From assembly GCF_011038845.1 (NCBI RefSeq), contig NZ_JAAKDW010000004.1, positions 1-64,000 on the forward strand: a stretch of 64,000 bases of DNA, in the 5' to 3' direction. A program made the translations under genes and the position numbers. Origin of the DNA: Enterococcus sp. ZJ1622 (GTDB lineage: Bacteria; Bacillota; Bacilli; Lactobacillales; Enterococcaceae). A model generated the notes under the pieces. That model searched no databases and was not told where the DNA came from. It saw only the letters and a program-made list of their open reading frames with translations. Shown piece by piece: positions 1 through 64,000 of the stretch; position 1 is the stretch's first letter, and every line of letters begins with the position of its first letter.

Positions 1-126
1 TGAACAATCATATTTTAACGATTTGAAGGGCTTTTTGGTAGAACCCTTTATTCCCCACCCGCATAGCAGGTGGTTTTATGTTTCACTCGCTTTGCGAGCT
101 CAACTAGGTCTAAAGACAATAATAAA

Positions 127-160
127 AAAAGCTGCCCGAGTTTTCTCAGGCAGCTTTTCG
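127..160 (-). terminator. Rho-independent terminator of lysS
   Basis: On the minus strand a GC-rich stem with arms AAGCTGCCTGAG and CTCGGGCAGCTT and an AAAA loop is followed by a run of seven T. It starts within five bases of the lysS stop codon. The 125 bases beyond it, at the window edge, hold short hairpins (AAGGG/CCCTT, CCACC/GGTGG, CTCGC/GCGAG) but no gene I can see. Confidence 0.9.
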
Positions 161-161
161 A

Positions 162-1679
<1,518 letters not shown>

Positions 1680-1711
1680 TTAATCTCTTTCCTATAATGC
1701 CAATGAAACAC

Positions 1712-1746
1712 AAAAAAAGCAAGCCGAACTTGAAGTTTCGGCTTGA
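1712..1746 (-). terminator. Terminator between dusB and lysS
   Basis: The minus strand has arms AAGCCGAA and TTCGGCTT around a short loop, then GC followed by seven T. It ends the hslO-dusB transcript about 30 bases after the dusB stop codon. Confidence 0.85.
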
Positions 1747-1774
1747 AAATTCATGAAAAACTTAAAAATCACCT

Positions 1775-2773
1775 TTATTGTTTCACAGGAGATTTCTCTG
1801 TTTTTTCTAAAAACTGATCTAAGAGATCGTTGATTTCTTGCTGGTTTTCCGTATGATTGATTGCTGCTTTCACTTTAGCTGCACGCGAAATCCCCTTCAA
1901 ATAATAAGAAGCATGCGTTCTGAATTCACGACAAGCGATGATTTCACCTTTCAAATCTACTAGACGTTCTAAATGTACCTTGGCTGTTTCGATTTTTTCT
2001 CTGGGTGTCGGTTCTGGAATCAGTTCGCCTGTCTCCAAGTATTGCTGCGTGCGGTGAATCATCCACGGATTTCCCAAAGCTGCTCGACCGATCATCACTG
2101 CGTCTGCTCCTACGTACTCGAGCATTCGCTTGGCATCTTCAGGTGTTTTTACATCCCCATTTCCCATGAATGGGACTGTCAGATGCTTCTTGACTTCTTT
2201 CAATACTTCCCAATCTGCTTTTCCTTCATACATTTGTACACGTGTCCGTCCATGCATCGCGATAGCACTAGCTCCTGCCGCTTCTGCTGCCAGCGCGTTC
2301 TGCACAGCAAAGACGTGCTGCTCATCCCAGCCGATACGCATTTTCACTGTCACAGGGATATCTACAGCAGAAGAAACGGCATGAACCATCTCATATACTT
2401 TGTCCGGATCCAGCAGCCATTTTGCTCCCGCTTCAGCTTTGATTATTTTATTCACTGGACACCCCATATTGATGTCGATGATGTCTGCTGTCGTATTTTC
2501 CTGTACGAATTGAGCGGCTTCTACCAACGTATCCTTATTTCCGCCAAATATCTGCAGACTCAATGGGTGTTCTGTTTCTTCGATGTGGAGCATCTCAAGC
2601 GTTTTTTTGTTCCTGAAATGGATCCCCTGGTCACTGATCATTTCGCAAACGACTAGGCCTGCACCAAACTCTTTCACCGTGACGCGAAAAGCAGCATTTG
2701 TGATTCCTGCCATTGGCGCAACGACTACACGATTCGGGATATCAACATTCCCGATTTTCCATGTGTGATCCAA
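1775..2773 (-). CDS. dusB: tRNA-dihydrouridine synthase, DusB type
   Basis: FMN-dependent reduction of uridine to dihydrouridine in the D-loop of tRNA. The protein is a TIM barrel of 332 residues. The N-terminal VVAPMAGITNAAFR holds FMN contacts, NMGCP carries the catalytic Cys105, and MHGRTR and GNGDV are family signatures. It begins with TTG directly after the hslO stop codon; AGGAGG sits seven bases upstream inside the end of hslO, so the two are translationally linked. The pairing of hslO and dusB upstream of lysS is common in lactic acid bacteria. Confidence 0.94.
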   Translation of the reverse strand: MDHTWKIGNVDIPNRVVVAPMAGITNAAFRVTVKEFGAGLVVCEMISDQGIHFRNKKTLEMLHIEETEHPLSLQIFGGNKDTLVEAAQFVQENTTADIIDINMGCPVNKIIKAEAGAKWLLDPDKVYEMVHAVSSAVDIPVTVKMRIGWDEQHVFAVQNALAAEAAGASAIAMHGRTRVQMYEGKADWEVLKEVKKHLTVPFMGNGDVKTPEDAKRMLEYVGADAVMIGRAALGNPWMIHRTQQYLETGELIPEPTPREKIETAKVHLERLVDLKGEIIACREFRTHASYYLKGISRAAKVKAAINHTENQQEINDLLDQFLEKTEKSPVKQ

Positions 2774-3664
2774 TTAGTTTCCTCCTAATGCTTCTGCTTT
2801 CAATTCTGTCAACTCTTGTTCTGTATATTCATATTTGTTATTACAGAAAGAGCAGACTGCTTCTGCGCCATGATCTTCTTCGATCATTGCCTGGATTTCT
2901 TCTGCGCCTAACGCGATGATCGCTTCAGCGAATTTTTCTTTTGAGCAGTCACATTTGAATTGGACAGGCATTTTTTCTAAAATATTCAGTTCATCTGTTC
3001 CTAGCAATCCCTCCAAGATTTCTTCAGGTGTCTGACCTTCATCCAATAAAGTGGAGATCCTTGGCGTGGTTTTTAATTGCTCTTCGATTTTACTGATCGT
3101 CTCGTCATCTGCACCAGGCATGATCTGGATCATGAACCCGCCTGCGGTTTTGATGCTGTCATCAGTGTTGACGAGAACACTTAATCCGACTGCTGATGGT
3201 ATTTGTTCAGATATAGCGAGATAATAAGTGAAATCCTCTGCAATTTCGCCTGAAACGATCGGTGTTTGTCCAGAAAAAGGTTCTTTCAGCCCAAGGTCTT
3301 TTGTTACAGTAAACATCCCTTGTGTACCTACCGCCCCGCGTACGTCGATTTTTCCTTCAGCGTTCAATGGAAGACTCAAATGAGGATTCTTGATATATCC
3401 TTTTACTTCTCCCTTGCCGTTCGCATCCACTACGATACCATTTGCCGGGCCGTCCCCCTGGATCCGTACAGTCAATTTATCTTCACCTTTCAATGTCGCA
3501 CCAAGCAAAAGACTACCAACTAATGTACGTCCTAAAGCCGCAGAAGAGGTGTGCCATGTATCATGACGCTCTTGCGCCTCCGCTACAGTATTTGTTGCTC
3601 GAACAGCATATGCTCGGACAAATCCGTCATGAGCAAGTGCTTTGATCAAATAATCTTCCATCAT
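2774..3664 (-). CDS. hslO: Redox-regulated holdase chaperone Hsp33
   Basis: Hsp33 is a cytosolic holdase that is activated when oxidation releases zinc from four C-terminal cysteines. All four are present here: CDC near residue 236 and CSFC about 30 residues later, so the redox switch looks intact. Length (296) is typical. Either of two adjacent ATG codons could start it (3664 or 3661); AAGGGG lies four bases before the first. The gene leads an hslO-dusB unit, and the 120 bases upstream hold the ftsH terminator. Confidence 0.95.
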
Positions 3665-3788
3665 TTATGTACCCCTTTTTCCGTTTTTAAACTCATAGTG
3701 AATCATACTAGCAACTTTCATTTTTTTCAACTTTTGAATGCTTAACTTAAAAATAAATCAACGAACCGGGATTAAGAACTGCACTATC

Positions 3789-3822
3789 AAAAAAAGAACT
3801 GCGGACAAATCCGCAGTTCTTT
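3789..3822 (-). terminator. Terminator of ftsH
   Basis: A perfect 11-bp stem, AGAACTGCGGA with TCCGCAGTTCT, sits about 15 bases after the ftsH stop codon and is followed on the minus strand by a run of T. Confidence 0.92.
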
Positions 3823-3835
3823 CTAGTTTCTCGTT

Positions 3836-5938
3836 CTAGCGTTCATTCGAATCGTTCTTGGAGGAATGACCATCTGACTGATGTTCTTCTTTTTCCTCTT
3901 CGTTCAATTCATGTTTTGCTTCTTCAAAATCCTTTTTTTCTTCCGCTTGTTTTTCCGCGTCTTTTTCTTCCAAAGCACGTTTTGCTTCTTCGAAAGTTTT
4001 CGCTTCTTTTTCGCTTGGATAATCGGCAGATTCTGAACCTTCAGGCATTACACCTTTTTCGAACAGGGATTTGATTGCTTTTGCATCTAGTGTTTCGAAT
4101 TCTAAAAGTTTTTCAGCGATCAGTTTATGCTGTTCACGGTGTGCTTCGATGATTTCACGTGCTTTGACATGTGCTTCCATCAGAATCTTGCGAACTTCCT
4201 GATCGATCTCGAATGCGACTTGTTCAGAATAAGCTTTCGTTTGACCGTAATCTCGACCAACGAATACTTGATGGTTTCCTTCGTATTGAACTGGACCTAA
4301 GCGATCGCTCATCCCATACTCTGTTACCATGCTTCGTGCTAAAGCAGTTGCTTGTTCAAAGTCATTTGAAGCCCCTGTAGATTGTACATTGAAGATGATT
4401 TCTTCTGCTGTACGTCCGCCGAGCAATCCAACGATTTGTTCAAACATATCTTCTTTTGTCATCAAGAACTGATCTTCTTTTGGCAAAGCGATCATATATC
4501 CGCCAGCGCGGCCGCGAGGGATGATCGTTACTTTGTGGACAACACGTGCACGGCTCAAAACAAGTCCGACGATCGTATGCCCAGCTTCATGGTACGCAAC
4601 CATTTCGCGTTCTTTTTTGCTAATTACGCGGTCTTTCTTCGCAGGTCCTGCGATCACGCGATCTTCTGCTTCATCAATATCTGAAGCATCGATTTTCTTT
4701 TTGTTCCGACGAGCAGCTACAAGCGCCGCTTCATTCAAGACATTTTCTAAATCAGCACCGGCAAAGCCTGGTGTTTGTTGTGCAACGACTTTCAAATCGA
4801 CATCGTCTGCCATTGGCTTGTTCCGTGCATGGACACGAAGGATTGCTTCACGACCTTTTACGTCTGGACGACCGACTAAGATCTGACGGTCAAAACGTCC
4901 TGGACGCAACAACGCAGGGTCCAATACATCGGATCGGTTCGTTGCGGCAATGACGATAACTCCTTCATTTCCGTCAAACCCATCCATCTCAACAAGCAAT
5001 TGGTTCAATGTTTGTTCTCGTTCATCATGTCCGCCGCCCATGCCGGCACCACGTTGGCGTCCGACCGCATCAATTTCATCGATAAAGATGATGGCAGGGG
5101 CGTTTTTCTTCGCTGTTTCAAATAAATCACGCACACGGCTTGCACCGACACCGACAAACATCTCAACGAAATCAGAACCTGAGATAGAGTAGAACGGTAC
5201 GCCGGCTTCTCCGGCTACAGCTTTCGCTAACAATGTTTTACCAGTTCCCGGAGGTCCTTCTAGAAGGACACCAGCTGGGATACGCGCGCCTAGTTCGACG
5301 AATCGGCGAGGATCTTTCAGAAACTCAACAACTTCGACAAGTTCTTGTTTTTCTTCTTCCGCGCCTGCTACATCTGAGAAACGTACGCGATTGGCTTTTT
5401 TATCTGCTTCTTTCGCTTTCGATTTCCCGAAGTTCATCACACGGCCACCGCCGCCACCGCCGCCGCCTTGTTGTCCCATCATCATATAGAAGAAGAAAAT
5501 GATGATAACGATCGGCAAGAAGCTAAGCAGTAAGGATACCCAGACACCGCTACTTGATTCTTCTTTCACTGTTGTAGCGACATTATTTTCTTTTGCCAGA
5601 TCTGTCACTTGGCTGAGTGTCGTATCATTTGGCAAAATAATCGTTGTAAAATGGGTAGTAGTCGTATCTGTTGAACCTAAGATAGCTAATCCGCCGCTGT
5701 TAGCGACTTTTTGCTGCTCTTTGTATTCACCAGTGATCTTATATACACCATTTGCAGGCTGTACTTCAAACTCTTTGATCTTGCCTGCTTGTAGTTGTTC
5801 TGTGAATTTTGAGTACTCGATATCTGACGATCGCTGGCCATTGTTACCAAAAATAAAGTAAACGACCATAACCATCGCTAAGATTACGAGGACATAATAC
5901 AAGGCATTTTTCATCATGCCATTGTTCTTTTTGTTCAT
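3836..5938 (-). CDS. ftsH: ATP-dependent membrane zinc metalloprotease FtsH
   Basis: Membrane-anchored AAA+ protease that degrades misfolded membrane proteins and short-lived regulators. Two membrane segments (about residues 11-32 and 133-153) flank an extracytoplasmic domain. Then come a run of nine glycines (158-166), Walker A GPPGTGKT at 228-235, Walker B with IDEID near 286, the second region of homology, and the zinc site HEAGH at 450-454. The last 80 or so residues are a charged Glu/Lys tail typical of enterococcal FtsH. GGGAGGG precedes the ATG. It follows hpt by 89 bases in the tilS-hpt-ftsH arrangement conserved across Firmicutes. Confidence 0.97.
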
Positions 5939-6027
5939 AGTTGCCCTCCCTAAGCGTCAATTTAATTTAGCAGTCTTTTATCAATCCTGACCATTCTATT
6001 GTACCATAATTTATGGAAGATACAGCA

Positions 6028-6573
6028 CTAATTTGATTGATAAACACTTGGTTTCAATACACCGATGTATGGCAGATTACGATAAGCTTCTGCATAATCC
6101 AAACCATATCCTACGACAAATTCGTTCGGTACATTGAATCCGACATAGTCTGCTTCGATATTGACGACTCTTCCTTCTGGCTTATCAAGCAATGTCACGA
6201 TTTTCACTGAGTTTGCTTTGCGATATTTGAAAAGATCGACCAGATAAGCGAGCGTACGTCCACTGTCAATAATGTCTTCTACGATCAGCAGATCACGACC
6301 TTCGACATTTGTATCCAAGTCTTTGACAATCTTTACTTCTCCTGAGGAAACCGTCGCATTTCCATAACTTGATACATCCATGAAATCCAATTCCAAGTAC
6401 GTATCAATCGAACGCACGATATCTGCCATGAATGGAACAGCCCCTTTTAAGACACCTACCACTAACGGATTCGTGTCTTTATAAATCGCTGTTAACTCTT
6501 TGCCTAATTCTTCACAACGAATTTGTATCTCTTCTTTTGAAATCAAGACTCTTTCAATATCCTTTTCTAACAT
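6028..6573 (-). CDS. hpt: Hypoxanthine (guanine) phosphoribosyltransferase
   Basis: Salvages hypoxanthine and guanine to IMP and GMP using PRPP. The 181-residue protein has the PRPP-binding signature [10 protein letters not shown] at 98-107 and a typical type I phosphoribosyltransferase layout. Its ATG shares one base with the tilS stop codon (TGATG), and its AAGGAG lies inside the end of tilS, so translation is probably coupled. The ftsH gene follows. Confidence 0.96.
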
Positions 6574-8030
6574 CAGTTTCTCCTTCCAATTGCTTCTTTT
6601 TGATATTTGTAAAGAAGTATGTAGTGTATTTTATCAGTTTCTGCACTAATACTCAAATGAGAATAGGCAAAAGGAAGCAGACTGTAGATATTTCTTTCTT
6701 CATCGGTGACGACCCAAGCCTGTTTTCTTTGTGAATCAGGTATTTTACGATCGATGAAATATCTGGAGATTTTTTTTGACAGCTTTTCAGTTAATTGGAT
6801 GCGGTCACCAGGTTTCCGCTTATCGGCAAAAAGCTGCTGGTCAGGCGCAAGCCAAAGGTCATGCGAAAATTCCGACCATGTATGAATCGTTTGTGCTTCT
6901 TTTTCTGCTAGCTCCGGCGAGAACAAGCCAATCCATTCTGTCTCGCTGACATAAACCTTTTGATTCGGCACTAGCAAAAACTTCTCTGATTCCTCGTCAC
7001 TACGTTCTTTCAGATTCTTCTTTTCAAGAACAACCTGTTCATACACTTGTCTCAGTACCCAGTCGTTTCCAATATCGATCTGCCACTGCCCTTTAGGATG
7101 ATCTAATTGTGTCAGGATCAATTTAAGCTGCTGTTCTTTGATGACAATCTCTGTTTGCGGAAATGCCCAATCGAACAGACCTTGAAAAAAGAAGTAACGC
7201 TCATAGGATGCTAGAGAGCGAATCAGTGTTGTCGGTAATTCGAATCTTTCTGGGGATTCCACCACATTTTTTTCAATCAGCTGTCTCACTTGTTTTTGGA
7301 TAAATAAATCCGCTTGCTGGATTTGATTGGAAAAATCCTGGAAATGCGCAATTGCTTGGCTGTTTTCCTTTTTCAGCTGAGGAACGACCAGATGGCGCAA
7401 ACGATTCCGCTGCACATCCAGCTCCTGATTCGTAGGGTCTTCAAAGTAGACAAGCTGTTTAGCTTTTGCATACGCATAAAGTTGTGCCTTACTGAATCCT
7501 AACAAAGGTCGAACGAGTTTCCCAACAGAAAACTTTTGACTGCTTTTGATGCCAGAAAATGTTCGTAATTGTCCTCCGCGCAGAATCTTCATCAGGATCG
7601 TTTCGATTTGATCGTCTCCATGATGGGCAGTCATCAGCGTATCATAGTGATGCTCTTCCATCAGCTGTGCGAATGTGTCATAACGAAACTGGCGTGCAGC
7701 TGTCTCTATCCCATGATCTGCAGGTTTTTCCCAGATGACTGGATGCAACGTCAGATCCTTTTCTCGGCAATATCGTTTTACATAAGCTGCTTCTTGTGCG
7801 GACGCTTCTCTCAGCTGATGATCGACATGGACGACGCTCAATGAGAAACCTGCTTGCTGCTTTGCGATCAGCAATAGGTGAAGCAGAACCATCGAATCAA
7901 CACCACCAGATACGGCGACTAAAATCTTAGAATCCTTTGTCCAAGCACCACTTATCTCATTCAGTCGAATAAATGACTGCTGTAAAGCGGCTGCTTTGTT
8001 CCCATCTTCTCCCATAGCCATTTTCTCCAT
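6573..8030 (-). CDS. tilS: tRNA(Ile)-lysidine synthetase
   Basis: ATP-dependent conversion of C34 in the CAU anticodon of a minor tRNA-Ile to lysidine, which switches decoding from AUG to AUA. The PP-loop motif SGGVDS lies at residues 41-46. The C-terminal TilS domain near KPGDRI completes the 485-residue protein. Start uncertain: ATGs at codons 1, 4 and 6 are all possible, with GGAG five bases before the first. Essential in most bacteria. Confidence 0.94.
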
Positions 8031-8044
8031 CCTTTCTCCGTAAG

Positions 8045-8091
8045 AAAAAGAGAGCAGTCAAACGTCTAAAACGACAATCGACCTGCCCTCT
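8045..8091 (-). terminator. Terminator after yabR
   Basis: On the minus strand AGAGGGCAG pairs with CTGCTCTCT (nine pairs, one G-U) across a 25-base loop and is followed by TTTTTC. It separates yabR from tilS. The rest of the 176-base gap shows nothing else I can name. Confidence 0.65.
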
Positions 8092-8206
8092 ATGAATTTT
8101 CTAGTGCTAGTTTTCTTATATTAAAAAGAAAGTAAACATCCTAGGCTTAGCTTTCCTTCATTTATGACATAGGACAACCAGAACCAGTTCTCTCTTATTT
8201 CCTGTC

Positions 8207-8677
8207 TTAGCTGCGACGTCCGCCACGTCCGCCACGTTTTCCTTCTGTATTGCGTTTCAAGGAAGTTAACCGATCATCACTATCTTTCAAAAATGAACTC
8301 ATCAATGAATCGAAGTCTTCTTTGTTGTTAGTCGTTTGACTGCGAGAAAAAGGCTTTTTCTGCGTTGAACGGCTGCGATTATCTCGAGGATCCTTTTGCT
8401 GAAATTTTTTTGGACGGTGTTCTTCACCAGTTTCTGCTGGCTGTTCTTGCGCTTTGCGAATGGACAAGCCGATTTTTCCATCATCATTGACAGAAATGAC
8501 TTTGACTGTGACTTCATCTCCCACACTCAAAACATCATGAATATCTTTTACATACCCGTTCGATACTTCACTGATATGAACGAGACCAGTTTTCCCGGAT
8601 CCAAGATCAATAAATGCACCAAAATTTGTGATTCCTGATACTTTTCCTTGCAGTTTTGCGCCTACCTCGATTGACAT
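8207..8677 (-). CDS. yabR: S1 RNA-binding domain protein, YabR type
   Basis: Small cytosolic protein of 156 residues. An N-terminal S1 (OB-fold) domain (about residues 5-75, with NFGAFIDLGSGKTGLVHISE) is followed by a basic, low-complexity tail ending in a Gly/Arg stretch (RGGRGGRR). It resembles B. subtilis YabR and general stress protein 13. RNA or ribosome binding is likely from the domain; the precise role is unknown. AGGAGG precedes the ATG. It lies 45 bases after divIC in the same direction. Confidence 0.88.
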   Translation of the reverse strand: MSIEVGAKLQGKVSGITNFGAFIDLGSGKTGLVHISEVSNGYVKDIHDVLSVGDEVTVKVISVNDDGKIGLSIRKAQEQPAETGEEHRPKKFQQKDPRDNRSRSTQKKPFSRSQTTNNKEDFDSLMSSFLKDSDDRLTSLKRNTEGKRGGRGGRRS

Positions 8678-8722
8678 AAAAAAAATGTTCCTCCTAATTA
8701 TTCCCTTTTTTTATAATACTGC

Positions 8723-9148
8723 TTAGTTTGCAGTTGTAGAACTCGTTGATCGGTCGGATTCATCCGCTGAGCTGCCAGTATTCGATTCAAATACAGGATA
8801 GACTTTTTCGCCTTCTTTGGAATAAAAGAATTTGCTTCTGGCAAGCTTTGCAACATAATCGTCGTCTTTCAGCAGAGTGACGTCTTCATTCAGCTGACTG
8901 ACGTCTGCTTTGACCTCTTTCATTTCCGTATTTGCTTCGACTCTCAATTCGTTCAATTGATTCATTCGTTGCATGTCATGGAAAATTTGTATACCTATGA
9001 TCGCGAAAATGACCAAAGCACCTAAAAAGATCACAGCCAGTCTACGTCTTCGAAAAATCAGTTGACGTTGTTGCTGTTGAAATTCCGCATATTTCCTTTT
9101 GGCATATTCCGTATCCAGCGCAGCGATTTTATTGCTTTTTTTCGTCAT
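8723..9148 (-). CDS. divIC: Septum formation initiator DivIC
   Basis: Bitopic division protein that joins FtsL and DivIB at the septum. It has a basic cytoplasmic N-terminus, one membrane segment (about residues 39-57), then a short extracellular coiled coil (EMKEVKADVSQLNEDV) and the family end motif with KFFYSKEGEKVYP. The start is placed at the ATG at 9148 (141 residues) because GGAG lies nine bases upstream; a TTG 15 bases earlier also opens the frame but has no ribosome site. Neighbours rqcP and yabR match the Firmicute order. Confidence 0.92.
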   Translation of the reverse strand: MTKKSNKIAALDTEYAKRKYAEFQQQQRQLIFRRRRLAVIFLGALVIFAIIGIQIFHDMQRMNQLNELRVEANTEMKEVKADVSQLNEDVTLLKDDDYVAKLARSKFFYSKEGEKVYPVFESNTGSSADESDRSTSSTTAN

Positions 9149-9210
9149 CCATCTTCGCTCCAATCTTTTTTGATTGTCTTTTTTATTATACCAACATCCT
9201 GAATGCTTGT

Positions 9211-9489
9211 CTAATCTATTTCGCTCGTGTTTGAGGTACGATTTTCGGAAATGATCTCATACATTTTCAACGCGTCCTCTTTTTTCGTCGACTCATGTAA
9301 TTCGCTGATTTTCACTTCCATTGTTTTGTTCCCGAATTGGATCTTTAGTATGTCGCCTACCTTGACGTCGCTTGAAGATTTGGCTAGTTTTCCATTGATT
9401 TGGATTCTTCCTTTATCCGCCACTTCTTTGGCTACGGATCGTCGTTTGATGATTCGGGAGATTTTAAGAAATTTGTCTAAACGCATCAT
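9211..9489 (-). CDS. rqcP: S4-domain RNA-binding protein RqcP (YabO)
   Basis: Ninety-two residues, most of them a single S4 domain ([16 protein letters not shown]...GRIQINGK). Homologues bind tRNA and the 50S subunit and promote poly-alanine tailing by RqcH during rescue of stalled ribosomes. Two adjacent ATG codons are possible (9489 and 9486); GAGG is better spaced for the second. It lies between yabM and divIC, as in Bacillus. Confidence 0.9.
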
Positions 9490-9495
9490 GATTCC

Positions 9496-11106
9496 TCACT
9501 TTTCGCTTTTATTTTTGTTTTGGTTTTTATTTAAACGTAATATTTTTTTACCAAATGGCAGCATCAGCCACTCTCGAAGAGTAAACAGTTTTGTTCGAAT
9601 GACGGCATAGATGAAAACAGTCGCTCCTAATCCTACACCTGCGAGACTTGCAAAAAATGCTGTTGATCGATGGGCGACAGGCCCAAAGATAAGACTCTGC
9701 ACACCATAGTACATAAACAATGCAGCAATCATCCAGCCTAAACACTGCACCAGCTTCTTTCCAAATTGCCGTTCTTTCCAAAAGCTATTCAACGCTTCCG
9801 GTCCAGTGTGGACAAAGTACCATAACGTCACGGATAATCCTAGCAAGGTGGATAGGCTAGCGCCTACTGTACCTAGACTTCCTGTCAGAAAGGAAGTGGT
9901 CAAGCCTTTTGCCAGCAATCCCCAGCCAGCTCCTTTCAACGAAGGACGGAAGGAATTCCTGCTTTGCGCAATGCTTTGATAAGCTTGGATCACAGCGGTC
10001 AAAGCAATAGAAAATACAAATAACACTAGCGCAGCATTTCCTGCATAATCTTTGAACAACGCATAATTGATGTAAGGAAGCAAGACAGCTAGACCAACAG
10101 AAGCCGCCAACGCCAAAGCAGTCGTCAGCCGAAGATAGATCTTTGCCGTTTTGAGAAACTGATCATGTTCCCTTTGTGCCAGATAGCGTGTCAAAGCAGG
10201 CAAAAATGTTGCACTCAATGCCGTAGCAATCACCAGGCCCAGCTGCACCAAAGGCTGTCCACGGTCATAGACTCCCTTGGCGATTTTCGAATTGAATTCT
10301 GTCAGCCCATGGATCTGCAAGGCATTTTTGACAAAAAAAGAATCGATCAGCTGAAAAAAAATCAGCAATCCGCTATAGATAGAGACCAAGCCACCTTCTA
10401 CTAGAAAACGACGAATCAAATGCTGCGTAGGCAGTCTGAAAATCGGGAATCGGCGAAAGCTCAAGGCACCTCCGTGGATTTTCCCCTCATAATAATGTAA
10501 AACCCCATACGCACACGCTCCACCAAAAACTGCACCGCTCATGGCAGCTGTTCCGGTTTCATAAACGGTCCAACCTAACTGCTTAAAAGCAATCGCACTG
10601 AAAACGATGATCGCCACCCGCACAAACTGCTCCACCACTTGTGAAACAGCTGTTGGTTCCATCAGAAATCTCCCTTGAAAATTCCCGCGATAAAAAGAAA
10701 GTCCCGGCATCAGTAAAAACGTGAACGACACCACTTGGATCAAGGGGCGCAGTTGTCCGTCCCCCATCAGCTGTGCGATCAGCTTGCTGAACAAAAAAGT
10801 AAACAGCCAAAGCAGCACGCCTGTCCAAAAAACAAGTGGATACAGATTTTGCAGTGCTTCTTTTCGCTTCAACGGGTCTTTTCTTTCCGCTACGTATTTC
10901 GAGATGAATTGCGGAAGTCCTGATAGAGCAAGTGTCATGGCGATCCCGTAAATCGGGTAGACTTGCTGATACACATAAAAGCCTTCGTCGCCGACTAAAT
11001 TCTGGAGCGGTATACGATAGAGTGCACTTAGCACTTTTGCAACGAAAGAAGCAAGCGTCAGTACAAACGCACCTTGCATCACTCGCCGCATCTCTTTGTG
11101 GTCCAA
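9496..11106 (-). CDS. Polysaccharide biosynthesis / lipid II flippase-like MOP-family membrane protein
   Basis: A 536-residue protein with about 14 hydrophobic segments, similar to SpoVB/YabM of the MATE/MOP superfamily. Family members move lipid-linked sugars across the membrane; which substrate this one carries cannot be read from sequence. The first segment (MQGAFVLTLASFVAKVLSALYRIPLQ) is a typical SpoVB opening. It starts with TTG, eight bases after AAGGAG. It sits between mfd and rqcP in the conserved mfd-yabM-yabO order and overlaps neither. Confidence 0.88.
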   Translation of the reverse strand: MDHKEMRRVMQGAFVLTLASFVAKVLSALYRIPLQNLVGDEGFYVYQQVYPIYGIAMTLALSGLPQFISKYVAERKDPLKRKEALQNLYPLVFWTGVLLWLFTFLFSKLIAQLMGDGQLRPLIQVVSFTFLLMPGLSFYRGNFQGRFLMEPTAVSQVVEQFVRVAIIVFSAIAFKQLGWTVYETGTAAMSGAVFGGACAYGVLHYYEGKIHGGALSFRRFPIFRLPTQHLIRRFLVEGGLVSIYSGLLIFFQLIDSFFVKNALQIHGLTEFNSKIAKGVYDRGQPLVQLGLVIATALSATFLPALTRYLAQREHDQFLKTAKIYLRLTTALALAASVGLAVLLPYINYALFKDYAGNAALVLFVFSIALTAVIQAYQSIAQSRNSFRPSLKGAGWGLLAKGLTTSFLTGSLGTVGASLSTLLGLSVTLWYFVHTGPEALNSFWKERQFGKKLVQCLGWMIAALFMYYGVQSLIFGPVAHRSTAFFASLAGVGLGATVFIYAVIRTKLFTLREWLMLPFGKKILRLNKNQNKNKSEK

Positions 11107-11121
11107 AGGGGTCGCTCCTTC

Positions 11122-14100
11122 CTATGCTGTCAGGTATTTTTGTTCACGCAAGGCTTTGACAAACTGCTGGATCTCTAAAAGCCAAGCTGCTTCATCGAGT
11201 GATTGCGGAATCGTCAAACGGATCACCATCTGTTCTTTTTCGACACCTAGCCCCGCTTTCAATTTTGTCGCTGTCAATGCTTCGAATAATTGTTCTACGG
11301 TATATCGTTTCGTTCCGACTTTGCTTAGTGTGAAAATCACCGTCTGCTGCTGTTTTCGGATCGTTTCCAGCAATGCTCGATCCCCATCCATCTTGATCTG
11401 ACCGATTGTCAGCAAATGAGCGACTTCTTTCGGATATTCACCAAAACGGTCTAGGAGATCATCTTCTAGTTCATCCAGCATTTCTTGCGAATCGAGTTCT
11501 CTGATCCGTTTGTAAATCTCGATTTTTTGACGCTGATCAGAGACGTACTGTTCTGGCAGATACGCATCGACACCTAGATCGATCTCTACTGTTGTTTTTT
11601 CCACTTGATTGTTCTTGCCTTGTTTGCGTGCTACTGCTTCGCTCAGCATCTGTGAATACATGTCAAAACCGACCGCATCAATAAATCCATGCTGCTGTGC
11701 ACCTAAAAGATTGCCTGCGCCACGGATGGAAAGATCGCGCATGGCGATCTTGAATCCTGATCCCAGCTCGGTAAAGTCTTTGATCGCTTGCAGACGCTTT
11801 TCGCTGACTTCATTCAGGATCTTCTGCTGTTCATACATAAAGTAGGCGTAAGCTACACGGTTGCTTCTTCCTACGCGTCCTCGAAGCTGGTAAAGTGTCG
11901 AAAGACCCATATAGTCTGCATTTTCAACAAACAATGTATTCACATTCGGGATATCTACCCCTGTTTCGATGATCGTTGTCGTGATTAAGACATCATACTG
12001 TCCTTCGATAAAATCAAAAAGTGTATTCTCCAACTGCGCTTCGGTCATTTGTCCGTGCGCAAAACCGATGCGGGCTTCTGGTACGAGTTCCTGGATCTCT
12101 TCTACTTTTTGTTCGATCGTCTCTACACGATTGTACAGATAGAAGACTTGACCGCCTCGTCCCATTTCACGATGGATCGCCTCTCGGATTGCTCCGGGAT
12201 TTTTTTCCATGACATAAGTCTGGATCGGGTATCGATTTGCCGGAGGTGTCTCGATCACAGACAAGTCTCTTACCCCTAGCATCGACATATGGAGTGTTCG
12301 AGGAATTGGCGTGGCTGTCAGCGTCAGAACATCGACTTGTGCTCGAAGCTGTTTCAATCGTTCTTTATGTTTTACACCAAACCGCTGCTCTTCGTCAATG
12401 ATTAATAATCCTAAATCACTGAATTCAATATCTTTAGATAAGATCCGGTGAGTCCCCACGACAATATCTATTTGTCCTGTACGCAATTGTTCGATCGTTT
12501 CTTTTTGCTGCTTTCTCGTACGGAAACGGCTTAACAATCCGACATTGACTGGGAACCCTTCGAAACGTTCAAGCATCGTTTCATAATGCTGCTGTGCAAG
12601 AATCGTCGTTGGCACAAGGAAAGCGACTTGCTTGCTTTCTTTGATCGCTTTGAAAGCTGCTCTGAGTGCCACTTCGGTTTTCCCGTATCCCACATCACCG
12701 ACCAGCAAGCGATCCATTGGTTTTTCTTTTTCCATGTCCCGTTTGATCTCAGCCGCACTACGCAACTGATCGTCTGTTTCAGAATAAGGGAAGGCATTTT
12801 CAAATTCCTTTTGATAAGCATCATCGGGTCCGAATGCGTACCCTTTTTCAGATTCACGAGCAGCATATAATTTGATAAGATCATCTGCAATGTCTTCGAT
12901 TTTCGAAGTGACTTTCCGTTTGGTCTTCGTCCACTCGCTTCCTCCAAGCTTATTGATACGTGGCGCTTTGGATTCAGAGGCAACGTATTTCTGGATCAGA
13001 TTCAGCTGAGTGACTGGAATAAACAGTTTATCATCATTCTGATACAGGATCGTCATGTAATCCTGATGGACACCGTCGACTTCCAGCGTTTCCATCCCGA
13101 TGTATTTCCCGATCCCGTGGTTTGCGTGGACGACATAATCGCCAGCTTTCAATTCATTGTAGCTCTTCAGCCGTTCTGCGTTCGTCACTGTTTGCCGGCG
13201 CGTATGTTTCTTGGTGGTTTTTTGGAAAATTTCCTTTTCAGTAATCGTCACCAGTTTTTCTTGCGGCAGTTCGAACCCAGTTTGCAGGGCACCTTCGACC
13301 AGCTGGACTTGCCCTCTGATCAGTTTGTCTTTTTCTGTTTCTACTACTAATATGTCTTCATCCCGGAGCATTTCTTCTGCTTTTCGGATACGTTCTTTGG
13401 TTGGGATAAAAATGACTACTGTTTGCTTTTGCTTACGCCAACGGTCCATTTCTGTTTTCAATAATGGCATCTGACCGAAAAACTGCTGCATCGTTCGGTA
13501 TTGGAAATGATGGATCGCTTGAAAGCGTAGATTGCCCATCCCTTTTTGGAACAAGGCAAAGAAAGTCGTTGTAAACTGTTCCTTTTGGACAAGCTTATGG
13601 ACATCTGCGGTAAAGGTCTGCTCTGAAAACACGCGCATCTCACTGATTTTTTGTGTTTGCCACTCTGCTGCTTCGCGTTCGATCTCCCGATTCGTTTCCA
13701 TGATTCGCTGATAATCGTCTACGACCAGCAGGCTGTTTGAAGGAAAGTAATCCAAGATCGTTACTAGTTCCGGGTATAAAAGATCAGTATAAAATTTCGC
13801 TTCGTCTGTCGGAATGCCCGCTTGCCAATTCGACATTAGCTGACCGAAGTATTCTTGTAAAAATTGACGGTCTGATTCATTTGCGGCAGTGGCTGATCTT
13901 TTTTCCAGTAATTTTTCTAATTCCGCCATCCCGTGAGCCAAATCATCTGCTGAATAGACCTGTTCGCTTGTGGGGGATACCCAGATTTCTTCCGTTTTAT
14001 CGATGGAACGTTGTGTTTCCGCTTCGAAATAGCGCATCGAATCGATCTCTACGTCAAACAATTCTACACGCACAGGATACTCCATCGTCAAAGGATAGAT

Positions 14101-14643
14101 ATCGACAATACTGCCGCGTATACTGAATTCACCAGGTTTTGCAACCATCTCCTCACGAGTGTATCCCATCAATGTCAATTGACGAGGCAGGTTTTCGACA
14201 TCGATTTCGTCACCTATCTGCCAGTGAAGCTGGGCATCCTTCCAGGTTTTCTGTTCAGGCAGACGTTTGTGAAGGGCTGCGACCGGCAATAGATAGATCC
14301 CCTTCTTTTTTCCCTGCAATGCATTCAAAGTAGCAACTCGTTCCGCTCTCGCTTCTGGAGAAGAAAAAGCCATTTCAGCCGAAATCACTTCATCTACTGG
14401 AAACAAATGAATCTGATCTTGCGGAATCACATGTTGAAGATCATCTGCTAATTGGTTCGCATAATACAGATTCGGCATGAGAATGATCAAATTTTTGTTC
14501 AATTTTTGAAAAGCCCGTGCAAATAAAAGAGTTTTTGCTGAACCAGCCAATCCTGTCACTAATTGCCTAGGCGTTTTTTCTTCTAACTTGCTGATCCATT
14601 CTTTTACTTGCACATCTTTTCCGACTAATTGGATAATATCCAA
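11122..14643 (-). CDS. mfd: Transcription-repair coupling factor
   Basis: Displaces RNA polymerase stalled at DNA lesions and recruits UvrA. Of about 1173 residues, the N-terminal third resembles UvrB. A CarD-like polymerase-interacting domain follows (GDYVVHANHGIGKYIG), then a RecG-like translocase with Walker A GDVGYGKTE and DEEQRFG, and a C-terminal TRCF domain. I chose the TTG at 14643 because GGGGG lies seven bases upstream and it yields an N-terminus MDIIQ like Bacillus Mfd. An ATG at 14673 opens the frame but has no ribosome site and overlaps pth. Confidence 0.95.
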   Translation of the reverse strand: MDIIQLVGKDVQVKEWISKLEEKTPRQLVTGLAGSAKTLLFARAFQKLNKNLIILMPNLYYANQLADDLQHVIPQDQIHLFPVDEVISAEMAFSSPEARAERVATLNALQGKKKGIYLLPVAALHKRLPEQKTWKDAQLHWQIGDEIDVENLPRQLTLMGYTREEMVAKPGEFSIRGSIVDIYPLTMEYPVRVELFDVEIDSMRYFEAETQRSIDKTEEIWVSPTSEQVYSADDLAHGMAELEKLLEKRSATAANESDRQFLQEYFGQLMSNWQAGIPTDEAKFYTDLLYPELVTILDYFPSNSLLVVDDYQRIMETNREIEREAAEWQTQKISEMRVFSEQTFTADVHKLVQKEQFTTTFFALFQKGMGNLRFQAIHHFQYRTMQQFFGQMPLLKTEMDRWRKQKQTVVIFIPTKERIRKAEEMLRDEDILVVETEKDKLIRGQVQLVEGALQTGFELPQEKLVTITEKEIFQKTTKKHTRRQTVTNAERLKSYNELKAGDYVVHANHGIGKYIGMETLEVDGVHQDYMTILYQNDDKLFIPVTQLNLIQKYVASESKAPRINKLGGSEWTKTKRKVTSKIEDIADDLIKLYAARESEKGYAFGPDDAYQKEFENAFPYSETDDQLRSAAEIKRDMEKEKPMDRLLVGDVGYGKTEVALRAAFKAIKESKQVAFLVPTTILAQQHYETMLERFEGFPVNVGLLSRFRTRKQQKETIEQLRTGQIDIVVGTHRILSKDIEFSDLGLLIIDEEQRFGVKHKERLKQLRAQVDVLTLTATPIPRTLHMSMLGVRDLSVIETPPANRYPIQTYVMEKNPGAIREAIHREMGRGGQVFYLYNRVETIEQKVEEIQELVPEARIGFAHGQMTEAQLENTLFDFIEGQYDVLITTTIIETGVDIPNVNTLFVENADYMGLSTLYQLRGRVGRSNRVAYAYFMYEQQKILNEVSEKRLQAIKDFTELGSGFKIAMRDLSIRGAGNLLGAQQHGFIDAVGFDMYSQMLSEAVARKQGKNNQVEKTTVEIDLGVDAYLPEQYVSDQRQKIEIYKRIRELDSQEMLDELEDDLLDRFGEYPKEVAHLLTIGQIKMDGDRALLETIRKQQQTVIFTLSKVGTKRYTVEQLFEALTATKLKAGLGVEKEQMVIRLTIPQSLDEAAWLLEIQQFVKALREQKYLTA

Positions 14644-14659
14644 GTTTCTTCCCCCTTTC

Positions 14660-15220
14660 TCAATTGAATTCATTCATCGCGTCTACGAATGAATGCCCTT
14701 CGATCATAAATTCAGCAGCTTTTGCTGATTGGTCGATCGCTGCTTCTATCAGCGGCTGGTTTGCCTTGCTGAAAGGACTCAACACATGCTGAACGACCGT
14801 TTGTTTCCCTTCAGGTCTTCCGATCCCTACTTTTATCCGGTCAAATACGTTGGTATCCAAATGAGAGATGATACTTTTGATCCCATTGTGTCCACCTGCA
14901 CTGCCTTTTTGGCGCAAACGGATTTTCCCGACTGCAAGATCGAGATCATCATAGATCACCAGCAGCTCTTCTGGATAGATGCCAAAATAAGTCATCAAAG
15001 GACCTACTGCACGTCCTGATTCATTCATGAATGTCTGAGGTTTGACTAGCAGGATCTTCTCTCCTCCTTGAAAGAACTCGGCTACTTCTGCCTCAAAAGG
15101 ATTTTTTTTGAATACAGCTTGATGGTCCTGCGCAAGACGATCTACGACCATAAAACCGATATTATGTTTTGTTTTCTGATATTTCGTTCCTGGGTTTCCC
15201 AACCCGACGATCATTTTCAT
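14660..15220 (-). CDS. pth: Peptidyl-tRNA hydrolase
   Basis: Cleaves peptidyl-tRNA released from stalled ribosomes. The protein has 186 residues starting MKMIVGLGNPG, with catalytic His19, the FMNESGRAVG motif and GSAGGHNG. The start at 15220 follows AGGTGG by eight bases; the 11 upstream codons in frame are not family-like. First gene of the pth-mfd-yabM-rqcP-divIC-yabR run. Confidence 0.95.
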   Translation of the reverse strand: MKMIVGLGNPGTKYQKTKHNIGFMVVDRLAQDHQAVFKKNPFEAEVAEFFQGGEKILLVKPQTFMNESGRAVGPLMTYFGIYPEELLVIYDDLDLAVGKIRLRQKGSAGGHNGIKSIISHLDTNVFDRIKVGIGRPEGKQTVVQHVLSPFSKANQPLIEAAIDQSAKAAEFMIEGHSFVDAMNEFN

Positions 15221-16543
<1,323 letters not shown>

Positions 16544-16561
16544 GCTTATCTGAATATGTAA

Positions 16562-16602
16562 TGCTCGGGAAAAGACCTTGTGTCTTTTCTCGAGTTTTTT
16601 TA
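16562..16602 (+). terminator. Terminator of ldh
   Basis: CTCGGGAAAAGAC pairs with GTCTTTTCTCGAG around CTTGT, followed by seven T, 20 bases after the stop codon. Confidence 0.93.
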
Positions 16603-16710
16603 TTGGTTTCTAAATTTTTTCATAAAGAGCATTTAACCTTCGTCTTTTCGAATAAATTGTGCTATGATGATTGCGTTACACCCTAATCTATTTCTTAAGG
16701 AGTTGTCGCT

Positions 16711-18111
16711 ATGACAAGAGCTTCCCACCGAAAAAAATCGACGCACATTGGCATACTCGCTGCCCTTGGTGTGATTTTGGTTCTCGTCGGTTTTTATACC
16801 TATCGCAGTACATATTACACAAAACACTTCCTGCCAAACACTGAGATAAACACAGTGAATGTCAGTAACCTGACGATCGAGCAAGCAAACGAAAAATTGA
16901 AAGATGCTTATTCGAACAAGACGCTTTCTATTGAAGATAACGGCAAAGTCTGGCAAGAAGTAGCGAAATCTGAGCTTGGCTACAAAAAAGATTTCTCGGA
17001 GGATCTCTCAAGCGTTCTGAAAGATCAGAATGCCTGGAGCTGGGGCATGAATTACGTGTCAGCTGCTGAGAAACAAGAGATCGACCCTCTTAGTACAGAC
17101 CATGGAACCTTGGATGCTACTATCGAGAAACTGTCAGACGAATTAACAGAACTGAATAAAGAAAAAACGCCGACTTCGGATGCAACGATCGAGAAATCCG
17201 GCAATGCTTTCACCATCAAGCCAGAGGTCAATGGCGACACGATCGATGTGGATGCTGCAATCAAAGAATTGAAAAACACCGTCAACTCCGGAAGCAGCAA
17301 ACTAGAATTGACCAACTTCAAAACAAAACCGAAAGTTACTTCTGAAGATAAAAATCTGAAGACACAATTGGATTCGATGAATGCAATCGCGAATGTGAAA
17401 GCAACTTATAGCATCAATGGCAATACGTTCCAAATCCCATCTACTGATATCTCTAGCTGGCTAACGTATACTGACGGCAAAGTCGATCTAGACAATGACA
17501 AGGTCAAACAGTATGTAACAGATTTAGGGGCAAAATACAACACAAGTACAAATGACACGAAATTTAAAAGTACAAAACGCGGAGAAGTAACCGTCCCAGT
17601 TGGTACCTACAGTTGGACGATCCAAACTGACGCTGAAACAGAGGCACTGGAAAAAGCGATCTTAGCTGGCAAAGACTTCACTCGTTCACCGATTGTGCAA
17701 GGCGGTACGACCGCAGATCATCCACTGATCGAAAACACGTATATCGAAGTTGATCTTGAAAACCAGCATATGTGGTACTACAAGGATGGACAAGTTGCTT
17801 TAGAAACAGATATCGTTTCCGGTAAACCAACTACTCCTACTCCAGCAGGCGTTTTCTACGTTTGGGACAAAGATGAAGATTCCGTTTTGAGAGGAACAAA
17901 TGACGACGGAACGCCTTATGAAAGCCCAGTGAATTACTGGATGCCGATCGACTGGACAGGCGTGGGGATCCACGATTCAGATTGGCAGCCAGCATATGGC
18001 GGCGACTTATGGAAGACCCGAGGCTCACACGGATGTATCAATACCCCACCAAGTGTGATGAAAGAATTATTCGGAATGGTCGAAAAAGGAACTCCTGTAC
18101 TGGTCTTTTAA
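16711..18111 (+). CDS. ldtfm: L,D-transpeptidase Ldt(fm)
   Basis: Cross-links peptidoglycan stems 3-3 on the outer face of the membrane. In E. faecium this enzyme can bypass the D,D-transpeptidases inhibited by ampicillin. The 466 residues and Cys442 in SHGCIN match the characterised Ldtfm. One N-terminal membrane anchor (about residues 12-30) is followed by two putative peptidoglycan-binding repeats and the YkuD catalytic domain from about residue 340. AAGGAG precedes the ATG. It stands alone between two terminators. The bypass also requires activation of an upstream carboxypeptidase route that is not in this window. Confidence 0.95.
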   Translation: MTRASHRKKSTHIGILAALGVILVLVGFYTYRSTYYTKHFLPNTEINTVNVSNLTIEQANEKLKDAYSNKTLSIEDNGKVWQEVAKSELGYKKDFSEDLSSVLKDQNAWSWGMNYVSAAEKQEIDPLSTDHGTLDATIEKLSDELTELNKEKTPTSDATIEKSGNAFTIKPEVNGDTIDVDAAIKELKNTVNSGSSKLELTNFKTKPKVTSEDKNLKTQLDSMNAIANVKATYSINGNTFQIPSTDISSWLTYTDGKVDLDNDKVKQYVTDLGAKYNTSTNDTKFKSTKRGEVTVPVGTYSWTIQTDAETEALEKAILAGKDFTRSPIVQGGTTADHPLIENTYIEVDLENQHMWYYKDGQVALETDIVSGKPTTPTPAGVFYVWDKDEDSVLRGTNDDGTPYESPVNYWMPIDWTGVGIHDSDWQPAYGGDLWKTRGSHGCINTPPSVMKELFGMVEKGTPVLVF

Positions 18112-18115
18112 TCAA

Positions 18116-18155
18116 AAACAACCACCTGCAAGCAATTTGCAGATGGTTGTTTTTT
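18116..18155. terminator. Bidirectional terminator between ldt and yebC
   Basis: AACAACCACCTGCA pairs with TGCAGATGGTTGTT around AGCAATT, flanked by A-runs and T-runs. It sits between two convergent genes and can serve both strands. Confidence 0.88.
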
Positions 18156-18164
18156 TTCATTCTG

Positions 18165-18887
18165 TTACATTTCTGCTGAAGTGAAGACCTCTGATACATC
18201 ATCATCGTCTTCTAGTCGTTCAACTAGTCGTTCTAATTGTTCCTGCTGATCTTCTTCCAGTACGATCGTTGTTCGGGGAATCATAGTCAGCTCTGCTTGA
18301 GCTAAGGTGAATTCTTTTTCCAATCGATCACGAACAGCCACGAAATCTTCTGGTGCGGTGTAGATTTCAAATACTTCTGGAGAGGTCTCCAAATCTTCTG
18401 CTCCAGCTTCCAGTACATCTTCAAACATCGTCTCTTCATCCACAGCCAAGCCAAAACGTTCGATCACGAGATATCCTTTTCGGTCAAACATGTAACTGAC
18501 TGATCCGGTTTCTCCTAATGATCCACCATTTCGAGTAAATGCGACACGTACATTCGTTGCCGTACGATTTCGATTATCTGTCAATGCATGGACTAAAATC
18601 GCGACCCCACCTGGTCCATAACCTTCATAAGTGATCTCGTCATAATTGGTCTCATCTGCGGCACTTGTTGCTTTTTTGATCGCCCGGTCGACATTGTCAT
18701 TGGGCATGTTCGCTGATTTTGCTTTATCTACTACTAAACGCAATGCGGGATTCATCGCCGGATCAGGCCCACCCGCTTTTGCTGCCATATAGATTTCTCT
18801 AGAAAGCTTTTGAAAGATTTTTCCACGTTTTGCATCCTGTGCGTTTTTTCTTCCCTGGATGTTGTGCCATTTACTATGTCCTGACAT
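18165..18887 (-). CDS. yebC: YebC/PmpR family DNA-binding or translation-associated protein
   Basis: A 240-residue protein with the invariant opening [18 protein letters not shown] and the GYGPGGVA motif. Family members have been described as transcriptional regulators and more recently as factors that help ribosomes through proline-rich stretches; sequence alone does not decide. The start at 18887 follows GGGAGGA; eight in-frame codons upstream are not conserved. Monocistronic. Confidence 0.93.
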
Positions 18888-18970
18888 GTTGATTCCTCCC
18901 TTATATTCCACACTACTATTTTAGACCTTCTACTGAAAAAAGCAATTCTAGTACAATCAGACTTTTTCAG

Positions 18971-19477
18971 TCACAATCGTTTTTTGAAAGCAGCGAAAAG
19001 CACACATAAGACAACTGCTGTCAATGCACCCATGGAGTCTAGCATCACATCTTGGAACATCGGTGAACGACCACCTGTCATCATCTGATGAAATTCATCT
19101 AATCCAGCATACCCCGTTGCAGCAAGCCAGGCAAGGATACTAGTCAGCCACCAGATTTTCATTTTCGGAAATACACCTAAAAACAGGCTTCCGCCCAGAA
19201 TGAAGTACGTACCGAAATGCGCTGCTTTTCGAATGAAAAACTCAATGAAATTAGCGTAACCTAGATGGTTGATGCTCACTTCGCTGCCGCCATACATAAA
19301 GCGGATATCCCCCAGCATTTCTTTAAACGGCTGATTAGGCAGCCACTGCGTTATTCGAGATACCTGAGACTGCTGTCCATAGGTTTGTGATGAGCTGTAA
19401 AATAAAACAGCGATGATCACAAATGCGATCACTAAATAAAAATTACCGTTTTGTCTTTGATTTTTGAATGAATTCAT
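18971..19477 (-). CDS. VanZ-family membrane protein
   Basis: 168 residues with about four membrane segments and the family signature DEFHQMMTGGR followed by FQDVMLDSMG near the C-terminus. VanZ itself gives low-level teicoplanin resistance, but chromosomal VanZ-like proteins are widespread and this one lies in no van cluster. Its function here is unknown. It is on the strand opposite to pepF and 83 bases upstream of yebC on the same strand. Confidence 0.85.
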   Translation of the reverse strand: MNSFKNQRQNGNFYLVIAFVIIAVLFYSSSQTYGQQSQVSRITQWLPNQPFKEMLGDIRFMYGGSEVSINHLGYANFIEFFIRKAAHFGTYFILGGSLFLGVFPKMKIWWLTSILAWLAATGYAGLDEFHQMMTGGRSPMFQDVMLDSMGALTAVVLCVLFAAFKKRL

Positions 19478-19595
19478 AGGTCACCTCTGTTTTCTATCTT
19501 AGCCTTTTTTTCGAAAAACAACAATCGTTTCAAGACTTCTTCATTGATAAAATGATATACTTAAAATTGTACGATCATATGGAAGGAGTTTTTTT

Positions 19596-21395
19596 ATGAG
19601 CTATTCATTAGTTTGGGATTTAGATTCGATTTTTCCAGGAGGCAGCCACTCCACGGCTTTAAACGAACGTATGGAACAACTAGGACATCAGATGAATGAG
19701 TACTATCAACTTGTCAGTCAATGGGAATATTCCGCTGGACATCAAGAACAGCTAACAGCTATCTTGCAGCTTCAAGAAACGATCACTGATGGATTCACGC
19801 AGTGTGATAGCTATATCACTGCTTTACTTTCTGCGAATGTATCAGATGCTCAAGCAAAGATCCTTTCTGGCAGACTGTATGCGTTATTACCTAAATTGCA
19901 AGCAGCTGAAACAGTTTTGTCGAATAAATTTGCAGAAATATCTGACGATGACTGGAAAGCACTCACAGCAAATGATTCTTTGCAAAAGATCGCTTTTCGG
20001 TTGAACGAGATCCGTCGTGATGGCTCACAGTTATTATCAGAAGCAGAAGAAAACATCATCAACACGCTTTCTCTTGATGGGCTTAATGCTTGGAGCAGCC
20101 ACTACGATACGATCGTCGCAAGTATCACGATCCCTTTTGAAGAAGATGGGAAAATGATCGAATTATCAGCTGGACAAGCATTCAACAAGATGATGGGTGA
20201 TCCTGATCCTCAAGTACGTAAAAATCTATTCGATGCTTGGGAAAAAGCCTGGCAGGAAAAAGCCCCTCTGCTGACCGATACGTTGAACCATTTGGACGGC
20301 TTCCGTCTTTCTGCTTATAAATTGCACGGAATCGATGATTTTTTGCAAAAGCCTTTGGAATACAATCGCTTGAAGAAAGAAACCTTAGCCGTCATGTGGG
20401 AAACCGTCCAAAAAAACAAGCAGCCTTTAGTGGATTACTTGACGCGTAAAGCCAATCTTTTCGGTAAAGAGAAAATGGAATGGCAAGACCAGGATGCACC
20501 AATCATTTTAGGTGATTTGAAGGAAAAAACCTTCACTTTTGATGAAGCTGCCGCATTTATTATCGAAAACTTTAAAAAATTCAGTCCGAAAATGGCTTCA
20601 TTCGCTCAATCTGCCTTTGAAAAGAGCTGGATCGAAGCAGAAGATCGTCCTGGAAAACGTCCAGGAGGATATTGTACGGAGCTTCCAGAGACAAAAGAAT
20701 CCCGTATATTCATGACTTATAGTAATTCGGTCAATGAAGTGGCTACCTTAGCCCATGAACTTGGTCATGCGTTCCATAGCAGCACGATGTGGGATCTGCC
20801 AGCTCTCAATCGGGAATATGCAATGAATGTAGCAGAAACTGCAAGCACTTTTGCTGAGCTGATCGTAGCTGACGCAACACTCAAAGCTGCACAAACGAAA
20901 GAAGAGAAAATCAATCTTCTAGATACGAAACTGCAAAACGCTTTGGCAATGTTCATGAATATCCATTCTCGGTTTATCTTTGAAAATCGTTTCTATGAAG
21001 CACGTCAAGAAGGTTTGGTAGCAGAAGATACGATTACAAACATGATGCTCGAAGCCCAAAAAGAAGGCTATCAAGATGCCTTAGCAACCTATCATCCATA
21101 TTTTTGGGCAGCGAAACTCCATTTCTTCATAGATGATGTCCCATTTTACAATTTTCCGTACACGTTCGGTTACCTATTCAGCTTAGGGATCTATGCCTAT
21201 GCGAATAAACAAGGCTCAAGCTTCGAACAGGAATATATCGACTTGTTAAGAGATACTGCTTCGATGACAACGGAAGAACTTGCACAAAAACATCTTGGAG
21301 TAGACTTGACTCAGCCTGACTTCTGGCAAGCCGGGATCGACATGGTCTTAGAAGACATCGATACGTTCATGGAATTAACAGAGACATTCATTTGA
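19596..21395 (+). CDS. pepF: Oligoendopeptidase F (M3 family)
   Basis: Cytosolic zinc metallopeptidase that cuts short peptides, typically 7-17 residues long. The 599 residues match PepF. The zinc motif HELGH lies near residue 389, with the third ligand Glu in the helix MNVAETASTFAEL that follows. GGAAGGAG precedes the ATG. Single gene between vanZ-like and sagA, closed by a bidirectional terminator. Confidence 0.95.
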   Translation: MSYSLVWDLDSIFPGGSHSTALNERMEQLGHQMNEYYQLVSQWEYSAGHQEQLTAILQLQETITDGFTQCDSYITALLSANVSDAQAKILSGRLYALLPKLQAAETVLSNKFAEISDDDWKALTANDSLQKIAFRLNEIRRDGSQLLSEAEENIINTLSLDGLNAWSSHYDTIVASITIPFEEDGKMIELSAGQAFNKMMGDPDPQVRKNLFDAWEKAWQEKAPLLTDTLNHLDGFRLSAYKLHGIDDFLQKPLEYNRLKKETLAVMWETVQKNKQPLVDYLTRKANLFGKEKMEWQDQDAPIILGDLKEKTFTFDEAAAFIIENFKKFSPKMASFAQSAFEKSWIEAEDRPGKRPGGYCTELPETKESRIFMTYSNSVNEVATLAHELGHAFHSSTMWDLPALNREYAMNVAETASTFAELIVADATLKAAQTKEEKINLLDTKLQNALAMFMNIHSRFIFENRFYEARQEGLVAEDTITNMMLEAQKEGYQDALATYHPYFWAAKLHFFIDDVPFYNFPYTFGYLFSLGIYAYANKQGSSFEQEYIDLLRDTASMTTEELAQKHLGVDLTQPDFWQAGIDMVLEDIDTFMELTETFI

Positions 21396-21412
21396 TCATC
21401 GATTCCATCACA

Positions 21413-21452
21413 ATAAAAAAAGAGTTAGTCCAAATCGGGCTAACTCTTTTTG
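21413..21452. terminator. Bidirectional terminator between pepF and sagA
   Basis: AAAGAGTTAGTCC pairs with GGGCTAACTCTTT around a short loop, with A-run upstream and T-run downstream, between convergent genes. Confidence 0.93.
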
Positions 21453-21463
21453 AATAGTCATTC

Positions 21464-22957
21464 TTACATGCTGACAGCAAAGTCAGGTGCGAACCATTGA
21501 ACTGATCCGACTTTCACGCTTTCGCCAGGTTGTGGTGCGTGGATATATTGTCCGCCGCCCAAAGCAATCGCTACGTGATAAGTTCCGCCAGCTGCGCCCC
21601 AGAATAGCAAGTCTCCAGCTTTCGCTTGAGAAACTGCGATTTTAGTTCCGGCAGCTTCTTGAGGAACTGTGTATCCACCGATGTCACGGCCAGTTACTTG
21701 CAAGTAAACATAGCGTGTGAATCCAGAACAATCGAAACCACTTGGATCTTTACCGCCCCAAACATACGGTGTACCGATATATTTGTAAGCTTCCGCTACG
21801 ATTGCCGCGCCGTTCACGCTGCCAGAAGGTGCTGGAGCTGGTGTTGGATCAGGCACAGTTGGTGTTGCAGGCGTTGGTGTTGGTGTTGGTGTCGGAGTTG
21901 GTGTTGGAGCAGGTGTGCTGTCTTGTGTACCATTTCCGTTTCCAGGATCAACGCTTGGTTGTTCTGTAGTTGGTGCTGTTGGTGTTGAATCTTCTGTAGA
22001 AGATTCAGGCACTGTTGTTTCTTCTGTTGCTGAAGACTGAGCAGCTGATGATGAATCTTCTGTTGCAGATGAAGATTGTGCAGCTGATGATGATGCTTCA
22101 GTTGTTGAAGATTGAACAGTTGATGATGCTTCGGTTGCTGAAGTTGAAGATTGTGCAGCAGCTTGTGCTTGTGCTTCAGCTTGCGCTTGTTCACGTGCTT
22201 CTTTTTCAGCTTTTTCTTGTGCAGCTTGTTGACGTGCTTGTTCAGCTAAACGTTCTTGTTCGCGGATACGAGCTTGTTCAGCTTCTGCTTCTGCTTTCTT
22301 GCGGTTCAAGTCAGCTTTCTTGTCTTCAGCAGTTGCTTGTTCAGCAGCTAATGAAGTTTTCAATACATTCAAGTCAGCTTGTTTTGATAAAAGATCGCCT
22401 TTTTGAGCTTCCAAAGTTGCTTGGTTCGCAGCTAATTCTTTCAATTTAGCGTCGTTTTCAGCTTTTTTGTCTTCAACAGCTTTTTTATCTTGTTTTTGTT
22501 GTTCCATCAATTCATTGTTTGCTTTTACCATTGTCGTCATCGCTTGGATACGGCCAACAGCATCAGCTAATGAATCAGCGTCCATCACTGCATCGATGTA
22601 GTTTGAGCTTGTGTTGCTCACTTGTGCTTCACGTGCTTGTTTTTGGATTGTTTCTTCGCGTTTTTCAATACGTTCTTGTAGATCTGCAATGTCTTTTTCT
22701 AATTGAGCAGACTCTTGACGCAATGTGTCTTGTTTTGATAGTAAGTCTTGTGCTTTCGTGTTGATTTCAGAAACTTGGCTTTCCAGCGCATCGATTTGTG
22801 ATTGCGCATCTGCTTGTTGGTTCTGCAAATCTGCAATTTTTTGATCCTGTTGTTGTATCTGTGAATCAAAATCGTCCGCCGCGGCAGCGATCGGTGATGC
22901 TACGGCAGTTAAGGTCATTGAACACACCATTACTGCTGATATTAAACTTTTTTTCAC
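21464..22957 (-). CDS. sagA: Secreted NlpC/P60 peptidoglycan hydrolase SagA
   Basis: D,L-endopeptidase that trims peptidoglycan stems outside the cell. E. faecium SagA produces muropeptides sensed by host NOD2 and supports daughter-cell separation. Residues 1-27 form a signal peptide. A long coiled coil runs from about 30 to 265. A Ser/Thr/Glu linker with a (TP)n stretch follows, then the NlpC/P60 domain from about 375 with Cys410, His461 and His473. This triad is 33 positions earlier than the published Cys443/His494/His506, so the linker is shorter. GTG start with GGAGG eight bases upstream. Confidence 0.95.
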   Translation of the reverse strand: MKKSLISAVMVCSMTLTAVASPIAAAADDFDSQIQQQDQKIADLQNQQADAQSQIDALESQVSEINTKAQDLLSKQDTLRQESAQLEKDIADLQERIEKREETIQKQAREAQVSNTSSNYIDAVMDADSLADAVGRIQAMTTMVKANNELMEQQKQDKKAVEDKKAENDAKLKELAANQATLEAQKGDLLSKQADLNVLKTSLAAEQATAEDKKADLNRKKAEAEAEQARIREQERLAEQARQQAAQEKAEKEAREQAQAEAQAQAAAQSSTSATEASSTVQSSTTEASSSAAQSSSATEDSSSAAQSSATEETTVPESSTEDSTPTAPTTEQPSVDPGNGNGTQDSTPAPTPTPTPTPTPTPATPTVPDPTPAPAPSGSVNGAAIVAEAYKYIGTPYVWGGKDPSGFDCSGFTRYVYLQVTGRDIGGYTVPQEAAGTKIAVSQAKAGDLLFWGAAGGTYHVAIALGGGQYIHAPQPGESVKVGSVQWFAPDFAVSM

Positions 22958-23055
22958 TCTTCATTCCTCCGACTGGCTTAATTTAATAAATATCTAAACA
23001 TATTTAAGTCTTTCTTAACGATAACAAAATTGTACCATAGCAGTATGTCAGCGAT
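22958..23055 (-). other. sagA leader region
   Basis: About 95 bases lie between the predicted -10 and the GTG start. They are AT-rich, contain the ribosome site GGAGG, and show no clear riboswitch or terminator. Confidence 0.5.
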
Positions 23056-23084
23056 ATAATAGTTATGTTACAAAAATGTTTCAA
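23056..23084 (-). promoter_or_regulatory. sagA promoter
   Basis: TTGAAA and TATTAT are separated by exactly 17 bases on the minus strand. This is a good sigma-A promoter for the abundantly secreted SagA. Confidence 0.65.
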
Positions 23085-23126
23085 ATCGACCTCTAAAAAT
23101 GACAAATTTGTTCGTTTACAAAAAAG

Positions 23127-23164
23127 AAAAAAAAAAGAAATTATTCATCGCTGAATAATTTCTT
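23127..23164 (-). terminator. Terminator overlapping the end of mreD
   Basis: AAGAAATTATTC pairs with GAATAATTTCTT around a six-base loop, followed by ten T. The mreD stop codon lies inside the second arm, so the first arm is coding sequence. Confidence 0.88.
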
Positions 23165-23650
23165 AAATGGAAAGATAAACAATACGAAAAGAATCATATT
23201 CAATAATAACGTAGGACCTAAGAAGCGAGTAATGAAATACGTACTGTTCACAACAGCTAGTTTGAAAACCAGTTGGACTAGCATCGTAAACAACTCATAC
23301 CCTGTAACGAAGATGATCATACTGAAAAATTCAGTAAAAACGTTGATATGAATGATTTTTTTCATGGAATACATGAGGAGCACGATCACAGGGATCGCTA
23401 CGGCATAGATTCCGATCACCCCAATATAGTAGGCATCGAAAATCGCACCGATAATGATCGTCGTTATCAATAAATAACGTTTCGAAAACTTAAGACTGCA
23501 ACATAGCAAAGCCAGTATCAAAAAATGAGCAGTCGGCATATACACACCATGTGTCCATTCACCTAACATCCTTGTCATATGCCCATCGATCAGCATCAGA
23601 AAAAACAAAATGACCGGCAGATAATATTTCATTGTTTCTTTTTTCAACAT
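23141..23650 (-). CDS. mreD: Rod shape-determining protein MreD
   Basis: Integral membrane partner of MreC in the elongation and peripheral wall synthesis machinery. 169 residues with about five to six hydrophobic segments. It starts three bases after mreC ends, so the two form an operon. No mreB is nearby, as usual for ovoid cocci, which keep MreCD without MreB. Confidence 0.9.
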   Translation of the reverse strand: MLKKETMKYYLPVILFFLMLIDGHMTRMLGEWTHGVYMPTAHFLILALLCCSLKFSKRYLLITTIIIGAIFDAYYIGVIGIYAVAIPVIVLLMYSMKKIIHINVFTEFFSMIIFVTGYELFTMLVQLVFKLAVVNSTYFITRFLGPTLLLNMILFVLFIFPFKKLFSDE

Positions 23651-23653
23651 GGA

Positions 23654-24508
23654 CTATTCCTCCACAAGTCGTTGGACAATCGTCACAACTGACAGATCAT
23701 ACATTTGTGCATAAGGCTTCACATAGATTTCTCTATCCAAGCCATAGCTGTCAGGTTTGGTCTTCATGACTGTGCCAATCGGCAAGCTGGCTGGTGAATT
23801 GCCGCCAAGTCCTGAGGTTTGGACGACATCCCCTTCTTTGATATTCGTCTCTCCAGTCAACTGGGTCACGACTAACGCTTGCAGTTTTTCGTCATAGTTT
23901 TTTAGTAACCCGAATGCCTCACCGCTGTCAGAGGAAACTCGGACTGGAAAATGATTCGAACTTTCATTGGATGAAGTCAGCAGCTCGATTTTTGAAGAAG
24001 CTGTATTGACTTCCACTACTCGTCCAATCAATCCTTCTTGAGACATAACGGCCATGTTAGCTTCGATTCCGTCTTTTGAACCTTTATCGACGATCAACAT
24101 ATCCTGCCAGCTGTCTGGCGAGCGGGTGATCACATTTGCCGTCACTTTCTCATAACTGGTCAATGTCTGATTCAGGTTAAGCTCTTTTTTCAATGCTTCG
24201 ATTTCTTTTTCATAATTTTTATTTTGCTGGGCGACTTCATCATAGCTATCGATTTTTTCTTTCAGACGCTCATTTTCAGAATAAGTGGAAAATAGGTTAT
24301 GGACGGAATTCACCCCATTTTCGACCCATCGTACGGGAGCAGAGATTGTTTTATCAATCATTGCCACACTGTCATTAACGATAGATTGGAAGAAATTAGG
24401 CTTTCCTTCGTTCGCTCGCTGGGCAGCGGTCACACTTAATATCGTCACCACAATGATAACAATAACTAAGGTAATAATAATATTTTTATTAGGATTGAAC
24501 TTCTTCAC
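23654..24508 (-). CDS. mreC: Cell shape-determining protein MreC
   Basis: Bitopic protein that organises penicillin-binding proteins for peripheral peptidoglycan synthesis. 284 residues: one membrane anchor (about 9-27), a coiled coil (about 70-110), then the beta-rich MreC domain with RSPDSWQDMLIVDKGSKDGI. GTG start, five bases after GAGGTG. A plausible promoter (TTTGTT, 16 bases, TAAAAT) lies about 45 bases upstream. The 156-base gap to thiN shows no clear terminator. Confidence 0.93.
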   Translation of the reverse strand: MKKFNPNKNIIITLVIVIIVVTILSVTAAQRANEGKPNFFQSIVNDSVAMIDKTISAPVRWVENGVNSVHNLFSTYSENERLKEKIDSYDEVAQQNKNYEKEIEALKKELNLNQTLTSYEKVTANVITRSPDSWQDMLIVDKGSKDGIEANMAVMSQEGLIGRVVEVNTASSKIELLTSSNESSNHFPVRVSSDSGEAFGLLKNYDEKLQALVVTQLTGETNIKEGDVVQTSGLGGNSPASLPIGTVMKTKPDSYGLDREIYVKPYAQMYDLSVVTIVQRLVEE

Positions 24509-24664
24509 AAAGACACCTCGAATTAATTAGACTCTTAAGTTCAATTTTATCACTAAATACAGCGAAACAAAAGGCAAGTCGCTTCTCTTAAGCTTTTTTT
24601 TAGCAAATAATTGATGTTGTCATTTTTTCTTCATAAAAACTGTTTTGACTATGGAGAAAACCAC

Positions 24665-25303
24665 TCAGTCTTTGCTTTGAATAACTGCAATCATACCTGA
24701 TGAAAAAGAGAATGAAGCAGTCTCTGAAATAAATTCATTGCTAGCATAAGAAGTCGGCTGCAATACTTGGGCGTCATCCAGCGTATATTTGCTATTCTTC
24801 AAGGTCAAATGAGCGACCGGCGTCATGCAACAGTACGCGAGGTATTTCATATCAGTTATTCTTTGGATCTCGTATTTTCCCGGCGGATAAAAGGTTAGAT
24901 GGTTTTTCTTGTCCTTCAGAGTGATTTGACGGACATATGGGTAGAATCTAGGTTCTAGAGCCAGCCACAGATTTGCCAGCAGATGATCCAGTCTTCCTCC
25001 TGTGGCACCGATCAGTGTGACCGAAGCTCTAGGAAAGCGTTCAAACGTTCTTACTAACCCTAATTGTGTATCTGTATCGTCTTTTTCTGCAGGAGCTCGA
25101 TTCACTTCCCTAGCTTTGCCAAAAACCAGCTTTCTCTCCTCTTCTTCAAGCGAGTCGAAATCACCGATTGCCAGATCTAGCGGAAATCCGTTTTCCAGAA
25201 GATAAAAGGCACCGCGATCGATGCCTACATAATAATCAAACTGTTTCTCAAGCGGATCGGGCCAATTCTCCGGCTGCCCGCCTGCGACTAGTAAAATTTC
25301 CAT
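24665..25303 (-). CDS. thiN: Thiamine diphosphokinase
   Basis: Transfers pyrophosphate from ATP to thiamine to make TPP. 212 residues with the family motifs GIDRGA, IGDFDSL and the KDDTDTQLG segment. It begins immediately after the rpe stop codon. Together with the riboswitch-controlled thiT at 49180 it gives an uptake and activation route for thiamine, suggesting that the strain relies on external thiamine. Confidence 0.93.
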   Translation of the reverse strand: MEILLVAGGQPENWPDPLEKQFDYYVGIDRGAFYLLENGFPLDLAIGDFDSLEEEERKLVFGKAREVNRAPAEKDDTDTQLGLVRTFERFPRASVTLIGATGGRLDHLLANLWLALEPRFYPYVRQITLKDKKNHLTFYPPGKYEIQRITDMKYLAYCCMTPVAHLTLKNSKYTLDDAQVLQPTSYASNEFISETASFSFSSGMIAVIQSKD

Positions 25304-25954
25304 TTATGCCAGCGCCTCTTTTAATTTGCTGATCTGTCCAACTGGATCTTCTGCTCCGTAAATGTAAGATCCTGCTACAAAAATATCCGCCCCTGCATCT
25401 CGGCAAATCTTCGCTGTTTCGGGAACGATACCGCCATCTACTTCAATCGTATACTGCCAGCCGTTTTCTTCGCGCAATCGGGCTAATTCTGCGATTTTCG
25501 CTACAGTTTCTTCGATAAAACTTTGCCCGCCGAAACCGGGATTGACGGTCATCACCAGGACTTGGTCTGTCAATGAAAGAACATGTTCAATCATCGATAT
25601 CGGTGTTCCAGGGTTGATGACGACTCCTGCTTTCACGCCTAAATTCCGAGTCATTTGGACCGCACGATGGATATGCGGTGTCGATTCGACATGCACAGTG
25701 ATGATATCTGCGCCTGCTTTCGCGAAATCAGAGATATAGTTTTCAGGATTCACGATCATCAAATGGACATCCAATGGCAGTTTTGTCACTGGTCGTATCG
25801 CCTGGACAACATTTGGTCCAAAAGTGATGTTCGGAACGAACTGGCCGTCCATCACATCGACATGGATATAATCTGCGCCGCCTTTTTCCACTAATTCGAT
25901 CTCACTTTGCAGGTTTGCGAAATCTGCGCTTAAAATAGATGGTGCTATCTTCAT
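25304..25954 (-). CDS. rpe: Ribulose-phosphate 3-epimerase
   Basis: Interconverts ribulose 5-phosphate and xylulose 5-phosphate. TIM barrel of 216 residues with PSILSADF at the start, HVDVMDGQFVPN, and MTVNPGFGGQ. The ATG at 25954 is favoured by AGGAGG eight bases upstream; a TTG just before it also fits the frame. It lies between rsgA and thiN, as in many Firmicutes. Confidence 0.95.
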   Translation of the reverse strand: MKIAPSILSADFANLQSEIELVEKGGADYIHVDVMDGQFVPNITFGPNVVQAIRPVTKLPLDVHLMIVNPENYISDFAKAGADIITVHVESTPHIHRAVQMTRNLGVKAGVVINPGTPISMIEHVLSLTDQVLVMTVNPGFGGQSFIEETVAKIAELARLREENGWQYTIEVDGGIVPETAKICRDAGADIFVAGSYIYGAEDPVGQISKLKEALA

Positions 25955-25966
25955 CAAAAATTCCTC

Positions 25967-26866
25967 CTACTTTCGTTTACCTTCTTTTTTTGTATAGACA
26001 GGACGTCTTTTTTCAACCTCTTGCAGAAACTGCAGATAATTGTCATATCGAGATTGTGCGATCTCGCCGTTCTCGACTCTTCGTTTCACTTCACATCCAG
26101 GCTCTTTGGCATGCATGCACTCTCTGAAGCGGCAATGGACAGATGCTTCTACGAATTCTGGAAATTGTTTTGGGAGTTCCGAAGCTTCGATGGTCAAAAA
26201 ATCGATCGAGCTGAAACCAGGCGTGTCTGCGACAAGTCCGTCGTACAAGGGTAATAATTCTACATGGCGAGTCGTATGGCGCCCGCGGCCAAGCGAAGTC
26301 GATATTTCACCTGTTTCCAAATTCAGATCAGGAGAAATCTGATTCAGCAAAGTCGATTTTCCCGCCCCAGATTGTCCCATAAACACAGATAATCTTTCCG
26401 GAAAATAACGAATAAGTTCTGAGGTATCTCCAGGATGTCTAGGGATGATCACAGAATAGCCGATCGTTTCATATATTTGTCTGATTTCCTTGATTTTGGG
26501 ACTATCCGGTGCTAAATCCGTCTTCGTCAAGTAAATGATCGGTTCGATCGATTCATATTCTAGCATCACTAAAAAACGGTCCAGAAGATTATAAGAAAAA
26601 TCCGGTTCGACCAAGCTTGTGACAACGATCCCTAGATCAACATTCGTGATTGGCGGACGTACAAGTTCATTTTTCCGCGGCAGGATCTCCATTAAATAAC
26701 CATCTGTCTTGTTCTCACTCTCAAAAATCACTTGGTCTCCTACCAGTGGTGTGATCTTTCGATTACGAAAATTCCCTCGTCCTCTTGTCTGATAGGTTTC
26801 GCCGTCTGCGTACACATAGTAGAAACCGCTGATTGCTTTTCTGATTTGTCCTTTGATGTGTGCCAC
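25967..26866 (-). CDS. rsgA: Ribosome small-subunit biogenesis GTPase RsgA
   Basis: Circularly permuted GTPase that checks late 30S maturation. An OB domain (about 1-70) is followed by G4 (TKTD), G1 (GQSGAGKSTLLN), G3 (DTPGFS) and a zinc finger with conserved Cys/His near the C-terminus. The start is unclear. The GTG at 26866 overlaps the GGAGG itself and so lacks spacing. The ATC at 26857 has ideal spacing (eight bases) and gives IKGQIRKAISGFYYV, close to the usual family N-terminus. See findings. It opens rsgA-rpe-thiN. Confidence 0.93.
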   Translation of the reverse strand: MAHIKGQIRKAISGFYYVYADGETYQTRGRGNFRNRKITPLVGDQVIFESENKTDGYLMEILPRKNELVRPPITNVDLGIVVTSLVEPDFSYNLLDRFLVMLEYESIEPIIYLTKTDLAPDSPKIKEIRQIYETIGYSVIIPRHPGDTSELIRYFPERLSVFMGQSGAGKSTLLNQISPDLNLETGEISTSLGRGRHTTRHVELLPLYDGLVADTPGFSSIDFLTIEASELPKQFPEFVEASVHCRFRECMHAKEPGCEVKRRVENGEIAQSRYDNYLQFLQEVEKRRPVYTKKEGKRK

Positions 26867-27037
26867 CTCCGTTTTTTTATTTATTTTAACACAGGAAGGA
26901 GAAAGTAGGTGTTTTCATGACAAACTTCTTAAAAAGTATACAGCACTTAAAAAGACAAAAAGCATCGAAGCGACAAGCAAGCCTCGATGCGGATGGTTCA
27001 GCCTATCGCTTCGAATCGATAGCAAAACACAGTTTTT

Positions 27038-28429
27038 TTACAAATAAGGAGCAATGCCTTCCTTGATAATCAGCAGCCCTTTTTCTAAGACATCCAGATG
27101 GTTCGAAGATAAGGAGATGCGGATAAAAGCATCTGGCTGCTTTTGACTCGTAAAGCGATTCGAATGATAAATCCGGATACCTTTTGCGAGAAAATCCGTT
27201 TCAATTTCCGTTTGCGAAAAACGCGGATCAATCGGGATATTCCTGTAATAGGGATAAGGATTTGAAGGTCTGGGCAACTCAAAAAAATCATCAAATAATT
27301 GATTCGCCTTTTGTGTATATCCTGCTTTTATTTCTAATATTCTTCTTGCAGTTGGCGAACGAAGCACTTGTGTCACGATCTCAGTATCGAGTCCTGATGT
27401 CTTCACATTGATATTGAAGATGGCCCGTTCAATTTTCTTTTTCACTGTTTCCGGAAAGACGAGGTAAGCCACTCGTAATCCGGAACAGATATATTTTGTC
27501 AATCCAGCCAAGTAGATCGTTTGTTCAGGAAGCAGTTTTTGAAAAGGCGGAATGACTTTGTCTTGACAGTAAATCGTCAAAAAAGAATGGATATCGTCTT
27601 CAATCACCCAAAGATTTTCTTTTTTGATCACTTGCATCAAGTCATTACGTCTCTCAAACGTCATCTGGAACCCCATGGGATTGCTGCAAGAAGGCATGAG
27701 GAAAATACCATGAATTTTTTTCTTGCGGCATTCTTGCTTTAATAATTCCGGACGCATTCCTTGATCATCAAAATCCACCGGAACGACTTCCAGATGATAA
27801 AGATGGGCCAATTCAATAAAATTTGAATACGTATAACGATCGACTGCAATCCTGTCTCCAGGAGAAAAAAGAGCGGCCAGCGTGACTGCCAATCCATTTT
27901 GTACGCCCGAAACCACAGCAATGTTCTCTGGCTCTGCGGTGACCCCTTGCGTTTGAAGCCAATTCGATGCGGTCATCAACTGGAAATTCGTCCCTCTAGG
28001 TTCTTGATAATTCAACAATCCTGAAATATTAGGATTCTGGCTGACTGATTGAATGAACGGCAGAATAAGATCATTACATTGTTCAAAAGAGCTAACTAAC
28101 CCGAAGTCAATGATATGCTCTGCTACTTCATGATTCGAGATCGTGATCGAATCAAAAGCATGAGGCGAGACGAACGTGCCGCTTCCAGTGTTCGTATACA
28201 AAAGCTCTTTTCTTATCGCATACTTATAGGCTTGACCTATCGTGGTGAAGTTCAGATCTAAATAATCTGCCAATTCACGCTGGGAAGGTAATTGCGTATT
28301 CGGTTGCAATTTGTTCGACAAAATATCATCTTCCAATTGCTTTACGAGCGACTTATAGATGGGCCTGCTCAATTTCTTTTTATCCGGCCGCCAAGTCAAT
28401 AGGTAATTTTCATAAGAGTTGATAGGCAT
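27038..28429 (-). CDS. MocR-type (GntR/aminotransferase) transcriptional regulator
   Basis: 463 residues. An N-terminal GntR winged helix (about 20-90, QLPSQRELADYLDLNFTT) is joined to a fold-type I aminotransferase domain with the expected PLP lysine in GLTKYICSGLR near residue 305. Such regulators (PdxR, GabR, DdlR and others) sense PLP and an amine or amino acid and often control divergent metabolic genes. Here the divergent pair is ocd-like/phzF-like. A conserved operator-like block lies in the 297-base gap between them. GAGGAGG precedes the ATG. The ligand cannot be read from sequence. Confidence 0.9.
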   Translation of the reverse strand: MPINSYENYLLTWRPDKKKLSRPIYKSLVKQLEDDILSNKLQPNTQLPSQRELADYLDLNFTTIGQAYKYAIRKELLYTNTGSGTFVSPHAFDSITISNHEVAEHIIDFGLVSSFEQCNDLILPFIQSVSQNPNISGLLNYQEPRGTNFQLMTASNWLQTQGVTAEPENIAVVSGVQNGLAVTLAALFSPGDRIAVDRYTYSNFIELAHLYHLEVVPVDFDDQGMRPELLKQECRKKKIHGIFLMPSCSNPMGFQMTFERRNDLMQVIKKENLWVIEDDIHSFLTIYCQDKVIPPFQKLLPEQTIYLAGLTKYICSGLRVAYLVFPETVKKKIERAIFNINVKTSGLDTEIVTQVLRSPTARRILEIKAGYTQKANQLFDDFFELPRPSNPYPYYRNIPIDPRFSQTEIETDFLAKGIRIYHSNRFTSQKQPDAFIRISLSSNHLDVLEKGLLIIKEGIAPYL

Positions 28430-28647
28430 GAGATTTCCTCCTCAAAATATATTCCATACCATCCTTTTACTCATCAGATAATGAATAAATATAAAAGTCT
28501 GGTTAGGAGGTTCACTGTGTCAAAAAAAACAGAAAAATTTCGTCTATTCGTACAAAAATCAGCGTATTGATTCTATCGATAATTTATCATAACAAATAAA
28601 ACACAAAGTCAAAAGAATAAAAATCCAGCGCAAACAAATTGCTTATT

Positions 28648-28686
28648 TAAAATTGTATCCCATACAATTTTAGCGTTGATTGTATA
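28648..28686 (+). promoter_or_regulatory. Candidate MocR operator upstream of ocd-phzF
   Basis: A perfect inverted repeat with arms TAAAATTGTAT and ATACAATTTTA around CCC is followed, after three bases, by TTGATTGTATA, a third half-site. It lies 40-80 bases before the ocd start. The same block, with the same spacing and orientation, precedes the LPXTG gene (32590-32628). The rest of the 297-base gap is AT-rich without other clear signals. Confidence 0.7.
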
Positions 28687-28726
28687 GTTACGAAGAAGTA
28701 AGATTTTTCGTGAAAGGAGAATGACA

Positions 28727-29695
28727 ATGAAAATAATCCGTTCTAATGACGTAACCCAGCTTTTGAGTTTCCAAGAAGCCATCCAACTAATGAAACAATG
28801 CTTTATCGATTATGAAAACAAAAAGATTTCTCAAAATATCCGTACCGTAGCTACTTTACCTGATGGAGAAGGAAAAAATATATTTGCTGTAATGCCCGCA
28901 TACTTAGGAAAAGACCGCTATTTCGGGGCCAAAGTGATTACAGCTTTTCCCGGGAATCGTTCTCTTGGCATCCCCTCTCATCTGGGAGAAGTTTTGCTTT
29001 TCGATTCTAAAAATGGCAGTCCAGTCGCTTTGATCGATGCAAATGCAATCACGTGGATCCGCACGGCAGCTGTATCAGCACTTGCGACAGATTACCTGGC
29101 AAAAAAAGACGTGCGCAAGCTTACTTTGATCGGTGCCGGCCAGCAAGCAGAATCTCATCTAGCTGCCATCACTTGCATCCGCGATATCTGTGAAGTACTG
29201 GTCTATGACCTTAGCGAGGAAAGACGTCGTCACTTCATCAACAAAGCAAAAAAACAATATCCACAAATCACTTTTATCAGCTGTACCTCTGTTCAAGAAG
29301 CCGTTCATCAAAGTGACATCATCTGCACTTTAACTTCTGCTAAAGAACCGTTTCTAAGAAAAGAATGGATTTCCCCTGATGCACATATCAATGCCATTGG
29401 TACATTCACTCCAGATACACGAGAGCTTACCAGCGAATTAATGGGCGCTGGGCAACTATTCGTCGATGATTATGCCGCTGCTTTTCAGGAAAGTGGTGAT
29501 TTACTGATTCCGATCGCTGAGAAAAAGCTCGATGAAACAGCGGTTGTCGGATCGTTAGGCGAGCTAGCTGCTGGAAAGGTCAAAACAAAAATCGATCGTT
29601 CGAAAATCACGATTTTTGATGCTGTAGGTTTGGCGGTAGAAGACCTTTGTTGTGCAGAATATATTTACCAAAAATCAGAGGAGAATCTAATATGA
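28727..29695 (+). CDS. Ornithine cyclodeaminase / mu-crystallin family NAD(P)-dependent enzyme
   Basis: 322 residues of the Ocd/mu-crystallin fold: RTAAVSALATDYLA in the substrate domain, a Rossmann motif GAGQQAESHLAA, and GTFTPDTREL. Members include ornithine cyclodeaminase, alanine dehydrogenase, pyrroline-2-carboxylate reductase and opine-like synthases such as SbnB; the sequence does not choose among them. The ATG at 28727 has AAAGGAG seven bases upstream. Its stop overlaps the phzF-like start (ATGA), so the two enzymes are translationally coupled and likely act in one pathway. Confidence 0.85.
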   Translation: MKIIRSNDVTQLLSFQEAIQLMKQCFIDYENKKISQNIRTVATLPDGEGKNIFAVMPAYLGKDRYFGAKVITAFPGNRSLGIPSHLGEVLLFDSKNGSPVALIDANAITWIRTAAVSALATDYLAKKDVRKLTLIGAGQQAESHLAAITCIRDICEVLVYDLSEERRRHFINKAKKQYPQITFISCTSVQEAVHQSDIICTLTSAKEPFLRKEWISPDAHINAIGTFTPDTRELTSELMGAGQLFVDDYAAAFQESGDLLIPIAEKKLDETAVVGSLGELAAGKVKTKIDRSKITIFDAVGLAVEDLCCAEYIYQKSEENLI

Positions 29696-30474
29696 ATCTA
29701 GAATATTACGTAGTAGACGCCTTTTCGAATGAAGTATTCAAAGGGAATCCGGCTGCCGTTTATGTATTAGAAGAATGGCTGCCTGATGAGTTGATGCAAA
29801 AAATCGCTATTGAAAATAATCTTTCCGAAACAGCATTTACGGTAAAAAGAGACCATGGATTTGAACTCAGATGGTTCACACCAGATCGTGAGATTGATCT
29901 TTGCGGTCATGCGACCTTAGCGACCGCTTTTGTTTTATTTAATTATTATGGAATATCTGAAAATCCAGTAAAATTCGCCAGTCAAAGCGGCGATTTGTTC
30001 GTTACTAAAAACGGTCATAGTTACTATATGGATTTCCCTAGTATCTTACCGAAGAAGACCCCTATATTACCAGAATATGAACAAGCGATAGGCGCTAAGA
30101 TATCAGAAGCATATCTCGCCCGTGATTTGTTTTTTGTATTAGCAGATGAGACTACTGTAGCGGAATTGACACCTGACTTTACGGCAATCGAGAAATTTGA
30201 GCTTGGCGTAGGGGTCATTGTCACAGCAAAAGGGTCGAAAGAAGATTTTGTTTCCCGAACATTCTTTCCAAAACTAACGATCAATGAAGACCCTGTGTGC
30301 GGTTCCGCGCATTCGAATCTTATTCCTTACTGGGCTGGAAAATTGGACAAAACAAAATTAAGTGCACATCAGATTTCTCCAAGAGGCGGATATCTGGCAT
30401 GTGAATTAAAAAATGACCGTGTAGTAATCGGTGGAACAGCCACTCTTTTTGCCAAAGGGACCGCGTTCTTGTAA
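29692..30474 (+). CDS. PhzF-family isomerase/epimerase-like protein
   Basis: 260 residues with the two-lobed PhzF/DapF fold: NLSETAF with the likely catalytic Glu, DLCGHATLAT, and EDPVCGSAHSNLIPYW near the C-terminus. PhzF itself isomerises a phenazine precursor, but most homologues have no known substrate; no other phenazine genes are here. It overlaps ocd by four bases (ATGA). A joint role in converting an amino-acid-derived compound is an inference from the coupling. Confidence 0.85.
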   Translation: MNLEYYVVDAFSNEVFKGNPAAVYVLEEWLPDELMQKIAIENNLSETAFTVKRDHGFELRWFTPDREIDLCGHATLATAFVLFNYYGISENPVKFASQSGDLFVTKNGHSYYMDFPSILPKKTPILPEYEQAIGAKISEAYLARDLFFVLADETTVAELTPDFTAIEKFELGVGVIVTAKGSKEDFVSRTFFPKLTINEDPVCGSAHSNLIPYWAGKLDKTKLSAHQISPRGGYLACELKNDRVVIGGTATLFAKGTAFL

Positions 30475-30492
30475 GAGAGAAAAATATTAAAG

Positions 30493-30535
30493 ATAGAGCA
30501 CAGAATCAGTATTCGCTGATCCTGTGCTCTATTTT
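30493..30535. terminator. Bidirectional terminator between phzF-like and LPXTG genes
   Basis: ATAGAGCACAG and CTGTGCTCTAT form a perfect outer stem, with ATCAG/CTGAT inside. It sits between convergent genes, followed by TTTTCTTTT on the plus strand. Confidence 0.88.
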
Positions 30536-30569
30536 CTTTTCTATAAGGGGTTCATGTCAAAGCAAACGG

Positions 30570-32423
30570 TTATTTTCGCACCTTTTTGTAACTGATCAGT
30601 ATCCATCCTATACCGAATAGAAGTAACAGGCTGCCTGTCGCTATCATCCATTTATCTGATACACTTCCAGTTTCTGGAAGTACTTTCGAGGATTTATTGG
30701 CTTGAGAATCATTTGTTCTATTCGTTACAGTACCATTCCTACTGTTATCGGGATTTGGTTCTGATGCCAAAAATGTCCTTTGACTGCTATCACTTATAGT
30801 TGTCGCGTCCGTGCTACCGTATATAGATGCTACGCTTTCGCCCATAGTCGTTGGGACTGTAATGCTGCTTGAAGACGTAGTAGTTGTGCTACTAGACTCT
30901 GAGTTTGTGCTGGTGCTTGTAGTTGTCGTACCTATGCTACCATCCATAGTCGCTGGAAATTCTGTGCTTCTACTTGTAGATGTTGGTTCCGTACTGTCGC
31001 TTGTGACTGTTGTTCCTGTACTGTCGCTTGTCGCTGTTGGTTCCGTGCTTTCACTTGTGACTGTTGTTCCTGTGCTTTCACTTGTGGCCGTTGAGTCCGT
31101 GCTCTCACTTGTGACTGTTGGTTCTGTGCTTTCACTTGTGACTGTTGTTCCTGTACTGTCACTTGTGATCGTTGAGTCCGTGCTTTCACTTGTGACTGTT
31201 GTTCCTGTACTGTCACTTGTCGCTGTTGGGTCCGTGCTTTCACTTGTGGCCGTTGAGTCCGTGCTCTCACTTGTGGCCGTTGTTCCTGTACTGTCGCTTG
31301 TAGATGTTGGTTCTGTACTTTCACTTGTGACTGTTGTTTCTGTGCTTTCACTTGTGGCCGTTGAGTCCGTGCTCTCACTTGTTGCTGTTGTTCCTGTACT
31401 ATCGCTTGTAGATGTTGGGTCCGTACCATTGCTCATAAATATTTCATTAGGGTCCCAACGATTCGTAGCCGCATCTAAAACCACATTTTTCCCTATAATC
31501 GTGCCATCTTGATTTTGAGTAATACGAACGTCAGCATTTGGTGCAAGAATCGTTCCCTGAAAAGGGGCACTAATCGTCAGATCCGTCAGATCGTTCCCGA
31601 AATTCCAAGAGAGATTCGCATCTGTAAAATCTTCAGTTTCATGGTTCGTACGGTCATTGTATTTGATCGGTGACTGAATATTTAACGTAGACGAATTACC
31701 AGTCACATTAAATACCGCCACTTGATTACTTGGATTAATGATTTGAAGAGGCGTATTCATCGCGAATACTTCTGCATCAATGTTTACTAATAGAAATCCA
31801 GCATCAGATAGACCAGTCAAATCAATCGTCCGATGATTCATATCTGGGAAATCCGCCACACGGTATGTTTTAGTTGGCGTTCCATTAGCAAGATCGTTTG
31901 CTGCTACGTTCAACCGAGCAAATTCTTTCTCAAAATCAATATAGTTGCTCCCATCGCGATCCTGATAGAAATCATCAGGGGTCAAATGATCGATTCTTGC
32001 TCCATTTACAGCGGGACGGCCTTCTTGGAGTGCGACATTTATACTACTGCCGACAACAAATTTATTCACCCTAGTATCACCTGTAGGTATGCCGGAAGAG
32101 TTGATGAAAGAGTCAGTTTTCTGTATATAATTAATTTCTTGGTTTAAGAAACCTTCGTGAAGTTCTGTGCCAAAATTATCCTTTGCATCGAGTTCGCTTG
32201 TAGCTATATTCCCATCCGTGTGTGCGTTAACAATTGTCTTGTCTTTAGCAAATACATGGAATTGTCCAGCTATTCCTAGCAATCCGTAATTACCTGTCAG
32301 ATCCTCGTAGATATTGCCAGGGTCTTTAGGGATGTATGCTTCTTCTGCTGATACTGCCATTCCACACATCAGGAGATTGAACGTCAAAGTGACTAGCGTT
32401 ATTAAAGTTATCCTTTTTTTCAT
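30570..32423 (-). CDS. LPXTG-anchored surface protein with choice-of-anchor-A-type domain
   Basis: 617 residues. A signal peptide (about 1-26) precedes a globular domain (about 35-330) resembling the choice-of-anchor A family (GLAGQFHVFAKD-like opening, then APFQGTILAPNADV and GTIIGKNV). Then come 17 nonapeptide Ser/Thr repeats, another Ser/Thr-rich stretch, LPETG at 582-586, a membrane segment and a basic tail: a complete sortase A signal. It is probably a wall-anchored adhesin or matrix protein held off the surface by a glycosylatable stalk; the ligand is unknown. GAGG is ten bases before the ATG. A MocR-like operator block lies about 170-205 bases upstream. Confidence 0.88.
   Translation of the reverse strand: MKKRITLITLVTLTFNLLMCGMAVSAEEAYIPKDPGNIYEDLTGNYGLLGIAGQFHVFAKDKTIVNAHTDGNIATSELDAKDNFGTELHEGFLNQEINYIQKTDSFINSSGIPTGDTRVNKFVVGSSINVALQEGRPAVNGARIDHLTPDDFYQDRDGSNYIDFEKEFARLNVAANDLANGTPTKTYRVADFPDMNHRTIDLTGLSDAGFLLVNIDAEVFAMNTPLQIINPSNQVAVFNVTGNSSTLNIQSPIKYNDRTNHETEDFTDANLSWNFGNDLTDLTISAPFQGTILAPNADVRITQNQDGTIIGKNVVLDAATNRWDPNEIFMSNGTDPTSTSDSTGTTATSESTDSTATSESTETTVTSESTEPTSTSDSTGTTATSESTDSTATSESTDPTATSDSTGTTVTSESTDSTITSDSTGTTVTSESTEPTVTSESTDSTATSESTGTTVTSESTEPTATSDSTGTTVTSDSTEPTSTSRSTEFPATMDGSIGTTTTSTSTNSESSSTTTTSSSSITVPTTMGESVASIYGSTDATTISDSSQRTFLASEPNPDNSRNGTVTNRTNDSQANKSSKVLPETGSVSDKWMIATGSLLLLFGIGWILISYKKVRK
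30963..31421 (-). repeat. 27-bp tandem repeats coding a Ser/Thr stalk
   Basis: Seventeen consecutive nine-codon units of the form xxTxTSxST (for example DSTATSEST, GTTVTSEST, EPTSTSDST) follow each other without interruption. Units recur in the order EPT-GTT-DST, suggesting expansion in blocks of three. Copy number is likely to vary between strains. Confidence 0.9.
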
Positions 32424-32749
32424 CTCTTGTTTTCCTCGTATTTTTCATCTATTTTCTTTATGAGTTCCTCTTTGCCTATCGCAAAAGAATAAAGACTTTC
32501 TGCCCTGATAGTTCACTAGTGATGTATCGAAAATTTTCAGGACCTAACAAAAATCTGTGTCATATTTCAGAAGAATACATTTTTATCATTGTACAATCAA
32601 TAATAAAAGTGTATGGCATACACTTTTATAAACACATCCCTATTAAACTAGGAATAAAGAATTCACTTTCTTTGAAACAATCTCATTTATAAGACGGAAA
32701 CCGATTTGAATATGATCCTGATAGTCCGTTTAATCTGCTAACCACAAAA
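32424..32749. other. Intergenic region upstream of the LPXTG gene
   Basis: About 330 bases without a credible gene. It holds the operator-like block at 32590-32628; the rest is AT-rich. No sigma-A promoter with good spacing was evident, which would fit a promoter that needs an activator. Confidence 0.5.
32590..32628 (-). promoter_or_regulatory. Candidate MocR operator upstream of the LPXTG gene
   Basis: On the minus strand, arms ATAAAAGTGTAT and ATACACTTTTAT form a perfect palindrome around GCC. TTGATTGTACA follows three bases later. Aligned without gaps to the block before ocd, 31 of 39 bases agree, including the whole TTGATTGTA third half-site. Confidence 0.65.
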
Positions 32750-32790
32750 AAACATCGAAGCAGGAATACTATCCTTTACTTCGATGTTCA
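32750..32790 (-). terminator. Terminator of ireK
   Basis: ACATCGAAG pairs with CTTCGATGT across an 18-base loop, followed on the minus strand by seven T, about 55 bases after the ireK stop codon. It now isolates ireK from rsgA. Confidence 0.8.
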
Positions 32791-32844
32791 TCACTTGATT
32801 ATTCTGCATGGAAACTTTTATCCAAGTCTCCGCTATTCTTTTAC

Positions 32845-34893
32845 TTAACTGTTTGTGGTTGAAGAACTGTTCGTACTACTTGTACTGCTAGAGCTTTCCT
32901 TTGAAGAGCTGCTCGTGCTGCTCGTACTTTCAGAAGACTCCTTGCTCGTACTTGAAGATGCAGGATCAGGCCCTTTTGAATAAATGACATTCACGACGGT
33001 TCCTTTGGTGATTTTAGCACCAACACCTGGAACTGTACGGATCACTTTGTCTTTTTCGACAGAATCCGAGTACTCATAAGTTTCATGTCCGATGTATTCT
33101 GCGCCGATCTCTGTCAAGTAGCTTTGAGCATCGCTTTTCGTATAACCGGAGATGTCATTCAACGTTGCACTTGGTTCCGGTCCTTGACTGACCACAAAGC
33201 TGACATAAGTTTCAGCTGCTACATATTCGCCTGAAGCTGGGTCTTGACTGATGATCGTACCAGATGGCGCTGTATCGCTATATTCATATCTGCTGACACT
33301 GACATTGAATCCTGCTGCTGTCAGGGAACTGCTGACTGTTTCATAGTTTTCGCCGACATGGCTGCGCAAGGAGACTGTTTCGGGCCCTTTGCTTACTACA
33401 AATGTAATCGTATCGGATTTTGGATCCACAGAAGAATCTTCATCTGGTGTTTGAGAGATGATCATCCCGCTCTCTACTTCGCTGCTGAATTCTTCTTTTG
33501 ACTTGATCCGGCTCGAAGAAAATCCTAGGTCGATCAAGCTCGATTTGGCTTCATCAAAGCTCATTCCGCTGTAATCTTCCAGCTTGATTTTTTTCTTTCC
33601 ACTGCTGATGTACAGTTTGATCTCCCGTTTTTGTTTCACGGTCGTCCCCGCTGCAGGATCCGTTTTGACCACATCGCCTTCTTCGATCTTCTCGTCTGCG
33701 ATTTCTTCTGTCCTTGTTGCTGGCTCCAATTTTGCTTTAGCTAAAGTTTCTCTTGCGCTTGCTTCAGAAAGACCAGAAACATCAGGGACGACTACCTCTC
33801 CTCGGCCGCCAGAAGCAAATAATACTGCCGCTCCTATACCAAGCACGGCAATCAGAGCCAAGAGAATCAGCCACCATTTTTTCCGTTTTTTGTTCTTAGG
33901 ATCAGGCACTGTCTCTTCCTCTGCTAGCGGAGCTGTTTCTATCGTCTCTTCATTTGGCAATGGCATCGACTTGAATGACTCTGGCATCGGTGTATCCTCA
34001 GTCAATGGCGTAAGCACCTTTGTTTCGTTGATCATTGCCTGCGGGTGCCATTTTTCTTCATTTGCCCGCGCTGGAGACAAGACGGTCGAAAGATCATCCA
34101 GCATCTCTTCGGCTGATTTATAGCGATCAGAAGGTTCCTTTGCCGTAGCTCGTAAAATGACATTTTCTAATGCTTGCGGTGCTTGCGGATCTAAGGCTTT
34201 GACTGATGGCAGTTCGTCTTGGAAATGCTTCAATGCGATCGTTACTGCAGATTCACCATCAAAAGGTACACTCCCGGTCAGCATTTCATATAAGATGATC
34301 CCCAATGCATAGATATCTGACTGCTTGGTCGCCATGCTTCCTCTTGCCTGCTCTGGAGATAAATAGTGAACCGAACCTAGCATCGTATTGGTTTGTGTGA
34401 TCGATGTTTCTGACAAAGCGATCGCAATACCGAAATCTGTGATCTTCACTACACCTTCATTGTCGATCAGTACATTTTGCGGCTTCAGATCACGATGGAT
34501 GATCTGGTGGCTATGCGCCAAAGAGATCGCAGACAGGATCTGCTGCATGATGTTCACAGCTGTTTCGTAAGGAATCGGATAATGGGTCTGGATGTATCGT
34601 TTCAGATCCATCCCTTTGACATACTCCATCACTAGATACTGCATGTTATCCTCTTCGCCTACATCATATACACTGACAATATTAGGATGGACAAGCTCTG
34701 TTGCGGCAAGTGCTTCACGCTGAAAACGACGGATCGCTGTCTGATCGTTCTGGAAATCGAAACGTAAGACTTTGACTGCCACATCCCGGTCCAAAATCAA
34801 GTCATGCGCCAAGAACACATTTGCCATACCGCCACTGCCGATATTCCCAGTGATTTGATAACGTCCATTCAATTTTTTTCCTAATTCTATCAT
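32845..34893 (-). CDS. ireK: PASTA-domain serine/threonine kinase (IreK/PrkC type)
   Basis: Membrane kinase that senses wall precursors through extracellular PASTA domains and, in enterococci, drives intrinsic cephalosporin tolerance. The kinase domain (1-270) has Lys41, HRDLKPQN with Asp135, and DFG. The membrane segment is at about 340-360. Four PASTA repeats follow (about 365-640), and the protein ends in a 35-residue Ser/Thr tail that looks flexible. The start overlaps the ireP stop by four bases (ATGA), coupling kinase and phosphatase. E. faecalis IreK is usually described with five PASTA repeats; I count four. Confidence 0.95.
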
Positions 34894-35630
34894 GCACAGT
34901 CCTCCTTGTATTCGATGAGAAGAACTGTAATGTTATCCGCACCGCCCGCTTCATTTGCACGTGCGATCAGCTCATTGACTTTATCGGCTAGTTCGCCTTC
35001 CTGATTGACGATCGTGCCGATCATTTCTTCCGATAACATATTAGTCAAGCCATCTGAGCACAGAAGAAGCCGGTCTTTCAGCTGCCAAAAATAAGTAGAG
35101 ACATCTACTTCGACTGTTCCAGGCATTCCTACTGAGCGAGTCAGGATGTTTTTTCTAGGATGATTGACTGCCATTTCCTCACTGATCTCCCCAGATTTGA
35201 CTAGTTCATTGACGAGCGAATGATCTTCTGTCAACTGCATGATCTTGTTTTCGCGGATAAGATATGCACGACTGTCGCCTACATTTGCGATCGTGAAGCG
35301 TTCATCAGATAATGCAGCCGCCACGATCGTTGTACCCATTCCGCTGTATTCAGGCTGTTCTTGTCCTCGCTGATAGATCATCGTATTTTCATCCTGAATC
35401 GATTTGATGAACCACTGCGCGATTTTCTCATCATCCGAGAGTTCTTGTTCTTCCCAAGCAGTCCCTAAGTTCGTGACAGCCATTTGACTCGCGATATCGC
35501 CAGCCCGATGACCGCCCATACCGTCTGCCAGTACAGCAAGTTTGATTCCTGAACGGTTAGTAAAGACACTTGCATAGTCTTGATTCGTATTACGTCGTCT
35601 TCCTACATCTGATTGATATTCAATCTGCAT
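34890..35630 (-). CDS. ireP: PP2C-type protein phosphatase (IreP/PrpC)
   Basis: Metal-dependent Ser/Thr phosphatase opposing IreK. 246 residues with the PP2C motifs [28 protein letters not shown] and CSDGLTNML, carrying the metal-binding aspartates. Starts 12 bases after rsmB, with GAGGTG five bases before the ATG. Confidence 0.95.
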
Positions 35631-35642
35631 TTTTTCACCTCA

Positions 35643-37004
35643 TTACTTTTTACGCAAACAACAAATGAAAAATCCATCTGTATAAAACTGATGCGGATAC
35701 AAAGCCAACATTTTATCTTCGATTGATGATTGTAGCACAGGATCAGCTAACACATCAATCTTCTCAAAATCAGGATGCCGTTCCAGGAAAGCAGAAACGA
35801 CTTCCTGATTTTCTTCTCTCAAGATCGTACATGTGCTATATGTCAGTAGCCCCGCAGGTTTCAACGCTGCTGCACAGCTTTCTAGGATCTCCAACTGGAT
35901 TTTTGGCAGATTTTTTAAATCTTCCGGCTGTTTTTTATATCGAATGTCTGGTTTCCGTCGAAGAAGCCCTAAACCAGAGCAAGGAGCATCCACTAAAATA
36001 CGATCGAACTGCGCCGCCGCAAACTGGTCTTTTACCTCTCTAGCATCCATTTTCTGTGCATAGACAGCAGAAGCCACACCTAATCGCTCCGCATTTTCTT
36101 CGATCAGTTTGACTTTATGATCATGGACGTCCAATGCAATGACTTCCCCGCCACATGAAGGATCTAAAAACGAAGCGATATGCGTCGTCTTTCCTCCTGG
36201 TGCAGCACAAGCATCCAGCACATGATGTTCCGGTTCGATCCGCATCGCAGGAGCAACTAGCATCGAACTTTCATCTTGGATCGTCATCATCCCATCATGG
36301 AATAAGGAACTGGAAGCGAGATGACCTTTTTCTGCTACGATCCCATAAGGACTGATCTGGCTTTCTTTGGCTGTGATCTCTTCTTCTTCCAAGGTAGCGA
36401 TTGCCTGTTCTCTTGAAACTCGCCGAACATCGACCCGAGCACTTGCATGACTTGGTTTGTACAAAGACAAGCCCAGTTTCTCCGTTTCTTCATAACCAAT
36501 CTGATCGATCAAACGCTGTGTCATCCATGTAGGCAAACTGATTTTCACTGCTAATCGTTCAATTGGGTCGTCTATCTCTTCGATAGCTGGTTTTCCTTGC
36601 CGTTGGTAGCTTCTTAAAACCCCATTCACAAATTTTCCTGTGCCGGGATTTCCTTTGACTTTCGCGATTTCTACTGCTTCATTTAAAATGGCATGATCTG
36701 GAACTTTATCCAAAAACTCTAGCTGATAAACAGATAGATAAAGGAGTGTCTTTACCCAATCATCTACTTTTTTGGCTTTTACAATCAATGGAGCGACGTA
36801 AAATTCCAGTAAACGCTGATGACTGATCGTTCCATAAACAAGCTCAGTGAACAAACCGATATCTTTGTGGTTCAAATCACCCTGGTTGATCATTTCATTC
36901 AATAACAAATTAGAGTAAGCACCGCCTTTATTGACACGCTCGAGCGTCATCAATGCCATGAAGCGGACTGATTTTTTCATTTTTTTAGGGATTTTTGTCA
37001 TCAT
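35643..37004 (-). CDS. rsmB: 16S rRNA m5C967 methyltransferase RsmB
   Basis: SAM-dependent cytosine-5 methylation of 16S rRNA. 453 residues: an N-terminal NusB-like domain (about 10-140) and a Rossmann methyltransferase with DACAAPGGKT, the catalytic cysteine in DAPCSG, and the second cysteine in YSTCTI. Two ATGs overlap the fmt stop codon (ATGATGA); the second, at 37001, is better spaced from AGGTG. Confidence 0.95.
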   Translation of the reverse strand: MMTKIPKKMKKSVRFMALMTLERVNKGGAYSNLLLNEMINQGDLNHKDIGLFTELVYGTISHQRLLEFYVAPLIVKAKKVDDWVKTLLYLSVYQLEFLDKVPDHAILNEAVEIAKVKGNPGTGKFVNGVLRSYQRQGKPAIEEIDDPIERLAVKISLPTWMTQRLIDQIGYEETEKLGLSLYKPSHASARVDVRRVSREQAIATLEEEEITAKESQISPYGIVAEKGHLASSSLFHDGMMTIQDESSMLVAPAMRIEPEHHVLDACAAPGGKTTHIASFLDPSCGGEVIALDVHDHKVKLIEENAERLGVASAVYAQKMDAREVKDQFAAAQFDRILVDAPCSGLGLLRRKPDIRYKKQPEDLKNLPKIQLEILESCAAALKPAGLLTYSTCTILREENQEVVSAFLERHPDFEKIDVLADPVLQSSIEDKMLALYPHQFYTDGFFICCLRKK

Positions 37005-37942
37005 TTCACCTGCTGTCCGATCTGAACATGCTGTCCACTGCCGTTCAAGAATTCATGGATAGCCAACTTTCCTTTACCGGCTGGCTGAAGCTCTTTGATG
37101 GCTAAAACGGTTTGTTGTCCGCAAGCGATCCAGAGATTTTTTTTGTCTTTACGAATGATCGTACCTGGTGCTTCTTTTGTGTTTTCTTCTAATACTTCGA
37201 CTGATAGGAGTTTCCAGCGTACACCTTCGTAAGTCGTGAAAGCAATTGGCCAAGGACGCATCCCGCGTACTTGATTGTCGATTTGTTCTGCTGTTTTCGT
37301 CCAGTCGATCGCCTCTTGCTCTCTTGTGATATTGGGCGAAAAAGTCACCGCTGATTCATCTTGCGGGACTGGTTTGAGCTGACCATCTAAGATTTTCGGT
37401 AAAGTTTTCAATAGCAACTCTCTTCCAAGCAGACTCAATTTGTCGAACATCGTTCCTACATCGTCCTGCTTTGTGATAGGCAGACTTTCTTGCGCAAAAA
37501 TACCACCTGCATCCATTTTTTTGATCATCTCCATGATCGTGACACCTGTTTCTTTCTCACCATCGATGATCGCGTAATGTACTGGAGCACCTCCTCGATA
37601 TTTCGGTAACAAAGAAGCATGCACATTGATAGCACCGAATGTCGGTACCTGTAATAATTTTTCAGGTAAGAACTGGCCAAAAGCGGCAGTTACAAGCACG
37701 TCTGGTTTCAGTTCGATGATCTCATCCATTTCAGGAGATCCAGAGATTTTTTCTGGCTGCAATACTCGGATACCATGCTTGATCGCTGCTTCTTTTACTG
37801 GTGTGGGTGTAATGATTTTTTTTCGCCCGACTGGACGGTCTGGCTGGGTCACAACTGCCTGGATCTCATACCCTTCTTCAATCAAACCTTCAAGAATAGG
37901 TACTGAAAAAGCAGGAGTGCCCATAAATACTAGTTTAGTCAT
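37001..37942 (-). CDS. fmt: Methionyl-tRNA formyltransferase
   Basis: Formylates initiator Met-tRNA with 10-formyl-THF. 313 residues starting MTKLVFMGTPAFSVPIL, with NVHASLLPKYRGGAPV in the active site and a C-terminal tRNA-binding domain. The ATG at 37942 follows GGAGGAAC by six bases; the longer in-frame start at 37993 runs back into def. It overlaps the def end by eight bases. Confidence 0.95.
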   Translation of the reverse strand: MTKLVFMGTPAFSVPILEGLIEEGYEIQAVVTQPDRPVGRKKIITPTPVKEAAIKHGIRVLQPEKISGSPEMDEIIELKPDVLVTAAFGQFLPEKLLQVPTFGAINVHASLLPKYRGGAPVHYAIIDGEKETGVTIMEMIKKMDAGGIFAQESLPITKQDDVGTMFDKLSLLGRELLLKTLPKILDGQLKPVPQDESAVTFSPNITREQEAIDWTKTAEQIDNQVRGMRPWPIAFTTYEGVRWKLLSVEVLEENTKEAPGTIIRKDKKNLWIACGQQTVLAIKELQPAGKGKLAIHEFLNGSGQHVQIGQQVK

Positions 37943-38426
37943 CAAGATGTTCCTCCATATATTCTTCGAGTTCTTCTTCCGGGATTTGTTCAATCATTTT
38001 TTCGACGAACAATACACCGTCTAAATGATCGATCTCGTGCTGGAATGCTCTGGCTAAATAACCGAACGCCGTCACTTCGATCTCTTGTCCTTCACGATCA
38101 TAATAACGGACGGTCACTTCATCTGCTCGTTTGACCGTGCCATACACATGCGGAATGCTTAAGCAGCCTTCTACATCGATACTTTCACCTTTTGCTTCGA
38201 TGATTTCGGGATTGATCAGTTCAAATTTATCGCCCTCATCTACTTCTACAACGGCGATCCGTTTATTCTTGCCGATTTGAGGAGCGGCGATGCCGATGCC
38301 GTCGTTTGCGACCATGGTTTCATAAAGATTGTCCAACAGCGCGATCGTTTCATCTGTGATGACATCGATTGGCTGAGAGGGTCTGTTCAATTGTTCATTC
38401 GGGTGGATCAATATTGGATAGCGCAT
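37935..38426 (-). CDS. def: Peptide deformylase
   Basis: Removes the formyl group from nascent N-termini, using Fe2+ or another metal. 163 residues with all three motifs: GIGIAAPQIG, EGCLSIP and HEIDHLDG. The ATG at 38426 is six bases after AAAGGA. Clustered with fmt, the enzyme whose modification it removes. A second deformylase is common in enterococci, outside this window. Confidence 0.95.
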   Translation of the reverse strand: MRYPILIHPNEQLNRPSQPIDVITDETIALLDNLYETMVANDGIGIAAPQIGKNKRIAVVEVDEGDKFELINPEIIEAKGESIDVEGCLSIPHVYGTVKRADEVTVRYYDREGQEIEVTAFGYLARAFQHEIDHLDGVLFVEKMIEQIPEEELEEYMEEHLDD

Positions 38427-38439
38427 AGTAAATCCTTTC

Positions 38440-40845
38440 TTAGATAAAATGTAATGGTTCATTATCGATTGCTACGAACAAGCCTTGCCGCTGTTCCTTT
38501 TGGCTTCCATCCAAAATCTCCTTCAATACCCGCGACAATCCGGGCTCCTGTTTATATTTGAGTATCAGCTGGTAATAGTATCTGTTTTTCACTCGTAAGA
38601 TCGTACTAGGTGTTGGTCCAAGCAGCAAGCTTTGCGGACTCAATGCCTGTTTCAGCTGATTGGCGATTTGAAAGATTTTCTTAGCTGCCACCTGCTCTTC
38701 TGCATGGCTTGCTGTGATTTTTACTGTAAAGTAATAAGGCGGATAGCCTCCGCGATGCCGAACATGCATTTCCTGCTGATAAAAGCGTTCATAATCTTGC
38801 TCTTTAGCCAGTTCGATCGCATAATGCTGTGGATTGAATGTCTGGATCACGACTTCCCCTGTTTTCTCTGCGCGCCCGGCTCTACCTGATACTTGCGTCA
38901 GCAGCTGGAACGTGTGCTCGCTCGAACGAAAATCTGGCAGATTCAGTGAGGTATCTGCGTTCAGTACACCAACTAATGTGACGTCTGGAAAATCGAGACC
39001 TTTCGCAATCATCTGTGTACCTAGTAAAATATCAGCTTCTTTTGCTCCGAACTTCTGCAAAATCCGCTCATGCGCCCCTTTTCGTCGTGTCGTGTCCACA
39101 TCCATCCGCAAGATCCTTGCTTCTGGATACAGTTCCTGCAATTCTTCTTCTACTTTTTGCGTACCAGTACCGTAATAACGGATCTTGTTCCCTCCGCAAT
39201 TCGGACAGCGATTAGGGATCGGTTCTTCATGCCCGCAATAATGACAGCGCATGGACCGAGTATCCATGTGGAGCGTCAACGAAATATCGCAATTCGGACA
39301 CGGCAGGACAAATCCGCAGTCACGACACATCACAAAGGAAGAATATCCTCGCCGATTCAGCAGTAAAACGATTTGTTCCTGCTTGTCCAGACGGTCTTGT
39401 ATTTTTTCTTGCAGAAGGGTCGAAAAAGTGGAAGTGTGATGCTTCTGGAATTCTTCCCGCATATCGACGACTTCGATGGTTGGCAGTTCTGCCGAAGCTT
39501 TTGCTCGTTTGCTCAAGCTCAATAATTCATAGACGCCTTTTTGGGCACGTGCTCGCGATTCTAAAGAAGGCGTAGCACTTCCAAGGACCACTGGACAGTG
39601 ATGATAGCCGCTTCGCCAAATCGCTAAGTCTCGTGCATGGTAACGTGGTGTTTCATCTTGCTTGTAACTTGATTCATGCTCTTCATCGATAATAATCAGA
39701 CCGATGTTCTCTAAAGGAGCGAAAATCGCAGAGCGAGCACCGACGACGACTTGTGCTTCACCGCGTTCGATCTTGCGCCATTCATCGTATTTTTCTCCTT
39801 GTGACAAGCCACTGTGGAGAACAGCGACTGACTCACCGAATCGTCCTTTGAAACGCTCCACCATCTGTGGCGTCAGTGCGATCTCCGGAACAAGCATGAT
39901 CGCTGTCTTGTTGTCTGAAAGCACCTCTGCGATCGATTGGAGGTACACTTCGGTTTTCCCGCTGCCTGTGATGCCTTCTAATAAAAAAGTCTGATTCTCG
40001 GCCTGACGACAAGCTTCGATGATCCGATCAACAGCGACTTGCTGCTCGTTATTGAGCTGTAAGGCAGTGGTTTGATCGAATGCTCGATCCTGATAAGGGT
40101 CTCGATAGCTTTCGACTTCTTCGAAACGAAGCCAGCCTTTTTCTTTTCCTTGGTTCAAGACAGCTGTACTGATTCCCTTTTCTTTAAAATACGCGATTGG
40201 TTCATCTTTTTCCAGCTCTGACAAACATAACAACAAATCTTTTTGTTTCTTTGCGTTTTGTCGCAATTTTGCCCATTCTGATTCGATCTTCTGCTCATTT
40301 AAAAGAGGGTGAACCATACGAATCGTTTTTACTTTGTTTTTCGTATGTACTTCATATTTGATATCTACAAGTTTTTTCTGACGCCAACGGACTAGCTGGG
40401 AAAGGATCTCCTGTTCTTCTGCTTCTTTCCAGGAAATCGTCTCGCGTCCACGAAATACTGCTTGTATCTCCGGCGTATCTTCCAAAGGGTAGATGAGTTT
40501 GTCATATTCTGCTTTCATCACACTAGGAAGCATTGTCTGTAAACAGGTTATTTTATAGGCATACGTGATCGTCTTCATGTAATCTGCCAGCAGCAGCAAT
40601 TCTTGATTGACCACCGGTGCCAGATCAAGGACACGGATCACTGACTTCAGCTGTTGTCGGTTCGGTTCAACCGATGCTAAAGCCATCACAAAACCCTGGA
40701 CATGACGGTCTCCTTTGCCAAAAGGAACTTCCACTCGCATCCCTACTTGAAGGACGGCTTCCATTTCAGAAGGAACCAGATAAGTGAATGGTTGGTCGGT
40801 TTGCATTGTGGGGACATCCACAATGACTTCAGCTGTTGATGCCAT
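38440..40845 (-). CDS. priA: Primosomal protein N' (replication restart helicase PriA)
   Basis: 3'-5' helicase that reloads the replisome at stalled forks. 801 residues: N-terminal 3'BD domain, Walker A GITGSGKTEVY, DEEHE box, and a zinc-binding cysteine cluster (CRDCGF, CPNCD, CHYCG, CPNCGG) inserted before the last helicase motifs. AAAGGAGG precedes the ATG. First of priA-def-fmt-rsmB-ireP-ireK, with rpoZ and a terminator upstream. Confidence 0.95.
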   Translation of the reverse strand: MASTAEVIVDVPTMQTDQPFTYLVPSEMEAVLQVGMRVEVPFGKGDRHVQGFVMALASVEPNRQQLKSVIRVLDLAPVVNQELLLLADYMKTITYAYKITCLQTMLPSVMKAEYDKLIYPLEDTPEIQAVFRGRETISWKEAEEQEILSQLVRWRQKKLVDIKYEVHTKNKVKTIRMVHPLLNEQKIESEWAKLRQNAKKQKDLLLCLSELEKDEPIAYFKEKGISTAVLNQGKEKGWLRFEEVESYRDPYQDRAFDQTTALQLNNEQQVAVDRIIEACRQAENQTFLLEGITGSGKTEVYLQSIAEVLSDNKTAIMLVPEIALTPQMVERFKGRFGESVAVLHSGLSQGEKYDEWRKIERGEAQVVVGARSAIFAPLENIGLIIIDEEHESSYKQDETPRYHARDLAIWRSGYHHCPVVLGSATPSLESRARAQKGVYELLSLSKRAKASAELPTIEVVDMREEFQKHHTSTFSTLLQEKIQDRLDKQEQIVLLLNRRGYSSFVMCRDCGFVLPCPNCDISLTLHMDTRSMRCHYCGHEEPIPNRCPNCGGNKIRYYGTGTQKVEEELQELYPEARILRMDVDTTRRKGAHERILQKFGAKEADILLGTQMIAKGLDFPDVTLVGVLNADTSLNLPDFRSSEHTFQLLTQVSGRAGRAEKTGEVVIQTFNPQHYAIELAKEQDYERFYQQEMHVRHRGGYPPYYFTVKITASHAEEQVAAKKIFQIANQLKQALSPQSLLLGPTPSTILRVKNRYYYQLILKYKQEPGLSRVLKEILDGSQKEQRQGLFVAIDNEPLHFI

Positions 40846-40974
40846 GGTCCTCTTCCTCCTTTATGATTGTTCATTTTATACGTATAGACAAAAAGACCTT
40901 TGCCTATTTTACTAGAGATCCGTCTATTTGTCTTACTTTCTGCCGAATCCTAACAAAAAATTAACGCCATATAA

Positions 40975-41011
40975 GAAAAAAAGGAGTTGTGCCGCTGTGG
41001 CGCAACTCTCT
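40975..41011 (-). terminator. Terminator after rpoZ
   Basis: On the minus strand GAGTTGCGCC pairs with GGCACAACTC (one mismatch) around ACAGC and is followed by CTTTTTTT. It ends or reduces gmk-rpoZ transcription before priA. Confidence 0.85.
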
Positions 41012-41027
41012 TTGAATCAATCCCAGA

Positions 41028-41333
41028 TCACAGCTTTTGTTCATCACGGATACGTGATTCTAATTCTTGCTGTTCGCGCTCTTTTTGCGCTTGGCGTTCT
41101 TCGTCTTCCATTCTTAAACGTTCCCGCTTTAGTTCAGGATGAGGATCATTTACTACGTTTCCTGCATCGATTTCTTCCAATGCTTGTCCAACGCTTTTTA
41201 CTGATTCAAAAGTATCCATCGTAGGCTGTGCATTTGCATCTAATTCATGCGCACGTTTGCTAGCTAGGATCACTAGAGAATATTTTGAATTGACACGATC
41301 TAATAATGAGTCGATTGAAGGTTTTAACATCAT
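41028..41333 (-). CDS. rpoZ: RNA polymerase omega subunit
   Basis: Assembly factor of RNA polymerase that clamps beta-prime. 101 residues with the family N-terminus ([20 protein letters not shown]) and SKRAHEL; the C-terminal third is a charged helix, as in other lactobacillales. It follows gmk by four bases. Confidence 0.93.
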
Positions 41334-41337
41334 AAGA

Positions 41338-41964
<627 letters not shown>

Positions 41965-42072
41965 TCAACTAGTCTTTTTATACTTATCGTTTATTTTGCA
42001 CTTTTTTTCTGCAACTTTCAAGGTTAACTTTATTATAGACAGTATTTGGGAAAAAAGCTAGCCTGTATAAAA

Positions 42073-42840
42073 GAGGTTGTGACAGTGCCGTTCAGCTTTG
42101 AGGGATAAGAAAAATTTTGGGAAAATGGCTTCTCACATTTTTGCATAAATTTGACTTATCTCCGAAAAGCTGGCACTGGAACACCGTGTATGAGGTTGTG
42201 AAAGCAGCGCTTTGACCTGAGTATTAGAGAGGAAAAATGGAAAATAGTTGCCCATATTTTGCATTTTTATGAACTAATATCGAAGGTCAGCTACTTGAAC
42301 ACCGTGAATCAGAGGTTGTGATCCTGCCGCTTAACTCTGAGGCACAAGGAACAATTTCAAAAAACAGCTTCTCATGTTTGATGAATATTGTGACTTGTGC
42401 CCGAGGAGTTGGTAGGAGAACACCGTGTATGAGGTTGTGAAAAAGCTGTCCTGCATCAAGTAATAAGAACAGCCAAACAAAAATAGCTCTTCATATTTTT
42501 CGTTTGGTTGGGCTTATTACCGCAGATGCAAGCTTTTGAACACCGTTTATCAGAGGTCGTGAAAGAGACGTTCAGCCTTGAGCGATAAGAAGCGATTTTG
42601 AAAAATAGCTCCCCATATTTTACAAAATCGTGCCTTATTGCCGATAGGCTGTCTCCTTGAACACCGTTTAGTAGAGAGGTTGTGACAACTGCGTTCTGCT
42701 TTGAGGGCCAAGTAGGTACGTTGCATCATCGAATCACTGATGTTCTTCGTGATTTAACGCAATAAGAAAATTTTTGGGAAAATGGCTTCTCACATTTTTG
42801 CATAAATTAGGCTTATCGTCGAAAAGAAACGCGCTGATTC
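42073..42840 (+). repeat. Tandem array A of the 120-bp hairpin repeat, six copies
   Basis: Copies start at 42073, 42192, 42312, 42431, 42553 and 42676, each 119-123 bases long except the last. Each begins GAGGTTGTGA (GAGGTCGTGA in one) and the first five end GAACACCGT. Inside, an outer stem, a middle stem around (A)ATAAG/CTTAT(T), and an inner AAAATAG/CATATTTT-like loop can form one long hairpin. Arm sequences differ between copies but pair within each. The sixth copy has an extra 60-base inverted segment and lacks the end motif. The array fills the space between gmk and the gene at 42905; no coding sequence is visible. Confidence 0.9.
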
Positions 42841-42849
42841 CAAAGCAAA

Positions 42850-42871
42850 AGGCTGGGGATAACCCCAGCCT
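42850..42871 (-). terminator. Terminator after the 94-residue gene
   Basis: GGCTGGGG and CCCCAGCC form a perfect stem with an ATAA loop. On the minus strand it is followed by TTTTGCTTT. It ends the yicC transcript and borders repeat array A. Confidence 0.8.
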
Positions 42872-42904
42872 GCTGATGTTCATATTTTCGACTCGCACTC
42901 TTTT

Positions 42905-43189
42905 TTAAAAACCCATATTGGATAGTGTATTGACTACACCCATGATCTCGTCTTTTCTCGATTGTGCTTTTTCAGTAGGATCTTCTACTTCTTCTGTATC
43001 TATTCGAACGATAAACTTTCGATTCATCGTGACATATGTGCCATCATTGATCAAAATAAATAATTCGTTCTCTGTGAAACCTGCACAGGCATCTTGCCAG
43101 ACGTCAAATCCTTCTTTTTCGGAAGGTACTGTTCGTTTGACTACTGTTTTCCCGCTCAATTCATGAAATGTCACATCATAATACTTCAT
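42905..43189 (-). CDS. Hypothetical protein, 94 residues
   Basis: I do not recognise the family. The protein is acidic and without membrane segments. It starts MKYYDVTFHELSGK and is predicted to be mainly beta in its first 70 residues, with a helical end. GAGGCG precedes the ATG. It follows yicC by 14 bases on the same strand and shares its terminator, so the two are probably co-transcribed. Confidence 0.75.
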   Translation of the reverse strand: MKYYDVTFHELSGKTVVKRTVPSEKEGFDVWQDACAGFTENELFILINDGTYVTMNRKFIVRIDTEEVEDPTEKAQSRKDEIMGVVNTLSNMGF

Positions 43190-43203
43190 ATTTCTCGCCT
43201 CTT

Positions 43204-44094
43204 TTATTCGATATTTTGGACTTGTTCCCGGATTTTTTCCAAGATCGTTTTTGATTGTACTACTTGCGTTTTGATTTCGATTGCATTGGATTTAGACCCG
43301 ATCGTATTGATCTCTCGATTCATCTCTTGGATAAGAAAATCAAGTTCTCTTCCCACAGGATATTCTGCCGCGATCAGCTCATCCAGCTTCTGGATATGGA
43401 TCGCTAGCCGATCCAACTCTTCATGGATATCGCCTCGTTCCAGCAAAATAGCCAATTCTGTCAAAAGACGCTGTTCGTCTACTTTCGCACCCAGAAATTC
43501 TTCTAATTTCTTCTGATATTTCAATTGAAATTCCTGTTCATAAAGTTCGATGAAACTATTTAGCTTTGTCAAAACGCTTTTGAATTCCTCGGCGTTTTGC
43601 CGGATGACTGAAGCGAGTGCATCGCCTTCTTTTTTCCTGCTTGCTTCGATGGAATCAAGCGCTGCTTTCAGTGTTTCCATCGTTAATTCTATTAACTGTT
43701 CGTTGTTTTCATCTGCTTTTTCTTCGATGAATACAAAATCTTCTTTTACTGCCAGCCGTTCGATGAGGCGCCCGATCGATAGCTGATCTTGGCAACCGTA
43801 CCGCTCTTTAAGACCTTCGGATAACTGGTCCGTCAATGAATCAATCAAAGCCCAGTCGATAACGACTTTTTTCTTATTGTCTCCGATAAGCGAAAAATTG
43901 ACGAACACTTCAATTCTGCCTCGGCTCAGTTGCTGTTTGATTAACTGTCTCAGATCATTTTCAATGCCATTCAATACTTTCGGACTTCGTATCTGGATGT
44001 CTAAAAACCGTTGATTGACGCTTTTTATCTCAATATCAAGCTGATATTCTTCTGTTTCGCGGATGGCTTTGCCAAAACCAGTCATGCTTTTCAT
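43204..44094 (-). CDS. yicC: YicC/YloC-family endoribonuclease
   Basis: 296 residues with the family opening MKSMTGFGKA and the C-terminal block RELDFLIQEMNREINTIGSKS. YicC-family proteins cleave single-stranded RNA, and in E. coli YicC affects small-RNA decay. AAAGGA precedes the ATG. In many Firmicutes yicC stands next to gmk and rpoZ. Here the same order is kept, but the hypothetical gene and repeat array A lie between. Confidence 0.92.
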   Translation of the reverse strand: MKSMTGFGKAIRETEEYQLDIEIKSVNQRFLDIQIRSPKVLNGIENDLRQLIKQQLSRGRIEVFVNFSLIGDNKKKVVIDWALIDSLTDQLSEGLKERYGCQDQLSIGRLIERLAVKEDFVFIEEKADENNEQLIELTMETLKAALDSIEASRKKEGDALASVIRQNAEEFKSVLTKLNSFIELYEQEFQLKYQKKLEEFLGAKVDEQRLLTELAILLERGDIHEELDRLAIHIQKLDELIAAEYPVGRELDFLIQEMNREINTIGSKSNAIEIKTQVVQSKTILEKIREQVQNIE

Positions 44095-44112
44095 TCGACA
44101 GGGTCCTTTCTA

Positions 44113-44331
44113 TCACATATTTTCGATTGCTTTTTGGAGCTGCTCAAATTCTTCGTTCGTCAAGGTCAGTCCTTTCCCCATTTTTTCATGGTCTGGTGCC
44201 CAGTCACGAAGATCGAACTTCGGCGGACGTCCATTCCAGCTGACAAGGTTCAGTTCCTTGCGCCAGCCCTTGTTGTTTTCGGACAAAACAGCGATTTCTT
44301 CTACGATCTCATATGAAAATTCTTGTGCCAT
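44113..44331 (-). CDS. PC4-like (YdbC-type) single-stranded nucleic-acid-binding protein
   Basis: 72 residues. [40 protein letters not shown] matches the compact PC4/YdbC domain, seen in Lactococcus YdbC, which binds ssDNA. The physiological role is not settled. GGGGGAA precedes the ATG. It overlaps the 3' end of the patatin gene by 31 bases. Confidence 0.8.
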
Positions 44332-45998
44332 ACACGTTCCCCCTTAAGATAATATAAATATACGATCAGCAATGTGTCAAATGGCTGGGCGCGCAGTTGA
44401 GCCTGCAATGTTGCCCGGTCTTTTTTCCAGAAAGCATCAGCTAATAAAGATACTTTTTTCTGGACATTCTCTACTTGATGCTGGTACTTCAAGTATCTCC
44501 GCCACTCCTCCGCACTCAGCTGGCCAATCGCTGGCAAGACAGATTCGGGAATATCGAAGCTTTCTGTCTGACAGATCGACTCGACCATCTCATCGACTTT
44601 ATACACTTTGTTCGGTAACAGGTACATTTTTTTTGCTAAAAGTTCCAGCATCGCCAATCCGCATGTTTCGATTTCGACCCTGTCTATATATAAGTTACGC
44701 ATTTTTTTCCAAAATTTTACGTCATCTAGAAAAGATAATTCAATTTCTTCTGTTTTTAAATCCTCCAAAAATTTCCGCCAGTAGGTTTCAGCCTTCTGGA
44801 CATCGTCGAAAGTATACCAGTTTCCCTGATAACAATGCAGTCTTTTTTTGGCTTCCAGATAACCCAATTCCATGTTCAACTGATTCCGCTGGCTGTCGAA
44901 TACCAGAAAGCTTCCTAAAGTCCACAATGTTCGACAATCCCACTGGACAAACTGGTCTGGTCTTTGATATTTCTTTGGAAAGCCCAGGCCTTGGACATTG
45001 ACGACAAATGCCTCTGTTGCCCCTTGCTGAATAGCTATGTCGATGGGAAGATCGTTTCGATAGCCGCCATCGATATATTTCGACTGGCTGATCTGGCGAT
45101 AAGCCATCGCAGGATAAAACGAAGCAGAGGCAAGAAGCCAGTCAGCCATTTCTTCTGGCGATTTTTCCTGGATACAGGTAACGATTTCTGAAAGATCCGG
45201 CAGACGAGTAGATACTGTGAATAATCGTGGCGTCGTTATCTGCTTGATTTTCTCTGTATCCAGATATTCGTCCAGCAGTTTTTCTAAAGGATCCGTCGGT
45301 ACACCTCGTTTGATGATCGCGGTCTTTGCCATCTGGCGGGTTTCTTGGAGGAAACGTTCACGAGGATCATCCGATAGGACACGACCTGGGAGTGAAAGAA
45401 CCTGGCTCGTTGAAAGGCGTGACCACAAATCAGCAGCTTTTTCAAAATCTCCTTGTAAAACCAACGCCCCATTCAATGCGCCGACAGACGTTCCAGTGAT
45501 GACTTCAAAGAAGATCCCCTGTTCCCTTAATGCTTTCCATACACCGATCTGATAAGCGCCATGAGCTCCTCCTCCACCTAATACAAGTGCTGTATGATAG
45601 GTCAAAGTCTTCGTCTGCTTTGCTATTCCTTCATACCCGTTTTTCTTAAAAATCAGCTGCCATTCCTCTGAAAGGCTGTCAGAAAATGAAAAAGCGCAGT
45701 TTTTTTTGAGGAAAAAACGTGCACAGCCTTCCAACAATTGAAAGAACGCTGACCAACTTGGAAAATCCCCGATCACAAGCAGATTCGTGAAGCAAGCGCA
45801 ATCCTCATCCTTTTCCAGAGTGAAATATATCGTTATTTTTTTAGCAGCTGCTTTCCATGTCTGCTGCTTTTTTGCTGCTTTCCAAAAAGCATCCCGACTT
45901 TCCTGATGGCTTTTAAAAAACGGTAATAGCTGTCTGGCACGCTGGACTGCTGGATACATCGCATATTTCTCCGACGGATAGACTTGCAGGATTTCCAT
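44301..45998 (-). CDS. Patatin-like phospholipase family protein
   Basis: Ser-Asp dyad hydrolase of the patatin family. The oxyanion loop [12 protein letters not shown], nucleophile motif GTSVG and the DGG motif with the catalytic Asp are all present, so the enzyme should be active. At 565 residues it is longer than minimal patatins: about 145 residues precede the core and about 200 follow. No signal peptide or clear membrane segment. Lipid acyl hydrolysis is expected, but the substrate is unknown. AAAGGAG precedes the ATG. The end overlaps the PC4-like gene. Confidence 0.88.
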
Positions 45999-46230
45999 AT
46001 TCTTCTCCTTTTTTCTTTAAGTATACCAGTCCGATCGAAAAAGGTCATGATGTACCTATCTTCCCTTATACATCTGATTTTCTATGGAAAACAAAAATTA
46101 AAATGAAAATTTTTAGTATTTTCAATGAAAACGTGACTCTGTAATGGAATTTTAAAATAAAAGAAACAAGCTTTTTTCTACTAAATGTTGTAAAATGAGA
46201 GTGATTAAGGAAGACATAAGGAGGAGCATG

Positions 46231-47010
46231 ATGACTGAGTCAGTTTATGTACATATTGATACCACAAGTAATGCAGTTTTAACTAAAGGGCTGACTGCCA
46301 ATGATTTTGCAGCCAGTATCGTGCATTTTCCTCAAAATCTGCTTTTGTTGGACCCAGCAGCTTCTGCCGGTGAATATGAAACACATACAGGGCTGAAGAT
46401 CATCCGTGGCACGGAGAATATCCAGCGATTCTTTGCTTCTTCACGAAACAAGAACGGGTCGACCGATTTGAAATGGATCGACTTTTCCGATCTGACCATG
46501 CTGAAAGAACTGACTCCCTTAGAAATTTCAGAACTGTTATATTTCGGACATATGAAAACACATCTTCATTCACCGTTTTTTTACAAACTGCAAAACAATT
46601 TTGTCTACTTTGATTTGAGCGATCAGTTGAGCCGAATCTATTACCGTTATTTAGATGAGTTTTACCGCATATTCGCCAATAAACTGAGCTGGATCCTTTC
46701 AGAAAAGATCAACGAGAAAAAGTCTTTTTTCAGAAGAGAGATCCCCGTCGAAAAAATCAGTGTCGAATTATTAAAGAACATGCGCAATCTCATGCAAGAA
46801 GGCATCATCTTCTCATTCGATCAAGGCGGCTTGATCAACGGAGAATACCACATACCGATCTACGTGATTGAAGATTATATCTGGAAGCTTAAAGGAACTC
46901 GGTACCGTGAAGAAGAATCCATCGGTACGTTGATCTACCATTCTGGCAATCATCGCTGGGAATTGATCGGTGAAGCAGCTGACTTCAATTACAGTTCATT
47001 GAACATTTGA
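46231..47010 (+). CDS. Hypothetical protein, about 259 residues
   Basis: Not recognised. A soluble protein without signal or membrane segments, rich in aromatic residues (LHSPFFYKLQNNFVYFDLSD). It reads like an alpha/beta cytosolic protein. AGGAGG lies six bases before the ATG at 46231; an ATG three bases earlier is also possible. A TAAAAT -10-like box lies about 40 bases upstream. It stands alone, and repeat array B begins 12 bases after the stop codon on the same strand. Confidence 0.75.
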   Translation: MTESVYVHIDTTSNAVLTKGLTANDFAASIVHFPQNLLLLDPAASAGEYETHTGLKIIRGTENIQRFFASSRNKNGSTDLKWIDFSDLTMLKELTPLEISELLYFGHMKTHLHSPFFYKLQNNFVYFDLSDQLSRIYYRYLDEFYRIFANKLSWILSEKINEKKSFFRREIPVEKISVELLKNMRNLMQEGIIFSFDQGGLINGEYHIPIYVIEDYIWKLKGTRYREEESIGTLIYHSGNHRWELIGEAADFNYSSLNI

Positions 47011-47022
47011 ATAAATGAAGTA

Positions 47023-47733
47023 GAGGTTGTGACAGAAGTGGGCAGCTTCAAGAAATAAGCCGAAATTTACGAAAATTGCTTCTCAAATTTTCGTGGAATT
47101 TCGGCTTATTTTTCGGAGAAGTTACTTCTGGAACACCGTGTGAGGTTGTAAAAAAGCTGTCCTGCATCAAGCAGTAAGAACAATCAGATAAAAATAGCTT
47201 TCCATATTTTTCATCTGATTGGGCTTAGTGCCGTAGATGCAAGCTTTTGAACACCGTGAATCAGAGGTTGTGACAACTGCGTTCTGCTTTAAGGAATAAG
47301 GACACTGGACAGAAAATAGCTCCTCATATTTTCTTGTGCAGTGAACTTATTGCCGAGAAGCAGCAGGTGGAACACCGTTTATAGAGGTCGTGGAAAAGCT
47401 GTCCTGCATCAAGCAGTAAGAACAATCAGATAAAAATAGCGTTCCATATTTTTCATCTGATTGGGCTTAGTGCCGTAGATGCAAGCTTTTGAACACCGTG
47501 AATCAGAGGTCGTGACAACTGCGTTCTGCTTTAAGGAATAAGGACACTGGACAGAAAATAGCTTCCCATATTTTCTTGTGCAGTGAACTTATTGCCGAGA
47601 AGCAGCAGGTGGAACACCGTTTATAGAGGTCGTGAAAAAGCTGCTCTGCATCAAGTAATAAGAACAGCCAAACAAAAATAGCTCTTCATATTTTTCATCT
47701 GTTCATACTTAGTGCCGTAGATGCAAGCTTTTC
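47023..47733 (+). repeat. Tandem array B of the 120-bp hairpin repeat, six copies
   Basis: Copies start at 47023, 47142, 47264, 47384, 47506 and 47626. The pairs 47142-47383 and 47384-47625 are nearly identical two-copy blocks, pointing to a recent duplication of about 242 bases. The last copy is cut short before the GAACACCGT end. The array starts 12 bases after the 259-residue gene. No coding sequence is seen to 47854. Confidence 0.9.
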
Positions 47734-47854
47734 GAATAGATAGCGTTCCGCAAACCTCAAAAAAGAAGGCGCTTACTCATAAACTAGTGTATACTGTGTT
47801 TGTCATCAAAAAGCCCAGGATTTCAAAAATACAGCTTACAGGAAAGGATTTCTT

Positions 47855-48223
47855 ATGCCAATAGAGAAAGTTACAGATACTCAACGCACTACGGACAAGC
47901 AACAAAAAAAAGTATTCATTTTTGACATTACTTTCAGCTTTATCGCTACAGAAGGACTCCTGCAAACTCAATATCTAGAAAGAAAACTATCCAAGTTTTT
48001 TGAACAAGAACAGAAAAACATCACGGTTGAAGTGTATAATTCAAATCAGGTAGATAAAAAAGCAGCAGATGCTGATATCATCCTTTTAACTCCTTCCTTC
48101 GCATACGCAAAAGAAGAAATCGAGAAAAAGTTCCCGATGATTCCTGTTATCTTGATCACGAAGAAAGAATACGGGACTACAGACAGTCGTTCGTTGTCTC
48201 ATAAAATCGAGAAACGTCTATAA
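47855..48223 (+). CDS. PTS IIB-like protein lacking the phosphorylated cysteine
   Basis: 122 residues. From residue 19 the pattern KKVFIFDITFSF...TVEVYNSNQV...ADADIILLTPSFAYAKEEIEKKFPMIPVILITKKEYG follows the lactose/cellobiose IIB fold. In IIB the first strand ends in the phosphorylated Cys; here an Asp or nearby residue replaces it, and no cysteine occurs in the protein. It therefore cannot pass phosphate in the usual way. No IIA or IIC gene is nearby. AAAGGA is about seven bases before the ATG. A decayed or regulatory IIB relative is my best guess. Confidence 0.6.
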   Translation: MPIEKVTDTQRTTDKQQKKVFIFDITFSFIATEGLLQTQYLERKLSKFFEQEQKNITVEVYNSNQVDKKAADADIILLTPSFAYAKEEIEKKFPMIPVILITKKEYGTTDSRSLSHKIEKRL

Positions 48224-48257
48224 GTGAGTAGCGAAACTCCAATTAACGAAACGATTG

Positions 48258-48307
48258 TACCGGTCTCCGAAAATCAGACTTTTTGGTCTATCTTTTGGGG
48301 GCCGGTA
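48258..48307. repeat. Nested palindrome
   Basis: TACCGG...CCGAAAA and TTTTGGG...CCGGTA form an interrupted outer stem, with AGAC/GTCT inside. Fifty bases, lying between two small genes, and not part of the 120-bp family. It could be a bidirectional terminator or the relic of a mobile element end. Confidence 0.5.
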
Positions 48308-48329
48308 TCTATTTGATATATTTTCAAAA

Positions 48330-48622
48330 TCACAACTGATGGATATGATCTTTGCTTTCATTCCACAGTTCGTTTGGAGCATAGCGGTCATTTCCATTAA
48401 GTATGACCGTTCCATCTTCTGTTATATCTATAGATGCCCCTAAACCTGTCACATGAGGTGTTAACAGTACATTTTTTTCTTACCTTTTTTCATTGAATAT
48501 GCTTCAGCATGTTCTTTGTTTAGGTGAGACTTCAAGTACCTTGTTTCCCCGTTATCGAATTCAATTTTTAAGATAGTACTCATCATTTCTACGTTTACTG
48601 CTTTAGGCATTTGATTGTTCAT
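48330..48622 (-). pseudogene. Hypothetical small protein gene, frameshifted in an A-run
   Basis: A reading frame starts MNNQMPKAVNVEMM with GGGAGG upstream and stops at 48461 after 53 residues. A second frame continues at once from the run of seven A (plus-strand T 48472-48478) with LLTPHVTGLGASIDITEDGTV and runs to 48330. One extra A, or a -1 slip on the run, would join both into a 97-residue protein. The family is unknown. It may be a true pseudogene, a sequencing error in the homopolymer, or slippage. Confidence 0.65.
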
Positions 48623-48823
48623 GCGCTTTTCCTCCCATATATTTATAATTATTTTCATCCTGATCAAAGTTGGCATTGATTCTGTCCCCATGCTTATTTG
48701 AATTTTTTTTAGCTATCCTCCACTTTCCGACTCAATAGAAACCGCTTTCTAAAATTCATCTTAACATACTAGGATCCAATGCTCCACATCATCTTTCGAA
48801 ACGCATTGGAGTAGATGAAAAAA

Positions 48824-49063
48824 GAGGTCGTGACAACTGCGTTCTGCTTTAAGGAATAAGGACACTGGACAGAAAATAGCTTCCCATATTTTCTTGTGCA
48901 GTGAACTTATTGCCGAGAAGCAGCAGGTGGAACACCGTTTATAGAGGTCGTGGAAAAGCTGCCCGGCATCAAGTAATAAGAACAGCCAAACAAAAATAAT
49001 TCTTCATATTTTTCATCTGTTCATTCTTAGTGCCGTAGATGCAACCTTTTGAACACCATTTAT
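48824..49063 (+). repeat. Array C of the 120-bp hairpin repeat, two copies
   Basis: Copies at 48824-48943 and 48944-49063. The first is essentially the same sequence as the copy at 47506. The second resembles 47626 but keeps its end motif (GAACACCAT). The pair thus looks like a transposed or duplicated end of array B. Confidence 0.88.
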
Positions 49064-49069
49064 TCAAAA

Positions 49070-49106
49070 AAGGAGGGAGCTTTGACAAGTCTTTTGTCAC
49101 AGCTCC
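49070..49106 (-). terminator. Terminator of thiT
   Basis: GGGAGCTGTGACAA pairs with TTGTCAAAGCTCCC, with CTCC and a run of six T after it on the minus strand. It directly borders repeat array C. Confidence 0.85.
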
Positions 49107-49179
49107 CACAACTAATTATTTAAGTTCATATGTTCTATGGGCTTTTAATCATACTCAGTGAAAAGCCGCAACATCCGTT

Positions 49180-49746
49180 TTAATTTTTCCTTTTCTCCGG
49201 AACAAATAGTGCCGGCATCGTTTTTTGGATGATCAGTAGCACGATGATCGTCACCGCTCCCGTTGCGATACCGCTCGCTCCGTTCATTACAAGCGAGAAT
49301 AGCCAAGGATTCATTCCCCACAAAGCATAGCTTCCCCAGAAAACGACTCCGGCGACAAAATGCCAAAAATACCTTGCGCCGGCTCCAGCTAATGCACCTG
49401 CAATGATGGCTTGTCTCATTTGTTTCGGTTCATCTTTTGCAAAACTTGATTGGACCTTTCCTGCAAACAGCCCGGCAAACCCAGCAAATGTAAAAGCGAT
49501 CGGATATTCGATCAATACTTGTATCACACTCAAATAATAAACCTGCCCCGTTGGAAAGTGAAGGATCCCCCATATAAAGCCAGACATCACGCCTGCTTTC
49601 CACCCTCTCCTCAAAGCAAACAGTGTCAGTGGAATCTGACCTAATGAAATAGAAAAGCTACTTCCGATCTGAAGCGGGATAAACGACAAGACCATTGCTA
49701 ATGCCGCAACGATCGTTCCTTCGACCCATACTCTGTTTTTTTCCAT
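49180..49746 (-). CDS. thiT: Thiamine-specific ECF transporter S component
   Basis: Membrane substrate-binding subunit that works with a shared EcfA-EcfA'-EcfT module encoded elsewhere. 188 residues with six hydrophobic segments and the ThiT-like segment YFWHFVAGVVFWG, which holds thiamine-contacting aromatic and His residues. The ATG at 49746 is seven bases after GGGGGAAG; the frame is open for 44 codons further, but that stretch is the leader. A TPP riboswitch and a hairpin covering the ribosome site control it. Confidence 0.92.
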   Translation of the reverse strand: MEKNRVWVEGTIVAALAMVLSFIPLQIGSSFSISLGQIPLTLFALRRGWKAGVMSGFIWGILHFPTGQVYYLSVIQVLIEYPIAFTFAGFAGLFAGKVQSSFAKDEPKQMRQAIIAGALAGAGARYFWHFVAGVVFWGSYALWGMNPWLFSLVMNGASGIATGAVTIIVLLIIQKTMPALFVPEKRKN

Positions 49747-49753
49747 AAAAAAA

Positions 49754-49787
49754 CTTCCCCCTTGATGTCTAATCACAAAGGAGGAAG
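49754..49787 (-). promoter_or_regulatory. Hairpin sequestering the thiT ribosome-binding site
   Basis: On the minus strand CTTCCTCCTTTG can pair with CAAGGGGGAAG, which contains the thiT Shine-Dalgarno sequence, giving about ten pairs with one G-U. A second stem-loop lies just upstream (49816-49848, GAGACAA/TTGTCTC). No T-run follows either, so control of translation rather than termination is more likely. Confidence 0.7.
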
Positions 49788-49879
49788 CAGCATAGCTGAA
49801 TTCCGCATACACGGTGAGACAAAAGCAGCGACTCCTGCTCATTGTCTCAAAACAGCCGACTGGAAACAAACTGTCCATT

Positions 49880-49963
49880 CACAATTCCTACGCTCGCATA
49901 ACCGAAACAGGTACGAAGGGTTTAGAATCATCTTCAATCTCAGCCCGATTGGACTCCCCTTTG
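49880..49963 (-). promoter_or_regulatory. TPP riboswitch
   Basis: On the minus strand the sequence shows the THI element in order: GGGGAGTCC, GGGCTGAGATTGAAG, ACCCTTCGTACCTG, then GGTTATGCGAGCGTAGGAA. The CTGAGA pyrimidine-sensing loop and the GCGTAGG-like pyrophosphate helix are intact. It lies about 130 bases before thiT, which fits thiamine uptake. Confidence 0.93.
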
Positions 49964-49996
49964 TGATCATATTTATTTGTTTTATTTGTTCTTACT

Positions 49997-50965
49997 TTAC
50001 TTTTTTGTTTCAAACAAAGGACTTACTGGTTTGTTTTCGTGGATACGCTTGATGGCATCTCCCATCAACCCACCAACACTTACTTCATCGATCTTATCGA
50101 TTTTGCGGTCGTCAGGAAGATAGATAGAATCTGTGACAACCAGACGTTCGATCGCTGAATCTTCAATTCTTTGTAATGCTGGACCAGATAACACTGGATG
50201 TGTACATGACGCGTAGACACTTGTTGCTCCTGCTTCTTTCAGTGCATTGGCAGCCAAAGTGATCGTTCCAGCTGTATCGATCATATCGTCGATCAACACA
50301 CAAGTTTTGCCTTCGACTTGTCCGATGATATTCATTACCTCAGCCACGTTGGCTTTTGGACGTCGTTTATCGATGATGGCAATCGGTGATTTCAAGAATT
50401 CTGCCAATTTACGTGCGCGTGTCACACCGCCGTGGTCTGGTGAAACGACTACAACATCGTCGCCTTTGATCCCTTTTTCTAAGAAATAATTCGCGATCAG
50501 CGGCGCACCCATCAAGTGGTCAACTGGGATATCGAAAAAGCCTTGGATCTGTACAGCATGCAGATCAAGTGTCAGCATTCTCGTTGCTCCTGCTTTTTGG
50601 ATCATGTTTGCAACTAATTTTGCAGTGATTGGTTCCCGTGCGCGTGCTTTACGGTCTTGGCGCGCATAGCCGTAATAAGGCATAACTACATTGATCGTTT
50701 TTGCGCTGGCACGTTTCAAAGCATCGATCATGATCAGCAATTCCATCAAGTTATCATTGACTGGGCTGCTAGTTGACTGGATGACATATACATGTGATCC
50801 GCGAATACTTTCTTCGATATTCACTTGGATTTCTCCGTCACTAAACTGAGTAACAGATGATTTGCCTAATTCAACACCGACTGCTGCTGCGATTTTTTCT
50901 GCTAATGGGCGATTTGAATTTAACGCAAAAATTTTTAATCTTGGGTCAAAGTAATGTTTTGACAT
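49997..50965 (-). CDS. prs: Ribose-phosphate pyrophosphokinase
   Basis: Makes PRPP from ribose 5-phosphate and ATP for nucleotide, His and Trp synthesis. 322 residues with [24 protein letters not shown] and the PRPP loop DDMIDTAGT. The ATG at 50965 follows GGAGG by five bases. It follows glmU, as in Bacillus, and is close to purR, which senses PRPP. Confidence 0.96.
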
Positions 50966-51058
50966 GGGGACCTCCGCTTTCTTTTTCACAACTCTAGGAT
51001 TCTACCTAATAAATAGTAGTCATATTTTTTAAATAAATCAAGGGTTTTTGCAAAAGTC

Positions 51059-52432
51059 TTAGTTTAGATAAGGGAGTTTTTTCGCATATCCTTCTTTATT
51101 TATCTGTCTCGCACGTGCAATTGCCAACGCATATTCGGGAATATCATCTGTGATCGTTGAACCTGCTGCGATCGAGCTGTTCTTCGCCACGTCGACTGGA
51201 CCAATGAGATTTGTGCCTGATCCGATAAAACTGTGGTCGCCGATCGTCGTGTGGTGCTTGTTCTTGCCATCGTAATTGACAAAAACCACGCCGCAGCCGA
51301 CATTGATCTCTTCGCCTAAAGTCGCATCACCGACATAAGTCAAGTGGCCGACTTTTGTCTTTTTGCCGATCTGAGCATTTTTCACTTCCACGAAATTACC
51401 GATATGGACGCCTTCTCCGATTTCTGCTTTTGGACGCAAGTGTGCGTAAGGCCCGACATCTGCATGTTTCTTGACATAGCTGTTTTCGATAACAGAACGC
51501 TCCACTACGACATGGTCTTCGATCGTACTGTCTACGATGCGTGAATGTGCACCGATAACACAGTCTGATCCGATCACAGTGTCTCCTTGTAACTGTACGC
51601 CTGCTTCGATCACGGTATCTGGACCGATCTCAACACCGGCATCGATGTAAGTCGTTGCAGAATCAATAAAGCTGACCCCATTGATCATGTGTCCTTCATT
51701 GATTCGCTGACGCATGATCTCATTGGCTTTTGCCAAAGCGATCCGGTCATTGACGCCCATTGATTCTTCGAAATCTTCTGTCTGGTAGGCAGCGACTGTC
51801 TTTCCGTCTTCTTTGAGGATCTCGATGATATCTGTCAGGTAATATTCGCCTTGCGCATTGTTCGTTCCCACTTTGCTTAGTGCCTCGAACAAGGCTTCAT
51901 TATCAAAGCAGTAAGTGCCTGTATTGATTTCCTGTACCAATGCTTCTTCTGCCGTAGCGTCTTTTTGCTCAACGATTTTTTCAACGATCCCTACATGGTC
52001 ACGCAAGATACGTCCGTAGCCTGTCGGATCTTCGGCTTGTGCGGTCAAAATGGTGGCACTGGCGTTTTTCCCTTGATGATATTCAAATAAATTGTTCAAA
52101 GTCTCTGTCGTCAGAAGTGGTGTATCTCCGCTGATGACTAATGTGGTCCCCGCTTTTCCTTCTAAGAAAGGAGCTGCTTGTAAAACAGCGTGTCCAGTTC
52201 CCAGCTGCTCTGCCTGCAAAGCATAGCTGCTGCGGTCACCTAATTGTGCCTTCACCTGCTCTGCGCCGTGTCCTATGATCGTAATGATCTCATCGGGATT
52301 CGTTTCACTTACCCGATTGATGATATGTTCCACCATTGGTTTTCCGGAAACCGGATGTAATACTTTATATAATTTGGACTTCATACGGGTTCCTTTTCCC
52401 GCTGCCAAAATAATTGCATAACGTGCGTCCAA
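51059..52432 (-). CDS. glmU: Bifunctional UDP-GlcNAc pyrophosphorylase / GlcN-1-P acetyltransferase
   Basis: Two last steps to UDP-GlcNAc, the precursor of wall and teichoic acids. 457 residues: N-terminal uridylyltransferase with [17 protein letters not shown], and a C-terminal left-handed beta helix of hexapeptide repeats with the acetyltransferase site. The start is TTG at 52432, eight bases after AGGAG. A GTG nine bases earlier overlaps the ribosome site and is unlikely. It lies between purR and prs. Confidence 0.95.
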
Positions 52433-52537
52433 CTGCGTCACTCCTAATTATAATTTGTTGTTTTCAGTGTAGCCCACTATGCCTATTTTTTCAACTGAAC
52501 TGACGATTTTTCTTGGCTATACCAATTATACCTCCAT

Positions 52538-52574
52538 AAAAAAAGGGATCGTAACATTGGTTTGTCACAATCCC
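52538..52574 (-). terminator. Terminator after purR and repeat array D
   Basis: GGGATTGTGACA pairs imperfectly with TGTTACGATCCC around a six-base loop, followed on the minus strand by seven T. Confidence 0.85.
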
Positions 52575-52649
52575 AGACCAGTCACTTTTGACCAATCAAT
52601 GGCGCTCCAAGTGCCCTCTTCAGGAATGGATCACTTGTACGCAAAACTA

Positions 52650-52957
52650 TTAAAAAGTATTTTTATCTTTGGTCATACTGCTTGATGCAGGACAGCTTTT
52701 TCACAACCTCTCCACTAAACGGTGTTCAAACAGCTTGCATCTTCGGCACTAAGCCCAAACAGACGAAAAACATGAAAAGCTATTTTTCTCTGTTTATTCT
52801 TACTGCTTGATGCAGAGCAGCTTTTTCACAACCTCTCCACTAAACGGTGTTCAAACAGCTGACCTTCGACATTAGTTCAGAAAAACGCAAAATATGGATA
52901 GCTATTTTTCATTTTTCTTCTCTAATGCTCAAGTCAAATCACTGTTTTCACAACCTC
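52650..52957 (-). repeat. Array D of the 120-bp hairpin repeat, three copies in minus orientation
   Basis: Copies read from 52957, 52835 and 52710 downward. The first base of GAGGTTGTGA follows the purR stop codon with no gap. Two copies are complete (122 and 125 bases). The third keeps only its first 60 bases or so, then sequence of unknown origin leads to the terminator at 52538-52574. Confidence 0.88.
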
Positions 52958-53776
52958 TTATTCCGAAAAATAATTTCCCGGCACAACTGTGATATTTTTC
53001 GTTTTCGTATCTACATCTTTCACATAAAGCAAAGAAGTGTAGTCATCGATTGCTCGATGGCCATTGAATTTGGATTCCGCAAAAACAGTGATCCCGACAA
53101 GCTCAGATTCAAATTCTTCGATCAAGCTCTTCATTCCGTTCACTGTTCCGCCGCCTTTCATGAAATCATCGACGACAAGTACACGGGAGCCACGTTTCAA
53201 ACTTCTTTTTGACAGTTCCATTTTTTCGATTCTTTCTGACGAACCGGAGACATAATTGACACTGACAGTTGATCCTTCTGTTATTTTAGAATCTCGGCGT
53301 ACGATAACGAATGGCGCGTTCAAATAATAAGAGACAGCTTGTGCAATCGGCACACCTTTAGTTGCCACAGTCATCACTGCATCGATTTTTTCGCCCAGAT
53401 ACTTAGAAGCGATGATGCGTCCTACTTGTCGAAGCAGTTCCGGTTCTCCAAGCAGATCAGATAAGTAAACGTATCCTCCTGGCAATAGACGATCCTGTTC
53501 AGACAAACGTTCAGCTAGCGACTCGATATACTTCTTTGCTTCTTCGTAGGAGATTTCCGGGATGAACAACACTCCTCCGGCAGCTCCTGGTATGGTCTCA
53601 AGTGTCCCATACCCTCTTTCTCTAAATGTTTTTTTGATGATCCCCAAATCTTCACTGATAGAAGATTTAGCAGATTCATAACGTTCGGCAAAGCTTGTTA
53701 ATGAAATCAATTCATGCGGATGATCTAATAAATACTGAGTCATGTCAACAAGACGCTCACTGCGACGTACTTTCAC
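52958..53776 (-). CDS. purR: Purine operon regulator PurR
   Basis: PRPP-sensing DNA-binding protein of the Bacillus type: an N-terminal winged helix (about 1-75) and a phosphoribosyltransferase-like domain with VLVVDDFMKGGGTV as the PRPP loop. 272 residues. It represses in Bacillus and activates in Lactococcus. GTG start, nine bases after AAAGGAG. A PurBox lies in its own upstream region, so autoregulation is likely. Confidence 0.94.
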   Translation of the reverse strand: MKVRRSERLVDMTQYLLDHPHELISLTSFAERYESAKSSISEDLGIIKKTFRERGYGTLETIPGAAGGVLFIPEISYEEAKKYIESLAERLSEQDRLLPGGYVYLSDLLGEPELLRQVGRIIASKYLGEKIDAVMTVATKGVPIAQAVSYYLNAPFVIVRRDSKITEGSTVSVNYVSGSSERIEKMELSKRSLKRGSRVLVVDDFMKGGGTVNGMKSLIEEFESELVGITVFAESKFNGHRAIDDYTSLLYVKDVDTKTKNITVVPGNYFSE

Positions 53777-53813
53777 CTATTTCAGCTCCTTTTAAGAAAT
53801 TTTATCGTTTTAC

Positions 53814-53878
53814 ATTATATAAGTTTTTATTCAAAAATTCGAGCATTTTATGAAAAAATAAGAAAATAGTTCGGCATT
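53814..53878 (-). promoter_or_regulatory. purR promoter with PurBox
   Basis: On the minus strand AATGCCGAACTAT (53866-53878) fits the Lactococcus PurBox pattern AWWWCCGAACWWT with one mismatch. A weaker copy with TGCTCGAAT lies near 53837-53847. TATAAT at 53814-53819 follows TCGAAT by 17 bases, so the weak -35 overlaps the second box. Confidence 0.6.
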
Positions 53879-53889
53879 TATCAAAAAAA

Positions 53890-53935
53890 AGAGAAAGCCT
53901 ACAGACATTTTTCGTGTCCATCGACTTTCTTTTTT
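53890..53935 (-). terminator. Terminator of the zinc transport operon
   Basis: AAAGTC...GGACA pairs with TGTCT...GGCTTT around CGAAAAA, then TCTCTTTTTTTT on the minus strand, close after the permease stop codon. Confidence 0.75.
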
Positions 53936-53942
53936 GCTTTTT

Positions 53943-54767
53943 TTAGTTATTTTTTCTTTTTACTGAGACAAAAATCCGTTTGATCAGATTCACGATCAGG
54001 AACAACGCGATAAATACTAAAGTAATCGTCGCACCTGGCGGAGTGTCCAGATAAAACGAACTCGTCAAGCCGGAAAGCATCCCTAAAAAACCGACAAAGA
54101 TGCTGACAGCAATCACTACGTTGAAGCTTTTGCCTAAACGCATGCCGATCGCAGCAGGCAAGACCATGATCGCTGAAATCAGCAATGCTCCGGCAATCGG
54201 AATCATCACGGCGATCGCTACTCCTGTCACCACATTGAACAGCATCGACATCCAGTGTACTGGAAGACCATCGACATGTGCGGTATCTTCATCAAAGGTC
54301 ATGACATACATCGGGCGTTTGAATAAAAAGAAGGAAATGCCGATGATTACGAACAAGATGCCTAGAAAAATCACTTGATCCCACGTGATCGTCACGATCG
54401 AACCGAATAAGTAAGACTGGATGCTTGTCGCAGAATTCCCGCCACTAAGGTTCATCAGCACTAATGCCAGAGCTAGCCCGCCCGCCATCAAAATCGCGAT
54501 CGATATCTCTGAATAAGTTCGGTAGATCGTCCGTAGGTATTCCAAAATAACTGCGGCAAGTACTACAACCAACATCGTTGTCACTGTAGGATTGATGTTT
54601 AGAAAGAAGCCAAGTGCCACACCTGCCAAAGAGACATGAGAAAGCGTATCAGCCATCAAAGACTGACGTCGGATCACTAAAAACACGCCTAGCATAGGGG
54701 CGATCCCCGCAATAAAAATCGCTGCGAGAAAGGCTCGTCTCATGAATTCATATGAAAGCAGCGCCAT
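53943..54767 (-). CDS. adcB: Zinc ABC transporter permease (AdcB/ZnuB type)
   Basis: Membrane subunit of a cluster-9 metal importer; 274 residues and about eight hydrophobic segments, with the ABC-3 family stretch [16 protein letters not shown]. It overlaps the ATPase gene by 28 bases, so the two are coupled. Zinc rather than manganese is inferred from the His-rich loop of AdcA and the Zur-type operator. Confidence 0.92.
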
Positions 54768-55420
54768 TGAGAATCCTCCTTTCTCACCAAACGGATCTGT
54801 CTATCCGCATATTGTTTGATGTCTTCGTGATCATGCGTGATCATCAGCACAGATTTCCCATGGACATGCGCACTGTGTCGGAGGAGCCGATAAAACTCAT
54901 TTCTCGATTCCTCATCCATTCCAGTCGTGGGTTCGTCTAAAACAAACAGATCCGGATCTGTTGCAAAAACACGAGCCAAACTGATCCGCTGTTTCTGACC
55001 GCCGGAAAGTTCGCCGATCCGTCGATTCCGCATATTCCACATACCGACTGCTTCCAGAGCTCGCTGGACATGTTCATGGTCTTTTTTCGACAAACGCTTG
55101 AACCATTTGCCGCGCGGGTAGCGCCCAGAACGGACCAATTCGATCACCGTACTGGGAAACCCTGCATTGAAGGAGGAAACTTGCTGCGGGATGTAGCCAA
55201 TACTCAACTTTTTGCCTTCCTGGTTTTTCTCGGCTATTTTCACCGTTCCTTTTGAAGGCTTCAATAAACCTAAAGATGCTTTTACCAGCGTCGATTTCGC
55301 TGCACCGTTCTCTCCTGTTAAAATAACGAATTCCCCAGCATCCACATGGTAAGAAACATCTTCTAAGACAGGTTCTTCATCATAATAAAAAGTCAAGTCG
55401 GATATCTCTATATAATGCAC
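54740..55420 (-). CDS. adcC: Zinc ABC transporter ATP-binding protein (AdcC/ZnuC type)
   Basis: 226 residues. Walker A is GENGAAKST, with Ala where most ABC proteins have Gly, a feature common in AdcC relatives. Signature LSGGQKQR, Walker B LFVLDEPT and a switch His (MITHDHED) are all present. It lies 22 bases after adcA. Confidence 0.93.
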
Positions 55421-55442
55421 CTTATGACCTCCGTTCTATCTA

Positions 55443-56384
55443 TTAATTGATACTTTCTTTCAGTGCGTCCAGATTCTTTTCCATCACAGAGATATAATTC
55501 TCGCCATTTTTGATCTGTTCATTCGTCAGACTTTCTAATGGATTCAATACCTCTAGCTGCACACCTGTTTCACTTGATAATGTTTCGGCAACTTTCGAAG
55601 AAGCATTTTCTTCAAAGTAAATGACTTTGATATTGTTCTCCTTCACAAAATCTTTCAGTTCAGCCAATCTGCTTGGTGTTGGTTCTTGGTCTGGTGAGAC
55701 ACCGGAGATCGCAACTTGTTTCAAGTCATACTGATTGGCCATGTACGCAAATGCTGCATGCTGTGTGACGAATGTCCGATTTTTTGCATCTTTCAATTCA
55801 CTTGAATATTTTTGATCCAGTGCTTCCAGTTTTTTGATATAGGCATCCGCATTTTTCGTAAATGTTTCTTTCTTGTCTGGATACTGTTCACCTAATTCTC
55901 TGGCGATCGTCTTCACTTCTTGGATCGCAAGGACAGGATCGAGCCAAACGTGCGGATCGTACTCGTGGTCATGATGCTCATCAGCTTCTTCGCTATGTTC
56001 TTCCTCGTGTTCTTCTTGAGATTCCAACCGTTTGATCCCTTTGGCTGCCTCGATCATCTTCGTTTTGTCAGTATCTATTGAATCTTTCAGTGAGTCAACG
56101 AAAAATTCCATGTCTGAACTATTATACACGAAAACATCAGCATCGGAAATCTCTGCTCTTTCTTTTGCACTTGGTTCAAAATCATGGGGCTCGGTACCAG
56201 CTGGGATCAAAAGTTCGACGTCCCCCTCGTCACCTACGATCTCTTTCGTAAAATCATACATTGGATAAAAAGTCGTTACGATTTTCAAGTCCTCGTTTTT
56301 CGAAGAATCTTGAGAAGTATTCCCGCAAGCTGCAAACAATAAAGTTCCCGCAGCTGCTACAGCTGCTAAAAGATATTTTTTCAT
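55443..56384 (-). CDS. adcA: Zinc-binding lipoprotein of the Adc/Znu ABC transporter
   Basis: Extracellular solute-binding protein anchored by a lipid. 313 residues; the lipobox LFAAC places the lipidated cysteine near residue 20. A Glu/His-rich loop (EEHEEEHSEEADEHHDHEYD) is typical of zinc receptors, followed by HVWLDP. The ATG at 56384 follows AAGGAG by about ten bases. It leads the adcA-adcC-adcB operon behind a strong promoter and Zur-type operator. It lacks the C-terminal ZinT domain found in streptococcal AdcA. Confidence 0.93.
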   Translation of the reverse strand: MKKYLLAAVAAAGTLLFAACGNTSQDSSKNEDLKIVTTFYPMYDFTKEIVGDEGDVELLIPAGTEPHDFEPSAKERAEISDADVFVYNSSDMEFFVDSLKDSIDTDKTKMIEAAKGIKRLESQEEHEEEHSEEADEHHDHEYDPHVWLDPVLAIQEVKTIARELGEQYPDKKETFTKNADAYIKKLEALDQKYSSELKDAKNRTFVTQHAAFAYMANQYDLKQVAISGVSPDQEPTPSRLAELKDFVKENNIKVIYFEENASSKVAETLSSETGVQLEVLNPLESLTNEQIKNGENYISVMEKNLDALKESIN

Positions 56385-56409
56385 TTCAGTCCAGTGCTCC
56401 TTTCTAAGC

Positions 56410-56471
56410 AAATCGTAATTTTACGATTTATCGACGTGAACTAATGTATCAGAATAAAAAAACGCCGTCAA
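56410..56471 (-). promoter_or_regulatory. adcA promoter and Zur-type operator
   Basis: TTGACG (56466-56471) and TACATT (56443-56448) are 17 bases apart. Just downstream of the -10, AAATCGTAA and TTACGATTT form a perfect 9-2-9 palindrome (56410-56429), nearly identical to the Bacillus Zur box. A lone half-site AAATCGTAA lies upstream at 56515-56523. Repression under zinc sufficiency is expected. Confidence 0.8.
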
Positions 56472-56592
56472 TAGAAAACCGTCAATTTCTGATTTAAACA
56501 CCTATAAATCGATTAAATCGTAAAATAGATGAGTTTGCATTCATGTTTAGGTGCATCAAACGATCTTGTTTTTTCTGTTTTGACCAAGCCTC

Positions 56593-56642
56593 AAAAAAAG
56601 AGAAGGTACTGTGACAAAAATCTTGTCACAGCACCTTTTTTC
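56593..56642. terminator. Bidirectional terminator after ispE and repeat E
   Basis: AAGGTACTGTGACAA pairs with TTGTCACAGCACCTT (one mismatch) around a five-base loop, with seven A before and six T or more after. Confidence 0.88.
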
Positions 56643-56647
56643 CGAAT

Positions 56648-56768
56648 GAACGATGTTCCAGAAGTAGCTTCTTCGAAAAATAAGTCGGAATTCCACAAAA
56701 ATTTGAGAAGCATTTTTCGTAAATCCCTTCTTATTTTCTTGAAGCTGTTCACTTCTGTCACAACCTCT
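56648..56768 (-). repeat. Single copy E of the 120-bp hairpin repeat, minus orientation
   Basis: It starts GAGGTTGTGACAGAAGTG 19 bases after the ispE stop codon and ends with GAACATCGTTCAT, a variant of the usual end. Its outer arms (CAGAAGTG...CAGCTTCA / GAAGCTACTTCTG) resemble those of the copy at 47023. Confidence 0.85.
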
Positions 56769-56787
56769 AAACGTATTATGCTACTTT

Positions 56788-57636
56788 TTATAACGTTCGT
56801 ACTAAATAAACTTCATCGCAGAACCCTTTTAATCCATTATAAACTCTCTGCGCTCTCGAATAGTGTTGACATAAGGCAAATACAGTCGGACCGCTTCCGC
56901 TCATCAAGGCGGCGTCAGCACCATACCTGATCATCCGCTCTTTGATCTGCTGGATGATCGGATGTCTCTTTCCTGTCACGTCTTCTAAACTATTCCCCAT
57001 TTTTCCGATCATCTTTTGATAATCTTGTTCCTTGATCGCTTCGACAAGCCCAGCGATATCATGGTGACGGATGCTTTGCGTATCGACTTCTCGAAAGACT
57101 GTGCGTGTAGAGACACTCATTCTTGGTTTCACAAGTACTACCCAGCACTGGGGCATCGGCGGAAGCACATGGATGTCTTCTCCTTTTCCACCAATAAACG
57201 CTGTATTCCCATAGACACAGTATGGGACATCTGTTCCTACTTCAAGTCCGATCTCTGCTAATTCCTCAAGCGAACAGCCTAATCGCCACAACTGGTTGAT
57301 CCCTCTCAAAGCAGCTGCACAATCTGTACTTCCCCCGCCGAGTCCAGCAGCTACAGGGATATTTTTTTTCACAAAAATCTTGACACCTTTTTTTATCTGA
57401 TATTTATTTTTCAGCAATAACGCTGCTTGATAGACATTATTGCGCTGATCTACTGGTAAAAATGCTTTGTTTGTTTCTACGATGATCTGGTCTTCAGGTA
57501 TTTCTTCAAAGAACAAGTGATCTGCTAAATCCACGCTCGACATAACCATCTCTAGCTCATGGTATCCATCGGGTCGCTTATATAATACATCTAGCCCTAA
57601 GTTTATCTTAGCTGGCGCTTTTTCAATCAATTCCAT
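56788..57636 (-). CDS. ispE: 4-diphosphocytidyl-2-C-methyl-D-erythritol kinase
   Basis: GHMP kinase fold, 282 residues: KAPAKINLGLDV at the start, the ATP loop PVAAGLGGGSTDCAAAL and MSGSGPTVFAL at the end. In plants and many bacteria it acts in the MEP isoprenoid route. Enterococci use the mevalonate route instead, and an IspE homologue near purR is a known puzzle in these bacteria; its real substrate may differ. The start at 57636 is inferred from the family N-terminus; an ATG four codons earlier is possible. Confidence 0.88.
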   Translation of the reverse strand: MELIEKAPAKINLGLDVLYKRPDGYHELEMVMSSVDLADHLFFEEIPEDQIIVETNKAFLPVDQRNNVYQAALLLKNKYQIKKGVKIFVKKNIPVAAGLGGGSTDCAAALRGINQLWRLGCSLEELAEIGLEVGTDVPYCVYGNTAFIGGKGEDIHVLPPMPQCWVVLVKPRMSVSTRTVFREVDTQSIRHHDIAGLVEAIKEQDYQKMIGKMGNSLEDVTGKRHPIIQQIKERMIRYGADAALMSGSGPTVFALCQHYSRAQRVYNGLKGFCDEVYLVRTL

Positions 57637-57828
57637 CCTCTCACCCATTCGAAAAGTCTAAGTCGAAAGTATTCTATCATAGGGGAAAATAAAAGTATAG
57701 CTTACTCCTAATCAATTCTACCATCACTCCGTTGTCAAACGATCGGTCAATAAATGCAAGATCAGGACTGTCCTTTCTCCTGACCTATGATTTCCACGAA
57801 AAGCAGCAGCTGTCAAAAAGCTACTTCC

Positions 57829-60402
57829 TTACAATTCCGTCAATACTTCTTCTGCTAAACTTGGGTTTTTCCCTTTTCCCTTTCCTATCAAAATAAAAAG
57901 TTGGAAGGTCGCAAAAACGAAACTGCTTCCCTTCATGTAGGCAAAATAGCGCCCTTCCCATCGTGTCACATATTTTACTTTTTCTTCATAAGCCGATTGG
58001 AAGGAATAAAAGAAATTGCCATAGCTGTAAATGATGTGCATGACTTTTTCCTCAAAGAAAGAAAAATCTGTCTCTCCTACATTTGCCAACGGTGCTAAAC
58101 CGAGATTTGCTTCATGATACCCTTTTTTCTGATAAGTAACAAATAGATTTGCCAATAAATAATCCGCTAGTTCTCTCGGCTGATCAGGAAGTATACGCAA
58201 AAGGTCATAGCCGATTTGTTCATCGTCGATCGGTTGTGAAGTGATGAAACCAACGATCTGCTGTTCTTTTCGCACGACACCAACGCCGCTAGACAATACA
58301 TACGCCTCATCGAAACGTCCTACGGAAAAATGTTTTTCCCGAGCACCTTGCAGCCATTTTTTCGAGACATCGCTGATGGAATGGAACAGCTCTTCCGGCA
58401 GTTTCTCATACCATGTGAAATGGTACCCTTCATTTTCTAGACGCTGATGCTCTAGCTTCTGATTCGCCCAAGGCAGCGTTTCAGCTATCAGATCGACAAG
58501 ACCAGCCTCGCCGACTTTGGTGAAATGGAAACCGACTTCATGCAAGAGGACGACATATTTTTCCGATACTTTGTAAAAAGCAAGCTGGTATCATAAACAA
58601 TCCGCTCTTTTCATGAAGGCATTCGTTGCAGCACGGACCATCTGAGGATTGCCAATCGGATCGCCCAAAACAAAACATTTGTTTCCTTTGATCTGGTAGC
58701 CGAAAACCACTTGGTCTTGATCATTTTCTTTGTAATAAAAATAACTATATCCCGACAATTGGAGATAATGACTGGCTGGCGTACCGCCAAATTTGTTCAG
58801 CAACTTCTCAAACCGTTCCTTCTCAAAGTCTTGCCCTAACTGTTCTGTGTTATCCGCAAGGTACTGATAAAGAGCGACTAAAGCCAGTAAAGAGATCCCT
58901 AGTCCGATCAAGCCCGAAAACCAGACATCATCTGATGGGAACAGCACGAATCGGCTAGCTGTCACTGTCCCTTTCCACAAACTGCCGTTATGATAGCCTG
59001 CGATGGCATACACAATGAATAAAAAACCAAAGAGACAGGCATCAAATAGCATCGCTCCCCAGGAATAAACGAATTTTTTCCGATAAAATTCCTTACGCGA
59101 CAGCCACACAGCTAGCAAGATCAAAATATAGACGAGGATCAGCTGCCAGGAAAGCGTTCGACTGATCGTGTTTAAGATACCGAATGACAGTACGGCAATC
59201 GTCGGCAGGAATGCTTTTTTCACTTTTACCGAAAGTGCCCTAGCTAGCCCAAGAAGCAGGAAGCCGACTAACAGGTTCAGTGTCTGGTCCAGAAAATTGA
59301 ATGAAAAAGGTAAAAGAATCTGGAACAAACGACTGACCGCCGACAAATTCGTGATCGTGGATAACAACACCATCATGATACCGGCAAAATAGACAGCTGT
59401 CACCAAGATGACATGAGCCACTTTCTGGAAAAACAGCCGTGGAATGTTATCAAGAAATCGATTGACCTTCACACCTGTATGAGTGAGGAACAAAACGATC
59501 CCTGTAAGAAACGGCACGACATAGTAAAACAGCCGATAGTACAGCAGCCAGACAACGGCGATATCCTGTGGAACAGACAACTGGCTCATCCCTAAGATCA
59601 TCAAGACATCGAAAGTCCCCATCCCACCAGGCACCATCGTCAGCATACCGATCAGTGTAGCGATGATGAACATCGGGTAGATTGAAAGAAATGAGATATC
59701 GATAGCCATCAAACGACCAATCAGCAAGAAAACAGCGAGTGCCCCTGTCCATTGTCCGAATGAGGCAACTAGCAGACCGACCAAGCCTTTGGGATAAAAT
59801 TCTGAGAATAGCGTTTTTCTTTTCAGATAAGCAAAAAAGAAGATCACAGGCGCTACGAAGCTCCCGCCAAGCAGCCAGATCCAATAGCTTCTAAAAATGC
59901 TTTCTGACTGGATGAAAAACACGTCGATAAATGTCACCAGTGACCAGACGGACAATCCAGTCAGCATGAACAAAGCGACTTTTGAAACAGTGGCTAAGAC
60001 CATCTTCCGGTTCGTTTCTTTTCCGTAAAAGCTTGCTCGGAGACTAGCGCCCACCACACCGCCGAATCCGGCTAAATTATTGATGGTGTTAGTGACCCAG
60101 GCAGCAAGGAAAAAATCCTGCCGCTTGATCTTAGGTTTCCCTTGTTTTTCTAACACTCGGATCGTCACCCAATCGTACAAAAGCATCGGCACTACACCTA
60201 AGAGACCAATTAGGATCATCAGCAGGATCGTTAGATGGCTCTGCTGGTTCATGGTTTGCCAGATGGCTTGCCAGCTCATTCCATGAGCAATATTTGCGAC
60301 TTGATTCGCAACAAAGACTAAAACCGAGCCAAAGAAAATCAGCTTTAAAATCAGGCTGTGGTTTTTCATCCATTGAAGTATCAAGTGGATTTTATTTTTC
60401 AC
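57829..60402 (-). pseudogene. mprF: MprF (phosphatidylglycerol aminoacyltransferase/flippase) interrupted by an in-frame TGA
   Basis: The frame spans 858 codons, the normal MprF length, with one TGA at 58591-58593 after residue 603. Before it come the GTG start (AAGGGG five bases upstream), about 14 membrane segments of the flippase part and the first third of the cytosolic synthase domain. After it, the same frame continues without a shift (YQLAFYKVSEKYVVLLHEVGF) for another 253 codons to a natural stop, preserving the rest of the synthase domain. MprF adds Lys, Ala or Arg to phosphatidylglycerol and protects against cationic peptides; without its C-terminus the synthase should be inactive. 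Enterococci usually carry a second mprF, not in this window. Confidence 0.88.
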
Positions 60403-60544
60403 ATTTTCCCCTTCCCCACATTTAAACTTTCCAGATATATCTCAATGTTATCTTATTTACTTTCTTTTTTCCACTTTTGGCGTATTTCTTTACTTGCGCT
60501 TCTTTAGAAAGAAAGTTATTCTATGGCTAAAAGGAGAGGATACC

Positions 60545-61351
60545 ATGAAAATAGGATTCATTGGAACAGGAAATATGGCAAAAGCGATCATCACTGGACT
60601 GATCGAAAAGAAAACTGTCGCTAAAGAAGAGATTTTTGTCTCAAGCGGACATTTCGAGAATGCTCAGCGATTTGCTAAAAGCACAGGTGTCACTGCTTGT
60701 CGGACAAATCTGGAAGTCGCCGAAAAGGTTGACATCCTTTTATTAGCAGTCAAACCTAAAATCATCGATGCAGTACTGAATGAATTACAGGATTTCAGTC
60801 AAACCCGATTGTTTATTTCCATCGCTTCCGGGAAATCACTAGAAGATTTGACTACAGCATTGCATGCGCCTGATGCAGCAGTTGTTCGTGTCATGCCAAA
60901 TGTCAATGTCAGTGTAGGTGCGGGTGTTTCTGCCATCTGCAAGAATGAAGCAGCAACTGACGAGCAGCTTGCACAAGCAACAAAGATTTTTGAAGCAATC
61001 GGTAGTGTATATCCTTTGGCAGAATCGGATTTCAGCACATTTATCGGACTTGCCGGCAGTTCTCCTGCATTCATCTATATGCTGATCGATGCCATGGGGC
61101 GCACGGGTGTGCTGAATGGCCTTCCTAAGAAAACAGCGACTGAGATTGCAGCAAAAGCGATCATGGGGTCCTGTCAAAAGTTCTTGTCTAGCGAAGAAAA
61201 CCCATGGGAACTTGTGGATCAAGTCTCATCACCAGGCGGAACAACGGTAGCAGGTGTCGTTGCGCTGGAAGAAGCTGGTTTTATCCCTGCAATCATCAAA
61301 GGGATCAACGCAACGATCGAAAAAGATATCGAGATGCTCAATAAAAAATAA
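60545..61351 (+). CDS. proC: Pyrroline-5-carboxylate reductase
   Basis: Last step of proline synthesis, NAD(P)H-dependent. 268 residues with GTGNMAKAI, VMPN, SSPAFIYMLIDAM and SSPGGTT. The ATG at 60545 has AAAGGAG about nine bases upstream; an in-frame start 51 bases earlier is not family-like. Divergent from mprF, single gene with its own terminator. Confidence 0.95.
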   Translation: MKIGFIGTGNMAKAIITGLIEKKTVAKEEIFVSSGHFENAQRFAKSTGVTACRTNLEVAEKVDILLLAVKPKIIDAVLNELQDFSQTRLFISIASGKSLEDLTTALHAPDAAVVRVMPNVNVSVGAGVSAICKNEAATDEQLAQATKIFEAIGSVYPLAESDFSTFIGLAGSSPAFIYMLIDAMGRTGVLNGLPKKTATEIAAKAIMGSCQKFLSSEENPWELVDQVSSPGGTTVAGVVALEEAGFIPAIIKGINATIEKDIEMLNKK

Positions 61352-61356
61352 GCGTA

Positions 61357-61403
61357 AAAAAACACGTGATCAAACGGCTCTGCCGTATTGATCACGTGCT
61401 TTT
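61357..61403. terminator. Bidirectional terminator between proC and rny
   Basis: CACGTGATCAA pairs with TTGATCACGTG, with GGC/GCC in the loop, flanked by A-run and a CTTTTGATTT tail. It serves convergent genes. Confidence 0.85.
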
Positions 61404-61435
61404 GATTTGTTGTCGCATTTATTGGACGATCCGTT

Positions 61436-62992
61436 TTATTTTGCGTAATCGGTCGCTCTTGTTTCGCGGATCACGATGACTTTAATATGTCCTGGATAAT
61501 CCAGTTCTTCTTCGATCCGTTTTCTGATGTCACGCACTAATCGCACAGCATCCAGATCGGAGATTTCTTCTGGTTTGACCATGACACGTACTTCGCGTCC
61601 TGCTTGTACAGCAAAACTGGATTCTACACCGGCAAAGCTGTTGGAAATATTTTCCAAGCTTCTCAAACGACGGATATAGTTTTCCAAAGATTCGCTTCGT
61701 GCACCCGGACGAGCTGCCGAAAGTGCATCTGCAGCTGCTACAAGGACTGAGATCACAGATGTTGCTTCTACATCTCCATGGTGAGAAGCAATGGCATTGA
61801 TCACCACTGGATTTTCTTTGTACTTCGCTGCTAGCTCTGCGCCGATCTCCACATGGGAACCTTCGATCTCATGATCCAGCGCTTTACCGATATCATGCAG
61901 CAGTCCTGCACGTTTTGCCAGTTGGATATCTTCTCCTAATTCAGCAGCTAATATCCCTGCTAATTTCGCTACTTCCACGGAATGTTTAAGGACATTCTGA
62001 CCGTAGCTGGTTCTGAAGTGCAATCGACCAACGATCTTGATCAAATCAGGATGAAGGGTATGTGCGCCCACTTCAAATGCTGCTTCTTCCCCATATTCGC
62101 GGATGCGTTCATCCATTTCTTTGCGAGATTTTTCGACCATCTCTTCAATACGAGCCGGATGGATACGTCCATCTTGTATCAATTTCTCCAATGTCATTCG
62201 TGCGATTTCTCTTCGGATAGGATCGAAACCGGAAAGCACGACAGCTTCAGGCGTATCATCAATGATCAGATCGATCCCTGTCAGTGTTTCGAGTGTTCGG
62301 ATGTTCCTACCTTCCCGACCAATGATGCGACCTTTCATCTCATCATTCGGCAATGTCACAACGGAAACCGTCGTCTCGGAAACCTGATCTGCTGCGCAGC
62401 GCTGAATCGCTAACGACAATAAGTTTTTCGCTTTTCGATCGGCTTCTTCTTTTGCACGCTGTTCAGATTCTTTCACCATTAGAGTCAGCTCATGATTCAA
62501 CTCTTCTTCAGTCGATTTCATGATTACTTCTTTTGCATCCTCTTTTGATAAACCAGCAATTTTTTCTAGTTCTTTTTGTTGATCTTCAATCAATCTTTCA
62601 ACGTCTTTTTCTCGCTCTTCAATTAATTGCTGTTTTGAACTAAGTGCCTCTTCTTTACTTTCAAGTGAGTTCTCGCGTTTTTCCAACGAGTCATCTTTTC
62701 GATTCAGTGTCTGTTCGCGCTGAATCAATCGATTTTCTTGAGATTTTAATTCTAGTTTGCTTTCTCTCAGCTCACTTTCAACTTCAGAACGGTATTTCTG
62801 ATTTTCTTCCTTAGCTTCTAACAATGCTTCTTTTTTTAGAGTTTCTGCTTCTTTCTTCGCACTATCGATAATACCAGCAGCTGATGATTGTGCACCAGCG
62901 ATTTCTTTCTCATGACGTGACTTCGCAACCAAAAACCCTAAACCAAGACCGACAATTAAACCGATGATAGCGAGGAGAATGTTGAATCCCAT
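61436..62992 (-). CDS. rny: Ribonuclease Y
   Basis: Membrane-tethered endoribonuclease that starts mRNA decay. 518 residues: membrane segment (about 4-24), coiled coil (about 30-200), KH domain ([15 protein letters not shown]), then the HD domain with LLHDIGKA. The ATG at 62992 lies five bases after GGAGGTGG. A strong promoter precedes it. Confidence 0.96.
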
Positions 62993-63335
62993 AAAATCCA
63001 CCTCCATACTATCTTTTTCATTTTTATCATCTATACAGCTTCTATGATAAATTATTCTAAACTTGTCAATATGCGTGTTTGCATAGGTGTACAAAAACAT
63101 GCACAACTTTATTCTAATGTTTGTACCCCACAGTGTCAACTTTAAATAAACAAAGAAACTGCTTTCCTGATATTCACAAAACGATGGTTTTACAAAATGA
63201 AGAGAAAGTGATATGGAGAAAACACTAAATTCTATCTGTTATTTAGGAAAAGTCCTAGAAAATCTTCATCGTCAATAGGCCGCTTCTATCCTATTTGTGT
63301 TTTATATCTTTTCCACTTTTTCTGCAACCCAAAAA
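62993..63335 (-). other. Intergenic region recA / rny
   Basis: About 340 bases. The 3' half holds the rny promoter and a 120-base leader containing small inverted repeats (TGCAT/ATGCA). Between 63140 and 63335 I see no gene or recognisable RNA. Confidence 0.5.
63111..63139 (-). promoter_or_regulatory. rny promoter
   Basis: Consensus TTGACA (63134-63139) and TAGAAT (63111-63116), 17 bases apart, on the minus strand, about 120 bases before the start codon. Confidence 0.8.
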
Positions 63336-63364
63336 AGGATAGGACGCATTCAGCCCTATCCTCT
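63331..63364 (-). terminator. Terminator of recA
   Basis: AGGATAGG pairs with CCTATCCT across an 11-base loop, followed on the minus strand by five or six T. Confidence 0.9.
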
Positions 63365-63405
63365 CCAATCGCCGAACAAACGGCTAGGTGTTCTTTTATA
63401 AAAAA

Positions 63406-64000
63406 TTATGCTTCGTCTAATGGAAGCTCTTCTTGTGCTTTTTCTTCTTCTGGTGCTTCGATTTCTTCGCCGATACCATAAGCTGCACGTACTAATGCAG
63501 AAACTTCTGCCATCATTTCAGGGTGGTTTGCCATGTAGATCTTGGCGTTCTCGCGACCTTGTCCGATACGGTCTTCTTTATAAGAATACCAAGCACCGCT
63601 TTTATCCACGATGTCTTTTTCTACAGCCATATCCAGCAATTCACCTTCTTGAGAGATCCCCAATCCGTACATGACATCGACTTCAGCGATCTTGAAAGGC
63701 GGAGCTACTTTGTTTTTGACTACCTTGATCTTTGTTCGGTTTCCGACGATATCCGTACCTTGTTTCAATTGTTCCGCACGACGGACTTCCAAACGGATCG
63801 TTGCGTAGAATTTCAATGCACGTCCACCAGGGGTGATCTCTGGGTTCCCGAACATCACGCCTACTTTTTCACGGATCTGGTTGATGAAGATAGCGATCGT
63901 TTTTGTTTTATTGATTGAACCTGAAAGTTTACGTAATGCTTGAGACATCAAACGTGCTTGCAGACCAACATGAGAATCGCCCATTTCGCCATCGATCTCT
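63406..64000 (-). CDS. recA: Recombinase RecA, C-terminal part (cut by window edge)
   Basis: About 197 C-terminal residues of Rec[21 protein letters not shown], the loop region [17 protein letters not shown], and the acidic tail with [13 protein letters not shown]. The gene continues beyond 64000, where the ATP-binding core and start lie. RecA forms filaments on ssDNA, pairs homologous strands and triggers the SOS response. Terminator follows directly. Confidence 0.97.

What the first reader, a model, noticed from the sequence alone, without database searches (positions are those of the whole stretch)
42073..56768. A 120-bp hairpin repeat family whose stems covary between copies
About 18 copies in five clusters share fixed elements (start GAGGTTGTGA, ATAAG/CTTAT block, central AAAATAG...CATATTTT, a GCCGA-like motif, end GAACACCGT) but have variable stems. 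In each copy the variable arms match each other. The copy at 42073 pairs AGTGCC...CAGCTTT with AAAGCTGGCACT. The one at 42312 pairs TCCTGCC...AACTC with GAGTTGGTAGGA. The one at 42553 pairs GAGAC...CAGCCT with AGGCTGTCTC. The one at 47264 pairs CTGC...CTGCTT with AAGCAGCAG. A three- or four-base bulge (often GTT) recurs on the 5' arm. Pairing is kept while sequence changes, which points to a structured RNA or a DNA-hairpin-dependent mobile repeat. I cannot recall a named family, though one may exist.
Basis: partly seen in the sequence, partly recalled or inferred. Interest (0 to 1): 0.88.

Follow-up and report, generated by a model that had tools for sequence, protein, structure and literature searches.

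The report
Terminator-replacing hairpin mini-transposons in enterococci
The repeats are copies of a small, non-coding jumping element that swaps itself in for the hairpins that end transcription; the kind is known from Enterococcus faecalis, and here it is tied to a likely enzyme family and found in many related bacteria.

Summary
The window holds 16 full 114-121-nt hairpin units in five clusters, plus three broken pieces. Stems covary: 28 of 41 pairs have double changes in 15 window copies; 629 double-change cells against 168±16 shuffled in 81 copies.

It is not a lone structured RNA. In 854 kb of the host genome, arrays of 1-6 units often end in a conserved terminator-like hairpin, avoid divergent spacers (0 of 55) and show no orientation preference between codirectional genes (18 sense, 15 antisense).

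Between two relatives, five element-bearing sites correspond to a 27-45-nt hairpin in the other genome, with stem bases or T-tract kept and no duplication seen. Element ends resemble the terminal repeats of IS1272-group IS1182 transposons, whose published insertion mode is the same.

Verdict: EFAR-type MITEs (known in E. faecalis), probably mobilised by IS1272-like transposases, in 81 of 105 Enterococcaceae genomes, in Vagococcus and on Lactiplantibacillus plasmids. New, as far as searched: the transposase link, the range, the conserved bulges.

The parts
42073..42187 (+). hairpin unit 1 of cluster 1
   Evidence: 117.7 bits; fold
42192..42305 (+). hairpin unit 2 of cluster 1
   Evidence: 94.1 bits; fold
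42312..42426 (+). hairpin unit 3 of cluster 1
   Evidence: 107.1 bits; fold
42431..42546 (+). hairpin unit 4 of cluster 1
   Evidence: 118.7 bits; fold
42553..42667 (+). hairpin unit 5 of cluster 1
   Evidence: 104.6 bits; fold
42676..42825 (+). broken unit: 5' part of one unit, then an extra hairpin module (about 42706-42762 by eye; a similar module sits in an E. faecalis copy, L218:37120-37279), then the core of another unit (42754-42825)
47023..47139 (+). hairpin unit 1 of cluster 2, 12 nt after the stop codon of the gene ending at 47010
   Evidence: 108.3 bits; fold
47142..47257 (+). hairpin unit 2 of cluster 2
   Evidence: 117.5 bits
47264..47378 (+). hairpin unit 3 of cluster 2
   Evidence: 117.9 bits; fold
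47384..47499 (+). hairpin unit 4 of cluster 2
   Evidence: 114.4 bits
47506..47620 (+). hairpin unit 5 of cluster 2
   Evidence: 117.3 bits
47626..47746 (+). hairpin unit 6 of cluster 2, 3' end degraded
   Evidence: 72.2 bits
48824..48938 (+). hairpin unit 1 of cluster 3
   Evidence: 117.3 bits
48944..49059 (+). hairpin unit 2 of cluster 3
   Evidence: 85.4 bits; fold
49075..49107 (+). terminal terminator-like hairpin GGGAGCTTTGACAAGTCTTTTGTCACAGCTCCC; its 3' arm is read as the element's right terminal inverted repeat
52844..52957 (-). hairpin unit 1 of cluster 4, directly after the stop codon of the PurR-like gene (52958-53776)
   Evidence: 99.5 bits; fold
52719..52835 (-). hairpin unit 2 of cluster 4
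   Evidence: 113.4 bits
52599..52710 (-). broken unit of cluster 4
   Evidence: 19.3 bits
56650..56767 (-). hairpin unit of cluster 5, 20 nt after the stop codon of the GHMP-kinase gene (56788-57648)
   Evidence: 102.7 bits; fold
56603..56637 (-). terminal terminator-like hairpin of cluster 5, followed by a T-tract

Best explanation
The repeats are miniature, non-coding transposable elements (MITEs) of the EFAR type. A complete element is one or more 115-nt hairpin units plus a terminator-like end hairpin, bounded by imperfect terminal inverted repeats of about 12-16 bp. They insert by replacing a hairpin, typically that of a transcription terminator, in either orientation, leaving outer stem bases and/or the T-tract and making no target duplication (shown as differences at five sites in two relatives; the direction, gain rather than loss, is inferred). 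Because they bring a terminator-like hairpin of their own, termination is probably preserved and insertion is probably nearly neutral (inferred). The enzyme is most likely a transposase of the IS1272 group of the IS1182 family, acting in trans on the shared terminal repeats (inferred from the ends and from the published mode of insertion; not shown by experiment). Arrays grow and shrink by whole units, probably by recombination between direct repeats (shown as unit-sized differences). The unit's fold with its fixed bulges is kept by selection on one strand (supported by covariation and by the excess of G-U over A-C); whether that is for transposition or for an effect on the transcript is open.
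For: Covariation. Composite structure with a conserved end hairpin. Location: 0 of 55 clusters divergent although 95 of 433 spacers of 60 nt or more are; 18 sense and 15 antisense in codirectional spacers. Five sites whose counterpart in the other genome is a 27-45-nt hairpin, 0-2 of 200 mononucleotide shuffles as stable; three are directly followed by a T-tract. The spacer of the window's cluster 1 in 10 relatives with both anchors: 8 have no unit at E<=0.01, one has 1, one has 2; the window has 5 plus a broken one; at least 4 of the 8 carry an unrelated hairpin by eye. Ends: 69 of 81 diverse 5' ends (A2) and 90 of 113 own-genome 5' ends agree with the best of ten IS1272-group end sequences in at least 11 of 16 bases, against 0.18% of 40,000 sampled genomic 16-mers. 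Ends read from records: IS1272 GAGTCTGGGACATAAA, ISSau3 GAGGCTGGGACATAAA, an L. plantarum IS1182 GAGGCTGTGACATAAG. Published IS1272 mechanism: PMC5678879 (abstract and passages), PMC4923244 (abstract and passages). E. faecalis copies have the ~170-bp two-hairpin form.
Against: IS1272-like transposases were found in only 30 of 105 family genomes and are not enriched in genomes with the element (24 of 81 with it, 6 of 24 without; my count); the window genome shows only a fragment (C33:76675-77094). No autonomous element with EFAR-like ends was recognised in about 2.4 Mb scanned (that scan was permissive, its output was cut and I saw part of it). The end hairpin was recognised in only 26 of 55 clusters. 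The end test has weaknesses: best of ten sequences was taken; some of the ten were located by searching for the motif itself (both ends were found without the motif in ISSau3, the L. plantarum, one E. faecium and the Macrococcoides element, and in IS1272); copies are related, so rows are not independent; and the 25-of-26 figure for 3' ends is partly circular because those ends were picked by a core that contains GACA. The expected stronger T-tract on the sense side was not significant (p=0.15), although the 5' A-tract of antisense arrays was (p=0.0014). Other IS1182 elements in these genomes have different ends and duplicate the target palindrome. No empty site was obtained for the window's own genome against a close strain.
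Confidence: 0.75

Rival explanations
1. A structured 3'-UTR RNA with a cellular function (for example stabilising mRNA ends or binding a protein), spread by duplication and kept by selection on the transcript.
For: Strong covariation; G-U cells exceed A-C cells 198 to 21 in A2 and 225 to 78 in A3, so one strand folds; sense arrays begin a median 20.5 nt after a stop codon; several bulge and loop bases are conserved while stems change.
Against: 15 of 33 arrays in codirectional spacers are antisense and lie past the neighbouring gene's end. Occupancy of orthologous sites is erratic. The G-U excess is partly built in where rows were picked by a strand-aware model (A2, A3); in the seed alignment made without structure it is 28 to 7 (my count).
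Confidence: 0.15
2. The elements move by a single-strand (Y1 / IS200-IS605 or RAYT type) transposase that recognises the hairpin, as for REP sequences.
For: Hairpins fold on one strand; Y1 transposases are common in the family, 65 of 105 genomes.
Against: No association with the element: Y1 is present in 50 of 81 genomes with it and 15 of 24 without (my count); element-rich G005, G010 and G011 show no Y1 match at E<=1e-10. IS200-type insertion does not delete a target hairpin (recalled). The ends match IS1182-family repeats instead.
Confidence: 0.04
3. The stem matches arise without selection, by quasi-palindrome correction (template switching) that copies one arm onto the other.
For: Such correction produces paired changes in inverted repeats (recalled).
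Against: The non-complementary parts persist at fixed places in A3 (110 rows): bulge G in 108, an inner-loop A in 110, and the GA facing GA near the base in 100 and 107 rows on the 5' side and 106 and 106 on the 3' side. Arm-copying would erase these mismatches.
Confidence: 0.06

Closest known systems
EFAR elements / Efa-1 family of Enterococcus faecalis (Venditti et al. 2007, recalled, not held; Efa-1 in PMC2267715; EFAR named as a MITE of enterococci in PMC3733652)
   Different: Window copies belong to another species of the E. faecium group (genus of E. lactis), with other stem sequences and an A-tract before the end hairpin; tandem arrays to 6 units; the same structure reaches other families of Bacilli. 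I could not compare letters with the 2007 paper, and that Efa-1 and EFAR are one family is my inference.
IS1272 / ISSau3 and relatives (IS1182 family), inverted-repeat-replacing insertion (PMC5678879, PMC4923244)
   Same: End motif GAG(G/T)(C/T)TG(T/G)GACA; hairpin and terminator targets; partial deletion of the target stem; no target duplication; both orientations.
   Different: IS1272 is a 1.9-kb element with a transposase gene (PMC5678879 passage); the window's elements carry none.
Other small hairpin repeats of Firmicutes (BOX, RUP, SPRITE of Streptococcus pneumoniae; named in PMC10969869, passages)
   Same: Short, intergenic, stem-loop forming, clustered.
   Different: No sequence comparison was made here; attributes are from that review's passages and recall.

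Membership tests
EFAR (E. faecalis repeats) | Two adjacent stem-loops, usual size about 170 bp (size recalled) | tested here: met
   E. faecalis, 300 kb: 11 rows, of which 4 are overlapping opposite-strand or duplicate rows and 1 an unrelated hairpin; of the 6 element-like places left, 4 are a 116-nt hairpin plus a second hairpin, about 170 bp. In the window genome the same two parts are seen, with 1-6 first hairpins; the second was recognised in 26 of 55 clusters.
EFAR (E. faecalis repeats) | Integration at unrelated short stem-loops with loss of most of the stem-loop (recalled from the 2007 abstract) | tested here: met
   Five sites differing between G007 and G011, 27-45 nt hairpins, outer stem or T-tract kept. 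These are relatives of the window species, not the window genome itself.
EFAR (E. faecalis repeats) | Letter-level match to the published EFAR sequence types | not testable with these tools
   The 2007 paper was not held under the PubMed id I tried from memory; only an indirect match through E. faecalis DNA.
EFAR (E. faecalis repeats) | Modular assembly of sequence types (recalled) | tested here: met
   An extra hairpin module is shared, by eye, by the window (about 42706-42762) and an E. faecalis copy (L218:37120-37279); truncated and extended units.
MITE of the IS1272 group (IS1182 family) | Terminal inverted repeats shared with the autonomous element | tested here: met
   69 of 81 5' ends agree with the best of ten end sequences in at least 11 of 16 bases; 25 of 26 3' ends likewise, but those were picked by a core containing GACA. 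The repeats are similar, not identical.
MITE of the IS1272 group (IS1182 family) | Hairpin target, replaced, no target duplication | tested here: met
   published for IS1272 in PMC5678879 and PMC4923244 (abstracts and passages).
MITE of the IS1272 group (IS1182 family) | Transposase in the same or related genomes | tested here: inconclusive
   30 of 105 family genomes have a match at E<=1e-30, no association with the element; 87 Enterococcus plasmid records have one at E<=1e-60.
MITE of the IS1272 group (IS1182 family) | Mobilisation in trans by that transposase | not tested
   Needs an experiment.
Rfam RNA family | Score at or above a family's gathering cut-off | tested here: not met
   Whole window: only a TPP riboswitch, outside the units; at relaxed threshold only sub-cut-off matches for window 42000-49100 and for eight distant loci.

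The most novel reading that the evidence does not exclude
One hairpin-exchange system runs through the Bacilli: IS1272-group transposons carry terminator-like hairpins of their own at their ends, and dependent hairpin MITEs (EFAR in enterococci, relatives in Vagococcus, on lactobacillus plasmids and in unnamed families that I guess to be Staphylococcaceae and Bacillaceae) have replaced many of the transcription terminators of these genomes. The folded unit, with its fixed four-base bulge and GA-type inner loops, would itself be part of what the transposase reads, so that the enzyme recognises DNA shape at both donor and target.
Probability: 0.3. Interest if true: 0.82.

Novelty: new member of a known kind. 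Interest (0 to 1): 0.58.

Why it matters
If right, a repeat described in 2007 without (as far as I recall) a known enzyme gets a likely transposase and a mechanism that can be tested directly. It would also mean that in such enterococci a good share of gene ends has been remodelled by selfish hairpins: 55 arrays in 854 kb of this genome, which would scale to at most about 190 if the sampled contigs, chosen because they had matches, were typical. That bears on terminator annotation, on strain typing by repeat arrays, on short-read assembly of these genomes, and on how a DDE transposase can recognise target shape rather than sequence.

Tried and rejected
Rfam: no family. Y1/REP-type mobilisation: no co-occurrence. 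The enterococcal IS1182 elements with ends CAGACTGTAGACAAAG as the mobiliser: 75 of 81 element starts agree with that one repeat in 9 of 16 bases or fewer (a single sequence, so not a like-for-like comparison with the best of ten) and those elements duplicate the target palindrome. A search for an autonomous element with EFAR-like ends around an open frame gave 377 loose pairs; the ones I saw were mostly around ordinary genes (output cut, not pursued). A DNA pattern for E. faecalis copies found nothing in L218; the model did. Papers: EFAR itself is mentioned in one held passage on repeats (PMC3733652). No paper holding at least five of the terms IS1182, non-autonomous, Enterococcus, terminator, repeat family, MITE was found (0 papers). 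The EFAR-IS1272 link did not show in the listings; that library lacks most subscription journals.

Rows dropped: two antisense self-matches in the window; one before the 124-unit census; identical rows and units outside 108-122 nt before the A3 counts (110 rows left). In one search one cluster overlaps a called gene and one holds units on both strands and was classed by its first unit. In one search, 13 clusters were flagged as lacking an annotated unit in the other genome; the 8 with a gap of at most 60 nt were inspected: 5 hairpin replacements, 2 unit-level array changes, 1 diverged copy present in both; the other 5 were not inspected. Clusters without a usable flank or not colinear (3) gave no information.


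Full report
WHAT IS THERE. Five clusters in the window hold 16 full hairpin units of 114-121 nt and three broken pieces. The fold is one long hairpin. A short basal helix GGU.GU/ACACC is followed by GA facing GA, a 7-bp helix, a four-base bulge on the 5' side, a 6-bp helix, an inner loop (GA or AA facing CGA), an 8-bp helix with ATAAG/CTTAT, a 2x2 purine loop, further stem of about 15 bp, and an 8-base loop. Ten of the 16 units were folded; z runs from -2.8 to -9.1. In 15 window copies 28 of 41 pairs have changes on both sides. A model built from them (R1), run over 47 of the sources then held, aligned 81 copies from many genera, 16 of them the window's: 96.7% of cells paired, 629 double-change cells against 167.6±15.7 in shuffles, and sliding the partners by one to three bases drops pairing to 53% or less. 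The alignment was fitted to the structure, which favours it. The more distant set A6 behaves the same (385 against 116.7±8.5).

HOW COMMON. The window's genome (3.02 Mb, 55 contigs) gave 150 matches, the tool's scoring ceiling. A census of 854 kb of it, on contigs chosen because they had matches, gave 125 matches at E<=0.01, 124 after removing one antisense self-match, in 55 clusters of 1-6 units. All 15 genus genomes held, the window's included, have the element, 31-150 matches each with 150 the ceiling. It is found in 81 of 105 family genomes, 58 of 295 order genomes at E<=1e-5 and, with the broader model R2, 23 of 398 class genomes. Searches used stricter filters and can miss weak matches. 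An exact scan for one stem type (42 stretches of DNA) names Enterococcus lactis, E. avium, E. raffinosus, E. devriesei, E. dispar, E. hulanensis, Vagococcus fluvialis and V. silagei. The class-level family f17, where most of the other class-level matches lie, is unnamed; from genome size I guess Staphylococcaceae. Weak matches (E about 1e-7) in five genomes of 3.2-4.8 Mb (f11, f22, f60; Bacillaceae-like by guess) share the layout with other letters, one with seven tandem units. Plasmids: 64 records, 54 of them Enterococcus and 6 Lactiplantibacillus.

THE ELEMENT IS COMPOSITE. The 3' flank of many clusters is itself conserved: TTATTCGGAAAAAGGAGCTGTGACAAGACTTTTGTCACAGCTCC, often followed by T's, a terminator-like hairpin. 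It was recognised in 26 of 55 clusters. Of eight good copies of this hairpin without an annotated unit, seven show unit remnants just upstream by eye. In E. faecalis (record NZ_CP143580.1, called a plasmid but full of core genes), 300 kb gave 11 rows: six element-like places, one unrelated hairpin and four overlapping rows. Four of the six are a 116-nt hairpin plus a second hairpin, about 170 bp. That fits Efa-1 in PMC2267715 (length 163, adjacent stem-loops; passages and one section read) and, as I recall its abstract, EFAR (Venditti et al. 2007; not held). PMC3733652 names "EFAR elements in Enterococci" among bacterial MITEs (one passage). An extra hairpin module in the window's broken unit recurs, by eye, in an E. 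faecalis copy.

WHERE IT SITS. With genes called by my own script, 22 clusters lie between convergent genes, 18 are sense and 15 antisense between codirectional genes, and 0 of 55 lie between divergent genes, although 95 of 433 spacers of at least 60 nt are divergent (chance about 1e-6 if spacers were drawn by number). One cluster overlaps a called gene. Sense arrays begin a median 20.5 nt after the stop codon. Antisense arrays have an A-tract before the first unit more often than sense ones (p=0.0014), which is what a terminator's T-tract read backwards would leave; the mirror test on the 3' side is not significant (p=0.15, 26 clusters). So arrays sit where terminators sit, in either orientation.

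SITES THAT DIFFER BETWEEN RELATIVES. G007 and G011 are 97.5% identical over a shared 4.2-kb stretch. Comparing 800 and 760 kb, 13 clusters were flagged as lacking an annotated unit in the other genome. Eight with a gap of at most 60 nt were read. Five show the same thing: the other allele is a 27-45-nt hairpin, with 0, 0, 1, 0 and 2 of 200 mononucleotide shuffles as stable; three of the five are directly followed by a T-tract. The element-bearing allele keeps outer stem bases or the T-tract and shows no duplication (by eye). Two others are whole-unit changes inside arrays and one is a diverged copy in both. At least four of those 8 carry an unrelated hairpin there. Gain rather than loss is inferred.

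WHICH ENZYME. The whole element has imperfect terminal repeats: for example 5' GAGGTTGTGACAGAAG and, as commonest reversed 3' end (6 of 26), GGAGCTGTGACAAAAG in the window genome, and GAGGTCGGGACAGAAC with GAGCGTGGGACAAAAA in E. faecalis. PMC5678879 (abstract and passages) reports that IS1272, of the IS1182 family, transposes by replacing inverted-repeat (stem-loop) targets of 21-85 bp, without target duplication; some older copies there had non-repeat targets. PMC4923244 (abstract and passages) reports hairpin targets, five of seven confirmed as terminators by RNA-seq, with partial deletion of the target and insertions in both orientations at one site. Reading ends from records gave IS1272 GAGTCTGGGACATAAA/GAGTCCGGGACATAAA, ISSau3 GAGGCTGGGACATAAA/GAGGCTGGGACATTAA, an L. 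plantarum element GAGGCTGTGACATAAG/GAGGCTGTGACATAAC, one E. faecium element GGACCTGGGACAAAAA at both ends, and the motif at one or both ends of a Macrococcoides, an E. hirae and a second E. faecium element. Against ten such 16-mers, 69 of 81 diverse element starts and 90 of 113 own-genome starts reach 11 of 16, versus 0.18% of 40,000 sampled genomic 16-mers. The 25-of-26 figure for 3' ends is partly circular, and some of the ten were found by the motif itself. In 10 of 12 end stretches folded, the autonomous elements carry a long hairpin just inside the repeat, and R2 gives weak matches in six of ten loci searched (best E 0.0006). Against this: the transposase is in 30 of 105 family genomes and not enriched with the element, and other IS1182 elements of these enterococci have different ends and duplicate their palindromic target (family confirmed for three). 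MITEs often outlive their enzyme (general knowledge), so absence is weak evidence.

WHY THE STEMS COVARY. One strand folds: G-U cells exceed A-C cells 198 to 21 in A2 and 225 to 78 in A3. The rows there were picked by a strand-aware model, but the seed alignment made without structure gives 28 to 7 by my count. Fixed mismatches and bulges argue against arm-copying as the cause. In A2 the mean entropy of unpaired and paired columns is alike (0.87 and 0.86); in A3 it is 0.71 and 0.93, so only some loop positions are strongly fixed. Whether the fold serves the transposase, the transcript or both is not settled.

CONCLUSION. EFAR-type MITEs, here in another species group than E. faecalis, that replace hairpins, typically terminators, very likely through an IS1272-group transposase. 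Shown: structure, covariation, distribution, location, five hairpin-exchange differences and end similarity. Inferred: direction, the enzyme, preserved termination and the role of the fold.

Noticed in passing
window 49868-49970 (-): TPP riboswitch above its gathering score, at the start of a thiamine-transporter (Thia_YuaJ) gene.
   Followed up: no
L331, L332, L333 (G000, G004, G011); also L246 (G007): IS1182-family elements in enterococci with ends CAGACTGTAGACAAAG (or close) whose flanks are direct repeats, 23-26 bp, of a mostly palindromic, terminator-like target: a second way of using hairpin targets.
   Followed up: partly
   Followed up: partly
phages collection, records named Listeria phage LM 4-11-1 / LM 4-14-1 (e.g. 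OR846783.1): 62 records with Listeria names hold copies; the 15 listed are 86-94% identical to the window's unit and carry no annotation. They may be bacterial contigs rather than phage genomes.
   Followed up: no
plasmids CP069369.1 (Klebsiella) and NZ_CP151545.1 (Pseudomonas): Unit copies at 86% and 78% identity in Gram-negative plasmid records: mislabelled contigs or rare transfer.
   Followed up: no
NZ_CP143580.1: A 747-kb record called an E. faecalis plasmid contains core genes (polA, uvrA, metK, clpP) and looks chromosomal.
   Followed up: no
L131:14005-14061, L154:6654-6687, L138:18060-18117: Very short forms (34-58 nt) match both ends of the model and lack the middle, so internal deletion of the hairpin occurs.
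   Followed up: no
G000:C33:76675-77094: Fragment of an IS1272-like transposase (45% identity over query residues 408-545) about 1.3 kb from a hairpin unit in the window's own genome.
   Followed up: no
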